Origin: Patiriisocius marinistellae
GTDB lineage: Bacteria > Bacteroidota > Bacteroidia > Flavobacteriales > Flavobacteriaceae
Assembly (NCBI RefSeq): GCF_009014635.1
Contig: NZ_BKCF01000003.1
Coordinates: 186,001 to 250,000 of the forward strand
DNA length: 64,000 bases
Reading direction: 5' to 3'
Positions 1 through 64,000 of the stretch are shown in pieces. Position 1 is the stretch's first letter, and each line of letters begins with the position of its first letter. Below the pieces are notes generated by a model. That model saw only the letters and a program-made list of their open reading frames with translations. It had not been told where the DNA came from and searched no databases. The position numbers and the translations under genes were made by a program.

Positions 1-825
1 CGCGAAGTAAAAAATTTAGGGAGTCAAGCATTAGCAAATGCATTAAAAAAAACTAGCTGGAAACCAACAGATATTGACTTTATAATTACAGTAAGTTGTA
101 CAGGCATTATGATTCCATCTGTTGATGCATATTTAATAAACGATTTTAAAATGCGTCAAGACATTGTGCGTTTACCTGTAACAGAAATGGGTTGTGCAGC
201 AGGAGTTTCAGGTATTATTTATGCTAAAAATTTTTTAAAAGCAAATCCAGGAAAAAGAGCGGCTGTCATTGCAATTGAAGCTCCAACAGCAACATTTCAA
301 TTAGATGATTATTCAATGACAAATGTGGTGAGCGCTGCAATTTTTGGTGATGGTGCTGCATGCGTATTGTTATCTTCAAATGATGAAGATAAAGGTCCTA
401 AAATTTTAGCTGAGGAAATGTATCATTTTTATGATGCGACTACAATGATGGGATTTAAACTTGTAAATACAGGTTTACAGATGATTCTGGATAAAGAAGT
501 TCCGCAAACAATTAGCAATCATTTTCCTGCTATTGTACACCCTTTTTTAGAAAAAGCAGGAAAAAAAATAGAACAAGTTGACCATTTGATATTTCACCCT
601 GGGGGAAAAAAAATTGTACAAACGGTTGAAGAGTTATTTGGGAGCCTTGGAAAAAACATAGATGATACAAAAGAAGTTTTACGTAAATATGGGAATATGA
701 GTAGTGCAACAGTACTGTACGTTTTAGAAGAATTTATGGAAAGAGATGTGACAAAAGGTGAACTAGGATTGATGTTGAGTTTTGGTCCAGGATTTTCGGC
801 GCAACGCGTATTGCTTGAGTTTTAA
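1..825 (+). CDS. Type III polyketide synthase (chalcone synthase-like), 5' end cut by window
   Basis: The reading frame is open from base 1, so the N-terminus lies outside the window; 274 of the usual roughly 350 residues are visible. The thiolase-fold catalytic triad of type III PKSs is present: Cys in EMGCAAG (visible residue 65), His in FHPGG (199) and Asn in YGNMSSA (232). The 33-residue His-Asn spacing equals that of plant chalcone synthase. Such homodimeric enzymes extend an acyl starter with malonyl units and cyclise it to resorcinols or pyrones. The closely packed downstream genes encode fatty-acid-type enzymes, so the starter is probably a dedicated acyl-ACP-derived chain and the product an alkylresorcinol or quinone-like lipid (inference). 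KAS III was considered, but the GNMSSATVLYVLEEF segment fits type III PKS better. Confidence 0.9.
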   Translation, partial: REVKNLGSQALANALKKTSWKPTDIDFIITVSCTGIMIPSVDAYLINDFKMRQDIVRLPVTEMGCAAGVSGIIYAKNFLKANPGKRAAVIAIEAPTATFQLDDYSMTNVVSAAIFGDGAACVLLSSNDEDKGPKILAEEMYHFYDATTMMGFKLVNTGLQMILDKEVPQTISNHFPAIVHPFLEKAGKKIEQVDHLIFHPGGKKIVQTVEELFGSLGKNIDDTKEVLRKYGNMSSATVLYVLEEFMERDVTKGELGLMLSFGPGFSAQRVLLEF

Positions 826-842
826 AAATTAATAGAAGATAA

Positions 843-1607
843 ATGAGCAATTTAAACTATGTATTAATCTTAGGAGGTAGTAGCGGCCTTGGACTTGCTA
901 CTGCACAAAAACTCGCTACTTCTGGTTACAATATTTGCATTGTACATCGTGACAGAAAAAGCAGCCTAAATGTTTTTGACAAACAAATAGATTTAATGAA
1001 AACTTACGGAGTTGAAGTAATTACATTTAATATGGATGCATTGAAAAAAGAAACAATTACAACAGTTCTTAAAAAATTACCTGAGGACAGTGTGAACATT
1101 TTAATTCATAGCATTGCTAAGGGCAGTTTACAGCCATTAGTATCTGAGAATAGTACATTATCAAAAGAAGATTTAGATATCACATTACACGCCATGGCTA
1201 CAAGTTGGTGGCAATGGACGCAAGCTTTAATTAAAGAAAATAAAATAGTTGCTCAAATGAGAAACATCGCATTTACTAGCGAAGGAAACACCAAGGTATG
1301 GAATGGTTATGGAGCAGTTTCTGCAGCAAAAGCCACACTTGAAGCCTTAATGAGACAAATGGCAGTCGAGTTGGCACCGCTTGGGATTACTACAAATTGT
1401 ATTCAAGCTGGAGTAACACAAACGCCATCATTTAATATGATTCCAGAAAGTGATACATTAGCAAAAGGAGCCACGCAACGTAATCCATTTAATCGTATGA
1501 CAATGCCAGAAGATGTTGCAAATGCTGTATGGTTACTTGCACAACCAGAAGCAAAATGGATCAATGGAAATGTTTTAAAAGTTGATGGGGGAGAAAGTTT
1601 AAAATGA
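843..1607 (+). CDS. FabI-like enoyl-ACP reductase (SDR superfamily) of the PKS operon
   Basis: 254 residues with a Rossmann GGSSGLG nucleotide-binding loop at residues 10-16 and an active site with Tyr156 and Lys163 (YGAVSAAK). The Tyr-x6-Lys spacing and even the numbering match E. coli FabI and not the Tyr-x3-Lys of ordinary SDRs. The predicted reaction is NAD(P)H-dependent reduction of a trans-2-enoyl thioester in the cytoplasm. It begins 17 bp after the PKS stop and sits in an operon with a dehydratase, a ketosynthase and an ACP. It is divergent from housekeeping FabI (the glycine-rich loop is the classical SDR form), so a pathway-specific paralogue is likely. A 3-ketoacyl reductase role is the main alternative. 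Confidence 0.8.
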   Translation: MSNLNYVLILGGSSGLGLATAQKLATSGYNICIVHRDRKSSLNVFDKQIDLMKTYGVEVITFNMDALKKETITTVLKKLPEDSVNILIHSIAKGSLQPLVSENSTLSKEDLDITLHAMATSWWQWTQALIKENKIVAQMRNIAFTSEGNTKVWNGYGAVSAAKATLEALMRQMAVELAPLGITTNCIQAGVTQTPSFNMIPESDTLAKGATQRNPFNRMTMPEDVANAVWLLAQPEAKWINGNVLKVDGGESLK

Positions 1608-1630
1608 TGATGGATTTTTAAAGTGAGACT

Positions 1631-2176
1631 ATGGAACAAATTAGAGTCATATTTTATGTATTAAGTTCTTTCTTTGCTACAGAAAATGGACAAATAGCAT
1701 CAGAATTTACTACCGTAACTATTGACCCAGTAAATAGTAAGATTGAAATTGTACTGGAAAAATTATTTACAGTTTTACAATCAGAAGATGATAAACAGCT
1801 TGTAAAAAGTGAATGGCATAGATTAAATAAGAATAATATAGAGAATTTGAATTGGGCAAATGACTTAAAAAATTTCGTCAATAAAACAATTTTAATCACA
1901 GAAACCGAAACAAAGACTCAAGTTAAAATAGAATTAAATTATAAAAGCGAAAAGGATTTAGAAACATTAGGAATTTGGTATAAGGAATCTGAAAATCAAT
2001 TTGCAATCAATTACCTCCCCGACAATAATTTAGAAACTAAAGAAGGAGTTTTAAGGGACATCTATTGGTATTTTAAAGCAGATAGTATTTTCAAATTTAA
2101 AATGGAGCCTTTTCTTAATATGCCAACAAAATATAAAAAAGATAAAAAACCGTTAATCGATATTATAAAACAATAG
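1631..2176 (+). CDS. Uncharacterised protein of the PKS operon
   Basis: 181 residues, not recognised. It has no signal peptide, membrane segment or obvious catalytic motif; the sequence is mixed charged and aromatic (for example WYKESENQF, IYWYFKAD) and looks like a soluble alpha/beta protein. It lies 23 bp after the enoyl reductase and 10 bp before the dehydratase in the same direction, so it is very probably co-transcribed and linked to the same lipid or polyketide pathway. Whether it is a cyclase, carrier partner or structural subunit cannot be told from the sequence. Confidence 0.75.
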   Translation: MEQIRVIFYVLSSFFATENGQIASEFTTVTIDPVNSKIEIVLEKLFTVLQSEDDKQLVKSEWHRLNKNNIENLNWANDLKNFVNKTILITETETKTQVKIELNYKSEKDLETLGIWYKESENQFAINYLPDNNLETKEGVLRDIYWYFKADSIFKFKMEPFLNMPTKYKKDKKPLIDIIKQ

Positions 2177-2186
2177 AAAATAAGAA

Positions 2187-2615
2187 ATGGACCTAGATAA
2201 TATACTTGCTAAATTGCCATATTCAACTCCATTTCTTTTTGTTGATTCGCTGAGTGAGGTCAATGAAAGTGGAGCAACTGGGTTTTATAAATTCAAAGAA
2301 GACAGTTTCTTTTATAAAGGACACTTTAAAAATAACCCCATAACTCCAGGTGTAATTTTAACCGAATGTATGGCGCAAATAGGTGTAGTTTGTTTAGGTA
2401 TTTTTTTAATGGAAGCCGAAATATTAAAACATCAAAGTGTAGCAATGTCAACTACTAATATTGACTTTTATAAACCGGTATTTCCAGGAGAAAAGGTAAA
2501 AGTGGTTTCAGAAAAAATGTACTTCAGGTTTAACAAATTAAAATGTAAAGTGCGTATGCTCAATGAAAAAAACGAAGTTGTTGCTCTTGGAGAAATAAGC
2601 GGGATGATTGGCTAA
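2187..2615 (+). CDS. FabZ/FabA-like 3-hydroxyacyl-ACP dehydratase
   Basis: 142 residues, the usual FabZ length, with a single hot-dog fold. The catalytic pair is visible: His46 in KGHFKNNPITPG and Glu60 in GVILTECMAQIG, the spacing and context of FabZ (H..PG...E..AQ). It would dehydrate 3-hydroxyacyl thioesters to trans-2-enoyl thioesters, feeding the FabI-like reductase encoded two genes upstream. The N-terminal segment LPYSTPFLFVD matches the FabZ L.HR.PFLLVD motif with the HR missing, which suggests specialisation away from bulk fatty acid synthesis. Confidence 0.88.
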   Translation: MDLDNILAKLPYSTPFLFVDSLSEVNESGATGFYKFKEDSFFYKGHFKNNPITPGVILTECMAQIGVVCLGIFLMEAEILKHQSVAMSTTNIDFYKPVFPGEKVKVVSEKMYFRFNKLKCKVRMLNEKNEVVALGEISGMIG

Positions 2616-2682
2616 TAAAATTGGTCATCAATAATTAAAATTTAAAACAAAGAATATCAAAAAAAGAGTTGTCATAACAGGA

Positions 2683-3927
2683 ATGGGTATATGTGCACCT
2701 AACGGAGTAGGACTTCCTGCATTTACTAAATCAATTAAAAAAGGTATTTCAGGAATACGTTTTCAGCCCCAAATGGAGCAAATGAAATTTTCTTGTCAAA
2801 TAGGTGGAATTCCAGAAATTTCCGAAGAAAAAAAGAGGGAATATTTTACCGAATTACAACTTAGAAACTTTAACGCTAACGGAATTTTATACGGTGTTAT
2901 CGCTGGAATGGATGCTTTAAAAGATGCAGGCATAAACACTAAAAATCAAGAAGATACCCCTAATTGGAATCTTGGAATCGTGTTTGGTGTTTCTACAAGC
3001 GGAGTCGATAAATTTAGAGAATCAATTTATAAAATAGATGATGCTAATGTACGTAGATTAGGGAGTACCGCAGTAGCTCAAACAATGATGAGCGGCGTTA
3101 GTGCATATTTGAGCGGAATGATTGGTGCAGGAAATATGGTAACAACAAATAGTGCAGCTTGTGCTACAGGAACAGAAGCGATCATCATGGGGTATGAACG
3201 TATTGCTAATGGACAAGCAACTCAAATGCTTTGTGGGAGCAGTGGTGAAGATGGTCCATACATTTGGGGAGGATTTGATGCAATGAAAGTCATTTCATAC
3301 AAATATAATGATGAGCCAGAAAAAGGATCGAGACCAATGAGCGCAACAGCTTCGGGTTTTGTTCCAGGAAGTGGGGCAGGAGCTTTGTTGTTAGAATCAT
3401 TAGAAAGCGCACAAGAAAGAGGTGCAACAATCTATGCCGAAGTTCTTGGCGGTCACGTAAATAGTGGAGGTCATAGAGGTACTGGAAGTATGACCGCACC
3501 TAACAGCGAAGCAGTACAACGATGTATAAAAAAAGCGATTGAGCATGCTGGTATTAATGTTTCTGAAATTGATTATATCAACGGGCATTTAACAGCTACA
3601 ACAAAAGACGCTTTAGAAATTGAAAATTGGTCAAAAGCCTTAAATAGAAAAGGATTAGATTTTCCATATATCAATTCGCTTAAAGGTATGACAGGGCATT
3701 GTCTCGCAGCTAGTGGTAGTATTGAAGCGGTTTCTACAATTATTCAAATGAATGAAGGTTTTATATTTCCGAATATTAATTGTGAGAATTTAAACCCTGA
3801 AATTAGTACTATAATTGATGCTCAAAAAATTCCGGTGCAATGTATTTCCGCAGAGATTAAAACCGCTGTTAAAGCAAGTTTTGGTTTTGGAGATGTGAAT
3901 GCGTGTGTTATCTTTAGAAAAATTTAA
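2683..3927 (+). CDS. Beta-ketoacyl-ACP synthase, KAS I/II type, with uncertain start codon
   Basis: 414 residues from the first ATG. The KAS active site is intact: Cys160 in NSAACATG, His302 in NGHLTAT and His339 in MTGHCLAASG, with the conserved Lys in SLKGMTG. It would condense malonyl-ACP with an acyl-enzyme and provide chain extension for the operon's acyl starter. The usual KAS N-terminus KKRVVITGMG is encoded immediately before this ATG (2659-2685) and belongs to the first beta strand, yet the frame holds no ATG, GTG or TTG between the stop at 2632-2634 and 2683. The true start may therefore be a non-AUG codon (ATC at 2656). HL replaces the usual HG after the first catalytic His. It is followed 16 bp later by the ACP gene. 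Confidence 0.9.
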   Translation: MGICAPNGVGLPAFTKSIKKGISGIRFQPQMEQMKFSCQIGGIPEISEEKKREYFTELQLRNFNANGILYGVIAGMDALKDAGINTKNQEDTPNWNLGIVFGVSTSGVDKFRESIYKIDDANVRRLGSTAVAQTMMSGVSAYLSGMIGAGNMVTTNSAACATGTEAIIMGYERIANGQATQMLCGSSGEDGPYIWGGFDAMKVISYKYNDEPEKGSRPMSATASGFVPGSGAGALLLESLESAQERGATIYAEVLGGHVNSGGHRGTGSMTAPNSEAVQRCIKKAIEHAGINVSEIDYINGHLTATTKDALEIENWSKALNRKGLDFPYINSLKGMTGHCLAASGSIEAVSTIIQMNEGFIFPNINCENLNPEISTIIDAQKIPVQCISAEIKTAVKASFGFGDVNACVIFRKI

Positions 3928-3943
3928 AAATTAAAATTTCCGC

Positions 3944-4195
3944 ATGACTTCAGAAGCGATTTACGCAAAATTATTGCCTATTGTTAAAACTTATTTGCCA
4001 GAGGATATTGATGAAAATAATATTAATCCAGACAGCGATTTAACAAAAGAATTAAACATTAACTCAGCTCATTTAGTGGATGTTGTACTTGATGTGGAAG
4101 ATACTTTTGACGTTGAGTTTGCGAATGAAGACATGGAAAAATTACGCACAATAAACGATGCTATTGCGATTATTCAAACTAAATTAAATAAGTAG
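3944..4195 (+). CDS. Acyl carrier protein of the PKS operon
   Basis: 83 residues, acidic and helical, with the length and hydrophobic pattern of a type II ACP. The phosphopantetheine attachment residue is Ser41 in NINSAHLVDVVL, replacing the common DSL motif with NSA. The gene ends the visible operon 16 bp after the ketosynthase and so is probably the dedicated carrier for KAS, dehydratase and enoyl reductase. The altered DSL motif suggests a partner-specific carrier and not the housekeeping AcpP. Confidence 0.88.
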   Translation: MTSEAIYAKLLPIVKTYLPEDIDENNINPDSDLTKELNINSAHLVDVVLDVEDTFDVEFANEDMEKLRTINDAIAIIQTKLNK

Positions 4196-4310
4196 AATAA
4201 AAATGTTTTCGCTTTTGCGGAAATTTTAAACTATTACTAACTAATGTAAAACAGCTTAAAGTATTGGTGTTTTACTATTAAAAGGATTCTCGTCTCTGCG
4301 GGAAATAGAT

Positions 4311-5078
4311 ATGGAAGGACTATTTACAATTGAAAATTTTATTACATTAGGATTATTAACAATGTTGCAAGCAGTATTAGGGCTTGATAATTTATTATAC
4401 ATTTCGCTAGAGTCAAAAAGAGCTCCTTTAGAAAAACAAGCTCGAGTTAGAAACATAGGTATAGGTGTTGCTATTGTACTACGTATTGTTTTACTATTTG
4501 TGCTGCTAGAAGTGATTGCAGCTTTTCAAAATCCCATATTTTCTATTGATTGGACAGGTATTGTAGAAGGGCAATTTAATATTCATAGTTTAATTGTTCT
4601 TTTTGGTGGTGCTTTTATAATGTACACTGCCGTAAAAGAAATCATGCACATGATGGCACTTGATGCCCATGCTAAAATTGATGAGAAGCCAAAATCTGTT
4701 GGAATGATTATTACTTCTATTATTATAATGAATATTGTTTTCTCTTTTGATTCCATCCTTGGTGCAATAGCATTGACAGACGTGTTTTGGGTAATGGCTG
4801 TAGCCATTATTATAGGAGGTTTATTAATGATCTGGTTAAGTGGAAAAGTTACCGAATTTCTTAAAAAGAACCGTATGTATGAGGTTCTTGGACTTTTTAT
4901 TTTATTTATTGTAGGTATTATGTTGCTGAGTGAAGGTGGTCATATCGCACACTTATCACTTTTTGGAAATCATATTACACCTATGAGTAAAACAACTTTC
5001 TATTTTGTGATTGCAATCCTCGTAATAGTTGATTTAGTACAGAGCAGATATCAGAAAAATTTAACCAAAAATCTTTAA
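4311..5078 (+). CDS. TerC/Alx-family integral membrane protein
   Basis: 255 residues with about seven hydrophobic membrane segments. The two acidic intramembrane motifs of TerC proteins are visible: LDNLLYI near residue 26 and FSFDSILGAIALTD near residue 145. Known members export Mn2+ (Alx) or are linked to metal and tellurite resistance. Its stop overlaps the start of the rRNA methyltransferase gene by one base (TAATG), implying translational coupling. A 115-bp gap separates it from the ACP gene, so membership in the PKS operon is uncertain. Confidence 0.9.
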   Translation: MEGLFTIENFITLGLLTMLQAVLGLDNLLYISLESKRAPLEKQARVRNIGIGVAIVLRIVLLFVLLEVIAAFQNPIFSIDWTGIVEGQFNIHSLIVLFGGAFIMYTAVKEIMHMMALDAHAKIDEKPKSVGMIITSIIIMNIVFSFDSILGAIALTDVFWVMAVAIIIGGLLMIWLSGKVTEFLKKNRMYEVLGLFILFIVGIMLLSEGGHIAHLSLFGNHITPMSKTTFYFVIAILVIVDLVQSRYQKNLTKNL

Positions 5079-6292
5079 TGTTCAACATCATATTACCCGT
5101 TATTAAGCCTAAGGTATTAGCCGTAAAACTTTCAACTACGGGCGAACGCAGTGTACGAGACAAACACCCTTGGATTTTTAGTGATAGCGTTGAAAAAGTC
5201 AATAAGGAAGGTGAACCTGGAGATATAGCCATTATTTTTAGCCATAACAAAAATAACGTTATGGGAGTAGGTTTATACGACCCAAAATCTCCTATTTCTA
5301 TCAAAATGGTTCACCACGATGGTGGTACTAAACTCGATGAAAACTTTTTCAATAAAAAAATAAAATACGCGTACACGCTTAGAAAATCATTATTAGAAAC
5401 AAATACTAATAGCTACAGGTTACTCTTTGGAGAGAATGATGGATTTCCAGGGTTTATCGCAGATGTGTACGCAGACGTACTCGTTATCAAATTGTATAGC
5501 GCAATCTGGTATCCATATTTAAAGCTTATTGTAAAATCTCTCATCAAAGTATCAAAAGCAAAAACGGTGGTGCTACGATTAAGCAGAATTTTACAACAAG
5601 ACACTAATAGCATTTTAAAAGACGGCGCTATTCTCTTCGGAAATTTAACAAACGAAACAATTGTGTTCAAAGAACATGGCGTTAATTTTTCTGCAAATGT
5701 TATTAGAGGTCATAAAACAGGTTATTTTTTAGACCATCGCGAAAACCGAAAGCGAGTAGGGCAAATGAGTACAGGAAAGCGTGTTCTTGACGTTTTTAGC
5801 TATGCTGGCGGTTTTTCAATACATGCTTTAGCAAAAGGCGCAAAAGAAGTCACCAGTCTTGATATAAGTGTACAAGCGCTACAATTAGCAAAAGATAATG
5901 CAAAACTTAATAAACATAGTGGCTCCCATAAAACAATAGCTGGTGACGCCTTCAACGAGATGGAACTCCTTATTAAAAACAACGAGCGGTTTGATGTTGT
6001 TGTTATAGATCCACCTAGTTTTGCAAAAAGCCAAAAAGAAATTGTCGTAGCATTAAAAAAATACCGTCAATTGGCAGTATTGGGAGTAAAATTGACCGCA
6101 CGTGGAGGATTGTTAGTACTTGCATCTTGCAGCTCTAGAATATCAAGCGCAGCTTTTTTTAGAAGTAATGAAAAAGTGCTTGATGAAAGCAATAGAAGCT
6201 ACACAACGCTTTTAAAAACAACACATGATGTTGATCATCCAGTTACATTTAATGAAGGTTCTTATTTAAAATGTGGATATTATCAATTTTAA
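5078..6292 (+). CDS. rlmI: RlmI-type 23S rRNA cytosine-5 methyltransferase
   Basis: 404 residues with the RlmI architecture: an N-terminal PUA-like RNA-binding domain (about 10-90), a linking EEHGV-like domain (EHGVNFSANV) and a C-terminal Rossmann methyltransferase domain. The SAM site is visible in VLDVFSYAGGFSIHAL, with the acidic residue in SLDIS. The catalytic region holds VVIDPPSFAKS and LASCSS. The known RlmI product is m5C1962 in 23S rRNA. The gene starts on the last base of the TerC stop codon. Alternative starts a few codons later (MFNIILPVIKPK precedes the conserved VLAVKLS) cannot be excluded. Confidence 0.88.
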   Translation: MFNIILPVIKPKVLAVKLSTTGERSVRDKHPWIFSDSVEKVNKEGEPGDIAIIFSHNKNNVMGVGLYDPKSPISIKMVHHDGGTKLDENFFNKKIKYAYTLRKSLLETNTNSYRLLFGENDGFPGFIADVYADVLVIKLYSAIWYPYLKLIVKSLIKVSKAKTVVLRLSRILQQDTNSILKDGAILFGNLTNETIVFKEHGVNFSANVIRGHKTGYFLDHRENRKRVGQMSTGKRVLDVFSYAGGFSIHALAKGAKEVTSLDISVQALQLAKDNAKLNKHSGSHKTIAGDAFNEMELLIKNNERFDVVVIDPPSFAKSQKEIVVALKKYRQLAVLGVKLTARGGLLVLASCSSRISSAAFFRSNEKVLDESNRSYTTLLKTTHDVDHPVTFNEGSYLKCGYYQF

Positions 6293-6378
6293 TTTTTTTA
6301 ACTTTTTATGTTAAAGAGTTTTAAAGTGATTTTTGTTTTGCTTTTTGATTTGTATTTTATATTTAAAGATAAAATATT

Positions 6379-6741
6379 ATGAAAAATATAATTACAATTT
6401 TAGCATTAATGGTTTCAATAACTACGTTATCTCAAAACACCTTTTTGCAAAATGGAACTAATAACAGTGAAGAAAATGCAAAAGATTTAACTGAGAAATA
6501 TAATGAAGCCCTCATTATGGATACTAATCAACGCTTATTGTTTGAAAAAAAAGTTGAAGAGTTTATCATTAGCGCAGATAAAATTAAAGCAAATTATAAT
6601 GGAAAAGAAAAGTTAGATATGTTGTTTGCATTAAGACAAAACGAAATTGCAGAAATGGGTGATATTTTGACAAGATTACAATTAAAAAAATATAAAGAAG
6701 TACGACAACAAATTCAACCACTTGCTAGAGTAGAACAATAA
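6379..6741 (+). CDS. Small exported protein of unknown function
   Basis: 120 residues with a clear Sec signal peptide (MKNIITILALMVSITTLSQ, cleavage near LSQ-N). The mature part is strongly alpha-helical and charged (DLTEKYNEALIMDTNQRLLFEKKVEEF), resembling small periplasmic helical proteins (Spy/CpxP-like in general appearance only). No family was recognised. It is monocistronic and followed by a bidirectional terminator. Confidence 0.75.
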   Translation: MKNIITILALMVSITTLSQNTFLQNGTNNSEENAKDLTEKYNEALIMDTNQRLLFEKKVEEFIISADKIKANYNGKEKLDMLFALRQNEIAEMGDILTRLQLKKYKEVRQQIQPLARVEQ

Positions 6742-6768
6742 AAATAAACGAGTTATTTACAAATTAAA

Positions 6769-6790
6769 AAAGCCCCAATTTGGGGCTTTT
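6769..6790. terminator. Bidirectional rho-independent terminator
   Basis: The stem AAGCCCC/GGGGCTT closes on a short AATT loop, with a T run on the right and an A run on the left, so it works on both strands. It lies between the convergent genes ending at 6741 and 6816. Confidence 0.9.
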
Positions 6791-6815
6791 TATTTATCAA
6801 AATACAAAATATACG

Positions 6816-7118
6816 TTAGTGCGTTTGCATTTTATCTTTTCTACGTTGTAATTGTGATTTTACTTCAGTTGTTGCTTTTGATAATGATACTTCAAAAGCA
6901 CCGTTATTAGAAGAAGAAAAAATTGTAGTACCAGGAACGTTAATTCTTATTTCACAAATCATTCCCTTTTCAGGTGAGCTTGTATTCTCTTTCTTAAAAT
7001 ATACATCTGCATTAACGATAAAATCAAATTTATCTTCAAGCTTATTCAGTTTTTCTTCTGCAAGTGCCTCAAGTCTTTTACTAGCAGACACATCTTTGTA
7101 TTCAAAATTAATGTTCAT
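6816..7118 (-). CDS. hpf: Ribosome hibernation-promoting factor (HPF/RaiA, short form)
   Basis: 100 residues covering the single beta-alpha-beta-beta-beta-alpha domain of the S30AE family: MNINFEYKDVSASKRLEALAEEK at the start, VYFKKE in the middle and a basic C-terminus (QLQRRKDK). Known members bind the decoding centre of the 30S subunit and inactivate ribosomes in stationary phase. This is the short type without the C-terminal dimerisation domain. A TATCTTTA box on the minus strand at 7142-7149 lies at promoter distance from the start, and transcription ends at the shared terminator at 6769-6790. Confidence 0.92.
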   Translation of the reverse strand: MNINFEYKDVSASKRLEALAEEKLNKLEDKFDFIVNADVYFKKENTSSPEKGMICEIRINVPGTTIFSSSNNGAFEVSLSKATTEVKSQLQRRKDKMQTH

Positions 7119-7398
7119 AGGTCGTCATTTTAAAATTCGTTCTTTAAAGATACAAGAGTTCAAATAGTAGAAAAAATTTTTATCTGTTTTTATGAAAGAT
7201 TTAAGTAAGAGTAAAAAACACTCTAATTTTTGAAAAGACTTCTAATAAACTAAAAATCAAATCTTAAATATTACTTTATCCTCAGTGGTCTGTAAGTATT
7301 CATTATTTAAATGTTAAACTATCTTAATCTGCGTTAAACAAAAGTAAAACAATTTTATGTAGAACAATTGGGGCGTATATTTAAACAAAAACGTATAC

Positions 7399-8028
7399 AT
7401 GCAAGATAAAACCAAACTACAGAAAGACACAAAATTTGAAATTCATCCATTGCTAGCTGAACGATGGAGTCCAAGGACTTTTAGTGATATGACAGTTTCT
7501 GAAACTGAAATCCGAAGTCTTTTAGAAGCTGGAAGATGGGCTCCGAGCAGTAATAATTTTCAGCCGTGGCGTATTATTTGGGGTATAAAAGGTAGCAAAA
7601 CCTACGATCGTATTTACAACGTTCTTGTTGAGTTTAATCAATCATGGGCAAAAAATGCACCCGTTTTAATGCTTGGTGCTTTTAAAAAAACAAACCCAGA
7701 TGGAGAAGAAAATTTCCATGCACTACATGATTTAGGGGCATTTTCTGCAATGTTAACTGTACAAGCACAGCATTTAGGTATTGCCGTTCATCAAATGGCA
7801 GGCGTAAAGTTTAAAGATGCCTTAAAAGAATTCGATTTTACGAACGATTATCATGTAGCCACCGCATTAGCGTTAGGTTATTATGGAGGAGACAACAGTG
7901 ATTTACCTGAAGATTTAGCAAAACAAGAAACTCCTAAAAGCGAACGCAAACTTCAACGAGAATTTTCCTTCAACGGAAATTTTAGTGAGACTAATAATTT
8001 AAGTGATGATGAACAACCATTAGAGTAG
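7399..8028 (+). CDS. Nitroreductase-family FMN oxidoreductase
   Basis: 209 residues with the nitroreductase fold: RWSPRTFSD and RWAPSSNNFQPWR near the N-terminus form the FMN phosphate and ring contacts, and ALALGYYGG the C-terminal FMN motif. The family reduces nitro compounds, quinones and enals with NAD(P)H. A terminator at 8052-8090 makes it monocistronic, but it lies close to an Old Yellow Enzyme and an aldehyde dehydrogenase, suggesting a detoxification neighbourhood. A second, different nitroreductase is encoded at 52695-53327. Confidence 0.88.
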   Translation: MQDKTKLQKDTKFEIHPLLAERWSPRTFSDMTVSETEIRSLLEAGRWAPSSNNFQPWRIIWGIKGSKTYDRIYNVLVEFNQSWAKNAPVLMLGAFKKTNPDGEENFHALHDLGAFSAMLTVQAQHLGIAVHQMAGVKFKDALKEFDFTNDYHVATALALGYYGGDNSDLPEDLAKQETPKSERKLQREFSFNGNFSETNNLSDDEQPLE

Positions 8029-8051
8029 CTCACTATAATACTTACAATATT

Positions 8052-8090
8052 AAATGTCCCGTCTACTTTTTTTAGATAGGACATTTTTTT
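8052..8090 (+). terminator. Rho-independent terminator after the nitroreductase
   Basis: AAATGTCC pairs with GGACATTT, with a second inner stem TCTA/TAGA, followed by seven T. It is immediately followed by one copy of the CTTCGGAAAT motif (8091-8100). Confidence 0.85.
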
Positions 8091-8216
8091 CTTCGGAAAT
8101 ATTAAAAACTTTAAACTTATATAATATCACGTTAAATATTTCTCAATTAGGGTTTCTTCAACACTCTTTAAAACAGCCAATGATTAATTTTATAGTGAAC
8201 AAAAAAATTAGTTATT

Positions 8217-8450
8217 ATGGATACTTCAAAAAAAGATCACGCAGATTTTCAATCAGATTATAGACAATCTTCAAATTTTAATGCAGAAGCTAGAGATGAA
8301 AATTTAGAAGTTGCTAAAAATGGAAATGTAAAACTGTCTGAAAAACCACTTTCAGAAACAGACAAACAAAAAATCGCTGATGCTATGGATAATATGCGCA
8401 ACAAGATTGAAAATACTGGAGAGCGAGTTTCAAGACGTGAGGAAGAATAA
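8217..8450 (+). CDS. Small hydrophilic protein of unknown function
   Basis: 77 residues, very rich in Asp, Glu, Lys and Asn, with no hydrophobic core; probably disordered or helical in its second half (DKQKIADAMDNMRNKIENTGE). It ends 43 bp before the Old Yellow Enzyme gene in the same direction and may be co-transcribed with it. Coding is supported by its starting ATG, its full-length open frame and flavobacterial amino-acid usage, but no family was recognised. Confidence 0.6.
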   Translation: MDTSKKDHADFQSDYRQSSNFNAEARDENLEVAKNGNVKLSEKPLSETDKQKIADAMDNMRNKIENTGERVSRREEE

Positions 8451-8493
8451 ACTTAACCTGTTTTTCAATTATTTAAAATTTCAGAAAAAAACT

Positions 8494-9612
8494 ATGAAAG
8501 AATTACAACCAATTTTGAAATCCCATACTATGGGAACACTAGAATTACCTAATAGAGTTATTATGGCTCCAATGACTCGAAGTCGTGCAGATAATGAACA
8601 TACTGCACCTACAGCAGATAAGCATGCAAAATATTATGCGCAGAGAGCCACGGCAGGACTAATTATTACTGAAGGTTCGCAGGTTTCTGAAAGGGCAGTA
8701 GGATATATTTATACTCCAGGAATACATAATAAAGAACAAATAGAAGGCTGGAAAAAAGTTACGCAAGAAGTACATGATGCTGGAGGTAGAATTTTTATTC
8801 AATTATGGCATGTAGGGCGCATATCGCATCCTGATTTTCATAATGGAAATTTACCAATAGCTCCTTCAGCAATCAATCCAGAAGAAGAAGTGTTTACACC
8901 AGACGGTGAGAAAAAAACGGTAACTCCTAAAGCTATGAGTATAACCGAAATTAAAGAAACTCAAAACGAATTTGTTCAAGCTGCTAAAAATGCTGTGGAA
9001 GCTGGTTTTGATGGTGTAGAAATTCACTCTTCAAACGGTTATTTATTCCACCAGTTTTTTAGCAGTTTTAGTAACAAGCGTGAAGATAATTATGGAGGGA
9101 GTATTGAAAATAGAGCTCGTTTCTTTTTTGAAACCTTGGACCAAATGAAAAAAGTAATTCCAGAAAATAAAATAGGAGCAAGGTTTAATCCATCTTTACA
9201 TGGAACTTTTGGGATGCAAGTTGTGGAAGACACCATACCTACTTTTGACTATATCATTAAAAAACTAAGTGATGAATATGATTTAGCATACATTCATCTA
9301 TCCGAACCTTTTACAGATGTAAGTGACGTAAAATTTGCAGAAACAGAAATCGCAAAAAGATACCGTCCTATGTATAAGGGAACATTAATGATTAACACTG
9401 GCTTTGACCAAGAAAAAGGTAATGAAGTAATTAAAGCTGGTAATGCAGATTTAGTTGCCTTTGGAAAATTATATATCTCAAACCCTGATTTAGTGGGACG
9501 TTTTAGAGAAAATGTTGCAACATCAGACTGGGATAAAGACACATTTTATACACAAGGAAAAGAAGGATATACCGATTATGATGCAAAAACAAGAGAATTA
9601 ATTCCGTCATAA
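8494..9612 (+). CDS. Old Yellow Enzyme family NADH:flavin oxidoreductase (NemA-like)
   Basis: 372 residues from the ATG at 8494, chosen because MKELQPILKSHTMGTLELPNRVIMAPMTRSRA is the normal family start; an in-frame ATG upstream at 8380 would overlap the small gene. The TIM-barrel FMN motifs are present: APMTRSR, QLWHVGR, the substrate-binding His/Asn pair in EIHSSNGYLFHQF, and the C-terminal FGKLYISNPDL phosphate loop. Known members reduce activated alkenes, nitrate esters and N-ethylmaleimide with NAD(P)H. It is probably linked to electrophile stress together with the neighbouring oxidoreductases. Confidence 0.92.
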   Translation: MKELQPILKSHTMGTLELPNRVIMAPMTRSRADNEHTAPTADKHAKYYAQRATAGLIITEGSQVSERAVGYIYTPGIHNKEQIEGWKKVTQEVHDAGGRIFIQLWHVGRISHPDFHNGNLPIAPSAINPEEEVFTPDGEKKTVTPKAMSITEIKETQNEFVQAAKNAVEAGFDGVEIHSSNGYLFHQFFSSFSNKREDNYGGSIENRARFFFETLDQMKKVIPENKIGARFNPSLHGTFGMQVVEDTIPTFDYIIKKLSDEYDLAYIHLSEPFTDVSDVKFAETEIAKRYRPMYKGTLMINTGFDQEKGNEVIKAGNADLVAFGKLYISNPDLVGRFRENVATSDWDKDTFYTQGKEGYTDYDAKTRELIPS

Positions 9613-9690
9613 CTAAGTTTAAATTATAAAGAAATATCTAACAACACACTTATAAGTTTTTATAAAATATAAGTGATAAAAATAAAAAAC

Positions 9691-11088
9691 ATGAAAGAAA
9701 GAGAAATAAAAGGAGGATTTAGAACCATAAATCCAGCTACCGAAAAAGTCATCAAAGAATATACATATATGACAGATGATGAGATGAATGACGCTATTGA
9801 TAATTGTCATGCAGCATTTGAAGACTGGAAACATGTACCAGCTAAAGAAAGAGCTAAAGTTATTGCGGCAATTGGTAAGCAATTAATGGAACGCCGAGAA
9901 GAATATGCAAACTTAATGACTTCTGAAATGGGAAAGGTCATAAAACAATCATTCCAAGAAGTTAAATTATGCGCAGGAATTTGTGAGTACACAGCTAAAA
10001 ATGGACCAGACATGTTAGCGAATGATGAACGTGAACTTCAAAATGGAGGTAAAGGGGTAATTTCCTTTTCACCTATAGGTATTGTATATGGTATCCAACC
10101 TTGGAACTACCCATTATATCAAGCTATACGATACGCAATTGTTAATTTAATGGCAGGAAATGGTGTTATTTTAAAACACGCTCAAAATGTAACTGGTAGT
10201 GGATTAATGTTGAAAGAAATTTTTGAACAAGCAGGTTTACCTAAAGACTTATTTACAGTACTTCTTATAGACCATAAGCAATCTGATGATGTTATTGCGA
10301 ACGATAAAGTGCGTGGAGTAACCTTTACTGGAAGTTCTGCTGGAGGAAAAATAATTGGGCAAAGAGCCGGGGAAGCATTAAAGAAAACAGTACTAGAATT
10401 AGGTAGTAATGATGCGTATTTAATCTTTGACGATGCAGATATCGAAAAATCTGCTAAGGCATGTGTACAAGGCCGTATATATAATAACGGAGAAACCTGT
10501 ATTGCAGCAAAACGTTTTGTAGTTGTTGAAAGTGTTTACGAAGACTTTAAAAAAGCATTTGTAAAAGGGATGAGTGATGTAAAAGTGGGAGATCCTATGG
10601 ATAAAGATATGGGCATGGGACCAATGGCTCGAAAAGACCTGAGAGAAAAAATACATAGCCAAGTAGAAGAAAGTGTTAAAAATGGTGCAACTATTACTGT
10701 AGGTGGTAAAATACCTGACGGTAAAGGGTTGTATTATCCTGCTACCGTTTTAGAAAATGTAGCTCCAGGACAACCTGCTTATGATGATGAACTCTTTGGA
10801 CCTGTAGCTTCTATTATAAAAGCAAAAGATAATGAAGATGCAATGAGAATTGCAAACGATAGTCGTTTTGGTCTTGGTGGCGGAATCTTTAGTAAAGATG
10901 AAGATAAAGCCTTTGAAATGGCTCAAAATCACTTTGATACAGGAATGGTTTTTATCAATAGTTTTGGTCTTGCCGAACCTACAATGCCTTTTGGTGGTGT
11001 TAAAGATTCTGGATATGGGAGAGAACACGGAGGCTTTGGAATCAAGGAGTTTGTAAATATTAAATCAATGATGCGTTTAGAGCAATAG
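9691..11088 (+). CDS. NAD(P)-dependent aldehyde dehydrogenase, succinate-semialdehyde type
   Basis: 465 residues from the ATG at 9691; a GTG at 9673 in the same frame is an alternative. The ALDH signature residues are visible: catalytic Cys in NNGETCIAAKR, general base Glu in LELGSNDAYL, and IQPWNYPLYQ for cofactor binding. The length and the FxxINPATEKVIKEY start fit bacterial succinate-semialdehyde dehydrogenases (GabD/Sad). It oxidises an aldehyde to the acid in the cytoplasm; the specific substrate is inferred. It ends at a terminator at 11142-11178. Confidence 0.88.
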   Translation: MKEREIKGGFRTINPATEKVIKEYTYMTDDEMNDAIDNCHAAFEDWKHVPAKERAKVIAAIGKQLMERREEYANLMTSEMGKVIKQSFQEVKLCAGICEYTAKNGPDMLANDERELQNGGKGVISFSPIGIVYGIQPWNYPLYQAIRYAIVNLMAGNGVILKHAQNVTGSGLMLKEIFEQAGLPKDLFTVLLIDHKQSDDVIANDKVRGVTFTGSSAGGKIIGQRAGEALKKTVLELGSNDAYLIFDDADIEKSAKACVQGRIYNNGETCIAAKRFVVVESVYEDFKKAFVKGMSDVKVGDPMDKDMGMGPMARKDLREKIHSQVEESVKNGATITVGGKIPDGKGLYYPATVLENVAPGQPAYDDELFGPVASIIKAKDNEDAMRIANDSRFGLGGGIFSKDEDKAFEMAQNHFDTGMVFINSFGLAEPTMPFGGVKDSGYGREHGGFGIKEFVNIKSMMRLEQ

Positions 11089-11141
11089 TCTTTAGCTTAC
11101 GCGAAAATGAGCCGAACATGATACCTTCGTTTTAAATTACA

Positions 11142-11178
11142 AATCTCCAATGTTGGTAATTAGCATTGGGGATTTTTT
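11142..11178 (+). terminator. Rho-independent terminator after the aldehyde dehydrogenase
   Basis: AATCTCCAATG pairs with CATTGGGGATT (one G-T pair), loop of ten bases, followed by a run of seven T. Confidence 0.85.
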
Positions 11179-11324
11179 TATACTGAAATTTTAAAAACAA
11201 TAACACTGTGAATTATTGAAATGTAAAAATACAGCTGTTTTAAAACTGAATTTATAGTATAACTAAATCAAGAAGTGAAGTACAATGTGCCTTCAGCGAT
11301 AGCTGTCAATATATTTAATTGATG

Positions 11325-12533
11325 TTACATTTCCGAAGTTAAAAAACGTTTTGTTCCAAATAAAATTATTAATGAAATTCCTGAACAAACAGCAAATCCA
11401 ATAAATAGTGGGAGGGAAGAGGTTGCTAAAAACCTACCTATAAACGCACTCATGGGGATTGCCATAAATGTAGCGATAAAGCCCGTTATAGCAGCGCCTA
11501 TTCCGGCAATATGCCCCAATGGTTGCATTGCCAATGATCTCAAATTTCCGAAGAGAAAACCTATTGAGAAAAATTGAATAGCAAAGAAACCAACTAAAAC
11601 TTCTACTGGCGGATTTACACCACTAGAAAACAATAGAATGTATAAGGTTGAGACGCCAAAAAATGAAAATAACGCAAATGTGACTAAACGACGCATTCCA
11701 AATTTTAAAACTAAAGTTCCGTTTAAAAATGTGGAAGCTCCAATGGTGATTGCAAGCCCTGCAAAAATGAAGGGAAATTCTTCTTCCAGATTGTAATGGT
11801 CTCTAAATATTTGTTGAGATGCACTTAAATAAACCATAAATGAGCCTGTGACAAATCCCCAAATTAAGGTGTATGCCATACTACTTTTGGTTTTTAAAAC
11901 CTCAGGGAATCCTTTTGCTATCTCTTTAAAAGAGAATTTTTTACGATGTGCTTCAATTAATGTTTCGGGTTGTCGCATATAGAACCAAACGCCTACTATT
12001 ACACAGAAAAAAAGCTGCGCGTAAAAAATCATTTGCCAATTATATGCATCCATTACAAATTTACCAAGGGCAGGAGCAATGACTGGTACTAATAAGAAAA
12101 CAACGGTTACAAAACTCATAATACGTGCCATATAATCGCCACTATATTTATCACGTATAATGGCAATTGCCATAGTACGAGGAGCAGAAAGACCTACGCC
12201 TTGAAGTACTCGACCTATAATCATAACCTCTAAACTTTGTGCAAAAACACAAATAAAACTCGCTCCTATAAATATGAAAAACCCTACTAATACTAAGGGT
12301 CTTCTTCCTAAAGCATCTGATAGGGCTCCAAATAAAAGTGGCCCAATACCAAGCCCCATAAAGATTGCAAGAATAATAAATTGATTATCTGCAACTTGAG
12401 TTGTATTAATTGCAACTCCTATTGCATCTAGCGCAGGTAATACGGCATCAATAGCTAATGCTACTGCAGCCATAAGTGCTGCCATAAGTGCGATAAACTC
12501 AGTTTGGGAGGTTGGGTTTGTAGGCTTTTGCAT
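11325..12533 (-). CDS. MFS drug-resistance transporter, Bcr/CflA type
   Basis: 402 residues with 12 predicted membrane helices. The MFS motif A appears in LFGALSDALGRRPLV after helix 2, and the drug:H+ antiporter-1 motif C-like GxxxxPxxAPALG appears in helix 5 (LLVPVIAPALGKF). This is the Bcr/CflA pattern of proton-driven export of drugs or metabolites across the inner membrane. It is divergent from the DUF2805 gene; its TACCTTTG -7 box (12539-12546) lies only five bases before the ATG. Confidence 0.9.
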   Translation of the reverse strand: MQKPTNPTSQTEFIALMAALMAAVALAIDAVLPALDAIGVAINTTQVADNQFIILAIFMGLGIGPLLFGALSDALGRRPLVLVGFFIFIGASFICVFAQSLEVMIIGRVLQGVGLSAPRTMAIAIIRDKYSGDYMARIMSFVTVVFLLVPVIAPALGKFVMDAYNWQMIFYAQLFFCVIVGVWFYMRQPETLIEAHRKKFSFKEIAKGFPEVLKTKSSMAYTLIWGFVTGSFMVYLSASQQIFRDHYNLEEEFPFIFAGLAITIGASTFLNGTLVLKFGMRRLVTFALFSFFGVSTLYILLFSSGVNPPVEVLVGFFAIQFFSIGFLFGNLRSLAMQPLGHIAGIGAAITGFIATFMAIPMSAFIGRFLATSSLPLFIGFAVCSGISLIILFGTKRFLTSEM

Positions 12534-12538
12534 GAGCG

Positions 12539-12546
12539 CAAAGGTA
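12539..12546 (-). promoter_or_regulatory. Putative -7 promoter element (TACCTTTG) of the MFS gene
   Basis: On the minus strand the bases read TACCTTTG, an exact match to the Bacteroidota TAnnTTTG -7 element, five bases before the ATG at 12533. That distance would put the transcription start at or next to the start codon. Confidence 0.5.
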
Positions 12547-12694
12547 CTGCTTATAGCACCGAGAATTTATGTTTAAATGAGCTATCGGTGTTAACGAAAT
12601 GTTATAAAAACTCTTGATTTATATAACGCTAAAATTATAATCATTTAATAAAAGTTTAACCTGTTTAAGTATATGATTAATATGTTAAACATTT

Positions 12695-12702
12695 TATCTT
12701 TG
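12695..12702 (+). promoter_or_regulatory. Putative -7 promoter element (TATCTTTG) of the DUF2805 gene
   Basis: TATCTTTG matches TAnnTTTG exactly and ends four bases before the ATG at 12707, implying a very short or absent 5' leader. Confidence 0.5.
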
Positions 12703-12706
12703 AAAA

Positions 12707-13015
12707 ATGGAACCATTAACAGAGCGCAGAGATGCCACATATGATTTTAACGAGAGTGAATTAGACCGTATTATAGAAATGGCTTGGGAAGACAGAACAC
12801 CTTTTTCGGCTATTGAGTTTCAATTTGGTTTACCTGAAGGAGAAGTTATTAAGGTAATGCGCAAAACATTAAAGCGTAGTAGTTTTAATAGATGGCGTAA
12901 AAGAGTTAATAGCGGCGTAAGTATTAAACATGAAGCAAAAAGACCTAATGGTATTATAACGTTTAAATCTACACGCCAAAAGCAAATTACCGGTAATAAG
13001 ATTAGTAAACGGTAA
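12707..13015 (+). CDS. DUF2805/TIGR03643 family protein
   Basis: 102 residues with the family core SELDRIIEMAWEDRTPFSAIEFQFGLPEGEVIKVMRKTLKRSSFNRWRKR, a helix-turn-helix-like fold (AIEFQFGL / EVIKVMR), and a basic C-terminus. The family is common in Bacteroidota and marine bacteria; its function is unknown, and DNA or RNA binding is only inferred from the fold. It marks the left limit of the accessory region that follows. Confidence 0.85.
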   Translation: MEPLTERRDATYDFNESELDRIIEMAWEDRTPFSAIEFQFGLPEGEVIKVMRKTLKRSSFNRWRKRVNSGVSIKHEAKRPNGIITFKSTRQKQITGNKISKR

Positions 13016-13639
13016 TTATAAAACCATTGAATTAAAAAAATTAAAGCTACGTACTGTCAATTTAGAAATCTAAAGTGATTTTATAGTTTCCGCAGGTTAT
13101 AAATTTTTATTTTTAATATATAGAATAGAAAGTAAGGTATATACTTAATCCTAATATTTTCTATTTTACATAATATAAATTATAGTACATTTTGTTTATT
13201 ATGTTAGTTTCATTGGTAAAACGTCTGTGTAGCTATAATTCTATATTATGTAAAATATCCCTGAATACTCGGTTAGTTTCATTAAATATTATCTGGGGGT
13301 CATTAAACTTTTTGGTTTTGGTCTAACTCGAAGATTCGTCGTAATGTACCATAATTGGCCGTTATGTAAAATTGCCGACTGCATTCGCTCTCGATTGCTT
13401 TTTTAAAATATTTAGGCGTTGCCATAAATTTTTAAAACACAATTTGCCATCGCTTGCAGCCGCACACAAAGCATATTTAGTTATTGTTTGAAATACTCAC
13501 ATATTCTGGGCAATTGTGCAGTAAAAGTTTTTTAAGAGAATTATGGATGGTTTCCCGTAAGAGTAAAAAATTTAAGCCACACATCCGCCAACGTAAATTT
13601 CTTTACACTTACTCGTGTAGTTCTTTTGTTTAAGATTTA
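13016..13639. repeat. Gene-free stretch with an intergenic repeat copy (family R2) and a long hairpin
   Basis: No coding sequence is seen in this 624-bp stretch. 13164-13185 and 13233-13251 form an imperfect inverted repeat (ACATAATATA-AATTATAG against CTATAATTCTATATTATGT) around a 47-base loop. From there to about 13440 the sequence aligns by eye with 20905-21090: shared TTATGTAAAATATCCC, GGGTCATTAAACT, and the block ending GCCGTTATGTAAAAT then CTCGATTGCTTTT. It is a diverged second copy of the right half of the repeat upstream of the four-gene operon. The remainder (13440-13639) contains a weakly similar segment (CCCGTAAGAG against CCACAAGAG at about 21247). Confidence 0.65.
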
Positions 13640-14347
13640 TTAAAAGATAAACTTGTTAGTTGAAATTTCCACAGAAAAAAAATCAATATCAAGAAAATTT
13701 GCCAAAGCTTTAAATTTTGGTCTTTCACCCAAATTAACTTCTATTAATTCTTTATGCGCCGTACATTTAGGAGTTACTAATACAGCCGACTTGACATTTA
13801 TCTTATTTACTTGAATGTTCCGAGCATTAAAGAAATCTATTATTAATTTATCCTTATCAATTATTTTAAAATAAGTATAACTTTCAAGGCTTGCTCGTAA
13901 TAATGTTTCCTTATTGCCTTCATTTTTAAGTTCTATTAAATATAAGGTTAAGCTTTCTTCATTAAATGATATTAAATCAATTTTTCCTAAACCTTTATCT
14001 TCTCTGGAGTTTTTTATAGGTACTTGATAATCTTTAATTAATCCTAAACCGTCCAATTTTAGTCCAGTAATTCTTTTTGCAAATTTTTCTTCATCTCGAT
14101 TGCTATTGTTATCAATTTTAAATTTGCTGTGATTATCTGTTTGATACGAAGCTAGCCTTGTTACAGTACTTAATTCCTCAAATAAATGTTTTTTTTGTAT
14201 TATCTCATTTGAAATAATTTCGGTAAATAATTCATAAGTATCCTTAGTTTTACCTTTCCAATTAACACAATTGCTTTTGTAAAGATTCTCAATATTCGAA
14301 AATTCCCAATTCAATTGCTTAACGGTTTCCAATCTTGTATAATTCAT
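13640..14347 (-). CDS. Putative PD-(D/E)XK-type nuclease
   Basis: 235 residues. The C-terminal half contains a restriction-endonuclease-like active site: GKIDLISFNEESLTLYLIELKNEG, with Asp about 17 residues before the ELK triplet, the classic D...(E/D)xK arrangement after a predicted beta hairpin. The N-terminal half is helical and unrecognised. It follows the 14357-14791 gene with a 9-bp gap on the same strand, so the two form a pair. The setting among accessory repeats suggests a restriction or defence role, which is inference; a nuclease-fold protein with another job is possible. Confidence 0.65.
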   Translation of the reverse strand: MNYTRLETVKQLNWEFSNIENLYKSNCVNWKGKTKDTYELFTEIISNEIIQKKHLFEELSTVTRLASYQTDNHSKFKIDNNSNRDEEKFAKRITGLKLDGLGLIKDYQVPIKNSREDKGLGKIDLISFNEESLTLYLIELKNEGNKETLLRASLESYTYFKIIDKDKLIIDFFNARNIQVNKINVKSAVLVTPKCTAHKELIEVNLGERPKFKALANFLDIDFFSVEISTNKFIF

Positions 14348-14356
14348 AATTTAAAT

Positions 14357-14791
14357 TTAATCAACACTACTATAGAAATTACTAATCTCAAACTTGGCAA
14401 GCTCAGGAATTGCCGATGTAAAAATTTTGATTTCCCAATTACTTAAATGCGGCATTATAGATACGTTATTCTCGAAGAATATTCTGTTATCTGGTTTTGC
14501 TAATGCTTTTGCTGGAATTAAATAGAAAATTCTTGGTTCATTCTCAATGATTAAAACTAAGCCAAGAAAACGATTTGAAGTAATTACTCCTAAATTTGAT
14601 TTAAGAATTTTGATAGTTTTTTCTTTGTCAAGATTTATTGATTGTAGATGTAGATTGATTTCTTTGCCCTTAGGACTAAAAATTATAAAATCTAGACCCT
14701 CTACTCTACTTTCGTCTGGAGTTATTGTAAACTTGGCTTTTTCAAATTCACTTTTAATGAAATCTAGTATTTGATATTTTGGCAGTTGCAT
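14357..14791 (-). CDS. Unknown protein paired with the PD-(D/E)XK-like nuclease
   Basis: 144 residues, soluble. The pattern GLDFIIFSPKGKEINLHLQSI followed by FLGLVLIIENEPRIFYLIPAKAL resembles the beta core of restriction-like proteins of the DUF4365 type (Asp, then a beta strand ending in xxQ), but the match is weak. It is the first gene of a two-gene minus-strand unit. A truncated second copy of its first 25 codons lies at 16808-16896, beyond the next gene, showing local duplication. Confidence 0.55.
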   Translation of the reverse strand: MQLPKYQILDFIKSEFEKAKFTITPDESRVEGLDFIIFSPKGKEINLHLQSINLDKEKTIKILKSNLGVITSNRFLGLVLIIENEPRIFYLIPAKALAKPDNRIFFENNVSIMPHLSNWEIKIFTSAIPELAKFEISNFYSSVD

Positions 14792-15040
14792 TTACAATTG
14801 TAAAGATAAAAGTTTCTTGCACTTTCTTTTTCCTTGATGAATAATAAAAACTTTAAGAGAGTTCGTCGATATAAGTTGTTTCTAATCGCGTTGAAATCAC
14901 TGATAGCCTTATTCATAATCAAAATCAAAAAATTCAAGATATTAGATTGCATAGTCAGAAAAAATAAATACCCATTAAAGGGTATATTATAAGTTGAAAA
15001 ATATTCTATATTTATATTCAATCAATTAACCTAACCAGTT

Positions 15041-16807
15041 ATGAGGAATATTTTTTTTTTATTAATCGTTTTTACGAGTGCTTATGCGCAAAGTCAGATA
15101 AATTACAATACAGAAGCAAAGACTGATTTAGCTGTTCAAGACAGTATAATTTCCAAAAAGTTTAAAACTTTCAAAGATGATAAAAGGAAACTTGATTCTT
15201 TAACTTCAATTTTTTCAAAAGATGTACCTAATTCTTATTCACTGCTCTTACAATCCAAGAAAAAGCTTGATTCTGTAATTAAAATTGGGCAAACAAGTGT
15301 TGACTTTTATTCTCTCAAGGGTGTACATAAAGATTCAATTCAAAAATATATCAGCTTTCCTGAAAATTATAATTGGAGTGACGTAGGCGAAACAAACCAA
15401 TTTATAATTGAAGAACCAGATACGGCAGTTAAAAAAGATCCGGTCACTTATTATCTTTTTGGTGAAGAAAAAATTATTCTTGAGGACAGTGTTATTAATA
15501 ATCCAGTTGCCAGCAGTATTTTAAATAATGTTGCTGATTCAGATTCAGAAACACATTTTGGTACATTTTGGTTTCCTGCCGATCAAGCGGTAATACCAAT
15601 AAAACTCAAAAAAAAAATAAAAAAGAAGGCAATTGATAATAAGAAAACTATAAAATTAGATTCAATAGTTTATAAGGATAATTTAAAAGATACTACTCTA
15701 GTGACATATAAATATTTAAAATTTGATAGAATTAATTTTGAGTTATATGAAGGTAGCGTAAGAGACTTACGCGTATATCTTAAAGATGAAAAAAATAACA
15801 CGCACGTATTCGAGAATCGAACGCCAATATCTCTTTTAAGATTTAATCGTGTGAGCGCGCTTAACTTTATTAATTATACTGCTCAGCAAACGGATGTAAA
15901 TCTTGATCTAAGCAAATATACCTTAAGAATTTCTGATGTATTGAGATATTCATATGGTGTTGATGGAAATTATGTTCCAAACAATGTAAGCTTCAGTTTT
16001 CCATTAAAGAATAAAAATGAAGAAACAGATAAGTTAGAAAAAACAAATGAAAAAAGTCCTAATTATTATGAACTAAGACAATCAACAGCTCTTAATAATG
16101 TCATAGATCTCCGAGCATATACCGATGTTCTTGGCCTTTCTAATAATAATGAAAATGGAATAGCCCAAATTGAGGGTGAGGCAGATTTTTTCTTGTTTAC
16201 ATATAATATGAGCAATTCTAGTGTTTTCTTATTTAAGAAAATTAAACCTTACGTGTCCTATGCCCGCTTTGATGACGATGATAGGTTTATTGAGACTTCG
16301 ATGGGAGATATGAATAATCAAGAAATAGATGATAACCTCTCTATAATAGAAAGAGCTTATTTTAACACAGGGCTAACGTTAGACTTACTAAGTTTTAAAT
16401 TTAAAAAAGAAGATCCTTTTGAGGTACGATGGTATTTTTCTACTAGATATCAAACTGCAAAAGTTAGATTAAATGAAGAAACAGAGGATTACACTACTCT
16501 TGGTTTTGGTACAGGACTTGGCTTTGAATTTAGACGACTTAAAAATTTTGCCTTTGATTACTCAATTGAATTTGATTCTTACAATACGTCTCAATATAAC
16601 GATGTGAACGGTTTAGGTAATACAAATTCTTTTGGTGTTTTGCGGACAGAGGCGGAAGTTTCATATTACCCAGCAAAGAAAAAACACAATGCTATCTTTC
16701 TAAGACTTAGAGCCTTTGATGATATTAATGCTAGAGGGTCAAGTTTTTTTCAGGCACAATTTGGATACAAGTTTACAATAGGTGCTGGTAAAGTAGCTGT
16801 CAAATAG
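15041..16807 (+). CDS. Predicted outer-membrane or cell-surface protein, unknown family
   Basis: 588 residues with a Sec signal peptide (MRNIFFLLIVFTSAYAQS). Residues 20-75 are charged and probably coiled coil. The last 200 residues alternate hydrophobic and polar residues in short strands with aromatic ends (RWYFSTRYQTAKVRL, GTGLGFEFRRL, FFQAQFGYKFTIGAG), typical of an outer-membrane beta barrel. No family was recognised and there is no T9SS sorting domain. It is the only plus-strand gene of the accessory region and is flanked by two copies of the start of the 14357-14791 gene, so it may have been inserted there. Confidence 0.65.
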   Translation: MRNIFFLLIVFTSAYAQSQINYNTEAKTDLAVQDSIISKKFKTFKDDKRKLDSLTSIFSKDVPNSYSLLLQSKKKLDSVIKIGQTSVDFYSLKGVHKDSIQKYISFPENYNWSDVGETNQFIIEEPDTAVKKDPVTYYLFGEEKIILEDSVINNPVASSILNNVADSDSETHFGTFWFPADQAVIPIKLKKKIKKKAIDNKKTIKLDSIVYKDNLKDTTLVTYKYLKFDRINFELYEGSVRDLRVYLKDEKNNTHVFENRTPISLLRFNRVSALNFINYTAQQTDVNLDLSKYTLRISDVLRYSYGVDGNYVPNNVSFSFPLKNKNEETDKLEKTNEKSPNYYELRQSTALNNVIDLRAYTDVLGLSNNNENGIAQIEGEADFFLFTYNMSNSSVFLFKKIKPYVSYARFDDDDRFIETSMGDMNNQEIDDNLSIIERAYFNTGLTLDLLSFKFKKEDPFEVRWYFSTRYQTAKVRLNEETEDYTTLGFGTGLGFEFRRLKNFAFDYSIEFDSYNTSQYNDVNGLGNTNSFGVLRTEAEVSYYPAKKKHNAIFLRLRAFDDINARGSSFFQAQFGYKFTIGAGKVAVK

Positions 16808-16896
16808 AATATTGCGGAGTCTATAATTAATGTAAACTTGGCTTTTTCAAGTTCACTTTTAGCGAAGTCTAATATATAAATTTCTGGCTGTTGCAT
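16808..16896 (-). pseudogene. Truncated 5' duplicate of the 14357-14791 gene
   Basis: From the minus-strand ATG at 16896 the translation is MQQPEIYILDFAKSELEKAKFT, against MQLPKYQILDFIKSEFEKAKFT of the intact gene: 16 of 22 positions agree. Similarity ends after about 28 codons, where the stop of the 15041-16807 gene begins. The similarity also continues upstream of the start into the TTCCTTGATGAA repeat (compare 14837 and 16933). Confidence 0.7.
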
Positions 16897-16929
16897 TTAA
16901 GATTGTTACTGTCAATAGTTTATTCTTAT

Positions 16930-17151
16930 CTTTTTTCCTTGATGAAAAAAGAAACAAAAAATCAAGGCTTCAGATAACTTTGGAAACAATGTACGGGTCG
17001 CTCGCTACACTTTAGAAAGTCTTTGTTAGTCTTAAGATTTATGTAGAACGAGCCTGAAACACTCGTGACTATTAAGATTATTTTGGTCTAACTCTCTAAA
17101 GCGCTTAACGCTCAACTCCCTTATTGTTTTACCAAAGTTTTCTGAGGCCGT
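16930..17151. repeat. Intergenic repeat family R3, copy 1 (with CCTTGAT/ATCAAGG hairpin)
   Basis: Starts with a hairpin, CCTTGAT then 17 bases then ATCAAGG (about 16934-16964), a form I know from many flavobacterial intergenic regions. It continues with ACTTTGGAAACAATG and ends with CCCTTATTGTTTTACC then AAAGTTTTCTGAGGCC at 17118-17148. Copies at 21385-21597 and 26409-26527 share this ending. It lies just downstream (minus strand) of the four-gene operon. The rest of the 16808-17157 gap holds the gene fragment described separately. Confidence 0.65.
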
Positions 17152-17157
17152 AGATCA

Positions 17158-17610
17158 CTACATAAAAACATTTGGAATTACTTTTTTCCGCTTATTATAT
17201 CTATCGATCCTCTGGTCTGATGTAATTAATGGGCACTGCATAGTCATAGCACTAGCTAGAATTTGTTTGTCGTGATTATCAAACTTATGTTTTTTTTCGA
17301 TGTCAATTATATCTAGGAAATTTTCAAGTATCTCTAAATCGAAGGGTTGAATTTCCATATTTTCTTTTTCAGCTATCACATTGTATACTTCTGCTTTAAT
17401 ACGCTCAATTTCCTCTAAGGTCGTGAACCATTTCTTAAATATCTCAATGAAAACAGTAGCTGGAAAAATCAACTTAACATCATTAGAGTGGAATGCTAAG
17501 TCTATAATATCTAAGGACTCCTGAGATATTGAAACCTGAGAACCTATAAACGATGTGTTAAAATATGAAATGAGTGCGCAAGTATCTACAACGTAAAGTT
17601 TTGTATTCAT
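17158..17610 (-). CDS. PIN-domain ribonuclease, last gene of a four-gene operon
   Basis: 150 residues, one complete PIN domain. All four acidic residues of the metal site are present: Asp9 (YVVDTCAL), Glu56 (ATVFIEIF), Asp114 (FDNHDKQILASA) and Asp132 (ITSDQRI). PIN domains are Mg2+-dependent RNases, as in VapC toxins. Its ATG overlaps the TGA of the preceding gene (ATGA), so the two are translationally coupled. Unlike VapBC it is not preceded by a small DNA-binding antitoxin but by a 138-residue protein and an ATPase, which suggests an effector of a multi-gene system. Confidence 0.85.
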   Translation of the reverse strand: MNTKLYVVDTCALISYFNTSFIGSQVSISQESLDIIDLAFHSNDVKLIFPATVFIEIFKKWFTTLEEIERIKAEVYNVIAEKENMEIQPFDLEILENFLDIIDIEKKHKFDNHDKQILASAMTMQCPLITSDQRIDRYNKRKKVIPNVFM

Positions 17611-18023
17611 TTAGTTATTCTGTTTTGTGCAATGATCAAATCATCTTCTAATGCTAATCCTTCCACTCTATCATTTTTGAAAAGTGATTCAATAAAATAT
17701 TTATCAGCCTCTTGAATATTAAAATCACTGTATTCCAACCTACTAATTATATGTTGTAATGCTTGTTTAGTATTTATTCCACGCGATTCAAATCTTTCTA
17801 AAACTCTTGATAATAAATGATTGATAGATGTTAAACTTCTATCCCAACATAACGAGTCTGACAATAAAACAGAGAGATATGCATAATCATCATCATATTT
17901 TTTTGATTTAAAACATTCAACAAGAAGTATCTCTTGTAGTTCTTTAATATTTAATGTGTGATGCAAATTATTTTTCTTTGGATTTTTTAAATAAATCTTC
18001 AGAGGTTCCATCGAGAATATCAT
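17607..18023 (-). CDS. Small protein of the ATPase-PIN operon, unknown
   Basis: 138 residues (134 from the second ATG at 18011, MEPLKIYLKNP). Helix-rich and acidic; no motif recognised. It starts inside the end of the ATPase gene (44-56 bp overlap) and its stop overlaps the PIN start by four bases. Such overlaps on both sides argue that it works stoichiometrically with its neighbours, perhaps as an adaptor or inhibitor of the PIN nuclease; this is inference from context only. Confidence 0.7.
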   Translation of the reverse strand: MIFSMEPLKIYLKNPKKNNLHHTLNIKELQEILLVECFKSKKYDDDYAYLSVLLSDSLCWDRSLTSINHLLSRVLERFESRGINTKQALQHIISRLEYSDFNIQEADKYFIESLFKNDRVEGLALEDDLIIAQNRITK

Positions 18024-19362
18024 TAATATCCTCTTTAGTTTCTTCGTCTTTTTTTCCTAGCTTAGTTTGTACATATTCACCATCAATTTTGGACACTTCA
18101 TCACGTACAGCTGATTCGATTAAGGAATATGCTTTTTCAAGAATTGTCGATGCATTCATTTCAGATTTCTCTCCAATAATTTTTATTGCATCTTCTGTAA
18201 AGGGAGCTATTGATGATTCTGGCAACTTATTTAATCGATACTCTTCTAAGTATTTTTCTAGCATCAGTTTTGTATGTTCATAGCTTAACTTGTCAAATTT
18301 TACTATGTGTTCAGCTTCATCTTCACTCATAGGACTTCTTCTATGCATACCTGAAACACCCCACGCTTTTTCAACAAGTCTAGGCACTCCTGCGTGTAAA
18401 ATTAAAATTAAATTATAAAAACCAATTTTAGCATTTTCTAAAATCCCATCAAAAAAATTTGTCCTAAGCTCTAAAGCAAATTCTTGCTTGAGTTTTTCGC
18501 TTTGAAAATCTGGAATCCTTTCAAAATCATCAACTATAAAATATGCTCCATTAAAACCAGCAGCTTGAAAAAATAAAACTAAATCATTAAATACAAAATT
18601 CATCCTTTCCTTACCTTTTTTGAGAACTTCGTAATAATACTTTTTGAAGTCTTTTTGAGTAACTAACACATTATTGTAAAAAGTGTTTTTGTCTCTATTT
18701 AATGGAAAAGAACTACTAATTTTGTCTAATTTTTCGTGTTCATAGTATCCTTTAGTTACTTCCGCTATTTCAACATCATTTTGTTGAAACCAATACAAGT
18801 TATTCAATTGTTCTACTATTTCATTTTCATCTAAATCATCAAATGTTATATCTTTTTTTATTTCATTAATTGATGCTAATCGCAAAGAGGCTAAACAATA
18901 ATTGATTATCCCTTTCTGTATAATTGCATCAAATATCAAATCTACAAAGCTGAAAAAAGTTTTAGTTCTTCCACCAGGCTCAGGACTTAAATGAAGTCCA
19001 AAACATTTATTAAGTTCATTCGAAATATTTAGACAGTACTCTTCATTTATTTCATTAATTAAATTTAATGCAAATGCGGATTTACCATTTCCACGTCCTA
19101 CATAACTATGATCAAGTATATAGCCTAATCTAATATGATTCTGATCTACTTGTGGAACTTTAATAAAATTTTCAATAATTTTATGATGCTCTTTTTCTCT
19201 TACCTTAGCTTCATATATTCGCCCATTATATCTATTGTCCTCATTTTCTTTATTGACAAAAGGTGTGTTAGGAAATGGATTTTCTATTAGATTTAAGCTC
19301 TCATATTTAGCTTGTTTATCTTTAGGATGTTCCTTTTTCGGTTTTTTTAATAAATTACTCAT
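17968..19362 (-). CDS. P-loop ATPase (ORC/BrxD-like AAA+ type) of the PIN operon
   Basis: 464 residues from the ATG at 19362, chosen because it follows the upstream stop by one base; a start at 19389 would overlap. A charged N-terminus leads to NPFPNTPF, as in ORC1/Cdc6-like and BrxD-like ATPases. Walker A is VGRGNGKSAF (near residue 93) and Walker B GAYFIVDDFERI (near 272). GMHRRSPMSEDE (near 340) could provide arginine-finger or sensor residues, and the C-terminal domain is helical. The protein probably binds DNA or a partner in an ATP-dependent way. BREX BrxD is a remote analogue; no BREX methylase, BrxC or PglZ is encoded nearby. Confidence 0.75.
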   Translation of the reverse strand: MSNLLKKPKKEHPKDKQAKYESLNLIENPFPNTPFVNKENEDNRYNGRIYEAKVREKEHHKIIENFIKVPQVDQNHIRLGYILDHSYVGRGNGKSAFALNLINEINEEYCLNISNELNKCFGLHLSPEPGGRTKTFFSFVDLIFDAIIQKGIINYCLASLRLASINEIKKDITFDDLDENEIVEQLNNLYWFQQNDVEIAEVTKGYYEHEKLDKISSSFPLNRDKNTFYNNVLVTQKDFKKYYYEVLKKGKERMNFVFNDLVLFFQAAGFNGAYFIVDDFERIPDFQSEKLKQEFALELRTNFFDGILENAKIGFYNLILILHAGVPRLVEKAWGVSGMHRRSPMSEDEAEHIVKFDKLSYEHTKLMLEKYLEEYRLNKLPESSIAPFTEDAIKIIGEKSEMNASTILEKAYSLIESAVRDEVSKIDGEYVQTKLGKKDEETKEDINDILDGTSEDLFKKSKEK

Positions 19363-19363
19363 A

Positions 19364-20695
19364 TTAGGGTTTTTTATAGTCAATAGCAACGATGTTCTTT
19401 TGTTGGTTGTTAATTATCACAGGTTCCCTTTTAAGATACATTGCATTAGTTTCGTGAGGAAGTCTGTCTGCCTCTAATGATATTTTAATTTTTGTTTCTC
19501 CTTTTAAATTTTCATTGTAGGCTAATTCTAAGAATTCATTAAAAATAAAAGTTGGTATTCTCATTTTGTAGCAAACTTTCTCTCTTAAGTCAGCTATTCT
19601 AATAAATGTAGTTTTTCGATTATTTTTTAAATCAAAATATGCATTGGTCAATGCCTCAAAAAATCTATTAGGATTATTCCCATTATTCCATTTAGGCTTA
19701 TGAATAAATAAGCTTTGTCCATCTGAATAGTTGTAGGAATTCACTAAATCTAAACTCGAATTTTTCTTCAATATAACAGATGTAGGGTAAACTAGCCTTC
19801 CGTCAAAATTAGGATAAAACTCAGTTGTATGAATAACTCCTAATTGTTTACCCCTTTCAACCCAGATATTAAAAGTTTCGAAAGAGTAAGGATATTTATA
19901 AATTTCTTTTAAAAAAATATTTAGCCAATATTTACGAAAACGACTAATTATTGAATTGTACTTAGCTTTGTTAAATTTTTTATCTTTAATATTAGATATT
20001 ATTTTGTCTTCAAATAATTTCAACAATAATTCATCCTCAAAATTTTTAAGTGATTTCTTCTTACCAAAGTTTGATTCAATATCCTTTTCTAATCTTAACC
20101 TTAACTTATAAGAATATTGTAAAATATGATAAGTAGTGTGCATTTCTTTCTTATCAAATCCAAGTTTACGGGGCGAATAAATAGGAAAAATTAAAAGACC
20201 TCCTTTTTGTTTATTTTGATTATAACACAGATTTAACAACTGATAAAAAGAATGATACTTTGCTTCAAGGATTGCTAATAACTCGTTGTAGAATATTCGT
20301 TTGCTATTATCTGCAAGTATCAAACACTTTTGACCTCTTTTGGTTAATTGTATTTGATTTGATTTTTTTTTAATTAATCCACAATTTTCAGACTCAATAA
20401 TTACTTGATCAAAAGTATACATATATCTTTTGACCTGTGTTTCTGATAATTCTTCACTTTCGTCAATTACTAATTTTCTGTATTTTGACTCTCCAAGTCT
20501 CTCCTTTTCTTTAAGCAGTTTAAATTTGGAAAAGATTTTGTGATATTCATTGGATAAACTACAACTTTGCAATAAAATAAGGAAATAGTCCAGCAAATAG
20601 AATTTTTTAACTATTTGAGGACTAGGAATTATATCTAAATTAAAGTCAAACTTGCCTTCTTTCATAAGTCTATAAAAGTATAAAACTTTGTTCAT
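19364..20695 (-). CDS. Winged-helix-containing protein, first gene of the ATPase-PIN operon
   Basis: 443 residues, basic, no signal peptide. Around residues 100-130 the pattern QVIIESENCGLIKKKSNQIQLTKRG is a winged-helix recognition helix followed by a wing. A second possible winged-helix-like segment lies near the C-terminus (TTFIRIADLREKVCYKMRIPTFIFNEFL). The family is not recognised. It is separated from the ATPase by one base. A DNA-binding sensor or recruiter for the ATPase is a plausible role (inference). The promoter must lie in or beside repeat A, which begins 28 bp upstream. Confidence 0.65.
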   Translation of the reverse strand: MNKVLYFYRLMKEGKFDFNLDIIPSPQIVKKFYLLDYFLILLQSCSLSNEYHKIFSKFKLLKEKERLGESKYRKLVIDESEELSETQVKRYMYTFDQVIIESENCGLIKKKSNQIQLTKRGQKCLILADNSKRIFYNELLAILEAKYHSFYQLLNLCYNQNKQKGGLLIFPIYSPRKLGFDKKEMHTTYHILQYSYKLRLRLEKDIESNFGKKKSLKNFEDELLLKLFEDKIISNIKDKKFNKAKYNSIISRFRKYWLNIFLKEIYKYPYSFETFNIWVERGKQLGVIHTTEFYPNFDGRLVYPTSVILKKNSSLDLVNSYNYSDGQSLFIHKPKWNNGNNPNRFFEALTNAYFDLKNNRKTTFIRIADLREKVCYKMRIPTFIFNEFLELAYNENLKGETKIKISLEADRLPHETNAMYLKREPVIINNQQKNIVAIDYKKP

Positions 20696-20723
20696 ATTAT
20701 ACCTTTACACACACTTTATCTCC

Positions 20724-21090
20724 ACCCTACCCCAGCCAACGCTGTAAAGAGTGTTCCATTCACATTTTTAATTAACCTTTAGGTAAGAAAACTTTTTAAA
20801 GAAGATACACCAGTATTGTGTGCTTTGTCTCAAAGCAAAGTGACATAACGCAGAACATTATAGTACAAATGTTCATTGTGTTGTTTAAGTCATTGTTTCC
20901 ATTTGATAGCTATAATGTAGTATTATGTAAAATATCCCAGAAGCATTCGTTTCCATTAGAATAATTGGAACTTGGGTCATTAAACTAATAATCGGTTTGC
21001 TTCGCAGAGTTTTTTAAAACATTTGTATCTATAATTAGCCGTTATGTAAAATAGCCGCTGCCAAACGCTCGATTGCTTTTATAAATACAA
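20724..21090. repeat. Composite intergenic repeat, copy A (families R1 and R2)
   Basis: The left part (20724-20866) is about 90 percent identical by eye to 23908-24053 and more weakly similar to 23293-23430: GTAAAGAGTGTTCCATTCAC, GTGACATAACGCAGAACATT. The right part (20905-21090) matches 13225-13440. The arms 20843-20863 and 20910-20928 (ACATAACGCAGAACATTATAG against CTATAATGTAGTATTATGT) form an imperfect hairpin with a 46-base loop and central mismatches, resembling integron attC topology. A second CCGTTATGT lies at about 21040. Confidence 0.7.
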
Positions 21091-21384
21091 ATTGCTTATG
21101 GCAATTTATTTTAAACACTCCCGAAGCTTCGGGACTAAACGCTTGCCAACGCCAAAATAAAAGCTAACCTTTTTACTCTTATTATAAATCGCTTATTCGA
21201 TAAAAAATGTACGTAATAAAAAATTTCAGACGATTCTCGTGGATTGCCACAAGAGCATAAATTTTAAGAAAAATAAAATTCTATGCACTTGTTATATTTA
21301 TTCTTTTAATTGAAGCTTTCTTTTAATGTTTCATTATTAGGTATTTTAAAAATTGATAATCAATCAATTCTGTAAAATAGTGTC
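21091..21384. other. Gene-free stretch between repeats
   Basis: Contains a 14-bp perfect palindrome CCCGAAGCTTCGGG at 21120-21133 and a segment (about 21225-21290) faintly similar to 13545-13600. No coding sequence, promoter or terminator could be supported. Confidence 0.5.
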
Positions 21385-21597
21385 TTGAAACAAAAGAAAC
21401 AAAAATTCAAGGCTGCATATAATTTTGGAAACAATTAACGGCTCATTCGCTATATTTTAGGAAACATTGTAACTCGTTTACATTGCTTTGAAATCCTTTT
21501 TATAATTGAAACTCATAAGAAACTGTATTACTAAACCCCTAAAATATGTACGCTCACTTCACCTTATTGTTTTACCAAAATTTTATGAGGCCAAGTT
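21385..21597. repeat. Intergenic repeat family R3, copy 2
   Basis: AAAAGAAACAAAAATTCAAGGC followed by TTTTGGAAACAATTAACGG and, at the right end, CCTTATTGTTTTACC then AAAATTTTATGAGGCC. It corresponds to copy 1 (16930-17151) with several changes and a degenerate CCTTGAT arm. It lies on the 3' side of the minus-strand serine hydrolase gene. Confidence 0.6.
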
Positions 21598-21632
21598 AAA
21601 ATCGAGATTCTATTTTATTTATATTATTTCTA

Positions 21633-23183
21633 TTAATCCTGTTTTTTCGTTTTCTCCTCTGCCTTATAGATTCTTCTTACTTCATTTAAAGTATCTACAA
21701 AACTCTTTGTGTTTGGAGAAAGCTCTTTTAATAATTCAAAATACAATTTATCACCATTATCGCCATTTGCAAAAATAACCAATCCTTGTTTTGATTCGGG
21801 ATATAATTGGATAATGGTACGAACTCCGGGGTCTCTACCATCATGATACAATATTTTATCTCCAGATTCTATTTTTACAGACATCCATCCATAACCATAC
21901 TTTACCATATCCTTAAATAAAAAAGTTTGAGGCGTTGTCATTTCAGTATATGACGTATTTGAAATGTCTGCTCCTTCTAAAATATGAACTCCAAATTTCA
22001 GATAATCATCTACGGTTGCTAATATATTACCAGCCGCTAAAGCATCTTTATATTTATTTGTTTTATATTTTTCTCCGTTAGCATTATAATTTCCTGCATA
22101 TAAACTTTCATCCATACTATCATCCCACCAAAACCGAATGTTGTCCATATCTTGTTTGTTAAACAACATTTTTTGTACAATACTTTCTAATGGTCTATTA
22201 AATTTAGCTTCTATACTCTTCTTTAAGTATTCAAACCCTTCGCCTGAATATTCTACGTTTTCTCCTGGATTAAATATAAATGCCAATTTGCCAGAGTCTG
22301 ATAAATGCCTCCAATTTGGTAGGCCAGATTGCATATTTAATATCAAGCGTGTCGTCAACTTTTTTGTTCTTGGGTCATTAGCAATATCTGAATCAATCCA
22401 ATATTTATGCAATGGTTCATCTAGATCCCATAATCCCATATCTACTAATTTATAGACTGTTGTTGCAACTACTGGTTTAGTAATTGACGCCACTTTAAAA
22501 ACCGTATTATTGGTTGCCTTTTCACCATTACTCTGCACTCCAAAGGTTTTTGAATAGGTGATTTTTCCGTCATTAATAAGCCCAACGCTAAAAGCAGGAA
22601 CTTTATATTCCTTCATCCAGCTTTCGATTTTTTGCTCCAAAGCAGCATTGATTTCGAAACTGAAGTAATTTACAGGTTTATGATCATAACTTAAAATTTT
22701 TTCAAGTTTCCAACCTTCTTCAGCTTCATTCCAGAGGTGAATGATTTTTGCTGTCTCAACTAATAATTCTGACCCATCGGCTTGTCTTTCATAAAACTTA
22801 TGGTCAGAAACTTGCATTGCGCCATAGTTATTTATTGGATATACTTCAAAACTTTCTTCAATGAGTTCTCTACGCAACCAAGGCTTTTCGCCAGCATCCA
22901 TTTTTTTCCAAATGCGTTCCATGGTCTTTATCAAATCGTTCGCATTGTTTCCAGTTTTGCCGCCTTTATCATGGTAGAACTCAATATCCGACGTAATGTT
23001 ATTCTTCACATAGTTAACATCATGTGTGTTGAACATGGCATTAAACATTAAACTGTCTTGTTTAAATATGATTTCCTTTAAAGTATTTGTTTCATTATTT
23101 GATTGTGAAAATCCATTGATTGATACTAATTGAAGCAATATAATGATTGCTAATAATTGTAATTTTTGTGTTTTAAAAGTCAT
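21633..23183 (-). CDS. Exported serine hydrolase: NTF2-like (DUF4440) domain plus class C beta-lactamase-like domain
   Basis: 516 residues from the ATG at 23183, chosen because it gives a clean signal peptide (MTFKTQKLQLLAIIILLQL to FSQ); an upstream in-frame ATG at 23216 adds 11 residues. Residues about 30-170 form a SnoaL/DUF4440-like domain. The remainder is a beta-lactamase/penicillin-binding-protein fold: nucleophile motif SITK, tyrosine motif YSG (near EYSGEGFEYL) and the third motif HDG in YHDGRDPG. Such proteins act as periplasmic D-aminopeptidases, esterases or peptidases; resistance to beta-lactams cannot be assumed. It lies between repeat copies on both sides, so it looks like an accessory cargo gene. 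Confidence 0.85.
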   Translation of the reverse strand: MTFKTQKLQLLAIIILLQLVSINGFSQSNNETNTLKEIIFKQDSLMFNAMFNTHDVNYVKNNITSDIEFYHDKGGKTGNNANDLIKTMERIWKKMDAGEKPWLRRELIEESFEVYPINNYGAMQVSDHKFYERQADGSELLVETAKIIHLWNEAEEGWKLEKILSYDHKPVNYFSFEINAALEQKIESWMKEYKVPAFSVGLINDGKITYSKTFGVQSNGEKATNNTVFKVASITKPVVATTVYKLVDMGLWDLDEPLHKYWIDSDIANDPRTKKLTTRLILNMQSGLPNWRHLSDSGKLAFIFNPGENVEYSGEGFEYLKKSIEAKFNRPLESIVQKMLFNKQDMDNIRFWWDDSMDESLYAGNYNANGEKYKTNKYKDALAAGNILATVDDYLKFGVHILEGADISNTSYTEMTTPQTFLFKDMVKYGYGWMSVKIESGDKILYHDGRDPGVRTIIQLYPESKQGLVIFANGDNGDKLYFELLKELSPNTKSFVDTLNEVRRIYKAEEKTKKQD

Positions 23184-23292
23184 TATAGTTTTTTTGATTG
23201 ATATGTATATAGACAATAAAGCTAACCCTTTGTTACAGTTTTATATATTTTTATTTTTTTGCATGAATACCATTCCACACACATTCCACTTC

Positions 23293-23467
23293 CCTCCTAC
23301 GTCGTCGTGTAAAAAGTGTTCCATTAACATCGCAGAAGAAACTATTTAGAATAAATTTTTTTAAGAAACTGTAGTAATAACATTCGCTTTTAAGCAAAGC
23401 TCAAGTTACATAACGCAGAACATTATGAAACATATTATTTCATAATATGACATTATGTAAAATTGCA
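23293..23467. repeat. Composite intergenic repeat, copy B, with compact attC-like hairpin
   Basis: A diverged copy of the R1 repeat (GTGTAAAAAGTGTTCCATTAAC, AAGTTACATAACGCAGAACATT). The arms 23408-23430 and 23438-23458 pair as ACATAA/TTATGT outside and TTATGAAA/TTTCATAA inside, with unpaired bases between, around a 7-base loop. TTATGTAAAATTGC at the end matches the R2 junction at 13370-13390. It lies upstream of the serine hydrolase gene. Confidence 0.65.
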
Positions 23468-23560
23468 ATAAGTTATAACAAAATCAATCTAAAGACAAAT
23501 TGAATTCATAATCCATTAGCTGACTTAGTACGCTAATAATCAAAATGACACACGAAGTAA

Positions 23561-23900
23561 TCAAATAAAATATTGTGTGTGTTTTGAAACTGAATTTTTT
23601 AAATCATTTATATATTCCGATGCATCTCGTCCTAAATCATTTTTCTTTGAGAGTAGCTCAAAAGTCTCGTTCATTGCAAAGAAGTATTTTTGATCCTGTC
23701 AAGTCCAAACTTTGATATGCCGAATTCATACATCACAGTTAAATCAAACTCAGCTTTGTTAGAGAATATATAATCGCACATCTTGTTTCATTCTGGCTTC
23801 AGCTTATTTCATAATCTCAGGTAAGGTTTAAGTGCTGACACCGCTATCTAAACCTTGTTGCAATTTCATTTTTAAAGAGATGAAATCATTGTTTTTAGCT
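23561..23900 (-). pseudogene. Decayed ParDE-type toxin-antitoxin module
   Basis: On the minus strand 23900-23759 reads as the ParD C-terminus, FISLKMKLQQGLDSGVST, then TLPEIMK, then AEARMKQDVRLYIL, in one frame broken by two stop codons, with the N-terminus lost at the edge of repeat C. Next, in shifted frames, comes ParE: KAEFDLTVMYEFGISKFGLD, then YFFAMNETFELLSKKN and DLGRDASEYINDLKNSVSKH, ending in a premature TGA at 23561-23563 before the usual ParE C-terminus. The order ParD-ParE and these motifs are typical of Bacteroidota ParDE; both genes are broken. The remaining bases of the 23184-24286 gap are repeats B and C and sequence with no visible signal. Confidence 0.75.
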
Positions 23901-23907
23901 TGGTCTT

Positions 23908-24053
23908 GCCTTACTCCAGCCACCGCCGTAAAGAGTGTTCCATTCACATTTTTTTAAAAAACCTTAGGTAAGAAAAACTTTTTTGAAGAAGATACCGCAG
24001 TATTGCGTGCTTCGTCTCAAAGCAAAGTGACATAACGCAGAACATTATAGTAC
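23908..24053. repeat. Intergenic repeat family R1, copy C
   Basis: Nearly the same as 20724-20866: GTAAAGAGTGTTCCATTCAC, GGTAAGAAAAACTTTTTTGA, CAAAGCAAAGTGACATAACG, ending GAACATTATAGTAC. The right hairpin arm seen in copies A and B is absent, so this copy is truncated. It abuts the broken ParD end at 23900. Confidence 0.75.
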
Positions 24054-24242
24054 ATTTATGATTATTTGACTAAGATAACGAATAGAAGTTTTTCTGTTAT
24101 TTTACGACTTATGTTTAATATAAATGAGTTGATGTTTGTTAAGTTATACGTTTTTATTATAGCCATAAAACATCGTTTGGATAATAGACTTGCAGCGGTC
24201 AACGCTGGAATATTTGAGCGTTAAGTTATGATAATCATAAAA

Positions 24243-24268
24243 AAAACCGCCTCGTAAAAGGCGGCTTT
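24243..24268 (-). terminator. Rho-independent terminator of the SDR gene
   Basis: On the minus strand AAAGCCGCC pairs with GGCGGTTTT around a TTTTACGA loop, followed by a T run down to 24236. It lies 19 bp after the SDR stop. Confidence 0.9.
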
Positions 24269-24286
24269 ACTTTCTGTATATTTTTC

Positions 24287-25027
24287 TTATTTCTGTTCGC
24301 TAGGTACTATATACACATCGTTGATGTTTACTCGTGCTGGTTGCGTGAGTGCATAAAAAATAGCATCTGCAATATCGTCAGATTCCAGCGTTTCCATCTC
24401 CAACATTCCCTGCATTTGTTCCTTAATATCCTCGTCTGTAATCGTATCTGTTAAATTAGTTGCTACAGCTCCTGGCTCGATAGATGTTACATTAATACCA
24501 TATTTAGGTGCCAGCTCTTGTCTTAAACCTTCAGAAAACATTTTTACTGCACTTTTAGTGGCGCAATAAACTGCTCCTCCAGGAAAATAACGATGTGCTG
24601 CCATCGATGATATATTAATAATATGACCTCCTTTTTCTTTTTTCATTTCTGGTAACACTGCGGCAACTCCATTTAGAACTCCTTTGATGTTCACGTCGAC
24701 CATTTGTTCCCACTCGTCGGTTTTTAATTTTTCGATGTAAGAAAGGGGCATTAATCCTGCATTGTTTATTAGTGCATTTACTTTACCGTATTCTTTTACA
24801 GCAGATTTTACTGCAGCTTCAAAATCCTTACTTTTAGTAACATCTCCTGTAGCTACCATTGCTTCACCACCCTCTTTTTCAATAGCTTCTTTCAGGTCTT
24901 TTAGCTTATCCTCACTACGCGCCATCAAAACAAGTTTTGCTCCGTTAGAAGCCAGTTTTTTTGCTGCTGCCTCCCCTATTCCACTTGATGCTCCGGTTAC
25001 GATGATTACTTTGTCTTTTAATTTCAT
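24287..25027 (-). CDS. SDR family oxidoreductase (classical, YdfG-like)
   Basis: 246 residues with TGASSGIG at residues 11-18 for cofactor binding, NNAG at 88-91, catalytic Ser in NISSMAAH and the YCATK Tyr-x3-Lys motif. The arginine in LMARSEDK after beta strand 2 points to NADP(H). Related proteins reduce small hydroxy acids or aldehydes; the substrate here is unknown. Monocistronic with its own terminator; it marks the return to ordinary chromosomal gene content after the accessory region. Confidence 0.9.
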   Translation of the reverse strand: MKLKDKVIIVTGASSGIGEAAAKKLASNGAKLVLMARSEDKLKDLKEAIEKEGGEAMVATGDVTKSKDFEAAVKSAVKEYGKVNALINNAGLMPLSYIEKLKTDEWEQMVDVNIKGVLNGVAAVLPEMKKEKGGHIINISSMAAHRYFPGGAVYCATKSAVKMFSEGLRQELAPKYGINVTSIEPGAVATNLTDTITDEDIKEQMQGMLEMETLESDDIADAIFYALTQPARVNINDVYIVPSEQK

Positions 25028-25152
25028 AGTTTTAATTTTTCTTTTCCATAAAGTTATCCTTTATTGCACAGAACTGGTAGCATATTTAGGCAGATTTATG
25101 AAAGTGATAAGTGAATTTTAACAAAATTGGATATCGCTTTACCAGATAACAT

Positions 25153-26214
25153 TTAACCCTGATTTTTCCTTAAGAGCTTTCCTACGGGTTTTAATGCCGA
25201 AATATGAAGGAAAATAACGTTTAGTATGGCTAATACAGGGATTGCAACCAGCATACCAATAATTCCCCATATTAAATTACCAAGGATTACCGAGAGAATA
25301 ATGAAAAACGGATTGAGATCTACTTCGTCCCCTACAACGTAAGGCTGTAGAATATAACTCTCTATAAACTGAGTTATAGTAAAAGTAAGACCTATACCAA
25401 TGAGCACCCCGATTTCGCCTTGAGTGAGATAGCCAAAAATAAGAGCAAGACAAAAGCCAATAACATTTCCTAAGTAAGGAATCAACGTTAAAATAGCTGC
25501 TAGAAATGCAATGAGTATAAAATTATTGACTCCACTCACTCCAAGCCCTAGTGAATAGATGATGGCAAGAAGGCCTATTAATTTAAATTTTCCTACCAGA
25601 TATCCCTGAGCTACTTCTGTAATTTCCTGCAGTGTTTTTTTAATTTCTGAAGTATTGTTTTCTGAAAATAAACTGATGAAGAAAATTTTAAATTTTTCAC
25701 GAAATCTCAAAAGAAAAAATACATAAATGAACACTAATAAAAAGGTGCCAAAAAAACTGAATAGTTGTGACACAACTGCGAAGGCTTTTTCCCTGTTTCC
25801 TTCCTGCCCTACTAATTTTGAAGTTTTAAATTTAGCTTTCAAGCCATTTACTTTTTCTTCGGTAATGGGTGTTTTTTCGGTTAAAAATGTAGCAAGTTGC
25901 TCCACTTTTGGGGTCATAGTTTCCTTTATAGTGTCCCATTCATCCACCACATTATTAATTTGGGCGGTTACCAGAACAAAGAAACCTACAGAAACAGAAA
26001 ACAACACCAGCGTACTTAATAAAGAGGTAATGGTCCTCTTTTTAATCCATTTAGCAAAAATATTATCTAACGGAATTAACAACAAGGTTAAAATGACAGC
26101 TACACAAATGGGTGCCAAAAACACCTTAGCTTCTATTAGTCCATATATCAGGAAAAACATTCCTACTATAAATGCTGTGAATTTTATAGGTGAACTTCGT
26201 GAGCTAATGGTCAT
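25153..26214 (-). CDS. AI-2E family (PerM/YdiK-type) membrane protein
   Basis: 353 residues with about eight membrane helices, the AI-2E/UPF0118 layout: paired helices at the N-terminus, a soluble stretch (about 75-140), then helices ending in ILTLIPYLGNVIGFC and FIESYILQPYVVGDEVDLNPFFII, the family's most conserved segments. Members have been linked to autoinducer-2 export or Na+/H+ antiport; the substrate cannot be predicted here. No close operon partner. Confidence 0.88.
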   Translation of the reverse strand: MTISSRSSPIKFTAFIVGMFFLIYGLIEAKVFLAPICVAVILTLLLIPLDNIFAKWIKKRTITSLLSTLVLFSVSVGFFVLVTAQINNVVDEWDTIKETMTPKVEQLATFLTEKTPITEEKVNGLKAKFKTSKLVGQEGNREKAFAVVSQLFSFFGTFLLVFIYVFFLLRFREKFKIFFISLFSENNTSEIKKTLQEITEVAQGYLVGKFKLIGLLAIIYSLGLGVSGVNNFILIAFLAAILTLIPYLGNVIGFCLALIFGYLTQGEIGVLIGIGLTFTITQFIESYILQPYVVGDEVDLNPFFIILSVILGNLIWGIIGMLVAIPVLAILNVIFLHISALKPVGKLLRKNQG

Positions 26215-26606
26215 AGATTGGTGTTTTTATAAAAATAGCCAATGTGAATTTTAAAAAGGAAATTTTTATTAAAATTTAACTCAATTGTAGGCTTCCCCTT
26301 TTTAGGACACATTAAAATTCGATAAATAATTATTATTAAGGTCAGGTTTGAAGAAGAATTTAAATTCTTCTTCAAACCTAGGCTTATATTCTTTAGTGGA
26401 TTTGTTTCCTAAAGATTTATGTAGGACTAGTCTGAAATTTTGGTCTTTATCTAAATTATTTAGTCTAGCTCTCTAAAACGTTTAACGCTCTCTCCCCTAT
26501 TGTTTAAACCAAAGTTTTCTAAGGCCGCAAACCATCGCCATTGGTTTTAATATTTAACTATCAATCTTTTTCAAGAGCATTAAATGTATAACCATAATTA
26601 ACAAAT
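26215..26606. repeat. Gene-free stretch with a 36-bp perfect palindrome and R3 copy 3
   Basis: 26344-26379 is a perfect loopless palindrome whose half is AGGTTTGAAGAAGAATTT. No T run follows it on either strand, so it is not a standard terminator. From 26409 to 26527 the sequence aligns with 17030-17151 (AAGATTTATGTAG, GTCTAGCTCTCTAAA, TTTAACGCTC, CCAAAGTTTTCTAAGGCC), making it a third R3 copy without the CCTTGAT hairpin. No gene is seen. Confidence 0.75.
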
Positions 26607-27443
26607 CTACCTAAAAAAATCAAACTCATTGGTCTTAATCACATATCCAATCCTTATCATACTGCGGGACTTTTGATAGTCGAGTAATCCTTCGGCCTGT
26701 CCTAAATACCACTCTAACATTATAAACTGGTTAGAACGATTATTCTTAAAAGGATTATAGTATATTCTTGAACGAACTGTACCTTTTCCATCAAGATTCA
26801 GTCCCTTTCGAAGCATAATATTAAAATACAGCTTGTCTCTAATCATCTCGTGTTCTATGTTTAATTCGGTAAGTCCTATATATTCCAAAAGGTCGGGATT
26901 GTCGTTCTTGTAACCAAATGGTAACCAAGCTTCGAAATTGGCAGTGGTATTTTTAAAAATTTTAGTGCTATAGCTTGCTGTAACTCGATTCCAGCTTCGA
27001 GAGAAGATACTATCTCTCCCATTCGATTCATGCTCTAAGGCAATGGTAGCAAATCCTTTTAAAACATCATTAGTGTCGAAAAAAGGTTTACCCATAGCGA
27101 CAGAAGGGTTAAAATTAATATCCCTAAACGGAAAAGAATCTTCATAAATATCCCAGAATGCTTTTTGTGTATAGGTGAGAAACAAATAGCTGTCCCATGG
27201 CAGTCTATTCCTTGTAATAATCTGCTTAAAACTTATTTGATATTTTGCATTTGACGTGGCACTATTAATTTCAGAATTTGTCGGCACGCCAGTTATAAAA
27301 AAATTGTCTTTATGAATGGAAAAGTAAGGCAACCTTTTCACGGAATCTTTTAGTTGCTTTCTATTTATAGATTGCGCAAAACTGGATGAACCTAATAATA
27401 TGGTAACTATTAAAAGTGGAAACGCTAGTTGATGAATTTTCAT
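26607..27443 (-). CDS. pldA: Outer membrane phospholipase A (OMPLA)
   Basis: 278 residues from the ATG at 27443, which gives a signal peptide MKIHQLAFPLLIVTILLGSSSFAQ; an in-frame start at 27506 adds 21 residues without one. The OMPLA signature is present: WDIYEDSFPFRDINFNP upstream and the active-site block LEHESNGRDSIFSRSWNR with catalytic His and Ser, with the third residue usually Asn downstream. The protein is a 12-stranded outer-membrane barrel that hydrolyses phospholipids reaching the outer leaflet. It lies 93 bp after the end of the efflux operon and is probably separate. Confidence 0.88.
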   Translation of the reverse strand: MKIHQLAFPLLIVTILLGSSSFAQSINRKQLKDSVKRLPYFSIHKDNFFITGVPTNSEINSATSNAKYQISFKQIITRNRLPWDSYLFLTYTQKAFWDIYEDSFPFRDINFNPSVAMGKPFFDTNDVLKGFATIALEHESNGRDSIFSRSWNRVTASYSTKIFKNTTANFEAWLPFGYKNDNPDLLEYIGLTELNIEHEMIRDKLYFNIMLRKGLNLDGKGTVRSRIYYNPFKNNRSNQFIMLEWYLGQAEGLLDYQKSRSMIRIGYVIKTNEFDFFR

Positions 27444-27536
27444 GTGTGAAATTTTATCGATTATAATATTTAAAGGAGCTGTGCCAATGTTGGAATCAGA
27501 AGTCAAATTGTTTTGTTCAATTACTGAAATATTAAA

Positions 27537-28133
27537 TCATGGTTTATGTAAATGTTCCCAACCAATTTTAGAAACTAAACCATATAAAAACAAGGTGCTC
27601 AAAAATTCAAGTGACTTGGAGTTAATACTCGAATCAGTAAAATAATAATTGAAATATACCGCATTTGAGAGTTCATCGTATGATTTGCAAATTTCTACAG
27701 CGTCTATATCTTCTTTGTATAATCCTTCGCGCTTGCCTTTTTCTAAATTTCCTATCACAAATGGGATGATAATTTTATCCTTAAATGTTATTGCCTTGAA
27801 GAGATTTGAATTATGATATTTTTTCAAATCTCTACCAAAACTCGGTGATATGACGCGCGCCACATTGTTAATATATTTAAAAAACTTTTGTAATTCTTCT
27901 AATGCATTATCATTCTTCAATCGTATTCTATCAATATTTTTTTTTACTTCAAATGCTTCCAGTTTAATGGCCTCATACAACAGGTCGTCCTTATTTTGAA
28001 AATGCCTATATATGGTTTTTTTCGAAATTCCGCATTTTTCTGCAATGTCATCCATAGTAATGTGTTGAATGCCATTACAAAAAAATAAATCCACTGATTT
28101 CTGCAATATAATATTCCTTTTTAAGGCTTCCAT
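27537..28133 (-). CDS. TetR-family regulator at the end of the efflux operon
   Basis: 198 residues with an N-terminal TetR helix-turn-helix (HITMDDIAEKCGISKKTIYRHFQNKDDLLYEA, about 25-55) and a helical ligand-binding domain. Its start follows the TolC stop by 12 bp, so it is the last gene of the adaptor-pump-TolC operon and probably regulates it. TetR genes are more often first or divergent in such loci, so the position is slightly unusual. Confidence 0.9.
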   Translation of the reverse strand: MEALKRNIILQKSVDLFFCNGIQHITMDDIAEKCGISKKTIYRHFQNKDDLLYEAIKLEAFEVKKNIDRIRLKNDNALEELQKFFKYINNVARVISPSFGRDLKKYHNSNLFKAITFKDKIIIPFVIGNLEKGKREGLYKEDIDAVEICKSYDELSNAVYFNYYFTDSSINSKSLEFLSTLFLYGLVSKIGWEHLHKP

Positions 28134-28145
28134 GATTTACAAAAT

Positions 28146-29423
28146 TTAGTTTAATGTTCCCGTGACTTTATTGTAATTTGCCTGACTTATTTGACTCATG
28201 GCTTTAGCATCAATCACTTCAGAATATGCTTTTTGCCATAGTACTTGGGCTTCCAAAACATCTTTTCCTATTACTGTGCCAGCGTCAAAACGGTCTTGAT
28301 GCAATCTTAAATTTTCATCGGCTTGTTCTAAGGATTCTTCAGTGATTTCAACTCTTTTGATGGCTTGTTGCAATTCTAAATAGGCGTTTTCAATTTGAAT
28401 AAGAATCAATTCTTGCGTGTCTTCTAATTCTAGCTGTTTTGCTTCAGTTTTAAACTGTTGCTCTTTTACTTTTTGCTTTCTGCCTCCCCAATCAAATACA
28501 GGAATATTAACACTTAGGACACCATAATAAGAGGCAAAATCGTTACTAGTATCTGTAAAATCAATTTGTTTTCCAGTAGCATAAAGCCCATTAACATTAA
28601 AAGAAACCGTTGGTTTTCTGTCAGCATCTAAAACTTTAGATTGTAGCTTTTCAATTTCGACTGCGTTATTAAGTATTTTAACTTCTGGTCGTTTTGCTAC
28701 TGCTTCATCTACATTTACTTTTTGAGAAAGCATCAAACTGTTATCTAAGAAATCACTAACTTCAAAATTTGAATTTTCGAGACCTATTAATTGAGCCAAT
28801 TTTAGCTTTAAAATTGATAAATTATCTTTAGCTGTAATTAAATCTAATTCTGCTTGATTTAATTGTACTTGCACTTGAAGTATATCATTTTTATAAATAA
28901 GTCCTGCGTCAAATGAATTACTTAAATCCCTTAATAAAGCTGCTAGAAGCTCCTTATATTTATTGGCCAAATCTACTTTAGCGTTTACATTAATAATTTG
29001 CCAATAGGTGGTTTCAACGTCTAATAATACTTCAGACTGTGTTAATTCTCTTTGAGATGTATATAATTCAACAGCGGTATTACTTATTTTTTTTGCTGTA
29101 TTTATTTTTCCACCTGCATAAATAATTTGTGTAACACCCACAGAAGCTGTTGCTTGATTTTCTGGCAATAATACATTCAAAGGGTCGCCAACATGAATTC
29201 CCATAGCGCTAGCATCTACAAAAGGTTTATCAGACGCATAAACAGATGCTTGTGCTGCTTTTGCAGCTTCAATATTTCGCATTGCTCTTTTAGTGTTTTT
29301 GTTGTTATCATTTGCTAAGACTTTTGCTTGCTCTAAAGTTAAAATTAGCTCTTGAGCATGCATACTATGATATGAGAATGCCATTATGAGGGTTAAAAAA
29401 AATATTTTTTTATAAAATTTCAT
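28146..29423 (-). CDS. TolC-family outer membrane efflux protein
   Basis: 425 residues with signal peptide MKFYKKIFFLTLIMAFSYHSMHAQ and two OEP repeats of long amphipathic helices (LTLEQAKVLANDNNKNTKRA..., and IENAYLELQQAIKRVEITEESLEQADENLRL). It forms the trimeric outer-membrane channel partner of the RND pump encoded 92 bp upstream. Being slightly shorter than E. coli TolC is normal in Bacteroidota. Confidence 0.9.
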   Translation of the reverse strand: MKFYKKIFFLTLIMAFSYHSMHAQELILTLEQAKVLANDNNKNTKRAMRNIEAAKAAQASVYASDKPFVDASAMGIHVGDPLNVLLPENQATASVGVTQIIYAGGKINTAKKISNTAVELYTSQRELTQSEVLLDVETTYWQIINVNAKVDLANKYKELLAALLRDLSNSFDAGLIYKNDILQVQVQLNQAELDLITAKDNLSILKLKLAQLIGLENSNFEVSDFLDNSLMLSQKVNVDEAVAKRPEVKILNNAVEIEKLQSKVLDADRKPTVSFNVNGLYATGKQIDFTDTSNDFASYYGVLSVNIPVFDWGGRKQKVKEQQFKTEAKQLELEDTQELILIQIENAYLELQQAIKRVEITEESLEQADENLRLHQDRFDAGTVIGKDVLEAQVLWQKAYSEVIDAKAMSQISQANYNKVTGTLN

Positions 29424-29515
29424 TATGTAAATAATAATTTGAATTATAGCACTACTGCTTCATATTATGGGGAGTAATTGCAATTAAGCATGGAAGCAGT
29501 AGCCTATAATTTTTG

Positions 29516-32500
29516 TTAATTAAATCGTTTTTTCAATTTATGTTTTAAGATGTCTAATTTTCTAGTCGTTCTGCTTTTCTTTGGTTTATAAAGAATAGGT
29601 TCAAAAGTTTGAGCATTTGCATGCATATGTACTTCTTTAGGTGCCTCAATTTTCACGAATTTGTAATACAGAATAGGCACAATAAATAAGGTCATTACCA
29701 TAGAAACCAATAAACCAACAGCTAAAACACTACCTAAAGGTGCCCAAAGTGGCGATTTTCCAGCAATCATTGGTACTACTCCGATAGCTGCTGCACATGA
29801 GGTTAAGAAAATAGGACGCATACGTCTTTTTCCTGCTGCCTTTGCTGCTTCAAGTTTATTGTAGCCATGTTCTAGAATCAATTCATCGGCATAATCAACC
29901 AGTATAATTCCGTTTCTAACTACAATACCAATCAAACTTATAATTCCCATAAAGGCTGTAAAACCGAAAGGATTTCCTGTAAGGTATAATCCTAAAAAGG
30001 CACCTAATAAACTCAATGGAAACGTTGCTAAAACGATTAATACTTTTAAGAAGTTTTTAAATTGAAATAATAGCACTAAAAAGATAAGCATGATACTAAT
30101 TCCCATAGATGCTCCCATTCCAGGACCAGTTTCATTAATGCTTTCATATTCTCCACCATAGTTAATACTAATGCCATCTGGCAGATTTAAATCTTCAATT
30201 TGAGGCATAATTTCTGCTTGAATGGTTGCAGCTTTTATTCCCATTTGTGCTTCCGATCTTACGGTAAGTGTACGTAATCCATTTCTATGTGCTATAACAC
30301 CTGTATGCCATTCTGGAGAAATAGTTGCGACTTCTCTTAAAGGTACTTTCGTTCCTAATGCAGTAGAAATGTTTAAACTTCCTAATTCATCTAAGTTTTT
30401 TCTATCATTTTCATCATAACGAAGCAATATGTCAATAGGCTTATCACCTTCATAAATCGTGCTTACAGGAAACCCTTTTAATCCTGCGCCTAAAGTTTGC
30501 GACACGTTGGTATTCGTCACACCTAATCTGTTTGCAACATCATCTTTTAAAGCAACTGTAGCTCCTAAATAATCATCTTGGTATGTCGTTCTAATCCAGT
30601 TTGTGCCTTCGGCATTTCTAAGAATATCTTCAACTTGTACAGCAACTTCTTTTTGCACATTCATATCTTCTCCAGCAATTCTCACTTCTATTGGTGCAGG
30701 AGCTTCATTTAAAGATAATTGACGAATTCTTATATAACCATCTGGCACAAAGTTTTTGAACTTATCTAGATATTCCTCAGCCAATTCTGTTGTTGCATCT
30801 TTACCTGTTGTGGTAATAAAAATTTGAGCAAAGTTTTTACGCGGAAATTCTGGTGCATACGTAGAATGAAAACGAGGAGAACTTGTACCTACAAAACTGG
30901 CTACACCTACTACTCTATCTTCTCCTTCAATTGCTGCCTCTACTCGTTTTACAACTTCTTCGGTTTGCTCTAAACTTCCACCATTTGGTAACCAAACTTC
31001 TATATTAAATTGATTTCTTTCGGCTATCGGAAATAACTCTTGCTCTAATTGTGAAGCGACTCCAAAACCTAAGAAAATGGAAAGAAGACCAATTAGCATT
31101 GTTAAGTTTGGACTTTTAAAACAACGATCTAACATACTATTGAATACATTTTGTAAACGATCTAGCATGCTATTTTTTTTCTTTTCCTCTTTTTCTGAAT
31201 CTTTCTTTAATCCTTTTTTAATAAAGACATAACACAAATAAGGTGTTAATAAAAGTGCTACTAGTAAAGACGCAAATAAAGCTACTGCAACCGCAACTGG
31301 TAATGCTTGAATAAATTCTTTTGAGATTCCGTTTAAGAAAAATGCTAATGGTAAAAAAGAGCAAATAATAGCCATAGTAGCTGTAAAAACAGGCACCATT
31401 AACTGTGTTGCACTTTGCCAACCAGCAGTCCAAGGATCTTCGCCTTCATCTAATTTTTCAACGTAATTATCTACGACCACAATGGCGTCATCTACCACCA
31501 TACCAAGTACAATAATTAAGGCAGCTAGCGTTACTTGATGTATTTCAATTCCCATCATATTTAGGACTCCAAACGTGATAAAAATAGACACAGGAGCAGC
31601 AACAGCAGATACTATTGCAAAACGGAATGGGAGTAAAATAATAACTACCATAATTACAGCTAAAATAGCGATAGCAAATTCTAGCATAAAATGGCTAATA
31701 CTTTCTTGTACTACTTCTGGCTGGTTTACAATAGTTTGTACGTGTACATCACTTGGTAATTCTTGCTCTATCTTATGTAAAGCAACTTCTACTTTTTCTC
31801 CAAATTGTACAATATTGTTTCCTGGTTGCATTTCTATTGCAATCATGGTTACTTTATCGTCACCAACTTTTATAAAACTTGTTGTTTCTTCATAACGACG
31901 TTCAATATTTGCTACATCTTTTAAGCGTACAATCTTTCCTTCTGGTGTGCTGTACACAATTTGATTGCCTAAATCGGTAACATTTTTATATTGATTTTTA
32001 GCAAAAACAGATACTTCTGAATTTTCTAAGGTAATTCCACCTGCGTAATCTGTATTATTTTGCATTTGGATGACTTGCGCAATACTTGAAAAATCAAAAC
32101 CATATTGTCTTAATTTTTCATCTTTTACAGTCACATAAATTTGTTCTTTTTGTCCGCCATACCTTTTAATTTTGGATGTTTCCGGAATCGTTTTCAATCC
32201 ATCTTCTAACTTATCTAAGTAGGTTTCAAGCTCAGCATAATTTCTATTTGGAGCCGAAACAGTAATCATTTGCGAAACAACATCTCCAAAATCGCTATTT
32301 ACTATTGGTCCAACCATTCCCTTTGGTGTAGCAAAACTTTGTGGAAATGTGGTCATTAATCCACGTTGTAGTGTAGACCAGAACTCATCTGTATTTACTA
32401 CATTTTCATTTAATTCTACTGTAATAACCACTTGTCCTTCAGAAGTATCAGAAAATGTTTTTGCCTTTCTAATTTCTTCAAAACCAAACAAATATTGCTC

Positions 32501-32716
32501 TAATGGGTCTGTTAATTGTCTTTCTACTTGTAATTCATCAGCACCAGGAAAAGCAGCAATAACTAATCCTTTACGCACTGTAATTTGAGGATCTTCACTA
32601 CGAGCCATTGTTGCTAACGAGTAGATTCCTAAAATCATGAGAATTACGGTAAGAACAATCGTTACCTGATGATATTTCATAGAAGCCTCTATGAAATTTA
32701 TTTTCACTTTTTTCAT
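29516..32716 (-). CDS. RND efflux pump inner-membrane protein (AcrB/HAE1 type)
   Basis: 1066 residues with the 12-helix RND layout: one helix at the N-terminus, a large periplasmic loop, helices 2-6, a second periplasmic loop and helices 8-12. The proton-relay Asp pair of helix 4 is in GMVVDDAIVVVDNYVEKL; the second half has GIVVRNGIILVDYADE. It exports hydrophobic compounds by proton antiport together with the adaptor and TolC genes next to it. The start MKKVKINFIEASMKYHQ lies 25 bp after the adaptor stop. Confidence 0.93.
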   Translation of the reverse strand: MKKVKINFIEASMKYHQVTIVLTVILMILGIYSLATMARSEDPQITVRKGLVIAAFPGADELQVERQLTDPLEQYLFGFEEIRKAKTFSDTSEGQVVITVELNENVVNTDEFWSTLQRGLMTTFPQSFATPKGMVGPIVNSDFGDVVSQMITVSAPNRNYAELETYLDKLEDGLKTIPETSKIKRYGGQKEQIYVTVKDEKLRQYGFDFSSIAQVIQMQNNTDYAGGITLENSEVSVFAKNQYKNVTDLGNQIVYSTPEGKIVRLKDVANIERRYEETTSFIKVGDDKVTMIAIEMQPGNNIVQFGEKVEVALHKIEQELPSDVHVQTIVNQPEVVQESISHFMLEFAIAILAVIMVVIILLPFRFAIVSAVAAPVSIFITFGVLNMMGIEIHQVTLAALIIVLGMVVDDAIVVVDNYVEKLDEGEDPWTAGWQSATQLMVPVFTATMAIICSFLPLAFFLNGISKEFIQALPVAVAVALFASLLVALLLTPYLCYVFIKKGLKKDSEKEEKKKNSMLDRLQNVFNSMLDRCFKSPNLTMLIGLLSIFLGFGVASQLEQELFPIAERNQFNIEVWLPNGGSLEQTEEVVKRVEAAIEGEDRVVGVASFVGTSSPRFHSTYAPEFPRKNFAQIFITTTGKDATTELAEEYLDKFKNFVPDGYIRIRQLSLNEAPAPIEVRIAGEDMNVQKEVAVQVEDILRNAEGTNWIRTTYQDDYLGATVALKDDVANRLGVTNTNVSQTLGAGLKGFPVSTIYEGDKPIDILLRYDENDRKNLDELGSLNISTALGTKVPLREVATISPEWHTGVIAHRNGLRTLTVRSEAQMGIKAATIQAEIMPQIEDLNLPDGISINYGGEYESINETGPGMGASMGISIMLIFLVLLFQFKNFLKVLIVLATFPLSLLGAFLGLYLTGNPFGFTAFMGIISLIGIVVRNGIILVDYADELILEHGYNKLEAAKAAGKRRMRPIFLTSCAAAIGVVPMIAGKSPLWAPLGSVLAVGLLVSMVMTLFIVPILYYKFVKIEAPKEVHMHANAQTFEPILYKPKKSRTTRKLDILKHKLKKRFN

Positions 32717-32741
32717 TTATAAAGTTTCTTTTCAGTTATGA

Positions 32742-33758
32742 TTATAAGGCAATTTTTTGTCCTTCTTTTATATTTTTTTGTCCTTCGATTAACACGTTAT
32801 CGCCTACCTCTAATCCAGAAGTGATAATAATGTTATTGTTTTTAAAACTACCAACGGTAACACGTCTTTTAATTGCTTTACCATTATCTGCTACAAATAC
32901 ATAAAGAATATCGTTGGCATCTCTGAGTACAGAAACTGAAGGAATAGAGATTACTTCCACAGGGTTTCCTGTGTTAATCTGAATGCTACTAATCATACCT
33001 GGTAATAGCTCATTATCCTTGTTGTCTAAGCGAACCTTTACATTAAAGGTTCTGGTAAGTGCATCTGCACTCGGATTTAGAATGTCTATTTTTCCTTTAA
33101 AAGTTTTGTTTAGTGAAGCAATGGATACAGATGCTTCTGTACCAATTTTTAATTTAGAAATTTCAGATTCTGTTATCGATGCTTTTGCATATACTTTATC
33201 AGTTTTCATTATTGTAAATGCTGGAACACTTGGTGCAGCAGTTGCACCAACTTCAGTTATTTTAGCTGTAATTATTCCTGTAAAAGGTGCATATAATTTA
33301 GTGTCATTCAAGTTTTTACCCGCCATACTTTTATTAGCTTTTGCTTGAGCAACAGCTACTTTTGCTGTAATAAAATCGCGTTCTGGTAAACTTCCTTTTT
33401 TATATAAACCATTTAATCGATTAAAATTATCATTGTCTTGCTCTAAACTTGCTTCAGCAATGTAAAAGGCGTTTTGATACGTAGTGGCATCAATAGATGC
33501 TAATAATTGTCCTTTTTTAACACGTTGGCCTTCTTCTACAGTAACGTGAGATACACGCCCTTGAACTGCAAAACCAATAGAAACAATATTATCTGCTTCT
33601 ATTGTTCCGCTATAATTTAGCATTTCATTTTCAGGGGTGGTTTTAATCTCTAATACAGTAGCTTTTTGAATTTGTTCTATTGCTTTTTTTTCTTTTTTTT
33701 CGCTGGAACAACTTACCAATAGAAAAATAAGTATTGTTACATTTATTAAATGTTTCAT
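32742..33758 (-). CDS. RND efflux periplasmic adaptor lipoprotein
   Basis: 338 residues from the ATG at 33758, which yields a lipoprotein signal peptide MKHLINVTILIFLLVSC with Cys17 as the lipidated residue; a start at 33806 adds 16 residues that mask the signal. Domains in order: lipoyl-like beta (AVQGRVSHVTVEEGQRVKKGQLLASID), helical hairpin (YQNAFYIAEASLEQDN), second lipoyl half (KLYAPFTGIITAKITEVGA), beta barrel and MP domain. It bridges the inner-membrane pump and TolC. First gene of the operon; the 218-bp upstream gap holds an imperfect dyad, GCACATGTA/TGTACGTGC, at 33921-33939 as a possible operator. Confidence 0.9.
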   Translation of the reverse strand: MKHLINVTILIFLLVSCSSEKKEKKAIEQIQKATVLEIKTTPENEMLNYSGTIEADNIVSIGFAVQGRVSHVTVEEGQRVKKGQLLASIDATTYQNAFYIAEASLEQDNDNFNRLNGLYKKGSLPERDFITAKVAVAQAKANKSMAGKNLNDTKLYAPFTGIITAKITEVGATAAPSVPAFTIMKTDKVYAKASITESEISKLKIGTEASVSIASLNKTFKGKIDILNPSADALTRTFNVKVRLDNKDNELLPGMISSIQINTGNPVEVISIPSVSVLRDANDILYVFVADNGKAIKRRVTVGSFKNNNIIITSGLEVGDNVLIEGQKNIKEGQKIAL

Positions 33759-33976
33759 AGATAATCTTATTAGTGTAATTTTTGATTTTATTATTTTACA
33801 CTGCAAAATTGCTCCTAATTGAAGTATTAGAAAAGGTCTATAAAATGATTAAATTGGTCTAAAACAGGTATTTTAATTCAATATAGAAAAACACAAAAGA
33901 CACACATCGCTGTATCAAAGGCACATGTAATGTACGTGCATATAATTAAATAGGTCAAAAATAGCTTGAAAATAGC

Positions 33977-34873
33977 TTAGTGTGTTTTTCTAAAAGTAGT
34001 AGGAGAAAAACCGGTGTGCTTTTTGAAAAATTTGCCAAAGAAAGATTGATCACTGAATTGTAATTCTTCTGCAATTTCAGAAATACTTAAAACAGGAGTA
34101 TTGAGTAAAATTTTTGCCTCTAAAATCACAGCTTCATTTATTAATTGATTTGCTGTTTTTCCTGAAATTTCTTTTAACACTTTTGATAGATAACCTGAAG
34201 TTACACAAAGTACATCAGCATAAAACTTAACGGTTCTTTCATTTTTTAAATTCTCATTTAAAAGGTCTAAAAAACGAAGCATTAAATCTTCTTGACGTGA
34301 CAAACTAGCTTCTAAATCTGGAAATTCTCGCTTATAAATTGAAGCGTAATGATACAATAATAATTTAAACGAAGATTGCACTAGTTCTTGTTTAAAGGGT
34401 AATTTTTCTAAAGAAAACCGCTGATTTCGTCCTAATATTTTTGCCAAAGAAACAGCCGAATCCATTTCTTCATTAGATAATTTTAATTTTGGAATATTAT
34501 TACCAGTAAAAAATTCAAAAGCATCGTGGTCCTCTTTTTTAAAACCGTTACTTAGAATAAAATCAACTGTAAAACTCACAGAAATAATACTTAATTTAGG
34601 GTTCATTTCAAGAATATGAGCTACAACCTGTGGCTTTGCAATAATGGCTTCGTTTTTTACAAGGGTATGTTTAATTAAATTGAGCTGTAATGTCAAGCTT
34701 CCTGAAACTATGAGAAATAGGCAAAAGCTATCGGTTCGAAAAGGATAAGTAATTGGAATTTTTTCAAATCTACTATGAGAAATATGAATATGTAATCCAT
34801 CACCTTGGTCAGAGTCTCCAAGGATTTCAATAAGTTCACTTATTGTATGATTTTTAATTGATAGGTTTTTCAA
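33977..34873 (-). CDS. AraC-family transcriptional regulator
   Basis: 298 residues: an N-terminal cupin-like sensing domain (about 20-130) and a C-terminal pair of helix-turn-helix motifs (VTSGYLSKVLKEISGKTANQLINEAVI and SISEIAEELQFSDQSFFGKFFKKHTGFSPTTFR). It is transcribed towards the efflux operon, 218 bp before the adaptor start, and may activate it, which is inference from adjacency. Confidence 0.9.
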   Translation of the reverse strand: MKNLSIKNHTISELIEILGDSDQGDGLHIHISHSRFEKIPITYPFRTDSFCLFLIVSGSLTLQLNLIKHTLVKNEAIIAKPQVVAHILEMNPKLSIISVSFTVDFILSNGFKKEDHDAFEFFTGNNIPKLKLSNEEMDSAVSLAKILGRNQRFSLEKLPFKQELVQSSFKLLLYHYASIYKREFPDLEASLSRQEDLMLRFLDLLNENLKNERTVKFYADVLCVTSGYLSKVLKEISGKTANQLINEAVILEAKILLNTPVLSISEIAEELQFSDQSFFGKFFKKHTGFSPTTFRKTH

Positions 34874-34983
34874 ATAAAAAGATGCTATAATTATGGAATT
34901 TTCAAATATACTATATAGATTTATAGTATAACTCTAATTAAATAGATAGAGAAAATTTACTTTAATTAATTTTCAACAAAAAA

Positions 34984-35454
34984 TTAATACTCCGTTTTGT
35001 CTATTTTCTTTGTCCATTCTTGAAATGGTTTTATAGCAATTTCGGGCGATAATTGTTCAAATGGAATACTTCTTTTATTATAAGGTAAAGGAATTTCTTC
35101 GTAAATAAAAGCATCATCAAAGCCTATGTTTGCAGCATCTGCTTGACTACTTCCATAATAAACCTTATCTGGTCTTGCCCAATAAATAGCACCTAAGCAC
35201 ATGGGGCAAGGTTCGCAAGAGGTATAAATTATACAGCCATCTAATTGAAATGAATCAAGATTTTTACACGCATCTCTAATCGCAGTAACTTCGGCGTGCG
35301 CTGTTGGGTCGTTAGTTGATGTAACCTTATTGTTTCCTTTTCCTATAATTTTTCCATCCTTAACAATAACACAACCAAAGGGTCCACCTTCATTATTTTG
35401 CATCCCTCTTAAAGCTGCATTTACAGCTTCTAGCATAAATTTTTCCTTGCTCAT
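34984..35454 (-). CDS. guaD: Guanine deaminase (cytidine deaminase fold)
   Basis: 156 residues with the zinc-deaminase motifs HAEV (His and Glu) and PCPMCLGAIYWA (two Cys), and the C-terminal YNKRSIPFEQL typical of Bacillus-type GuaD. It converts guanine to xanthine in purine salvage. tRNA adenosine deaminase TadA was considered but the DPTAHAEV context and C-terminus fit guanine deaminase better. A TATATTTG -7 box lies upstream at 35474-35481. Confidence 0.85.
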   Translation of the reverse strand: MSKEKFMLEAVNAALRGMQNNEGGPFGCVIVKDGKIIGKGNNKVTSTNDPTAHAEVTAIRDACKNLDSFQLDGCIIYTSCEPCPMCLGAIYWARPDKVYYGSSQADAANIGFDDAFIYEEIPLPYNKRSIPFEQLSPEIAIKPFQEWTKKIDKTEY

Positions 35455-35473
35455 TACTAATCTTATTTTTTTG

Positions 35474-35481
35474 CAAATATA
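35474..35481 (-). promoter_or_regulatory. Putative -7 promoter element of the guanine deaminase gene
   Basis: The minus strand reads TATATTTG, an exact TAnnTTTG match, 20 bases before the ATG at 35454. Confidence 0.45.
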
Positions 35482-35572
35482 CTAGTTAATCTAGTGTTAG
35501 TACAGCTCATTTTATATACTCAAAATGGTTTTTTTAAGTATTTATTTTTCTTCGGAAATATTACACAATAAA

Positions 35573-35601
35573 AAAAGCTTCAGAATTAACCTGAAGCTTT
35601 T
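35573..35601 (-). terminator. Rho-independent terminator of the LamG/LGFP/protease gene
   Basis: AAAAGCTTCAG pairs with CTGAAGCTTTT around a 7-base loop; on the minus strand a T run follows. It lies 21 bp after the stop of the gene at 35622. Confidence 0.9.
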
Positions 35602-35621
35602 TAACTTTTTGGTTGTTATAA

Positions 35622-38600
35622 TTAATTTGTTTTAATACGAATGGGGTTTCTTAAAACTCCTTTTAGGTTATTGATTTTTCCAACAATTAATTCGTTATTG
35701 TTAAGAATACTTGTTGCTCTAATTCTTAACCCTGCTTCTAGAGGTACGCTAAATTGTTTTCTATTTATTACTTTATTTTTGTTGTTTAAAATTTCCGCAG
35801 TAATTCTACCAGTGGAACTTCCACCACTCGAAATAATATCAACACCCTCAAAATTAGGTTTAACATTAAATTTTAAATCGCTATTTTTTGCCGTTGGAAT
35901 TTTATCAACTTTTAATCTAAAAATATCATTAGTTCCCGAAATTTTGTGCGAATATGCAATATCATATAGTTTATTTTTAGTATTTAAAACCGAGACTTCA
36001 TTATCTATTCTGCCTAATTTTTCAAAATCATACGTTTCAAGCTCATTTCTACTCAATGCACTATTAATCATCACTTCTTGATTAAGGTTTGATATTGCAT
36101 ATTTAAAATCTGTATTCTTTTTACCTTTTATTTTATGTTTAAAATTATTGTTTAATGCTTGTCCTTTTTGCAATAACATATTGAATGGTTGTGGAGCATC
36201 TAACCCTGGATATTGAATAAACATTTTGTTACGATCTGCACGGCTATCTGTACGCTTAACTTTTGTTCCATCAAGATTATTACCGTTTATATCTACTAAT
36301 GATTCTGTTTCTGCATCATCTCCAAAAACAATGACTGAGCCTAGAATTAATAGTGCAAACATTTCCCAATTGGGCGTTCTTGGAGCACTATTTAATATTC
36401 TCCAAGGCATGTAATGTAAACGACCTCCAGACCATTGTCCTCCAGAATAATTTGAGGATCCTTTGTAACTATATGTATTTGAAGACGCATTAACTTTTAA
36501 AATGGTTTCCTTAGATGTTACATTAGGATCAAAACAAATAATTTCCCAATTATTTCCAGATTTTTTCCATTTATGTGGGTAAATACAATGCGGCTTTTGA
36601 GTAAACCAATAGTCTTGTGAAATACAAATTACGGGGTTATCACCACGGCGAGAACAATTAAGAGTTTCATTAAAAACATCTTTTGGATCATGTGTATTAC
36701 CACTTATAAATTGTCCTACAAACCACCAAATGGGTGCTGCACCAAGTTGATAAAGATGTTTAACATTCATCTCTCTCTTAATTTGGTTTTTTGTAAATCT
36801 GCTAAGGGGTTTTCCAAATCTACTTAAACATTTATTGGCATAAACACCTTCAAGGCTCATCCCAAAACAATTACCCCCTTTAGGAGCATCTTTTGCAAAA
36901 AGCTCATAATATAGTGATCTTAGACTTATATGATCAAAAAAGTTAGGATCATTACTTACATCTTTAAACGCATCTGCATATACACTCCAAGGAATGCTAT
37001 TTGTATTTCCCCAATTACGAACTCCCCAAAAATAATAATCTCGGTCAGACATATTGCCTTGATTTATTTTTGGTCTAACTGACCAATCCAATTTCATAGA
37101 ACGAGAACCAGGTGCACGATTATAAATACCTCCATTATCTCGTAAACCCCAAGCATTTTGTATATTTAATACTTTGTTATATGTTCCTAAATCATCATCA
37201 CCTCCGCCAAAAGGCCTACCACCATCACTATCCCATCCTCTTAAAGAAAGTTTAAAATCATCGTTTACATTGTTAGGTATAAAACGCTTAGGTACTGTAT
37301 ACTTCAAGTTTGCTTCTGTTGTATTAGAATAGGTACCATTGTTAGGTAATTTTTTAGTCGTTACTCTGTGGTTATTTTCAAATACTTCAACACGTACATA
37401 AATATCACTATCATCTTTCCAAAACACATCATTGTCAGCATCTCTAACTTTTATACGATCAATAAAAATTTCAAAAGGATAACAGATGTATGATTTTTCT
37501 CCACTAAACCAAGCTATTGTTCCATTCTGAAATGTATTGTATTTAGCATTTTTAGCAATACCTGGAATATCTAGTTCGTCTGAAGTTGGGAACCCTAATT
37601 GACCTAAAGGACCTCCTATTTTTTCATAATTAACACGAATGTCGCCATGAATTTCAAATGCTCCTCTAGAAGGACTCCAGTAAATTGTACAATTTTCAAA
37701 ATCATTTTTCTTACCAATAACTCGAGTTCCATTTTTTACATCCATTTCATCACTTACCGGATATCCCATTTTTGCTACACCGCCGAGATCCATATACTTC
37801 TTTAAGATTGAGCCATGAACTTCTTTTGCTGCTTCGCTCCCATTTTTATAATAAATTCTACCATTTTGAAATTGCTGGTATTTTCCATTGGGGGCATTTC
37901 TCTCAGTAAATTTAGGTAATCCTATATGGTGACCACTTTCATCAAGATTCTCATAATGTAAATAAATATTGTTCTTTACTAAAACTGCACCTGTTGTGCT
38001 TGACCAGTAAATTCCACCTGTACGGAATAAACTTTTTTTACACCCGCGGCGTTTTCCATCAACCTCATCTGTTTGTAATGCCCCTAATGAACGCTGGATA
38101 GTTGCCGAAAAATTTTTATAACGGCTATATATACTTCCATGAATTTCATAAGTACCAAGGGTTGAGTGCATAATAGCACCAAACTCGTAATGCTGTAAGG
38201 AATATTCTGCAGTGTTTGATAATCTCTTTACTCTTTTACCAAAATTTAAATTAGGTCTTATCTCATTATATTTGTAAGAAATATGCCAAGCAGCACTACT
38301 CCTAGAGCTATCTAGTTTTTGTTCTAAAGCGGTAGGAATATCATTTTGAAATAGTACTTCGGCCATCTCTCCTTTAAACGGAAAGCGTAAGCCATTAACC
38401 CAAGAGCCTATATATATTTTTCCACCTGCACCTAATTTTAATTTTCCGTTATAAAATGCCGTAGTACTTACAAGAGTACCATTGATAAAAATTGCTAAAG
38501 TATCATGATCATACGCAAATTCAATTTTATACCATGTACTAGCTCTTAGCTCTCTATTAAATCTTACAACTCCTCCACTCCACCCTGTTCTGGAGTTATG

Positions 38601-38939
38601 TAAACTTACATGTAAGTTCATGCTAGTTGCAGATTTTCCTGGAGTCAAATAAATTGCTATTGGCAAAGAATTAATTTCAAGTAAATTTTGTCTACTGTTA
38701 ATAGTACTGGGAGTTTTAAAACATATACGTCCAGAAAACTTCTTTGAATTATAGGCACTCTTGGGCACCGAAACTTGAATGGATGCCTTATTTTTAAATT
38801 TTAATGCTTTTGTAAATTTCCCAAATATTTTAGGACTTACATCGACAAGTTCACAGTTTTTTACGGTCGCTTTTTTTTGTCCGTCGGGATTAGCAACAGC
38901 AAGGCTGTCCATTGTGTAGTGGATAATTGAATTACTCAT
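35622..38939 (-). CDS. Giant LamG-LGFP-papain-like protein without signal peptide
   Basis: 1105 residues. Domains in order: LamG/concanavalin-type sandwich (about 1-205); a series of LGFP-type repeats (about 225-490; for example GGVAKMGYPVSDE, GPLGQLGFPTSDE, each with a YxxFxNGxIYW strand); a beta-sandwich, possibly C2-like (about 495-615, KVRDADNDVFWKDDSDIYVRVEV); a papain-like domain (about 650-850) with Cys691 in GGNCFGMS, His784 in PHCIYPHKW and Asp804 in ICFDPN; and a beta-rich C-terminal domain. LGFP repeats are known from cell-wall-binding proteins. No signal peptide, lipobox or T9SS sorting domain is seen, so how it would leave the cell is unclear; it may be intracellular or use another export route. 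Monocistronic with its own terminator. Confidence 0.8.
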   Translation of the reverse strand: MSNSIIHYTMDSLAVANPDGQKKATVKNCELVDVSPKIFGKFTKALKFKNKASIQVSVPKSAYNSKKFSGRICFKTPSTINSRQNLLEINSLPIAIYLTPGKSATSMNLHVSLHNSRTGWSGGVVRFNRELRASTWYKIEFAYDHDTLAIFINGTLVSTTAFYNGKLKLGAGGKIYIGSWVNGLRFPFKGEMAEVLFQNDIPTALEQKLDSSRSSAAWHISYKYNEIRPNLNFGKRVKRLSNTAEYSLQHYEFGAIMHSTLGTYEIHGSIYSRYKNFSATIQRSLGALQTDEVDGKRRGCKKSLFRTGGIYWSSTTGAVLVKNNIYLHYENLDESGHHIGLPKFTERNAPNGKYQQFQNGRIYYKNGSEAAKEVHGSILKKYMDLGGVAKMGYPVSDEMDVKNGTRVIGKKNDFENCTIYWSPSRGAFEIHGDIRVNYEKIGGPLGQLGFPTSDELDIPGIAKNAKYNTFQNGTIAWFSGEKSYICYPFEIFIDRIKVRDADNDVFWKDDSDIYVRVEVFENNHRVTTKKLPNNGTYSNTTEANLKYTVPKRFIPNNVNDDFKLSLRGWDSDGGRPFGGGDDDLGTYNKVLNIQNAWGLRDNGGIYNRAPGSRSMKLDWSVRPKINQGNMSDRDYYFWGVRNWGNTNSIPWSVYADAFKDVSNDPNFFDHISLRSLYYELFAKDAPKGGNCFGMSLEGVYANKCLSRFGKPLSRFTKNQIKREMNVKHLYQLGAAPIWWFVGQFISGNTHDPKDVFNETLNCSRRGDNPVICISQDYWFTQKPHCIYPHKWKKSGNNWEIICFDPNVTSKETILKVNASSNTYSYKGSSNYSGGQWSGGRLHYMPWRILNSAPRTPNWEMFALLILGSVIVFGDDAETESLVDINGNNLDGTKVKRTDSRADRNKMFIQYPGLDAPQPFNMLLQKGQALNNNFKHKIKGKKNTDFKYAISNLNQEVMINSALSRNELETYDFEKLGRIDNEVSVLNTKNKLYDIAYSHKISGTNDIFRLKVDKIPTAKNSDLKFNVKPNFEGVDIISSGGSSTGRITAEILNNKNKVINRKQFSVPLEAGLRIRATSILNNNELIVGKINNLKGVLRNPIRIKTN

Positions 38940-39244
38940 AATACAGAATTTAAAAGGTTAGTTAGTGCAATAAAATTAATAAAAAAAACCTTTAAAATGC
39001 TGCAATACAGTTATTTAACTTCAAAAAAAGGGGTGAATCCCCCATATAGTTCATATTTTTAAGTTAAAATCACAAAACCAACCAAAACACTACATATCAA
39101 TAACTTAACATTGTTTTAGTACAATGATTTATAAAAGCACCTATAGGATTGATAGCCTAGGTTTATTACGATTATTCTATTTTGAGATAGTATCTTTGTC
39201 ATTTCTATTTAAGTTATTTTTTAAATTTTACTTCTGAAATCACT
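38940..39244. other. Divergent intergenic region
   Basis: 305 bp between divergent genes. It contains a small GGGG-TGAAT-CCCC hairpin at about 39028-39041 and the TATCTTTG -7 box listed separately. No gene or repeat was seen. Confidence 0.5.
39191..39198 (+). promoter_or_regulatory. Putative -7 promoter element of the DEAD-like gene
   Basis: TATCTTTG matches TAnnTTTG exactly, 46 bases before the ATG at 39245. Confidence 0.45.
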
Positions 39245-39859
39245 ATGCCTTTCAAAAAATTACATCCTCATTTACAAGAGAAACTTGAGATTCAAGAAAT
39301 TACAACACCTACCGCATTTCAGAAAAAAAGTATACCATTAATAAAAAGCGGTGCTAATGTGTATTGTATGGCTCCAAAAGATAGCGGAAAAACAACATCA
39401 CTTATTCTTACCACAATACAAAAGTTAAAGTGCGAAGCTGTTGGTGATGCACCAAGAGCTGTAGTTCTTGTAGAAAATAAAGCAAAAGCACTAGAGTTGT
39501 ATGATGCCTTTTTAAAATTTACAAAACATACTACTTTACGTGTTTATGTAGGCTATGAAGAACTGCACATTGATGTTCAAAAATCTGAAATTTTTATGGG
39601 TACAGATATCCTAATCTCTACGCCAAAATCAATGAATAAGCTATTTTTACTAAATGGCGTTCATATTTCGCATTTAAAAATCTTTAGCATTGATGATGCC
39701 GAATTTTTGACACAACAATCTGCTTACAAAGCAATGATGTCAATAGCACAGAGTATGAAAAAATGTCAATATGTTATTTATTCAGAGAAAATGCACCCTA
39801 AATTAAAACGTTTTGAATCTTACTTTATGGAGTACCCAAAAACAGTAACCCTTAAATAA
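39245..39859 (+). CDS. Isolated DEAD-box-like RecA1 domain protein
   Basis: 204 residues covering only the first RecA-like domain of a DEAD-box helicase. Q-motif-like TTPTAFQKKSIP, Walker A APKDSGKTT, Ia-like AVVLVENKAKA, Ib STPKS, motif II SIDDAEF in place of DEAD, and SEK where SAT is expected. The second RecA domain (motifs IV-VI) is absent and the stop is followed within 30 bp by thiE, so this is not a simple frameshift of a longer gene. Helicase activity is unlikely; it may act as a regulator or RNA-binding partner. Such truncated forms recur in flavobacteria as far as I know. Confidence 0.75.
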   Translation: MPFKKLHPHLQEKLEIQEITTPTAFQKKSIPLIKSGANVYCMAPKDSGKTTSLILTTIQKLKCEAVGDAPRAVVLVENKAKALELYDAFLKFTKHTTLRVYVGYEELHIDVQKSEIFMGTDILISTPKSMNKLFLLNGVHISHLKIFSIDDAEFLTQQSAYKAMMSIAQSMKKCQYVIYSEKMHPKLKRFESYFMEYPKTVTLK

Positions 39860-39889
39860 TAAAATGGCTTTTAATAAAACTATAATTTG

Positions 39890-40531
39890 ATGATCCCTAA
39901 ACTTCATTATATTTCTCAAGGAATTACCTCTAAGGAACATTTAGAAAACATACAAAAAGCATGTACTTCTGGAGCCGAATTAGTACAATTACGCTTAAAA
40001 ATACAATCAGAAAAAAAGCTTTTAAAATTTGCAAATGAAGCCAGAGAAATTACGGCTCATTTTCAAACTAGATTAATCATTAACGACCATTATAAAGTAG
40101 CAAAAGAGGTGAAGGCAGATGGCGTACATCTAGGGCAAAATGACGCCTGCCCAACAGTTGTTAGAGATTATTTACATTCTTGGCAAATTATAGGCGGTAC
40201 AGCAAATACACTTCAAGAATGCAAAACATTAATCGAAAAAGAAGTAGATTACATAAGTCTAGGACCTTTTAGATTTACAACAACTAAAGACAATCTCCCT
40301 CCACTATTAGGCTTAAATGGTTATGCCGAAATTTTAAAAACATTAAACACAGAGACTCCCATTATAGGTGTGGGTGGAATTACAATAAAGGATGTTACTG
40401 CAATTTTAAAAACGGGTGTTTCTGGACTTGCAATTTCCGAAGAAATCGCGCGAGATTTTAATTCTATTAAGACATTCAATCAATTATTAAATGCTTCTTC
40501 CACAGCAGAACAGCGTTATACGTTTGAATAA
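39890..40531 (+). CDS. thiE: Thiamine phosphate synthase
   Basis: 213 residues from the ATG at 39890 (a TTG one codon earlier is not needed). TIM barrel with ThiE motifs: LVQLRLK, RLIINDHYKVAKEVKADGVHLGQND, YISLGPFRFTTTKDN and IGVGGI with the phosphate-binding glycines. It joins hydroxymethylpyrimidine pyrophosphate to thiazole phosphate. It stands alone here, away from other thi genes, and could be a TenI-like paralogue, since the usual STKK is TTTKDN. Confidence 0.85.
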   Translation: MIPKLHYISQGITSKEHLENIQKACTSGAELVQLRLKIQSEKKLLKFANEAREITAHFQTRLIINDHYKVAKEVKADGVHLGQNDACPTVVRDYLHSWQIIGGTANTLQECKTLIEKEVDYISLGPFRFTTTKDNLPPLLGLNGYAEILKTLNTETPIIGVGGITIKDVTAILKTGVSGLAISEEIARDFNSIKTFNQLLNASSTAEQRYTFE

Positions 40532-40542
40532 TAATTTATAAA

Positions 40543-40569
40543 AAAGAGCTTAAATTAGTTAAGCTCTTT
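40543..40569. terminator. Bidirectional terminator between thiE and the monooxygenase gene
   Basis: AAAGAGCTTAA pairs perfectly with TTAAGCTCTTT around ATTAG. It overlaps the last codons of the minus-strand gene ending at 40555. Confidence 0.8.
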
Positions 40570-41559
40570 CATAATCTCTGCAAAAAGTTTGTACGATTTT
40601 ATCTTATCATTTACATCATAAATATTTGTGACAGCAATAAGTTCGTCTGCTTTCGTTTTTTCGATAAATTCTTTAACTTGGATTTTTACTGTCTTTTTAC
40701 TGCCTATAAATGAATACTTTAGCATTTGATGCACTTGAGGGTGTTGCATAATTCCCTTAAGCTCATCTGTCATGTCAACTGGTGGTTGAACAAAATCTCT
40801 TTTTCCCGTAAAAATTCCAACAATCATGCGTATTAAAGAGGTTGAAATACGTTTTGCTTCTTCATCTGTATCTGCAATAATAATATTGACACCTGCCATT
40901 ACGTATGGTTTTTTTAATACAGATGAAGGTTTAAATTCTTTTCTATAAATTTCTATTGCATCCCATAAATGAGTTGTTGCAAAGTGGCTTGCAAATGCAT
41001 AAGGCAATCCTTTTTTTGCTGCTAAATGGGCACTATCCGTACTAGAACCTAAAATATAAACAGGAACAGCTACACCTTCTGCAACCGTAGCTCGCACTTT
41101 TGAAGTTGCATTTTCAACAGAAAAATAGGTTTCTATTTTTTCTAATTCATTTGGAAATGAATGTGCTGCCTGCATAAAGTCTGACCTAATAGCTTGCGCA
41201 GTTTCTCTGTCTGTTCCTGGCGCTCTTCCCAAGCCCAAATCTATACGTCCGGGATATAGTGAGCCTAAAGTTCCAAATTGTTCAGCAATAATCAATGGTG
41301 AGTGGTTAGGAAGCATAATTCCTCCAGATCCTACACGTAGCGTTTTTGTTCCTTGAGCTACATAGCCAATTAATACTGAGGTTGCGCTACTACCTATGTT
41401 TGAAGCGTTATGATGTTCTGCTAACCAATAACGTGTAAATCCACAGTTTTCAGCGTTTTGAGCTAGGTGTAATACGTTATTATACGTTTGTTGTAATGTG
41501 TGACCTTCAGATACTAATGCAAGGTCTAATATTGAATATAATGTTTTATTTGGTTTCAT
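40555..41559 (-). CDS. Luciferase-like (LLM class) flavin-dependent oxidoreductase
   Basis: 334 residues, a bacterial-luciferase-type TIM barrel. Motifs: GFTRYWLAEHHN, VGSGGIMLPNHSPLIIAEQFGTLGSLYPGRIDLGLGRAPGTD and YILGSSTDSA are the standard signature of the group-1 LLM family (YhbW-like). It probably uses reduced flavin; the substrate is unknown. Confidence 0.9.
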   Translation of the reverse strand: MKPNKTLYSILDLALVSEGHTLQQTYNNVLHLAQNAENCGFTRYWLAEHHNASNIGSSATSVLIGYVAQGTKTLRVGSGGIMLPNHSPLIIAEQFGTLGSLYPGRIDLGLGRAPGTDRETAQAIRSDFMQAAHSFPNELEKIETYFSVENATSKVRATVAEGVAVPVYILGSSTDSAHLAAKKGLPYAFASHFATTHLWDAIEIYRKEFKPSSVLKKPYVMAGVNIIIADTDEEAKRISTSLIRMIVGIFTGKRDFVQPPVDMTDELKGIMQHPQVHQMLKYSFIGSKKTVKIQVKEFIEKTKADELIAVTNIYDVNDKIKSYKLFAEIMKELN

Positions 41560-41637
41560 AAATATATGATCTATCCAGTTGATTTATATGGTTTTATTAC
41601 TAAATGTATCATGTTGATTCATTTCAGTAGAAAATAA

Positions 41638-41669
41638 AATATCCTTTGTAACTGAGTACAAAGGATATT
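41638..41669 (-). terminator. Rho-independent terminator of the CocE-type hydrolase gene
   Basis: AATATCCTTTGTA pairs perfectly (13 bp) with TACAAAGGATATT around ACTGAG. On the minus strand it lies 45 bp after the stop at 41714 and is followed by TTATTTT. Confidence 0.8.
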
Positions 41670-41713
41670 ATTTTAGATATAAATATGTTCTGCAATATTG
41701 ATACCAATATGTA

Positions 41714-43603
41714 CTATCTAAGTGGTAATCTTATTTGTGATGGATATTTTTTTGAATGATGTACTTTGTTTTGAGCAATTACAGCCTCAGACTCATCATA
41801 ATTATTCCCTCCTGTATTAAGGTTTCTTGCAAAACGAGGAAAGTTACTACTTGAAATTTCAATTCTTATTTTGTGTCCCTTTTCAAAATAATTGCTCGTT
41901 GACATAGGTGTTAAATCTAATTTATAGACCTCGCCTTTTTCCATAAACACTTCTTTATCATAACCTTCTCTATAGCGTACGCGTTGAATGGTTTCATCTA
42001 AGTTATAAGCTGTTCCGTCTGGATATACATCAATCAATTTTATAGTAAAATCTGTGTCTTTTGCATTTGAGGATACATACAATTCTGTTTCAATAAAACC
42101 ACTTAACTCAACTCCTTCTTTTAAAACATCTGTGGTATACACTAAAATATCTGCACGTTCTTCCATTTCCTGTTGATTAAAAGCTCCACCTTCAACAGCA
42201 TTACCTGTACAGCATACGTTTCCACCTAAAGAAGTTACGGGATTCATAGGGTCATAAACAAAAGAGTCTGGATTATCTTTACTCGCTTGTTTAGTAGATA
42301 ATGTTCCACTACCCACTAAAGAGTTTGCATTTCCTTTACTGTTTAAGTAGTAAGTTGTCATTTTTGAATCTTCTGGCGGCCATTGTGTTGCTGCTTGCCA
42401 TTTATTACTCCCCATTGTATAGTATTGCACTCTTGGTGTTTTTTCCTTAAAGTTTGTCTTTTCATCTTTTAACCAAAAGTCAAACCAGTTAAATATTTGT
42501 TCTTCATAATTAAGACGAGCATCTCCCACGCTCCTTTGTCCTACCATAGTAGTATCTGTCGCCCGGGTATAACCACAATGCAATGTAGGAGCAATAACTA
42601 AATATTGATTATCTCTAACCGTTGCATCTTTAGTATTCTCCCTTACATGATTGAACAATGCAAGATTGGGAGTAATAGATACATCATACCATGAAGCAAA
42701 CCAAAAGCTAGGAACCCCTAATTCCATATCATCATGGTATAGACCACCTTCAAACCATTCAGGATCGTTAGGCTTACGGCGTACCATTTTGTCAAAAATT
42801 TCATGCTTACCATTTATATTTTTCAAAATATCTTGAATGGGAAGATGCGACAAGGCTTCCTTCATATCAATTGGTGGATTCTCTGGAGCTAGGTCATAAA
42901 AGCGAGAAATTCTTATTAAATCTTCTTGCGTTGCACCTTCTGGTATTCTAGGCTTAAATTTATCGTGTTCTACACCGTACAACCATGAAAAGAACAATAA
43001 TTGTTCAACTCCACCTCTATACCAGTTACCTTGTTCCATAATGTCACCCACACGTCCTACTCCTGCCCCAAAACCTTGTGGAACCATTGCTGCGTGAGAT
43101 GGGTGATCTAACGCCGCAACAGCCATTTGCCACTCTGCTGTAGAAGAGCAACCTATTGTACCTATTTTTCCGTTGGACCATGATTGATCTTTCATCCATG
43201 AAAAAGCGTCATAACCATCTGTCAAAGGCACACCTAAAATATCCCATTCGCCTTCAGAGTAATAGCGTCCACGTTCGTTTTGTACTACGTAAGCGTACCC
43301 TCTTTTTACCATTTCGTAGGCTTGTTTTGCCGTACGTGTTCTTTGTTCTCCATCACCCCATGAGTTAAAATTATATGGTGTACGAGAAAAAATTACTGGA
43401 ACTTTTCCAGTTCCTTTAGGTCTGTAGATATCTGTAGCTAAACGAATACCATCACGCATAGGCATCATTACTTTTTGGTCAATAATCGCTATTTCTTCCA
43501 GCTTTTTAAAAATATCTTCTTCTTCCTTAACCTGCTCTTGTGCAGTAAAGGATTGACAAACAATAAGTAATAAACAAAATGTAATGCTTTTAAAATGTTT
43601 CAT
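41714..43603 (-). CDS. Exported CocE/NonD family (X-Pro dipeptidyl-peptidase type) hydrolase
   Basis: 629 residues with a signal peptide ([22 protein letters not shown]). Alpha/beta-hydrolase core with [17 protein letters not shown] at the start, nucleophile in [13 protein letters not shown], and a C-terminal jelly-roll domain ([35 protein letters not shown]), the layout of cocaine esterase, alpha-amino acid ester hydrolase and glutaryl-7-ACA acylase. The catalytic His is probably in TLHCGYTRA. It cleaves esters or amides outside the cytoplasm; the substrate is unknown. Confidence 0.9.
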
Positions 43604-43681
43604 ATAAAAAGGGATAAATAATTAACGACATAAAGTTACTTAAAATTGATGTACAAACAGCTATCAGCTTCTAGATGTTTA

Positions 43682-43746
43682 ATATTTCCGAAGTTAAATA
43701 TAGTATGTGCAGTACACCTATTTCTTCATGGTATCTTCGGAAATAT
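43682..43746. repeat. Inverted pair of the CTTCGGAAAT motif
   Basis: ATATTTCCGAAG (43682-43693) and CTTCGGAAATAT (43735-43746) are exact reverse complements, 41 bases apart, between the hydrolase start and the end of the next gene. They can form a 12-bp stem. The same ten-base core recurs singly elsewhere in the window. Confidence 0.7.
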
Positions 43747-43805
43747 AATACGTTGAAAGAACTGCTAAAAATTAAAGACTTAAGTTTATTACCAATAAAA
43801 AATTA

Positions 43806-45368
43806 CTACCAATCAATTGGGAAATAATCTTTTAAGAATTTTCCAGACCAATGTTTACCAGTATTGATTCCATCTATTAAAGGGTCCATGACCCGTGCTG
43901 CTCCATCCACAATATCTAGCGGTGGTTGAAAATCATGTACCTCTACTTTTTTCTTTGACAACTCTGCAGGGTCTTCATCTGTAACCCATCCAGTATCTAC
44001 AGCGTTCATATAAATGCCAGATTTAGCAAATGTTGCTGCAGAGGTATGTGTAAGCATATTTAAGGCTGCTTTTGCCATATTTGTATGTGGATGCCTATCT
44101 TCTTTTTTAAAGCGATGAAATTTTCCTTCCATTGCCGAAACATTAATTATATGTTTCTTCCCTGTGTTTTCTTTCATCATTAAATTTGATAAACGATTGC
44201 ACAACACGAAAGGTGCGACGGCATTAACTAATTGTACTTCTACCATCTCTGTAGTTTCAATTTCACCAAGTTTTAAACGCCAGCTGTTTGTTTTACGTAA
44301 ATCAACTTGTTGTAAATCTGCATCAAGTTTACCTTCTGGAAACACTTCAGATGTTTGTAATGAGTTATCAAAACTATATGGTATTTGAGAAAGCGCTGCA
44401 GAGTTGCGTAATCCTATTCCAGGTTCTGGACCATGCCAAGTTACTGGAAGCACATTATTTTTACTCGTTTTTGAAGTATCAACACTTAAGTCTGATAATT
44501 CCTGTAAACAATCAATATGGTCATTTAATAATGGCTGAGCAAGTTTAGGCAATTGATCTACTGGTAACTTTTCATTTTCCATTAAATGAAAATAGAAACC
44601 TGATGGCCTCCTAACTGTTTGTGCTGCATTATTGATGAGAATGTCTAAACGATCATATTTTTGCTCTATATAGTTACAAAAAATTTCGACACTTGGAATG
44701 TGTCTTAAATCAAGCCCATGAATATGCAATCTATGGCACCATTGATTATAATCTTCTTCTTTTGAGAATCTAATAGCAGAATCTGCAGGGAAACGTGTTG
44801 TAGCAACAACAGTAGCTCCAGAGCGTAATAACATTAATGTAATGTGATATCCTATTTTTAATCTAGAACCTGTAATTACTGCTACCTGACCTTTTAAATC
44901 TGTAGTTTGAAAACGTTTAGCGTAATTTAAATCACCGCAGTCTGTACACATCGTATCATAAAAATGATGCAGTTTTGTGTACATCGTTTTACACACGTAA
45001 CAATTTCTTGGGGATTCTAACTCTAATGTATCTTCTGGAATAGCAGCTGCTGCTAATAACTTAGGTGCTACAAATAAAGTTGCTTCTCTTGCAGATCTAA
45101 TTCCTGTAGTTTTTCTTGCATGCTTATCTTTAGCAATCATTTTGCGCTTTGCTGCTTTCTTAGCATCTTTTTTTCTTCGCTTAAATTCGTCCCTATTAGG
45201 TCGAGACAATTTTCCTGAAACTTTTAACAATGCAGTTCTCTTTTCTTCAGAAAGCTCATAAATCTGGTTTGTGTCTGAAACTAAAAGTTCTAAAATTGAG
45301 ATAGTTGTATCTATTTCTTGAAGTGAAACTTTACGAACTTTTTCAGGTTTTTTTTGATTTTCAAGCAT
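43806..45368 (-). CDS. Zinc-ribbon plus SDR fusion protein
   Basis: 520 residues. A basic N-terminus (residues about 50-95, lysine- and arginine-rich) is followed by a four-cysteine zinc ribbon (NCYVCKTMY and MCTDCGDL, near 125-150) and an SDR Rossmann domain ([15 protein letters not shown] at about 165, [33 protein letters not shown]). The catalytic Tyr of Tyr-x3-Lys is replaced (TNMAK), and an insert of about 100 residues lies in mid-domain. Related proteins occur in bacteria and plants as a large SDR family without known substrate. Oxidoreductase activity by the normal mechanism is doubtful. Confidence 0.8.
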
Positions 45369-45683
45369 ATCTATAAAGCGTAAAGTTTTAACAAATGTGA
45401 TACAAATTTAATTTTAGCGAAGGTAAGTATACCTCTTTACAGAATTATAGAAAGCTTATTCTTTTTAATACATACCTATAGTTAAAATTTAACGCTTTTA
45501 AAATATTTATGAATGAAATTTAATTAAAGTAAAAGCAGTTTATATTGTTGCAATTTATTTGTATAAAGCACTGGTTTAGTGAACATTTAAAATGATTGCT
45601 AATCAATATTTATAAAAAAACCATATCTTAGTACACTCCCTTTTAAAATTTTCTTAGAAAGCTAACCACTAAATAATTTGATT
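45369..45683. other. Intergenic region upstream of the amidohydrolase-HNH operon
   Basis: 315 very AT-rich bases between divergent genes. It should hold the promoters of both. No exact TAnnTTTG element at suitable distance, repeat or small RNA could be picked out by eye. Confidence 0.4.
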
Positions 45684-47666
45684 ATGCCTAAAAAGCCAAT
45701 CATCAATGCTCACACACACACTTTTACAAGTAAATTTGTACCTCCATTTCTTGCAAAAACTATAGTTCCTTGGCCATTATATTTTTTGATTCATACTCGC
45801 TGGATTGTAGGCTTGGCACAACGCTATTATAGATGGAAACATGGACAAACGTTTCCAAAATACGACAAGAATAAAACTAAAGAAGAGCAAGAAATAGAAA
45901 AACAAAAAGCGTGGGATAAAATTTACGCCAGTCGCAGGAAAATGCGAAGTAAAACTATTTCTAAATTTAACTTTAAGGCAAATCGCATCATTTATATTCC
46001 GTGGCGGATTATTATTTTCTGGGTATCGTTAGTAGCGTTCTTTTATGTAGCCGAATTTTTAGGTTGGATTTTTGGAATAGATGAAGGTATTAATGACATT
46101 TTTACTAAAGTAAAAATATGGCTCACCTCCTATTATTTATATTTTGAATTTCCGGTCGTTTGGAAAGTAGTATGGACTCTAGCAGTTCTTATATTTATAA
46201 ACTGGAGTCGCAGAACTATCTGGTTTTTAATCAAAAAACTATTTCCATTTTTTCAAAGTATTTTAAGTCCTAACGGCTTAGCGTTATTAGAACGTTATTT
46301 ATTAATGGGGCGTTTTTCTTTTTATGGTACACAGAAAAAAGTAGCAGAGCGAGCACTTGACCAGCTCCCTCCTAATTCGCAAATGGTAATATTACCTATG
46401 GATATGGAATTTATGGGTGCCGGAAAATCAAAAATGACAAACGAAATACTAGCCACAAAAAATAATAATATTCCTAAAAACCCCACTGAGGATGATTGGA
46501 AAGACTCTGACTATCACGATACATTTAAATACCAAATGCGAGAACTTTGGGATTTCGTAAAAACAAAGCGCAATGGTAAAAATCCTAATGCATACCATCC
46601 TTTTCTATTTTTAGACCCCCGCCGCATAGAAAAAGAAGGTAACTCTTTTTTTAGCTATACAATTGTTGATGGCAAAATGAAGCTAAACGACTGCTATTTA
46701 AAAACATATATGGAAGACCGCAACTTTAGTGGTTTTAAAATTTACCCAGCCCTAGGCTATTATGTTTTCGATGAATCACTCTTACCTATTTGGCTATATG
46801 CTTCTCAAAACAATATTCCAATCATGACACACTGTGTGATTGGTACAATATATTTCCGAGGAAAAAAGATAAAAGAATGGAACTATCATCCTGTTTTCAA
46901 ACAATATTATAGAGACAAAAGACAACCTGAAAATCAACCTGAACCCATGGTGTTACCACAAGTAAAACCTGTTGATTTGCAATATAACTTTACTCACCCC
47001 ATGAATTATTTATGTTTACTTGAGGAAACCTTTTTGCGAGAATTAATAGGTAATGCAAAAGACAATAATTTAAAAACGTTGTTTGGATATACAGATAAGG
47101 AAACTCCCCTAACACAAACATTAAAAAATATAAAAATTTGTTTAGCACACTATGGTGGAGAGGAAGAATGGATTAAATATTTAGAAACAGATAGAGATGT
47201 TTATGCAAGAAGTTTGATAAAAAATCCCAATGATGGAATTGACTTTATGCAAAATGCTACTAATGAATTTTCTTGGAGCAAAATAAATAGTCTCTGGCAT
47301 GATACAGATTGGTACTCATTAATATCTAGTATATTGATGAACTATGATAATATGTACGCAGACCTTAGCTACATTATAAGTAAGCCATCAATTTATCCCT
47401 TATTAGTAGAAACACTTCGGAAAAGTGACAACTATGAAGCCCAGTTAGTTCATTACAACGCCGAACAGTCTAATAATAAAAAAGCATCGCATTTCAAAGG
47501 CCGAAATAGATTGCGAAGTCACATTTTATATGGTACTGATTTTTATGTGGTAAGAAATCATAATTCAGACAAAGACTTATACACAGAAACTCGCGCAGCC
47601 CTTGATGATGAAAGTTTTGATTTGATAGCAAGAGAGAACACATTTAATTATTTATCAAGAGATTAG
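45684..47666 (+). CDS. Membrane-inserted amidohydrolase-superfamily protein, first gene of the HNH operon
   Basis: 660 residues from the ATG at 45684 (a TTG two codons earlier is less likely). It begins with the metal-binding HxH of amidohydrolases (INAHTHTF, His10 and His12). Two hydrophobic segments follow, at about 104-130 and 155-180 (IIIFWVSLVAFFYVAEFLGW; VVWTLAVLIFINW). The rest of the TIM barrel comes after them: FLDPRR, GFKIYPALGYY with a candidate Lys ligand, IMTHC, ICLAHYGG and ILYGTDFYV with the final Asp. The metal-site order H-x-H, K, H, H, D is complete. The closest general type is amidohydrolase_2. The stop is two bases before the HNH-ATPase start. The substrate is unknown; a membrane-tethered nucleotide or signal hydrolase is possible (inference). 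Confidence 0.75.
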   Translation: MPKKPIINAHTHTFTSKFVPPFLAKTIVPWPLYFLIHTRWIVGLAQRYYRWKHGQTFPKYDKNKTKEEQEIEKQKAWDKIYASRRKMRSKTISKFNFKANRIIYIPWRIIIFWVSLVAFFYVAEFLGWIFGIDEGINDIFTKVKIWLTSYYLYFEFPVVWKVVWTLAVLIFINWSRRTIWFLIKKLFPFFQSILSPNGLALLERYLLMGRFSFYGTQKKVAERALDQLPPNSQMVILPMDMEFMGAGKSKMTNEILATKNNNIPKNPTEDDWKDSDYHDTFKYQMRELWDFVKTKRNGKNPNAYHPFLFLDPRRIEKEGNSFFSYTIVDGKMKLNDCYLKTYMEDRNFSGFKIYPALGYYVFDESLLPIWLYASQNNIPIMTHCVIGTIYFRGKKIKEWNYHPVFKQYYRDKRQPENQPEPMVLPQVKPVDLQYNFTHPMNYLCLLEETFLRELIGNAKDNNLKTLFGYTDKETPLTQTLKNIKICLAHYGGEEEWIKYLETDRDVYARSLIKNPNDGIDFMQNATNEFSWSKINSLWHDTDWYSLISSILMNYDNMYADLSYIISKPSIYPLLVETLRKSDNYEAQLVHYNAEQSNNKKASHFKGRNRLRSHILYGTDFYVVRNHNSDKDLYTETRAALDDESFDLIARENTFNYLSRD

Positions 47667-47668
47667 TT

Positions 47669-49909
47669 ATGCTATACATAAACCGAAACTTTGTAAATAA
47701 ACCTGAAGTATTTTCATCACATCCATTTAAAGATGAAATAAAAGTAATGACAGAATTTTATACCAAAAAAAACATAAAACAATCACGGTATAGAATAAAT
47801 TCAAGACTCATAGAAAGCCAATTATTAATTGAAAAATTAGTAAAATTATTTCATGGTAAATGTGCGTATTGTGAGTGCGAAATTTTTGAGAAATTCTTTA
47901 AAACAGCGCACCATAGGCCTACAGAAAATGCGATGAATTTAGACGGTAAAGTTTCAAAGGAGAGTTATTGGTGGTTAACTTATGAATGGAACAATCTATA
48001 TTTATTATGTGAACAATGTAGTTCAATGAAAAAAACTCGATTTCCTGTTGCGGGTAAGAGAGTTTCATATTTAGGCAATGTGCCTCAAGAAAAGGCTTTA
48101 TTAATTGATCCGTGCAAAAAAAAAGATTTTGATGACAAGCATTTTCAACTCTTTAAAAACGGTGAAATTCTTGGAATAACCGAAAGAGGAAAAATTACAA
48201 TCGAAATTTTAAACTTGAATAATGAGAACAGAAAACAAGAAAGAGCACGCAAAATTTTAGAAATGGCGGGAGCTATATCAATGGCTCGTGGAGCAGCAAA
48301 TCAAAATGATATAAATAATGCAAAAAGAGAATTAAACAAACTACTAAATAGTGAAGTAGCTTTTTTAAGTTACTCAATAGCCGCATTTAAACACTTTTCT
48401 TTAATAACTACAGAGAAAATCGAAAGCTCAAAAATTTACAACGCTATAATTGAAGAAATAGATAATAGCATTTCAGACTTTACATCTTGTATCACAATGA
48501 AGTCTAAAGTTGAACGGCCAAAAATTACTAAAAGACATAAAACAAAATCTAATAAACCTTTTCCTATAGTTTCACCCATTACATCATCTATTGATAAATT
48601 ATCAGATAATATTTTAAAAAGAGATTACTTCATGTCTGCTAAGCGCATTCAAAAAATTGAAATAGTCAATTTTAAAATCATCAAAAATTTGGTGTTAGAA
48701 TTCCCCAAATCAAAGCATAGAGAAGAGCCTTGGATGGTTCTTTTAGGCGAAAATGGCGCAGGTAAAAGCTCAGTATTACAAGCGGTAGCACTTACACTCG
48801 CTGGTGAAGAAAAAGCTAATAATTTAGAATTAAACGCAGCCCAATTTGTCAATAGAAATACGAGCTCAAAAACTGGATATGTAAGGGTTTATCTAGAAGG
48901 GGTTTCAGACTTTCTTGAACTTAAATTTAATAAAGACTCTCCTAAATTTACTTCAAATTATGATGCTCCTAAAGTTATTCTATTAGCATTTGGATCTACT
49001 AGACTTATGAGTGACACGGTTGATTACGAAACAAATAAAAATCTTATTAATCTAAGTAATTTGTTTAATCCATTTGCAACATTACCAAATATTGAAGGTT
49101 GGTTGGGTGACCCAAAAAAAGTAAGTGTTGCACAATTTGACCAGATTGCTATAGCACTTAAAAACGTCTTACAGCTTCCAGACAATAAATTAATATATCG
49201 TAGAAAAACTAAAGAAGGTACTTACGAACTTTTTATAAAAATAAACAAACAGAAACAAGGAATTACTGTTAAGGAATTAAGTGCTGGATACAAATCCATA
49301 ATTGCAATGACTATAAATATAATTAGAGAAATACTCAACACATGGGATAGTTTTAAAATTGCTGAAGGCATTGTTCTTGTTGACGAAATAGGCGTTCACC
49401 TCCACCCTAAATGGAAACTTCAAATCATTAGTACGTTACGAGAGATTTTCCCTGCAATGAACTTTATAATTACCACACATGAGCCTTTGTGTTTACGTGG
49501 TATCAATGAAGGGGAAGTAGCACTTATGAAAATGGATGAAAACAATCAAGTAATTGCCTTAATGGATCTCCCTTCTCCTAAAGCACTAACCATTGAACAA
49601 TTAATAACATCAAAATTCTTTGGATTAATAACCTCATTTGATCCAGAAATAGAAGCACAACTTAATTCTTTTTATTTACTGAAATCTAAATTAAACCCTA
49701 CACCTAACGAGATAGAAAAATTAGAAACATTACGTAGAAATTTAGAACACATTAATGTCATTGATAATGAATCAAATTTAGAAGTTTCTAAAAAATCAAA
49801 AATTAATTTAGCTGCAAGTTCTTTAGATGCTGGGTGGATTAATAACCCTAAACATCAAGAAGACTTAAAACAAAAAATCAAAGCGATTTGGGATAAGACA
49901 ACTTCGTAA
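47669..49909 (+). CDS. HNH nuclease-AAA ATPase fusion (PtuB-PtuA-like)
   Basis: 746 residues. The N-terminal region holds an HNH/zinc-finger nuclease of the TIGR02646/PtuB type: Cys65 and Cys68 (GKCAYCECE), TAHHRPTEN, then WNNLYLLCEQCSSMKKTRFPV with a second Cys pair. From Met322 an ABC/SMC-type AAA_21 ATPase follows: Walker A LGENGAGKSS (about 360), signature LSAGYKS (about 537), Walker B IVLVDEIGVHLHP (about 567) and switch His in ITTHEP. In Septu, PtuA (ATPase) and PtuB (HNH) are separate proteins; here they are fused in reversed order. It starts two bases after the amidohydrolase and ends 11 bp before another HNH gene. Met322 could also serve as an internal start producing the ATPase alone. 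Confidence 0.85.
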   Translation: MLYINRNFVNKPEVFSSHPFKDEIKVMTEFYTKKNIKQSRYRINSRLIESQLLIEKLVKLFHGKCAYCECEIFEKFFKTAHHRPTENAMNLDGKVSKESYWWLTYEWNNLYLLCEQCSSMKKTRFPVAGKRVSYLGNVPQEKALLIDPCKKKDFDDKHFQLFKNGEILGITERGKITIEILNLNNENRKQERARKILEMAGAISMARGAANQNDINNAKRELNKLLNSEVAFLSYSIAAFKHFSLITTEKIESSKIYNAIIEEIDNSISDFTSCITMKSKVERPKITKRHKTKSNKPFPIVSPITSSIDKLSDNILKRDYFMSAKRIQKIEIVNFKIIKNLVLEFPKSKHREEPWMVLLGENGAGKSSVLQAVALTLAGEEKANNLELNAAQFVNRNTSSKTGYVRVYLEGVSDFLELKFNKDSPKFTSNYDAPKVILLAFGSTRLMSDTVDYETNKNLINLSNLFNPFATLPNIEGWLGDPKKVSVAQFDQIAIALKNVLQLPDNKLIYRRKTKEGTYELFIKINKQKQGITVKELSAGYKSIIAMTINIIREILNTWDSFKIAEGIVLVDEIGVHLHPKWKLQIISTLREIFPAMNFIITTHEPLCLRGINEGEVALMKMDENNQVIALMDLPSPKALTIEQLITSKFFGLITSFDPEIEAQLNSFYLLKSKLNPTPNEIEKLETLRRNLEHINVIDNESNLEVSKKSKINLAASSLDAGWINNPKHQEDLKQKIKAIWDKTTS

Positions 49910-49920
49910 AATATAATATT

Positions 49921-50889
49921 ATGATTTTGATAACTAAGAACACAAAAAACCCAAACATTTCAGTATATAAAAAGAAGAGATGGAAAGGCCTTGACGGAAA
50001 TAAAACAACATTAGCAATTCGAGATTTTAATAAATCTATATTGCATTATACAAATCCTGCAAACTTTAAAGACAACAAAAAATTAACACGTAAAGGTTTT
50101 ACGTATGAGGCCTATTCACATAAAGACACAAAAAAAGCATTAAAGAAAATTTTTAAAAGTAAGTGTGCCTATTGTGAGAGTTTTATTATGCATATTGAAC
50201 CAGGTGATATAGAACACTTTAGACCAAAAGCAGAAGTACACACTAAAAATGGAGAAGTTTTAATTCCTGGGTATTACTGGTTAGGCGCAGATTGGAAAAA
50301 CTTATTATTATCTTGTATAAAATGCAATAGATCAAATAACGAAGCTATAAATTTTTCGGATGGAGAAATCCAAAATATGGGAAAAGCTAATCATTTTCCA
50401 CTCTCTGATGAGTCTAAAAGAGTTCGATTACACACAGAAGATATTTCAATTGAAGATGAGTTTGTTCAAATTATAAACCCTTGTAGAGAAGATCCAGAAG
50501 CACATCTTATTTTTGAAGATAATGGTCAAGTAACAGCAAAAGATGAAAAAGGAGAGAAATCTATTGCCGTATATGGGCTTTTTAGAGCAGATCTCGTTTT
50601 AAAAAGATCACAAGTAAGTAGGGATCTAAGTTCCTCACTTACAGATCTCGTATTAATAATTCAACAACTTGATCAACTAGAAGCAGCGAATATTAGTACA
50701 GATATCATCTTAAAATTACTACGCGTTAATCTAGAAAATTTAAAATTTGCTTTTCAAATAGATGCGGAATACCTAGCATTAAAAAGACAAAAGCTAAAAC
50801 GCTTTATAAAACAAAATCCTATTAGTAATCAAAAATTAACAGAAATGGGTATTCCGCTATTAAACTTCTTAAATAGTAATACAATTTAG
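49921..50889 (+). CDS. HNH-type nuclease, third gene of the operon
   Basis: 322 residues. Zinc/HNH core: Cys82 and Cys85 (SKCAYCESF), IEHFRPKAE with His99, then WKNLLLSCIKCNRSNNEA, the TIGR02646-like arrangement C..C-H-N-C..C. The C-terminal half is helical and probably binds the partner. It resembles PtuB and retron-associated HNH proteins and is related in domain, but not closely in sequence, to the HNH part of the preceding gene. The 11-bp spacing indicates one transcript. Confidence 0.85.
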   Translation: MILITKNTKNPNISVYKKKRWKGLDGNKTTLAIRDFNKSILHYTNPANFKDNKKLTRKGFTYEAYSHKDTKKALKKIFKSKCAYCESFIMHIEPGDIEHFRPKAEVHTKNGEVLIPGYYWLGADWKNLLLSCIKCNRSNNEAINFSDGEIQNMGKANHFPLSDESKRVRLHTEDISIEDEFVQIINPCREDPEAHLIFEDNGQVTAKDEKGEKSIAVYGLFRADLVLKRSQVSRDLSSSLTDLVLIIQQLDQLEAANISTDIILKLLRVNLENLKFAFQIDAEYLALKRQKLKRFIKQNPISNQKLTEMGIPLLNFLNSNTI

Positions 50890-51116
50890 ATAAATAATAT
50901 AGAGGAATTTATTAGATGCTAAATATTTTATTCAATATTGATCCTTTAAATATTTAAAATTATTTCTTCGGAAATATTATAATAATTACACCTCTTTAAT
51001 AAAAATCTCACTTTAGAAAAAATTAACGCTTGTTAAGAAAATATTGATACTGGATTAACTCAAATAATTTTGATCGCTGTGTAAATTTGAAATGAACATA
51101 AAAAATTACACATATA
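50890..51116. other. Intergenic stretch with one CTTCGGAAAT motif
   Basis: 227 AT-rich bases after the HNH operon. CTTCGGAAATATTA lies at 50966-50979. No clear terminator or coding sequence was seen. Confidence 0.45.
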
Positions 51117-51941
51117 ATGATTAAAACTATTACAAATTTTAAATTTAAAGTTGCATTTATTTTTATTTCAATATTAACATCATCTTCAATATATGCACAA
51201 AGCAATTGTGATATTTACTGTCCAAATGATTTTGCTGTTGTAGCAAATTCAAATGGCGAATATGTAGTTGAAGATTATTTTGCAAATAACTTAGTAACTT
51301 TAGAGGAATGCAATCCAGGTGCTGTTGTCTCTCAATCACCAGCTCCTGGGACAATAATGGGCTTAGGAGAATTTGAAGTGACAATGACTGTTACTTCTGG
51401 TGGAGAAACAGACGATTGTGATTTTGACATTTCAGTAATTGAAGAACAAAGTGGTGATTGTGATTTTGACTGCCCAGATGATCAATTAGGTACAACAGAT
51501 AGCGCCGGAAACTATGCAATACCTAATTTTGCCACAAATGGTGCTCTTGTAGTAACAGGCAACTGTGGAAATTTTACTTTTGAGCAAGACCCTGTTGCAG
51601 GTACTATTGTAACCGCGGGTATTTATAGTATTTCATTATCAGCAGAGTCTGAGCCTGGTACAAGTAGTATAAGTTGTGGTTTCAATTTAACTGTTGATGA
51701 AACATTAAATGCAAATAGTTTTTCAATAAATACTTTTACAGTTTATCCAAACCCTGCCTCTAATAAAATAAATTTTTCAAATGAAGTAGAAAACGCCACA
51801 TTAGCTTCTCTCACTGGAAAAATAATATACCAAACGAAAATGACTAATTCAATTGATGTTAGTTATTTAGATAAAGGGATTTATATTTTAAAAATTGAAA
51901 ATGGAAATGAATCATTAATTAAAAAAATTGTTATTAATTAA
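51117..51941 (+). CDS. Secreted HYR-like protein with T9SS type A sorting domain
   Basis: 274 residues: signal peptide MIKTITNFKFKVAFIFISILTSSSIYAQS; two similar repeats of about 80 residues, each starting with a Cys-x3-Cys pattern (CDIYCPNDF, CDFDCPDDQ) and resembling HYR/Ig-like modules (SPAPGTIMGLGEFEV against DPVAGTIVTAGIYSI); and a C-terminal Por secretion sorting domain (FTVYPNPASNKINF to KGIYILKIENGNESLIKKIVI). It would be exported by Sec and then the type IX system to the surface or medium. Function unknown; probably a small adhesin or matrix protein. Confidence 0.85.
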   Translation: MIKTITNFKFKVAFIFISILTSSSIYAQSNCDIYCPNDFAVVANSNGEYVVEDYFANNLVTLEECNPGAVVSQSPAPGTIMGLGEFEVTMTVTSGGETDDCDFDISVIEEQSGDCDFDCPDDQLGTTDSAGNYAIPNFATNGALVVTGNCGNFTFEQDPVAGTIVTAGIYSISLSAESEPGTSSISCGFNLTVDETLNANSFSINTFTVYPNPASNKINFSNEVENATLASLTGKIIYQTKMTNSIDVSYLDKGIYILKIENGNESLIKKIVIN

Positions 51942-51978
51942 TTTTCTACTAATCTTTAAAAATTCATTTTTCATTAAT

Positions 51979-52015
51979 GAAAACCAACTTACAATACGAC
52001 TGTAGGTTGGTTTTC
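51979..52015. terminator. Rho-independent terminator after the T9SS protein
   Basis: GAAAACCAAC and TACA pair with TGTA and GTTGGTTTTC, leaving a 7-base loop and one mismatch; a TCTTT run follows. Confidence 0.85.
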
Positions 52016-52043
52016 TCTTTAAATTAAATTCATGTTAAAAAAG

Positions 52044-52073
52044 AATGAACATTCATTTTTATAAATATCTTTG
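52044..52073 (+). promoter_or_regulatory. Operator dyad and -7 element of the TetR operon
   Basis: 52044-52057 is an inverted repeat, AATGAA-CA-TTCATT, typical of TetR operators. 52066-52073 reads TATCTTTG, an exact -7 element. The dyad lies where the -33 element should be, 34 bases before the TetR ATG, so binding would block RNA polymerase (inference). Confidence 0.6.
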
Positions 52074-52091
52074 TAACGTAAATTAAATACA

Positions 52092-52670
52092 ATGGCTAAA
52101 CTTCAAAAAAGTATAGATAAGCGTAATGAATTAATAAAGGCAACTATTGAGTTGGTAAACAACAATGGTTTTCACGCAACACCTATGAGTAAAATTGCTA
52201 AAATGGCGAATGTATCACCTGCAACAATCTATTTGTATTTTGAAAACAAACAAGACTTAGTTAATAAGACTTATATTGAAGTAAAAGAAAAATATACAAA
52301 ATATGCTTTTGAAACTTACGAAAGCTCAATGCCTGTTAAAAAAGGTTTTGAAATAATATGGAAACGTATTGCAGAATTTAAATTAAAAGAATGCGAGAAT
52401 GCCATGTTTTTAGCACAATGTGATAATACTCCCACTATCGATGAAACGAGTAGACAGGAAGGTATTAAACATTTACAGCCCCTACTCGACCTCTGGGCAC
52501 GTGGTAAAAATGAAGGGTTAATAAAACCAGTCTCAGACTATATTTTATATGCATATGCTATAAACCCACTATCCTTTTTAATGATTACTCAAAAAAGAGG
52601 AGCATTTACATTAGACAAAACACATTTAGAAGAAGCATATCAATCTGCTTGGAATAGTATTAAAATTTAA
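52092..52670 (+). CDS. TetR/AcrR-family repressor of the detoxification operon
   Basis: 192 residues. N-terminal helix-turn-helix FHATPMSKIAKMANVSPATIYLYFENKQDLVNKTY (about 20-55), then a helical ligand domain. It is the first gene of a run with four oxidoreductase or DJ-1 genes spaced 16-30 bp apart and is preceded by a dyad overlapping its promoter, so it probably autoregulates the operon and responds to an electrophile or quinone (inference). Confidence 0.9.
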   Translation: MAKLQKSIDKRNELIKATIELVNNNGFHATPMSKIAKMANVSPATIYLYFENKQDLVNKTYIEVKEKYTKYAFETYESSMPVKKGFEIIWKRIAEFKLKECENAMFLAQCDNTPTIDETSRQEGIKHLQPLLDLWARGKNEGLIKPVSDYILYAYAINPLSFLMITQKRGAFTLDKTHLEEAYQSAWNSIKI

Positions 52671-52694
52671 ATAAAAAACGAAAAAAACAAATAA

Positions 52695-53327
52695 ATGGAA
52701 TTGATAGAAAAGTTAAATTGGAGATACGCTGCTAAGTCTATGAGTGGAAAAGTAGTCCCTGAAGATAAAATAGAACGTATTTTAGAAGCTGCACGTTTAG
52801 CTCCTACATCATCAGGTTTACAGCCTTTTGAAATATTTGTTGTAAAAAACCAAGGTATTAAAGAGCAAATTAGACCAGTTGCTTGGAATCAGTCTGTTAT
52901 CACAGAAAGTTCACATCTACTAGTTTTTGCTGCATGGGACACTTATACTGCTGACCGAATTAATTATATGTTTGATTTAACAAATAAGATTCGTGGTTTT
53001 GAAAACGAAGGTTGGGAAAATTACAGACAACAATTATTAAGCTCGTATCCACAACGTGATGCTGAAGAAAATTTCAATCATGCAGCAAAGCAGGCATATA
53101 TTGCTTTAGGTACTGCTATGATCGCAGCTGCTGGCGAAAAAGTGGATAGTACTCCCATGGAGGGATTTGATGCTGATGCAGTTGATAAAATTTTAGGCCT
53201 ACGTGAAAAAGGTTTACGTAGTGCTGTGTTATTACCGTTAGGATATAGAAATGAAGATGAAGATTGGTTAGTAAATCTTGTTAAGGTTAGAAGACCTATG
53301 GACGAGATTGTAACCGTTATTGAATAA
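52695..53327 (+). CDS. Nitroreductase-family NAD(P)H oxidoreductase (NfsB-like)
   Basis: 210 residues with MELIEKLNWRYAAKSM at the start, as in flavobacterial NfsB-like proteins, RLAPTSSGLQPFEIFVV for FMN binding, AKQAYIALGTAMIAAAGEKVDSTPMEGF and VLLPLGYR. It reduces nitroaromatics, quinones or enals. It follows the TetR gene by 24 bp. It shares a family but not close sequence with the nitroreductase at 7399-8028. Confidence 0.9.
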   Translation: MELIEKLNWRYAAKSMSGKVVPEDKIERILEAARLAPTSSGLQPFEIFVVKNQGIKEQIRPVAWNQSVITESSHLLVFAAWDTYTADRINYMFDLTNKIRGFENEGWENYRQQLLSSYPQRDAEENFNHAAKQAYIALGTAMIAAAGEKVDSTPMEGFDADAVDKILGLREKGLRSAVLLPLGYRNEDEDWLVNLVKVRRPMDEIVTVIE

Positions 53328-53346
53328 ATTAAAAATGAAAATGAAC

Positions 53347-54342
53347 ATGAAAACGATACAATTAAAAAGTAGACCTGAAGGAAAACCAACACTTTCAAAT
53401 TTCGAATTTGTAGAAGAAGATAAATCGTTAACTATATCTGATGGAGAGATTCTTCTAGAAGCAGCTTATGTTTCTGTAGATCCATATTTAAGAGGACGAA
53501 TGAACGATGCAAAATCTTATGTTCCGCCTTTTAAATTAAACGAACCTGTACACTCTGGTGTTGTAGCTAAAGTTTTAGAATCTAAAAACGAAAAATTCCA
53601 AGTTGGAGATTACGTTTCTGGCATGCTAAACTGGTCTAGACAACAAGTGTCTGATGGCGAAGGCTTAAATAAAGTAGATTCAGAAAAAGCACCTTTAAGC
53701 ACCTATTTGGGCGTTTTAGGCATGACAGGTTTAACGGCTTATTTAGGCTTTACCGAAATAGGAAAACCTAAAGAAGGTGAAACTATAGTAGTCTCAGGAG
53801 CTGCAGGAGCAGTTGGTAGTGTTGTTGGTCAAATAGCAAAAATACTAGGCTTACGCGTTATAGGTATTGCTGGTACAGATGAAAAAATCGAGATGCTAAA
53901 AAGCAAATTTGGTTTTGATGAAGGTATCAATTACAACACCACAAAAGACATGAAATCTGCCATTGCAGAAGCTGCGCCAGATGGTGTAGATGTGTATTTT
54001 GATAATGTTGGAGGACCAATTTCAGATGCTGTTTTATTCAGTATTAATCGCTTTGCAAGAATTATAATTTGTGGTGCCATTTCGGTTTATAATGAAACGG
54101 AAATACCTAAAAGCATAAGCGTACAGCCATTTTTAATAAAAAACAGCGCGTTAATGCAAGGTTTTATAGTAAGTAATTATGCTGAAAAATTCCCAGAAGC
54201 GATTCAAAAATTATCAGGTTGGTTAGCTGAAGAAAAATTAACCTATACCGAAACTATAGTTGATGGTTTCGATAATATCCCTCAAGCTTTTATAGATTTA
54301 TTTGAAGGTAAAAACAAAGGGAAAATGATAGTAAAAATATAA
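53347..54342 (+). CDS. NADP-dependent MDR oxidoreductase (prostaglandin reductase/alkenal reductase type)
   Basis: 331 residues from the ATG at 53347; in-frame ATGs at 53335 and 53341 are alternatives. Zinc-free medium-chain reductase: SVDPYLRGRMNDAKSY substrate motif, Rossmann loop VVSGAAGAVGSVVGQIAK, and DVYFDNVGGPISDAVL, the signature of the leukotriene B4 dehydrogenase/CurA-like group. It reduces the double bond of alpha,beta-unsaturated carbonyls, fitting an electrophile-defence operon. Confidence 0.9.
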   Translation: MKTIQLKSRPEGKPTLSNFEFVEEDKSLTISDGEILLEAAYVSVDPYLRGRMNDAKSYVPPFKLNEPVHSGVVAKVLESKNEKFQVGDYVSGMLNWSRQQVSDGEGLNKVDSEKAPLSTYLGVLGMTGLTAYLGFTEIGKPKEGETIVVSGAAGAVGSVVGQIAKILGLRVIGIAGTDEKIEMLKSKFGFDEGINYNTTKDMKSAIAEAAPDGVDVYFDNVGGPISDAVLFSINRFARIIICGAISVYNETEIPKSISVQPFLIKNSALMQGFIVSNYAEKFPEAIQKLSGWLAEEKLTYTETIVDGFDNIPQAFIDLFEGKNKGKMIVKI

Positions 54343-54364
54343 TAACCAAAAAAAGAAAAAGAAG

Positions 54365-55522
54365 ATGAACAATTTTGAATTTAAAAACCCAACCAAAATT
54401 ATTTTTGGAAAGGATACAATAGAACAATTAAAAAATGAAATTCCTGCAGATGCTAAAGTATTATTACTTTATGGTGGAGGAAGTATTAAGAAAAACGGAA
54501 TCTACGACCAAGTAAAAACCGCTTTGGCAAACGTTGATGTGAACGAGTTTGGAGGTATTCCTGCAAATCCAGAATACGCAACATTAATGGACGCTTTAAA
54601 AGTTATTAAAGATGAAAACATTACGTATTTACTAGCAGTTGGTGGTGGATCTGTAATTGACGGAACTAAATTTTTATCTGCAGCTGCAGTTTTTGAAGGC
54701 GATACACCTTGGGATATTTTAACTAAAAATGTTAGAACAGAAAAAGGAATGCCTTTTGGAACCGTTTTAACATTACCAGCAACAGGATCTGAAATGAATT
54801 CTGGAGCTGTAATTACACGTGAAGAAACTAAAGAAAAATTAGCAATGGGTGGACCTGGTTTATTTCCAGTGTTTTCAATATTAGACCCACAAGTTATTAC
54901 ATCTATTCCAGAACGTCAATTAGCAAATGGTTTAACAGATGCTTTTACACACGTTTTAGAACAATACATGACGTATCCAATTGGAGCTTTATTGCAAGAT
55001 CGTTTTGCAGAAAGTATATTACAAACATTAGTAGAAGTTGCACCAACAGTATTAAAAGATCCAACAAATTACCAAGCAGCATCTAACTTTATGTGGAGTT
55101 GCACAATGGCGTTAAATGGACTAATTCAAAAAGGAGTACCAGGAGATTGGGCAATCCACATGATGGGTCACGAGTTAACAGCTTTATTTGGAATAGATCA
55201 CGCACGTACTTTGGCAGTTATAACACCAAGTCATTACAAGTATAATTTTGAAGCTAAAAAAGAAAAATTAGCGCAATATGGTGAACGTGTTTGGAACATT
55301 ACTGAAGGTAGTACAGACGATAAAGCCTATGCTGCAATAGAAAAAACTACTGCTTTTTTCCATGAGTTAGGCATTGATACAAAATTATCTGACTACACTA
55401 AAGATTACGAAGGAACTGCAGAAGAAGTTGCTAAACGTTTTAAAACTAGAGGTTGGAAACTAGGTGAACGTCAAGCTTTAATGCCTGAAGATGCAGAGAA
55501 AATTGTAAAAATGGCATACTAA
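54365..55522 (+). CDS. Iron-containing alcohol dehydrogenase, YqhD-like
   Basis: 385 residues of the group III metal-dependent ADH family. NADP site GGGSIKKNG and AVGGGSVIDGTKF; metal ligands Asp and His in NGLTDAFTHVLEQY and two His in IHMMGHELTALFGIDHARTL. YqhD reduces reactive aldehydes such as malondialdehyde, acrolein and methylglyoxal with NADPH, in line with its operon partners. Confidence 0.93.
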   Translation: MNNFEFKNPTKIIFGKDTIEQLKNEIPADAKVLLLYGGGSIKKNGIYDQVKTALANVDVNEFGGIPANPEYATLMDALKVIKDENITYLLAVGGGSVIDGTKFLSAAAVFEGDTPWDILTKNVRTEKGMPFGTVLTLPATGSEMNSGAVITREETKEKLAMGGPGLFPVFSILDPQVITSIPERQLANGLTDAFTHVLEQYMTYPIGALLQDRFAESILQTLVEVAPTVLKDPTNYQAASNFMWSCTMALNGLIQKGVPGDWAIHMMGHELTALFGIDHARTLAVITPSHYKYNFEAKKEKLAQYGERVWNITEGSTDDKAYAAIEKTTAFFHELGIDTKLSDYTKDYEGTAEEVAKRFKTRGWKLGERQALMPEDAEKIVKMAY

Positions 55523-55538
55523 ATTTATAATTATTTAA

Positions 55539-56345
55539 ATGAAAATAATAAAAACGGTAGCCTTAGCGCTAACTATAATTACAGCTTCAAGTTGTAAAGA
55601 CAAAACAAACAACACTACTTCTGAAAACGTTTCAGAAGATAAAACAGAACTAAAAAAAGATAAAACTATGAACGTATTATTTGTATTAACATCTCACGAC
55701 AAATTAGGAGATACAGGAAAAAAAACAGGATTTTGGGTTGAAGAATTCGCAAATCCATATTACACATTATTAGACAAAGGCTCAAAAATTACTATTGCAA
55801 CTCCAAATGGTGGTGCTGCACCAATAGATCCAAGTAGTGATTCTCCAGATGCTGCAACAGAAGATACTGAGCGTTACAATAAAGACGAAGCAACAAAAGC
55901 ATTAATCGCAAATACGCACAAGTTAGCTGATATGAATGCAGACGATTTTGATGCTGTATTTTATCCTGGAGGTCATGGACCATTATGGGATTTAGCAAAC
56001 GATAAAACATCTATTGCTTTAATCGAAAAGTTTAATACTCAAGAGAAGCCTGTAGCATTTGTATGCCACGCTCCTGCTGCATTAAAAGGTGTAAAAGGAA
56101 CAGATGGAGAACCATTAGTAAAAGGTAAAAAAGTAACTGGTTTTACAAATACCGAAGAAGATACTGTTGGTTTAACAGACGTTGTTCCATTTTTAGTGGA
56201 AGACATGTTAAATGAAAATGGAGGAATCTACTCTAAAAAAGAAGATTGGGCAGCTTACGCTATTCAAGATGGTAATTTAATTACAGGACAAAATCCTGCA
56301 TCGTCTGAGTTGGTTGCAGAAAAATTATTAGAGAGCTTAAAATAG
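55539..56345 (+). CDS. DJ-1/PfpI (Hsp31-like) protein with lipoprotein signal
   Basis: 268 residues. The N-terminus is a lipoprotein signal with lipobox ITASSC (Cys19), then a charged linker, then at residue 44 MNVLFVLTSHDKLGD the normal start of a DJ-1 domain. The domain has nucleophile Cys in AFVCHAPAAL, a preceding YPGGHGPLWDL and acidic residues typical of Hsp31/glyoxalase III. It would convert methylglyoxal to lactate or repair glycated targets. The position at the end of the aldehyde-detoxification operon fits. Membrane anchoring of this usually cytoplasmic family is noteworthy; translation from Met44 (55668) would yield a soluble form. Confidence 0.88.
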   Translation: MKIIKTVALALTIITASSCKDKTNNTTSENVSEDKTELKKDKTMNVLFVLTSHDKLGDTGKKTGFWVEEFANPYYTLLDKGSKITIATPNGGAAPIDPSSDSPDAATEDTERYNKDEATKALIANTHKLADMNADDFDAVFYPGGHGPLWDLANDKTSIALIEKFNTQEKPVAFVCHAPAALKGVKGTDGEPLVKGKKVTGFTNTEEDTVGLTDVVPFLVEDMLNENGGIYSKKEDWAAYAIQDGNLITGQNPASSELVAEKLLESLK

Positions 56346-56358
56346 TTTATTAATAAAA

Positions 56359-56400
56359 AACCCAATTAGAATAGATTTTAAAATCTGTTCTAATTGGGTT
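56359..56400. terminator. Bidirectional rho-independent terminator
   Basis: A 13-bp perfect outer stem AACCCAATTAGAA/TTCTAATTGGGTT and an inner AGATTTT/AAAATCT stem, flanked by A and T-rich tracts, between the convergent ends of the detoxification operon and the cold-shock gene. Confidence 0.85.
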
Positions 56401-56422
56401 AAATAGTTTATAGAGCAATGTA

Positions 56423-56884
56423 TTACTTCTCGAGTTTCACTTTTACTGCATTCATACCTCTTTGACCTTTTTCAAGTTCAAATGATACTTTATTACCTTC
56501 TGTAATCTCGTCAATTAAACCACTTACGTGACAAAAATATTTTTGTTGATCTGCTCCATCTACGATAAAACCAAATCCTTTTGAAGTGTCAAAAAAACTA
56601 ACTGTACCTATACGTACTGGATTAAATTTATCCTCGTCAGTTTCTTCTTTTGGAGGAATTCCCAAAACAATATCTTCTGCTTCAACTTCAACTTTCTGTG
56701 AAGGATCTGGCGGTGTGTCCACTAGATTTCCATTAAAGTCTACATAAGCAAATTCAATTCCTGTGCTTCCGTTTTCTTCTTTTTCAAGTTTGCGGGCTTC
56801 CATTTTCTTCCGCTTATCTTCACGCTTTTTTAAACGTTTTTTCTCTTTTTCACTCTTACCAAATGTTTGTTGGGATCTTGCCAT
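56423..56884 (-). CDS. Cold-shock-domain protein with basic N-terminal extension
   Basis: 153 residues. The N-terminus (1-40) is almost wholly Lys, Arg and Glu (KSEKEKKRLKKREDKRKK). The C-terminal part is a cold-shock domain: IGTVSFFDTSKGFGFIV with the RNP1-like KGFGFI motif, and KYFCHVSGLIDEITEGNKVSFELEKGQRGMNAVKV; RNP2 is altered (FCHVSG). It binds single-stranded RNA or DNA. It lies 61 bp after the DEAD-box gene on the same strand, an RNA-remodelling pair as seen in many flavobacteria. Confidence 0.9.
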   Translation of the reverse strand: MARSQQTFGKSEKEKKRLKKREDKRKKMEARKLEKEENGSTGIEFAYVDFNGNLVDTPPDPSQKVEVEAEDIVLGIPPKEETDEDKFNPVRIGTVSFFDTSKGFGFIVDGADQQKYFCHVSGLIDEITEGNKVSFELEKGQRGMNAVKVKLEK

Positions 56885-56945
56885 TAATTTATCTAATCTA
56901 TTTTTTAATTAATTTATTTTCTAAAGGTACGAAATTTTCAAGAAT

Positions 56946-58286
56946 TTATTTTTTCTTTTTCTTCTTAGATTGTTCGTCCTTTGGAGTTACAGTCTTAGTT
57001 TGGTTCAAATGGTGTGCCAAAAGCTTATCAATTAATTCATCTTTGGTAAGATGATGGAAAATTGTTTTAATATCTGTTTTAAAAGCTTCTGAGATAAAAT
57101 GATTTGGTTTTGTTTTAAAAATTTGTTTTGCCCAAAGTTTTGCATTGTTTTCTTCAATAGCAAGAGCATCAACTTTTAACATTTCAGAAAAAGTAATCCC
57201 TAATTCATCTTCTAAATCTGGAATGTCATTTACTTCGTCTTGTTGAATTACACTTAAAGAAAGTCCCTTTGCCCCTGCTCTAGCAGTACGTCCACTTCTA
57301 TGTACATACGCATCATAAGTATCTGGCAAGTGGTATTGTATTACATATTCAATTTCTTTTACATCGATACCACGAGCTGCTAGGTCTGTTGCTACAAGAA
57401 TATTAATGTGCCCTTCTCTAAACTGGCCCATAATCCTATCTCTAATTCCTTGTGTTAAACTACCGTGTAATGCTCCAGATGAGAATTTATGGATGGCCAA
57501 GTTTTTAGCCAACTTATTAACCGCTGCTTTAGTTTTACAGAAAATAATTCCTCGTTGTCCTTCTTTAGTGCTTAAAAAATGCATTAATACATCTAGCTTT
57601 TCTTCTGGGGCAACTACAATATATTTATGATCAATACCTTGATGACCAAGGGTAGCCATATCCACCTCTATATTTTCTACCTTTTTAGAAAGATAATTTT
57701 GAACAAGTTGTTTTATTTCGCCATTTAACGTTGCTGTAAATAAAAAGGTTCTTCGCTTTTTAGGCATTACCTTAATAATTGTATCAAGACTTTCTTTTAA
57801 AATAGAAACCATTTCATCAGCTTCATCAAGTACTAGATACGAGGCATTACTAATACCCACTGCTTTACGCTCCATTAAATCAATTAGGCGTCCTGGAGTT
57901 GCAACTATAATTTGTGTAGGTTCCTTAAGCCTCTCAATTTGAGGTTTAATTGGAATTCCCCCACAAATAGAAGCAATTGAAATAGTAGGGATATTAGCTG
58001 CAAAATCACATAAGTTTTTATGTATTTGTTGTCCTAACTCCCTTGTAGGAGCGAGTACAATAGCTTGTATGTCATTATTAGTGACATCAACTAATTGTAA
58101 TAATGGCAATCCAAAAGCGGCTGTTTTTCCAGTTCCTGTTTTAGCAATTCCCACGACATCATCCTTTTGGTTTAACACTACAGGAATAACTTTTGCTTGA
58201 ACATCTGTGGGTGCAGAGATATTCATCGTTTTTAATGCTTTAATAAGGGCTTGGTCTACGCCTAAACTTTTAAATGTATTTGCCAT
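56946..58286 (-). CDS. DEAD-box RNA helicase
   Basis: 446 residues with all motifs: Q motif APTDVQAKVIP, I AKTGTGKT, Ia PTRELGQQI, Ib TPGRLIDL, II DEADE, III TATL (variant of SAT), IV IIFCKTK, V ATDLAARGIDV and VI HRSGRTARAG. A lysine-rich tail (DEQSKKKKKK) follows. It remodels structured RNA, probably in ribosome assembly or cold adaptation. A CTTCGGAAAT motif sits 16 bp upstream of the start (58302-58311). Confidence 0.95.
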   Translation of the reverse strand: MANTFKSLGVDQALIKALKTMNISAPTDVQAKVIPVVLNQKDDVVGIAKTGTGKTAAFGLPLLQLVDVTNNDIQAIVLAPTRELGQQIHKNLCDFAANIPTISIASICGGIPIKPQIERLKEPTQIIVATPGRLIDLMERKAVGISNASYLVLDEADEMVSILKESLDTIIKVMPKKRRTFLFTATLNGEIKQLVQNYLSKKVENIEVDMATLGHQGIDHKYIVVAPEEKLDVLMHFLSTKEGQRGIIFCKTKAAVNKLAKNLAIHKFSSGALHGSLTQGIRDRIMGQFREGHINILVATDLAARGIDVKEIEYVIQYHLPDTYDAYVHRSGRTARAGAKGLSLSVIQQDEVNDIPDLEDELGITFSEMLKVDALAIEENNAKLWAKQIFKTKPNHFISEAFKTDIKTIFHHLTKDELIDKLLAHHLNQTKTVTPKDEQSKKKKKK

Positions 58287-58319
58287 ATTATTGTAGTTGT
58301 ACTTCGGAAATATTAATTA

Positions 58320-58769
58320 TTAAGCTTCTTGTAGAATTCTTTTTGACTTACGGTAAGTATACTTTGGATAAATATTTCTTTTAGCAAAACGGTTTAAATT
58401 TCCAGCGTTTATCATCTTACGATAAATAGGCTTTGTTACTCCAAAATATTCATAAGTCGCACCATCTGTAAAAGTAATCTCTAAGAGCATTCCCTTATGT
58501 TGATAATCTGCGATTGCTGAATTTGTAATGGTCTCTGTGTATTCTGGCAAGTTTTTTTCTTTTGTCTCTGGTGCCATACTTACTAGAAAATGATACCCAT
58601 CGATAATTCTACGGCTTTGAATCTCAGCTTCTTCTTGCTTTTCATCACCATCTTGAAACTTATCAGGATGCCATTCTTTTACTAAGTTTCTGTATGCTTT
58701 TTTTAGAGGTTGGAGTTCAATTTCTTTTTCGACTCCAAATAATTTCTTGTATTCGTGTATGCGCTTCAT
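58320..58769 (-). CDS. J-domain protein fused to a KTSC domain
   Basis: 149 residues. Residues 1-60 are a J domain with the HPD tripeptide (NLVKEWHPDKFQDGD), the DnaK-stimulating motif. Residues about 80-140 form a KTSC domain (AIADYQHKGMLLEITFTDGATYEYFGVTKPIYRKMINAGN), a small module often near nucleic-acid enzymes. It could recruit Hsp70 to RNA or ribosomal substrates. It lies 33 bp upstream of the DEAD-box gene on the same strand. Confidence 0.88.
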   Translation of the reverse strand: MKRIHEYKKLFGVEKEIELQPLKKAYRNLVKEWHPDKFQDGDEKQEEAEIQSRRIIDGYHFLVSMAPETKEKNLPEYTETITNSAIADYQHKGMLLEITFTDGATYEYFGVTKPIYRKMINAGNLNRFAKRNIYPKYTYRKSKRILQEA

Positions 58770-58840
58770 TATCAGTGATTTTAATAGGGCGCGAAATTAC
58801 TGCTTTTTAATCGATAAGTAGTAAAATTAACCAATAAAAA

Positions 58841-58865
58841 AAAGCCCACCTTCAAGATGAGCTTT
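58841..58865 (-). terminator. Rho-independent terminator of the 84-residue protein gene
   Basis: On the minus strand AAAGCTCATC pairs with GGTGGGCTTT (two G-T pairs) around TTGAA, followed by a run of eight T. Confidence 0.75.
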
Positions 58866-58882
58866 TTAAAAATAACCTATTA

Positions 58883-59137
58883 TTATTTTTTTGTATGATG
58901 CCCCCAAACGATGTCAACAATTTCTTCATCGTTTCTAAGTATAACATATTCTTCAGCTACTCTTTCAGCATCTGCTTGAGTCCTATCGTCTGGTTCATTT
59001 CCATGACTAGGAATTTTCCCTAGCTTTTCTGAATAGTTAGCGTTTTCCCAGCGTCTTGCATTTGTAGCGGTATTTAAAATGGTTATTTGAGTTACTGTAA
59101 ACCATTTAATTTTTCCGTGACTTCCCTTGTTTCCCAT
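58883..59137 (-). CDS. Small conserved-looking protein of unknown function
   Basis: 84 residues, start MGNKGSHGKIKWFTVTQITILNTATNARRWENANY. Soluble, mixed charge, no motif recognised apart from an acidic second half (DDRTQADAERVAEEYVILRNDEEIVDIVWGHH). It has its own terminator. Its setting among cold-shock genes may hint at stress-related expression. Confidence 0.65.
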   Translation of the reverse strand: MGNKGSHGKIKWFTVTQITILNTATNARRWENANYSEKLGKIPSHGNEPDDRTQADAERVAEEYVILRNDEEIVDIVWGHHTKK

Positions 59138-59303
59138 AATTGTAGTTTTAATTTGTGTTAGTTAGTAAAAGGAGCTATAAATATAAAATAATTAATAACT
59201 TATAAATCAAGCATTTATACCTATTTTAAAGTTTTATACTAGTTGTATTAAAGAGATAATTTGTAAAAAGATATCTTTTTTAAATTATAGTATCCCACAA
59301 AAA

Positions 59304-59330
59304 AATCCCAACCGCGTGACGATTAGGATT
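59304..59330 (-). terminator. Rho-independent terminator of the cold-shock gene
   Basis: On the minus strand AATCCTAATCG pairs with CGGTTGGGATT (two G-T pairs) around TCACG, followed by TTTTT. It lies 23 bp after the stop at 59354. Confidence 0.8.
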
Positions 59331-59353
59331 TATTAAAACTATATGGGATGCCT

Positions 59354-59545
59354 TTAGATAACTGTAACGTTTACTGCATTTAATCCTTTGTTTCCTTCTT
59401 TCAGTTCAAATGTAACTTCGTCACCTTCTCTAATCTCATCGATTAATCCAGTTACGTGTACGAAGTGATCTTTTTCAACTCCTTCTTCTGTTATGAAACC
59501 AAATCCTTTGGTGTCGTTGAAAAATTTTACTGTTCCTTTACTCAT
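59354..59545 (-). CDS. Cold-shock protein, single CSD (CspA-like)
   Basis: 63 residues, the whole protein a cold-shock domain: GTVKFFNDTKGFGFITEEG (RNP1 KGFGFI) and KDHFVHVTGLIDEIREGDEVTFELKEG (RNP2 HFVHVTG). It binds single-stranded nucleic acids as an RNA chaperone. Its C-terminal half is close to that of the extended cold-shock protein at 56423-56884. Confidence 0.95.
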   Translation of the reverse strand: MSKGTVKFFNDTKGFGFITEEGVEKDHFVHVTGLIDEIREGDEVTFELKEGNKGLNAVNVTVI

Positions 59546-59648
59546 TTTACTATAATTTAAATATTAATTACTTAGTAGTTAACAAGTAGCGTGCCATTAA
59601 TATGAGTAACATCTAAAACTAAAACCTGTTAAAATTTCCGAAGAAAAT

Positions 59649-61673
59649 TTACCATATCTTAATACGTTCTTCAACTGCTTTATAATTACTATCTCCAGGT
59701 TTAACATCAAATGCTTCATAAAATGGTGTGCTATTCATCAATGGCCCATTTACACGCCAAATTGCTGGTGAATGTGAATTTGTATTAATATAAGTACGTA
59801 AAAAAGCATCGCGAGTTTTAACTCTCCATATTCTAGCGATGGACATAAAAAAACGCTGGTCTGGTGTATAACCGCCTATTTTTATAGTGTCCTGTCCTTG
59901 CTTAGTTAATTTAAAGGCGTCGTACGCAATAGAAATTCCACCGTTATCTGCAACATTTTCCCCTACGGTTGTTGCTCCGTTAACATGTACGTCATCAAGC
60001 ACTGTAAACTCGCTATAGCGGTCAATTATTTGTTGAGTTTTAGCTTTGAAATTTTTTAGGTCGTCGTCTGTCCACCAGTTTTTCACGTTTCCTTCTTTAT
60101 CATATTGTGCACCTCTATCATCAAATGCATGTGTAAACTCGTGCCCTATTACCATTCCTATTCCTCCATAATTTACAGCATCATCAGCGTTGACGTCAAA
60201 ATATGGAAATTGAAGAATACCCGCTGGAAAAACAATTTCATTAAGCGATGCATTATAATATGCGGTTACTGTTGAAGGTGTAGTTCCCCATCTGTCCTTG
60301 TCTGGTGCTTTGTTAAGTTGAGCAGCCATATAATCAAAATCATTACGTTCTAATGTGATAATATTTTCAAAATACTGATCTTTATTTATTTCTACATCAT
60401 ATTCGCGCCACACATCTGGGTAGCCTATTTTTTTAGTAATAGCATATAGTTTTTCTTTTGCTTTTACTTTTGTACTATCGCTCATCCAGTCAAGATTATC
60501 CATTCTGGCTTCAAATGCTTTTTGAAAATTGTTAACAAGCTCTAATGCTCGCTTTTTTGCGGCTTCGTCAAAATGTTGTTTAGTATATAATTGACCTAAA
60601 GCAAAACCCAGTAATCCATCCACTTGTCGCACCATCGCTTGTTCTCTCGTTTGCTTCTTTGATTGTCCAGTTAATGCCTTTGAATACTCAAATGAAGCTT
60701 CTTCAAACGGTGTGCTTAAATAATCTGCATAGTTAGAAATAACGCTTGCTTTTAAATATAATTTCCAGTCATTTAATGATATTTTAGTTAGCATTTTATC
60801 TAAGGCATTATAATACGCTGGTTGTTTCATATCAACCGAATCTACCTGAACTCCTAACGTGTTAAATTGAGATTCCCAATTAAGGTTAGGTTGCATTTTT
60901 ACTATTTGAGCAAGACTAAACTTATTGTAATTACCTTCTATTTTTCTACGTTCCACACGGGTTTTATGTTCGTTAGCTAATTGTTTTTCTATACTATAGA
61001 CAGTTAAGGCATTTTGTTCTGCATTAGGTTCATTTACTAATTTAAATAATGTAGTTAGATAGGTTTTATATGCTTCTTGTATTGCAACAGTTTCTTCATC
61101 TTTACCAAAATAGTAATCTCTGTCTGGCAACCCAAGTCCAGATTGTGCAGCATGCATTATATTAAATTTGCTATTTTCTTGATCTGCTGAAATGTATAGT
61201 CCTATAAGTGATGTATGTCCATTTTTTTGTTCTTCGGAAACGAGCTGCATCAAAGATTTTACGTCGTTGATTTTATTAATTTCATCAAGCATAGGTTTTA
61301 TGGGTTCAAAACCACGTTTATTTATTTGTACAGTGTCCATCCCAGATGCATAAAAATCACCCAGTTTTTGTTCTACACTACCTTTAGTGTTATCGCTGGC
61401 AGCAGCATTTTCTAAAATTTCCTCTAGCAGTTCTCGTTGTGGAATGTTTAAAAACATGTAAGATCCTACACCTACTTGATCATCTGCAATTACTGCATTA
61501 TCATTCCATTTTTTATTTACGTGAGCAAAAAAATTATCTCCAGGTTTAATATTTTGAGAAATACCATCAAATTCTGGAACCTTAGGCGCTTCTTTTTCTT
61601 CTTGGTGCGAATGTGATTCTTTACAAGAGATAAAGATTAATAGTAGAATAATAAGATAAGGGAGTTTTTTCAT
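59649..61673 (-). CDS. pepO: M13-family zinc metallopeptidase lipoprotein (neprilysin/PepO type)
   Basis: 674 residues. Lipoprotein signal MKKLPYLIILLLIFISC with Cys17 lipidated; an acidic/His linker follows (HSHQEEKEAP). Peptidase_M13_N spans about 35-410 and the catalytic part begins after. Zinc motif VIGHEFTHAFDDRG (HExxH), third ligand Glu in GENVADNGG, and NAYYN-like AYYNASLNEIVFPAG. It cleaves short peptides in the periplasm or at the surface. Confidence 0.94.
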   Translation of the reverse strand: MKKLPYLIILLLIFISCKESHSHQEEKEAPKVPEFDGISQNIKPGDNFFAHVNKKWNDNAVIADDQVGVGSYMFLNIPQRELLEEILENAAASDNTKGSVEQKLGDFYASGMDTVQINKRGFEPIKPMLDEINKINDVKSLMQLVSEEQKNGHTSLIGLYISADQENSKFNIMHAAQSGLGLPDRDYYFGKDEETVAIQEAYKTYLTTLFKLVNEPNAEQNALTVYSIEKQLANEHKTRVERRKIEGNYNKFSLAQIVKMQPNLNWESQFNTLGVQVDSVDMKQPAYYNALDKMLTKISLNDWKLYLKASVISNYADYLSTPFEEASFEYSKALTGQSKKQTREQAMVRQVDGLLGFALGQLYTKQHFDEAAKKRALELVNNFQKAFEARMDNLDWMSDSTKVKAKEKLYAITKKIGYPDVWREYDVEINKDQYFENIITLERNDFDYMAAQLNKAPDKDRWGTTPSTVTAYYNASLNEIVFPAGILQFPYFDVNADDAVNYGGIGMVIGHEFTHAFDDRGAQYDKEGNVKNWWTDDDLKNFKAKTQQIIDRYSEFTVLDDVHVNGATTVGENVADNGGISIAYDAFKLTKQGQDTIKIGGYTPDQRFFMSIARIWRVKTRDAFLRTYINTNSHSPAIWRVNGPLMNSTPFYEAFDVKPGDSNYKAVEERIKIW

Positions 61674-61808
61674 AACTTCTGAAATATTAATGGTTGAAAT
61701 AATTTTGTTTGATTGTACTATAAAGATAATGATACGTTTAGTAAGTCACATTTCCGAAGAAATAAATACTCAGTTAATGCGACAAATCATACTAATCATA
61801 CTAAATAA

Positions 61809-61985
61809 TTACTTATTCTTTTTAACGCTACGTCTCCATAAAAAATAGAATACCACAATGCAAATGGGAAGTATTATAAACATGATTAAATCAAAAGGGT
61901 TTGATAAATCTAGTTGGTTACTATCACCTGGATTAGGTGTTCCTGTTGGTACTTGTAAATAGAGAATTTTGTTAAAGTAGTTCAT
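61809..61985 (-). CDS. Small single-pass membrane protein (58 residues)
   Basis: The minus-strand frame from ATG 61985 to TAA 61809 encodes a short N-terminal part (MNYFNKILYLQVPTGTPNPG), one hydrophobic segment (FDLIMFIILPICIVVFYFLW) and a basic tail (RRSVKKNK), a normal N-out/C-in topology. I know similar small proteins, with the same PTGTPNP and LWRR parts, from other flavobacteria, where they are often annotated only as hypothetical. It lies between the M13 peptidase and the surface protein. Confidence 0.75.
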   Translation of the reverse strand: MNYFNKILYLQVPTGTPNPGDSNQLDLSNPFDLIMFIILPICIVVFYFLWRRSVKKNK

Positions 61986-62275
61986 TAATAGTTATTAAAT
62001 TTAAAAAATACAATTATTATATAAAGATACTAGTTTAAAATTTTTATCTATTTCAACTTAATTAAAAGTTGCATTTAACTAATGATTATAGTTAATTATA
62101 AATTTTATCTCATAAAGAATATTTTTAACGAGTTTTTTCCTACAAAAAATATTAAAATAAATATTATTTTTGATAAAAAAACAAATAAACACGCTGTAAA
62201 ACACTTGTGTTTAAAACAGTTAACATTTACATAGGGTTATCTTAATTATCTTTACACACTTAGAAATTTAATTAT
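61986..62275. other. AT-rich intergenic region upstream of the surface protein
   Basis: 290 bases. A possible -7 element TATCTTTA lies at 62247-62254, about 22 bases before the ATG at 62276. No other signal was seen. Confidence 0.4.
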
Positions 62276-63931
62276 ATGAAATCAAAATACTTTAATAAGT
62301 GTGCTATTTATTCTCTACTAGTTTTAAGCACTTCTATTTTTTTCAAAGGATATTCACAAGTAGGTGTTAATACGAGTTCTCCAGATGCTTCAAGTATTCT
62401 TGACATAGTCTCTACTGATAAAGGTATTTTGATACCTAGAATGACTGAAGAAGGAAAAAATGACATCATTACTCCTAAAAAAGGATTGCTTATTTATCAA
62501 AACAACGAAGCAGAGGGGTTTTGGTATTACGACGGTTCTATATGGAAACCAATTGATACAAAAGGGGAATTTACGAGTAGTACTGGTGTTGTTCATAACG
62601 TTACTAATATTAGACAAGATGATTTTGTTTTTGGTAGTAATTCACTAAATAACATTGCAGGAGCTGATGATGACAGTAGATTTTTATTTGACAAAGGCAA
62701 AAGTGCATTTAGAGTAGGTTATAATAATACATCAAGCTGGGATAATAGTGAAATAGGAAGTTTTAGTTTTTCTGCAGGATCTAAAGGCACTGCAAGTGGC
62801 ACCTACGCAGTTACAATGGGTAGAGAAAATAATGCGACAGGAAGCTATGCTGTTTCAATAGGAAGAAGTAATACAGTATCTGCAGTAAATGGAACAAGTT
62901 TTGGATACCTAAATACAGTTTCTGCGGATTATGGAACAACTTTAGGTCGCAGCAATACTGCTAGTGGAGAATATTCATTAGCTGGTGGTATTGCAACAAC
63001 AGCAAGCGGTCTTCATTCGGTAGCTTTTGGTACTACAAGTACTGCTTCTGGAGAAAACTCATTTGTATTTGGAAGATTGAATACTGCATCTGGATTAAAC
63101 TCAGCTGCTATAGGCTTTACAAATACGGCAAGTAGTGAAGGAACTTTTGCTTTTGGTAATCAAAGTAGAGCAACTGGTGTACATAGTGTAGCTTTTGGAA
63201 ATAACCTATCTACTCCTTCTTATAGCGAAATGGCTGTTGGTATTTACAATACTACTTATTCTCCAGCATCGACAACCGAAACTAATGGTAACGACAGAAT
63301 TTTTAGTGTTGGTAATGGATTTAGAACTGGTGGTGTTACTACAAGAAACAATGCATTTACAATACTTAAAAATGGACATGTAGGTATAGGTACAGATACT
63401 CCCAACGAAGCACTTGTGATACATGGAGATGATAACTTTAGTGGCGATGCAGATTTTGACGCTCACAGTTATGGAAGCAACATTACATCTTTTCATATAA
63501 GAAGTGCAGCTGGAACTCAAAATAGACCAACAGCAGTGTCTGGAAAAACTAATGCCAATTTTTACAACATGGAAGCTCAAGGTTATGATGGTTCAACTTA
63601 CAGGACTGCTTCAGCAATTCGTATGGGCGTCATGGCAACGAACTTAACGGGTGCAAATGATATGCCTGGACGTATAGATTTTGATGTTGCGCCAGACGGT
63701 ACAGCAAGTACAATTACACGTATGCGAATTAACGATCAAGGTAATGTAGGTATTAATACAAGAAATACACCTATTACCGAAAAGCTTGTAGTTAATGGAA
63801 AAATTAAAGCTACTTCTGTAAATTTTTCTGGACTTACTACCTATGCAAATGATAGTGCTGCAGCAAGCGGAGGCCTCACACAAGGAGATTTATATAAAAC
63901 TGCTGCTGGTGATTTAAAAATTAAACTATAA
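62276..63931 (+). CDS. Exported protein with YadA-head-like beta-roll repeats
   Basis: 551 residues. Signal region MKSKYFNKCAIYSLLVLSTSIFFKGYSQ, then VGVNTSSPDASSILDI, typical of flavobacterial surface proteins. Residues about 160-330 contain some ten imperfect 14-15 residue repeats of the form S-x-A-x-G-x2-N-x-A-S-G (NTASGEYSLAGG, STASGENSFVFG, NTASGLNSAAIG), the left-handed parallel beta-roll of YadA heads. The C-terminal part (VGIGTDTPNEALVIHG, NVGINTRN, KLVVNGKIKATSV) recalls phage tail-fibre-like and cell-surface proteins. No YadA anchor or T9SS sorting domain is present, so its attachment is unknown. Confidence 0.8.
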   Translation: MKSKYFNKCAIYSLLVLSTSIFFKGYSQVGVNTSSPDASSILDIVSTDKGILIPRMTEEGKNDIITPKKGLLIYQNNEAEGFWYYDGSIWKPIDTKGEFTSSTGVVHNVTNIRQDDFVFGSNSLNNIAGADDDSRFLFDKGKSAFRVGYNNTSSWDNSEIGSFSFSAGSKGTASGTYAVTMGRENNATGSYAVSIGRSNTVSAVNGTSFGYLNTVSADYGTTLGRSNTASGEYSLAGGIATTASGLHSVAFGTTSTASGENSFVFGRLNTASGLNSAAIGFTNTASSEGTFAFGNQSRATGVHSVAFGNNLSTPSYSEMAVGIYNTTYSPASTTETNGNDRIFSVGNGFRTGGVTTRNNAFTILKNGHVGIGTDTPNEALVIHGDDNFSGDADFDAHSYGSNITSFHIRSAAGTQNRPTAVSGKTNANFYNMEAQGYDGSTYRTASAIRMGVMATNLTGANDMPGRIDFDVAPDGTASTITRMRINDQGNVGINTRNTPITEKLVVNGKIKATSVNFSGLTTYANDSAAASGGLTQGDLYKTAAGDLKIKL

Positions 63932-63936
63932 TTAAA

Positions 63937-64000
63937 TTAAGCTGTTTCTAATTTATACCCTACTCCGTGAACATTTACAATTTTGATGCTATCATCTTCT
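63937..64000 (-). CDS. Response regulator, OmpR/PhoB type, C-terminal tail only
   Basis: On the minus strand the last 20 codons before TAA read EDDSIKIVNVHGVGYKLETA, the wing of an OmpR-family winged-helix domain (VHGVGYKLE is the usual VRGVGYKL-E). The rest lies beyond the window. Confidence 0.8.
   Translation of the reverse strand, partial: EDDSIKIVNVHGVGYKLETA

Follow-up and report, generated by a model that had tools for sequence, protein, structure and literature searches.

The stretch of DNA analysed here (the window; 64,000 nucleotides of Patiriisocius marinistellae contig NZ_BKCF01000003.1, positions 186,001 to 250,000) carries a three-gene operon that opens with a predicted membrane amidohydrolase, hereafter AH, and continues with an HNH-ATPase fusion and a second HNH protein. 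Is this a new defence system, as the initial annotation proposed, or a known one beside an unrelated gene?

Operon layout and the Septu-like core

The co-directional trio and its unrelated neighbours, as first described, were borne out by the open reading frames and a scan of the flanks. The intergenic gaps are 2 bp (genes 1 and 2) and 11 bp (genes 2 and 3), and the ORF listing offers a TTG at 45678 as an alternative start for AH (Table 1). To the left lies a divergent SDR-type gene, 309–315 bp from AH, and to the right, 227 bp beyond gene 3, a gene whose product has a type IX secretion tail; neither is related to the operon. Promoter-like and terminator-like sites at the locus did not exceed those in shuffled sequences. 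Positions 43500–52700 gave no Rfam match at the gathering score, a search that an unlisted msr-msd may escape, and a Pfam scan of flanking genes showed no reverse transcriptase.

Table 1 Features of the operon, in positions of the window
Feature	Position	Strand	Length and basis
Gene 1, AH, putative membrane-anchored amidohydrolase-fold protein	45684..47666	+	660 aa from ATG; ORF, model, fold, conserved residues
Two hydrophobic segments of AH, predicted transmembrane hairpin	46008..46199	+	Hydropathy, model, flank charge
Gene 2, PtuA-type ATPase with fused N-terminal HNH-like domain	47669..49909	+	746 aa; PADLOC, Pfam, Walker motifs
N-terminal HNH-like part of the gene 2 product, residues 1-243	47669..48397	+	PDLC00339 match 10-243 and alignments
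Gene 3, PtuB-type HNH nuclease	49921..50889	+	322 aa; PADLOC PDLC00319 PtuB1 and alignments

Gene 2 matched the PADLOC model PDLC00292 (PtuA1) over residues 1-743 with E 5.8e-180, and its N-terminal part also matched PtuB1 models. It carries a Walker A motif (GENGAGKS) and a Walker B motif (IVLVDEIG), and its Pfam matches, AAA_15 among others, mark an SMC/ABC-type ATPase; the structure model of this ATPase was poor (pLDDT 67.6). Gene 3 matched PDLC00319 (PtuB1) over its full length with E 1e-80. Profile searches of solved structures with genes 2 and 3 returned PtuA (8ee4) together with PtuA and PtuB chains of retron type. Because of these PADLOC and solved-chain matches, genes 2 and 3 are a known, Septu-like core that has already been modelled. 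PADLOC and Pfam thus confirmed the earlier description of a PtuB-like HNH domain fused to a PtuA-like ATPase beside a separate HNH protein, and the suspected resemblance to Septu was upheld by full-length matches to the PtuA1 and PtuB1 models. PADLOC PtuA models already include the HNH-fused form. Whether the locus is already listed as a Septu subtype has an answer that is half yes, as genes 2 and 3 are modelled and AH is unlisted.

The operon resembles Septu type I in its PtuA-type ATPase with Walker motifs and in the adjoining PtuB HNH nuclease with an intact motif. Septu type I consists of two separate genes, whereas here the ATPase itself carries an HNH-like domain and the operon opens with an additional gene, AH; on these grounds the locus is best classed, from its gene content, as a variant akin to Septu and not as the canonical system. 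In retron type I-A (RT-PtuA-PtuB, Septu type II) the effectors are homologous to genes 2 and 3, but the window shows no reverse transcriptase among the flanks scanned and no Rfam match, and AH is an extra gene. The accessible text of PMC8565338 describes Septu variants without an amidohydrolase gene, and PMC7159879 mentions no amidohydrolase, MBL or TIM-barrel. Among literature titles and the opening lines of abstracts, a scope outside which most subscription papers and preprints fall, no amidohydrolase appeared in Septu-like or canu-like operons.

The two HNH domains differ in the state of their active sites. The motif of gene 3 is intact (E98-H99, N127, C132..C135-N136), and E-H, N and C-N were likewise intact in all 20 stand-alone HNH proteins compared, four of which came from unfused pairs. 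Scoring of the fused domain covered three positions, namely an acidic residue, the catalytic His and the final Asn, and a copy failing at least one was called altered. By this measure 18 of 24 copies, which are not independent rows, were altered, with the catalytic His replaced in 11 of the 24. The copy in the window is changed at A80 and S118 and retains H81 and its zinc Cys; across a set of 16 copies, both this Cys and the middle Asn were conserved. Alteration affected nine of ten AH-linked copies, all eight plasmid copies and one of six copies from Flavobacteriales without AH, so that the domain was intact in five of these last six and in one of the ten with AH. Active-site decay of the fused HNH therefore appears common and, since only one of the six AH-less Flavobacteriales copies was altered, not universal. 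The idea that decay tracks AH was dropped, as all eight plasmid copies, which lack this AH, were altered too.

On these comparisons, the earlier suggestion that the HNH domains of this operon are both active and cut was not supported and was rejected. In Septu EcB88, mutation of PtuB H75 or N91 abolished defence (accessible text of PMC13096335), and we map these residues by motif to H99 and N127 of gene 3. As the stand-alone HNH is intact and the fused one altered, gene 3 is likely the cutter, with the fused HNH-like domain probably serving as a structural partner. What it would cut is less easily predicted. According to the accessible parts of PMC13096335 and PMC11555353, Septu and retron PtuAB cleave tRNA-Tyr, and nicked DNA was seen with another Septu; in PMC11555353, retron Eco4 PtuAB did not deplete tRNA, so the target of gene 3 cannot be taken from kinship.

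Predicted fold and membrane topology of AH

AH matched no PADLOC or NCBIfam model, and its score against Pfam Amidohydro_2 was below threshold (13.8 bits; cut-off 26.4), a threshold that two AH relatives tested did pass. In an alignment of 75 homologues, H10 and H12 were kept in all 74 rows with a residue at these positions (one row was gapped), and K352, H383, H489 and D619 were identical in 75 of 75. The resulting series HxH, Lys, His, His, Asp corresponds to the metal-ligand signature known for the amidohydrolase superfamily. The conserved residues thus appear to fit an amidohydrolase metal site of the Amidohydro_2 branch, with AH on its own below the Pfam cut-off.

An AlphaFold2 model of AH (mean pLDDT 90.5, pTM 0.85) placed strands at residues 7-12 and 233-237 with helices between them, so that approximately 220 mainly helical residues are inserted between the first two barrel strands. 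Within this insert, hydropathy revealed two hydrophobic segments, residues 109-127 and 154-172. Strongly hydrophobic segments numbered two in 58 of the 75 homologues, none in 1, one in 10 and at least three in 6; with a looser hydropathy rule, 69 of 75 had two. In these 69, the flanks averaged net charges of +3.7 and +3.0 and the loop −0.2, and both flanks were more positive than the loop in 60. This pattern suggests a membrane hairpin with the barrel on the cytoplasmic side.

Foldseek matches to the AH model were weak, the best at E 4.1e-4, with two at or below 0.001 and query TM-scores of 0.22-0.29 in the top ten. They were headed by the amidohydrolase 4dzi, ACMSD and further enzymes of the same branch, LigJ and di-iron oxygenases among them; hydrolase, decarboxylase and oxygenase relatives are all present within this fold. 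A profile search of solved chains gave chance-level matches and no credible sequence match to AH. The HxH motif, hydropathy, AlphaFold2 model and weak Foldseek amidohydrolase matches agree with the original call of an amidohydrolase with two membrane segments. AH shares with Amidohydro_2/ACMSD-like enzymes the metal-ligand pattern and these weak fold matches, and differs from them in its insert of about 220 residues with two hydrophobic segments.

RADAR (RdrA/RdrB) also places an ATPase beside an amidohydrolase-superfamily fold, RdrB being ADA-like, and had been offered as an analogy for this operon. The analogy did not hold up, and kinship with RADAR was rejected: the folds matched by AH are of the ACMSD/Amidohydro_2 type, outside the adenosine-deaminase branch, and among the Foldseek matches listed deaminase folds appeared at E 0.11 and worse, AMP deaminase at 0.11. 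The ATPase is moreover of PtuA type.

Genomic partners of AH and of the nuclease core

The neighbourhood of AH was surveyed in 81 loci, comprising the window and the best 80, by similarity, of 123 encoded relatives from a scan of genome contigs, with neighbour genes called by a simple longest-ORF script. PtuA/PtuB-like genes occupied positions +1/+2 of AH in 12 of the 81 loci, window included. Ten are of the fused form (window, L012-L016, L020, L027, L038, L068) and two of the unfused form (L025, L086), and in 11 of the 12 the genes share one strand, L027 having them on the opposite strand. A further locus, L043, has such genes at +3/+4 on the other strand. As a baseline for this set, 459 of 1061 neighbour genes overall fell within three genes of AH; 24 of the 26 PtuA/PtuB-like genes lay exactly at +1/+2. 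Because the same gene order recurs in other genomes, the succession of AH, HNH/ATPase and HNH genes is more than chance, and a chance neighbourhood was rejected.

Across nine loci, pairwise distances of AH correlated with those of the ATPase (r 0.645, a value reached in 3 of 20000 permutations) and of the HNH protein (r 0.538, reached in 24 of 20000), and distances of the two nuclease-side genes agreed with each other far more closely (r 0.946). On a tree of 75 AH rows (partial L020 omitted), the fused-Septu label changed 4 times compared to a shuffled mean of 8.6, with at least three of the four changes forced by well-supported branches. The AH-linked fused ATPases fell into three parts of a 22-row tree, on which well-supported branches force one origin only and L015 forms a long, unsure branch.

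The nuclease core also occurs without AH. Among 395 genomes of the order, surveyed with two candidates scored per genome so that counts are lower bounds, at least seven encode a full-length fused ATPase, and AH adjoins it in one, the window. Five of the six AH-less copies are preceded by genes for a DNA methyltransferase, a HerA-like ATPase and a ~446-aa protein (family assignments taken from a single locus, L098); L116 has neither the methyltransferase-HerA set nor AH. With AH beside only one in seven fused ATPases of the 395 genomes, AH is dispensable for the ATPase-HNH core. The expected conservation of AH beside the ATPase gene accordingly stands from the side of AH, in 12 of 81 loci, and fails for six of the seven fused ATPases sampled in the order.

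In a plasmid collection, 30 records matched the ATPase at E 1e-20. Among nine records, a Priestia plasmid carries the ATPase-HNH pair near a retron-type reverse transcriptase gene, a Rhizobium plasmid has it after phospholipase-D-like and membrane alpha/beta-hydrolase-like genes (the hydrolase likeness is our reading of a sequence with no Pfam match), and the remainder show varied neighbours. Since its surroundings vary in order genomes and plasmids, AH is one of several neighbours of the fused-ATPase core; both halves, AH and the ATPase-HNH core, are modular.

Other partners of AH were sought within three genes, with families named from one representative per cluster; the counts that follow refer to the best 80 of 123 relatives plus the window. 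Nine loci contained a caspase (one member matched Pfam C14 at E 5e-7), accompanied by an uncharacterised protein and an MBL protein. This MBL type, similar to LmuA (1.2e-81) and Avs1a (2.3e-50), was found in 12 loci. An HExxH protein (motif in 11 of 11 proteins; one member gave no Pfam match) and a further MBL type, with HxHxDH in all 10 proteins, occurred in 9 loci each. Smaller groups comprised Endonuclease_NS with trypsin or CHAT, SIR2-EAD11, PLD with MBL, M19 peptidase and cell-wall hydrolases. At L052, in a MAG, an nSTAND1 ATPase (E 4.2e-32) continues in frame into the beginning of AH; this fusion is a single gene, and beyond it the AH frame is interrupted. In L042, L045 and L185, AH is directly preceded by a large ATPase from a single cluster, which Pfam assigns to AAA_16 in L045; L042 and L045 are near copies. 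Many loci have no obvious operon partner. Five extra AH loci came from genome samples, one identical to a locus already in the set; the others adjoin convergent HExxH and MBL genes (one), a STAND-type gene (one), no obvious partner (one) and a short protein that to us looks like a cell-wall amidase (one).

In their caspase and MBL genes, these sets resemble canu loci. A canu locus from Klebsiella protects against phage T4 (accessible text of PMC12799240). The caspase-nuclease and protease-MBL pairs of that work share with the present operon the principle that modules are acquired by unrelated immune systems, but the three genes of the window include no caspase or MBL by Pfam and PADLOC, and the accessible text of PMC12799240 does not mention AH.

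The occurrence of AH is patchy. In searches that scored few candidates per genome, it was found in at least 4 of 330 genomes of the phylum and in at least 3 of 59 relatives, the genome of the window counted, and was absent from all ten other genomes of the genus, six of them less than 90% complete. The flanking SDR gene was present in eight of these ten, one copy being 57% identical with stops. In L161, only ~1.1 kb separates the SDR gene from a gene found at 11 kb distance in the window; the operon thus occupies a variable site. With tblastn, AH had no match at E 1e-5 in plasmid and phage collections, and a scan of viral contigs found two distant, shorter relatives with 22-25% identity.

Proposed mechanism and competing explanations

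We consider it probable that the operon joins a Septu-like nuclease core to a recruited, membrane-anchored, metal-dependent enzyme and that the three genes act together against invaders. The PtuA-type ATPase would assemble and sense infection; its fused HNH-like domain would probably dock or dimerise with the HNH of gene 3, which upon release would cleave nucleic acid, either tRNA or DNA. AH would be an amidohydrolase-fold enzyme anchored in the inner membrane and facing the cytoplasm. Once activated by the ATPase, it would act at the membrane on a lipid or small molecule, as an additional effector, interchangeable with others, or as an amplifier. We infer the defence function of the operon and the chemistry of AH, and the part that AH may take in defence is read from its neighbours.

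Three other explanations compete with this one. The operon could be a plain Septu type I variant in which AH is unrelated or merely a co-mobile neighbour, as the AH-less fused ATPase and HNH genes of six of the seven order genomes and the frequent AH genes standing alone or with other partners would allow. This seems quite unlikely given that AH adjoins PtuA/PtuB-like genes at several places on its tree, in 12 of the 81 loci (best 80 of 123 plus the window), and that all but two of the 26 such genes sit exactly at +1/+2. AH might instead regulate the nuclease module or act as its antidote rather than as an effector, for instance by destroying a signal or by holding a toxic complex at the membrane until infection. 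Its presence beside several nuclease and protease-nuclease modules is what a shared control factor would show, and retron Eco7 PtuAB is toxic unless held in check (accessible text of PMC11555353); the same core nevertheless lives without AH in other genomes, and the nSTAND1-AH fusion, a single MAG gene with an interrupted AH frame, is more like an output domain, which makes a regulatory role somewhat unlikely. That AH is a metabolic membrane enzyme, in an operon for stress or inter-bacterial functions rather than immunity, we regard as very unlikely: its partners are repeatedly known defence families and its presence is patchy, even though its PDB relatives, judged by their titles, are mostly metabolic enzymes and some AH genes stand beside cell-wall hydrolase genes or have no conserved partners.

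With recruitment of AH to a Septu-like core as the preferred reading, the claim of a new defence system survives in part: AH is an unlisted partner, and the core matches PADLOC Septu models and occurs without AH. The known part is this core, and the new part is a conserved membrane amidohydrolase common to other immune-type loci, which makes AH a promising candidate for a new component shared among bacterial immune systems. More tentatively, as a real possibility that we would not yet call probable, AH may found a new class of portable membrane-anchored immune effector that unrelated sensors (Septu-like ATPases, STAND ATPases, and caspase-MBL or metalloprotease-MBL pairs) have repeatedly enlisted within Bacteroidota. 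The window would then be one instance, in which a nuclease arm and a membrane-chemistry arm are run by one ATPase with a pseudo-HNH dock. If so, one uncharacterised enzyme family would link several separate bacterial immune systems, parallel to the protease-MBL nuclease pair in the accessible text of PMC12799240, and a membrane-chemistry output would be added to tRNA- or DNA-cutting defence. For Septu architecture, the operon brings the idea that the ATPase may house an altered HNH copy and a partner protein supply the intact one.

A Rhizobium locus, L166, has an amidohydrolase gene 849 bp upstream of a fused ATPase and was considered as the same arrangement in another phylum. It was rejected as such and is kept as a lead only, because its relation to AH emerges only from profile comparison (hhalign probability 68, E 4.9e-5), the distance is 849 bp and no HNH-ATPase is listed beside the L166-type amidohydrolase in the six other records with it. 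An endonuclease/exonuclease/phosphatase gene precedes this type of amidohydrolase in three of the seven records.

Genes adjoining the amidohydrolase

Genes for the membrane amidohydrolase-fold protein (AH, encoded by the first gene of the window operon) are adjoined in L028, L031, L047, L071, L075, L084, L087 and L182 by genes for an HExxH-motif protein and a metallo-beta-lactamase (MBL)-fold protein. This pair is analogous to the published trypsin-MBL and caspase-MBL pairs and possibly represents another type of protease-gated nuclease. Bacteroidota cassettes of caspase, unknown protein, LmuA-like MBL and AH (L021–L024, L041, L054, L057, L060 and L066) resemble the loci of canu, a published caspase-nuclease antiphage system (PMC12799240).

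In L030, the AH gene has a contractile tail-sheath gene as its neighbor; in L058, L063, L065 and L183, its neighbors include genes of cell-wall hydrolase-like type. In L052, the N-terminal part of AH is joined in frame to an nSTAND1 ATPase, with a SIR2-EAD11 gene immediately ahead of the fusion. Past the fused part, the AH frame is broken and the remainder lies in a second ORF. An M19 dipeptidase-like protein, so labeled by Pfam run on the L027 member only and by grouping of the others with it, is encoded within three genes of AH in L037, L069 and L073; in L027, its gene precedes that of the fused ATPase, in the place that gene 1 has in the window operon.

Other settings of the nuclease pair and Rhizobium plasmids

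Genes for a DNA methyltransferase, a HerA-like ATPase and a ~446-aa protein precede the fused HNH-ATPase and its partner HNH gene in L097, L098, L115, L117 and L118. These loci are another module employing the Septu-like core; the fused HNH is intact (acidic residue, catalytic His and last Asn kept) in four of the five copies. On Rhizobium plasmid L163, the pair lies downstream of PLD-like and membrane alpha/beta-hydrolase-like genes.

Plasmid regions L166 and L171–L176 encode a Rhizobium-type Amidohydro_2 protein, with an endonuclease/exonuclease/phosphatase gene upstream in 3/7 records; ubiquitin-like, PLD, NucS or HNH-ATPase genes also occur there.

A variable site in the window

The two genes flanking the operon's site are ~11 kb apart in the window, compared to ~1.1 kb in one same-genus genome (L161).

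Coordinates of the loci and genes described
Feature	Record	Positions	Strand
nSTAND1-AH fusion locus	L052	6747-9734 (with 5597-6739)	
Tail-sheath gene	L030	7013-8485	
M19 dipeptidase-like gene	L027	12754-14385	-
PLD-like and membrane alpha/beta-hydrolase-like genes upstream of the HNH-ATPase pair	L163	1562-4968	
Variable site	window	45368-56423
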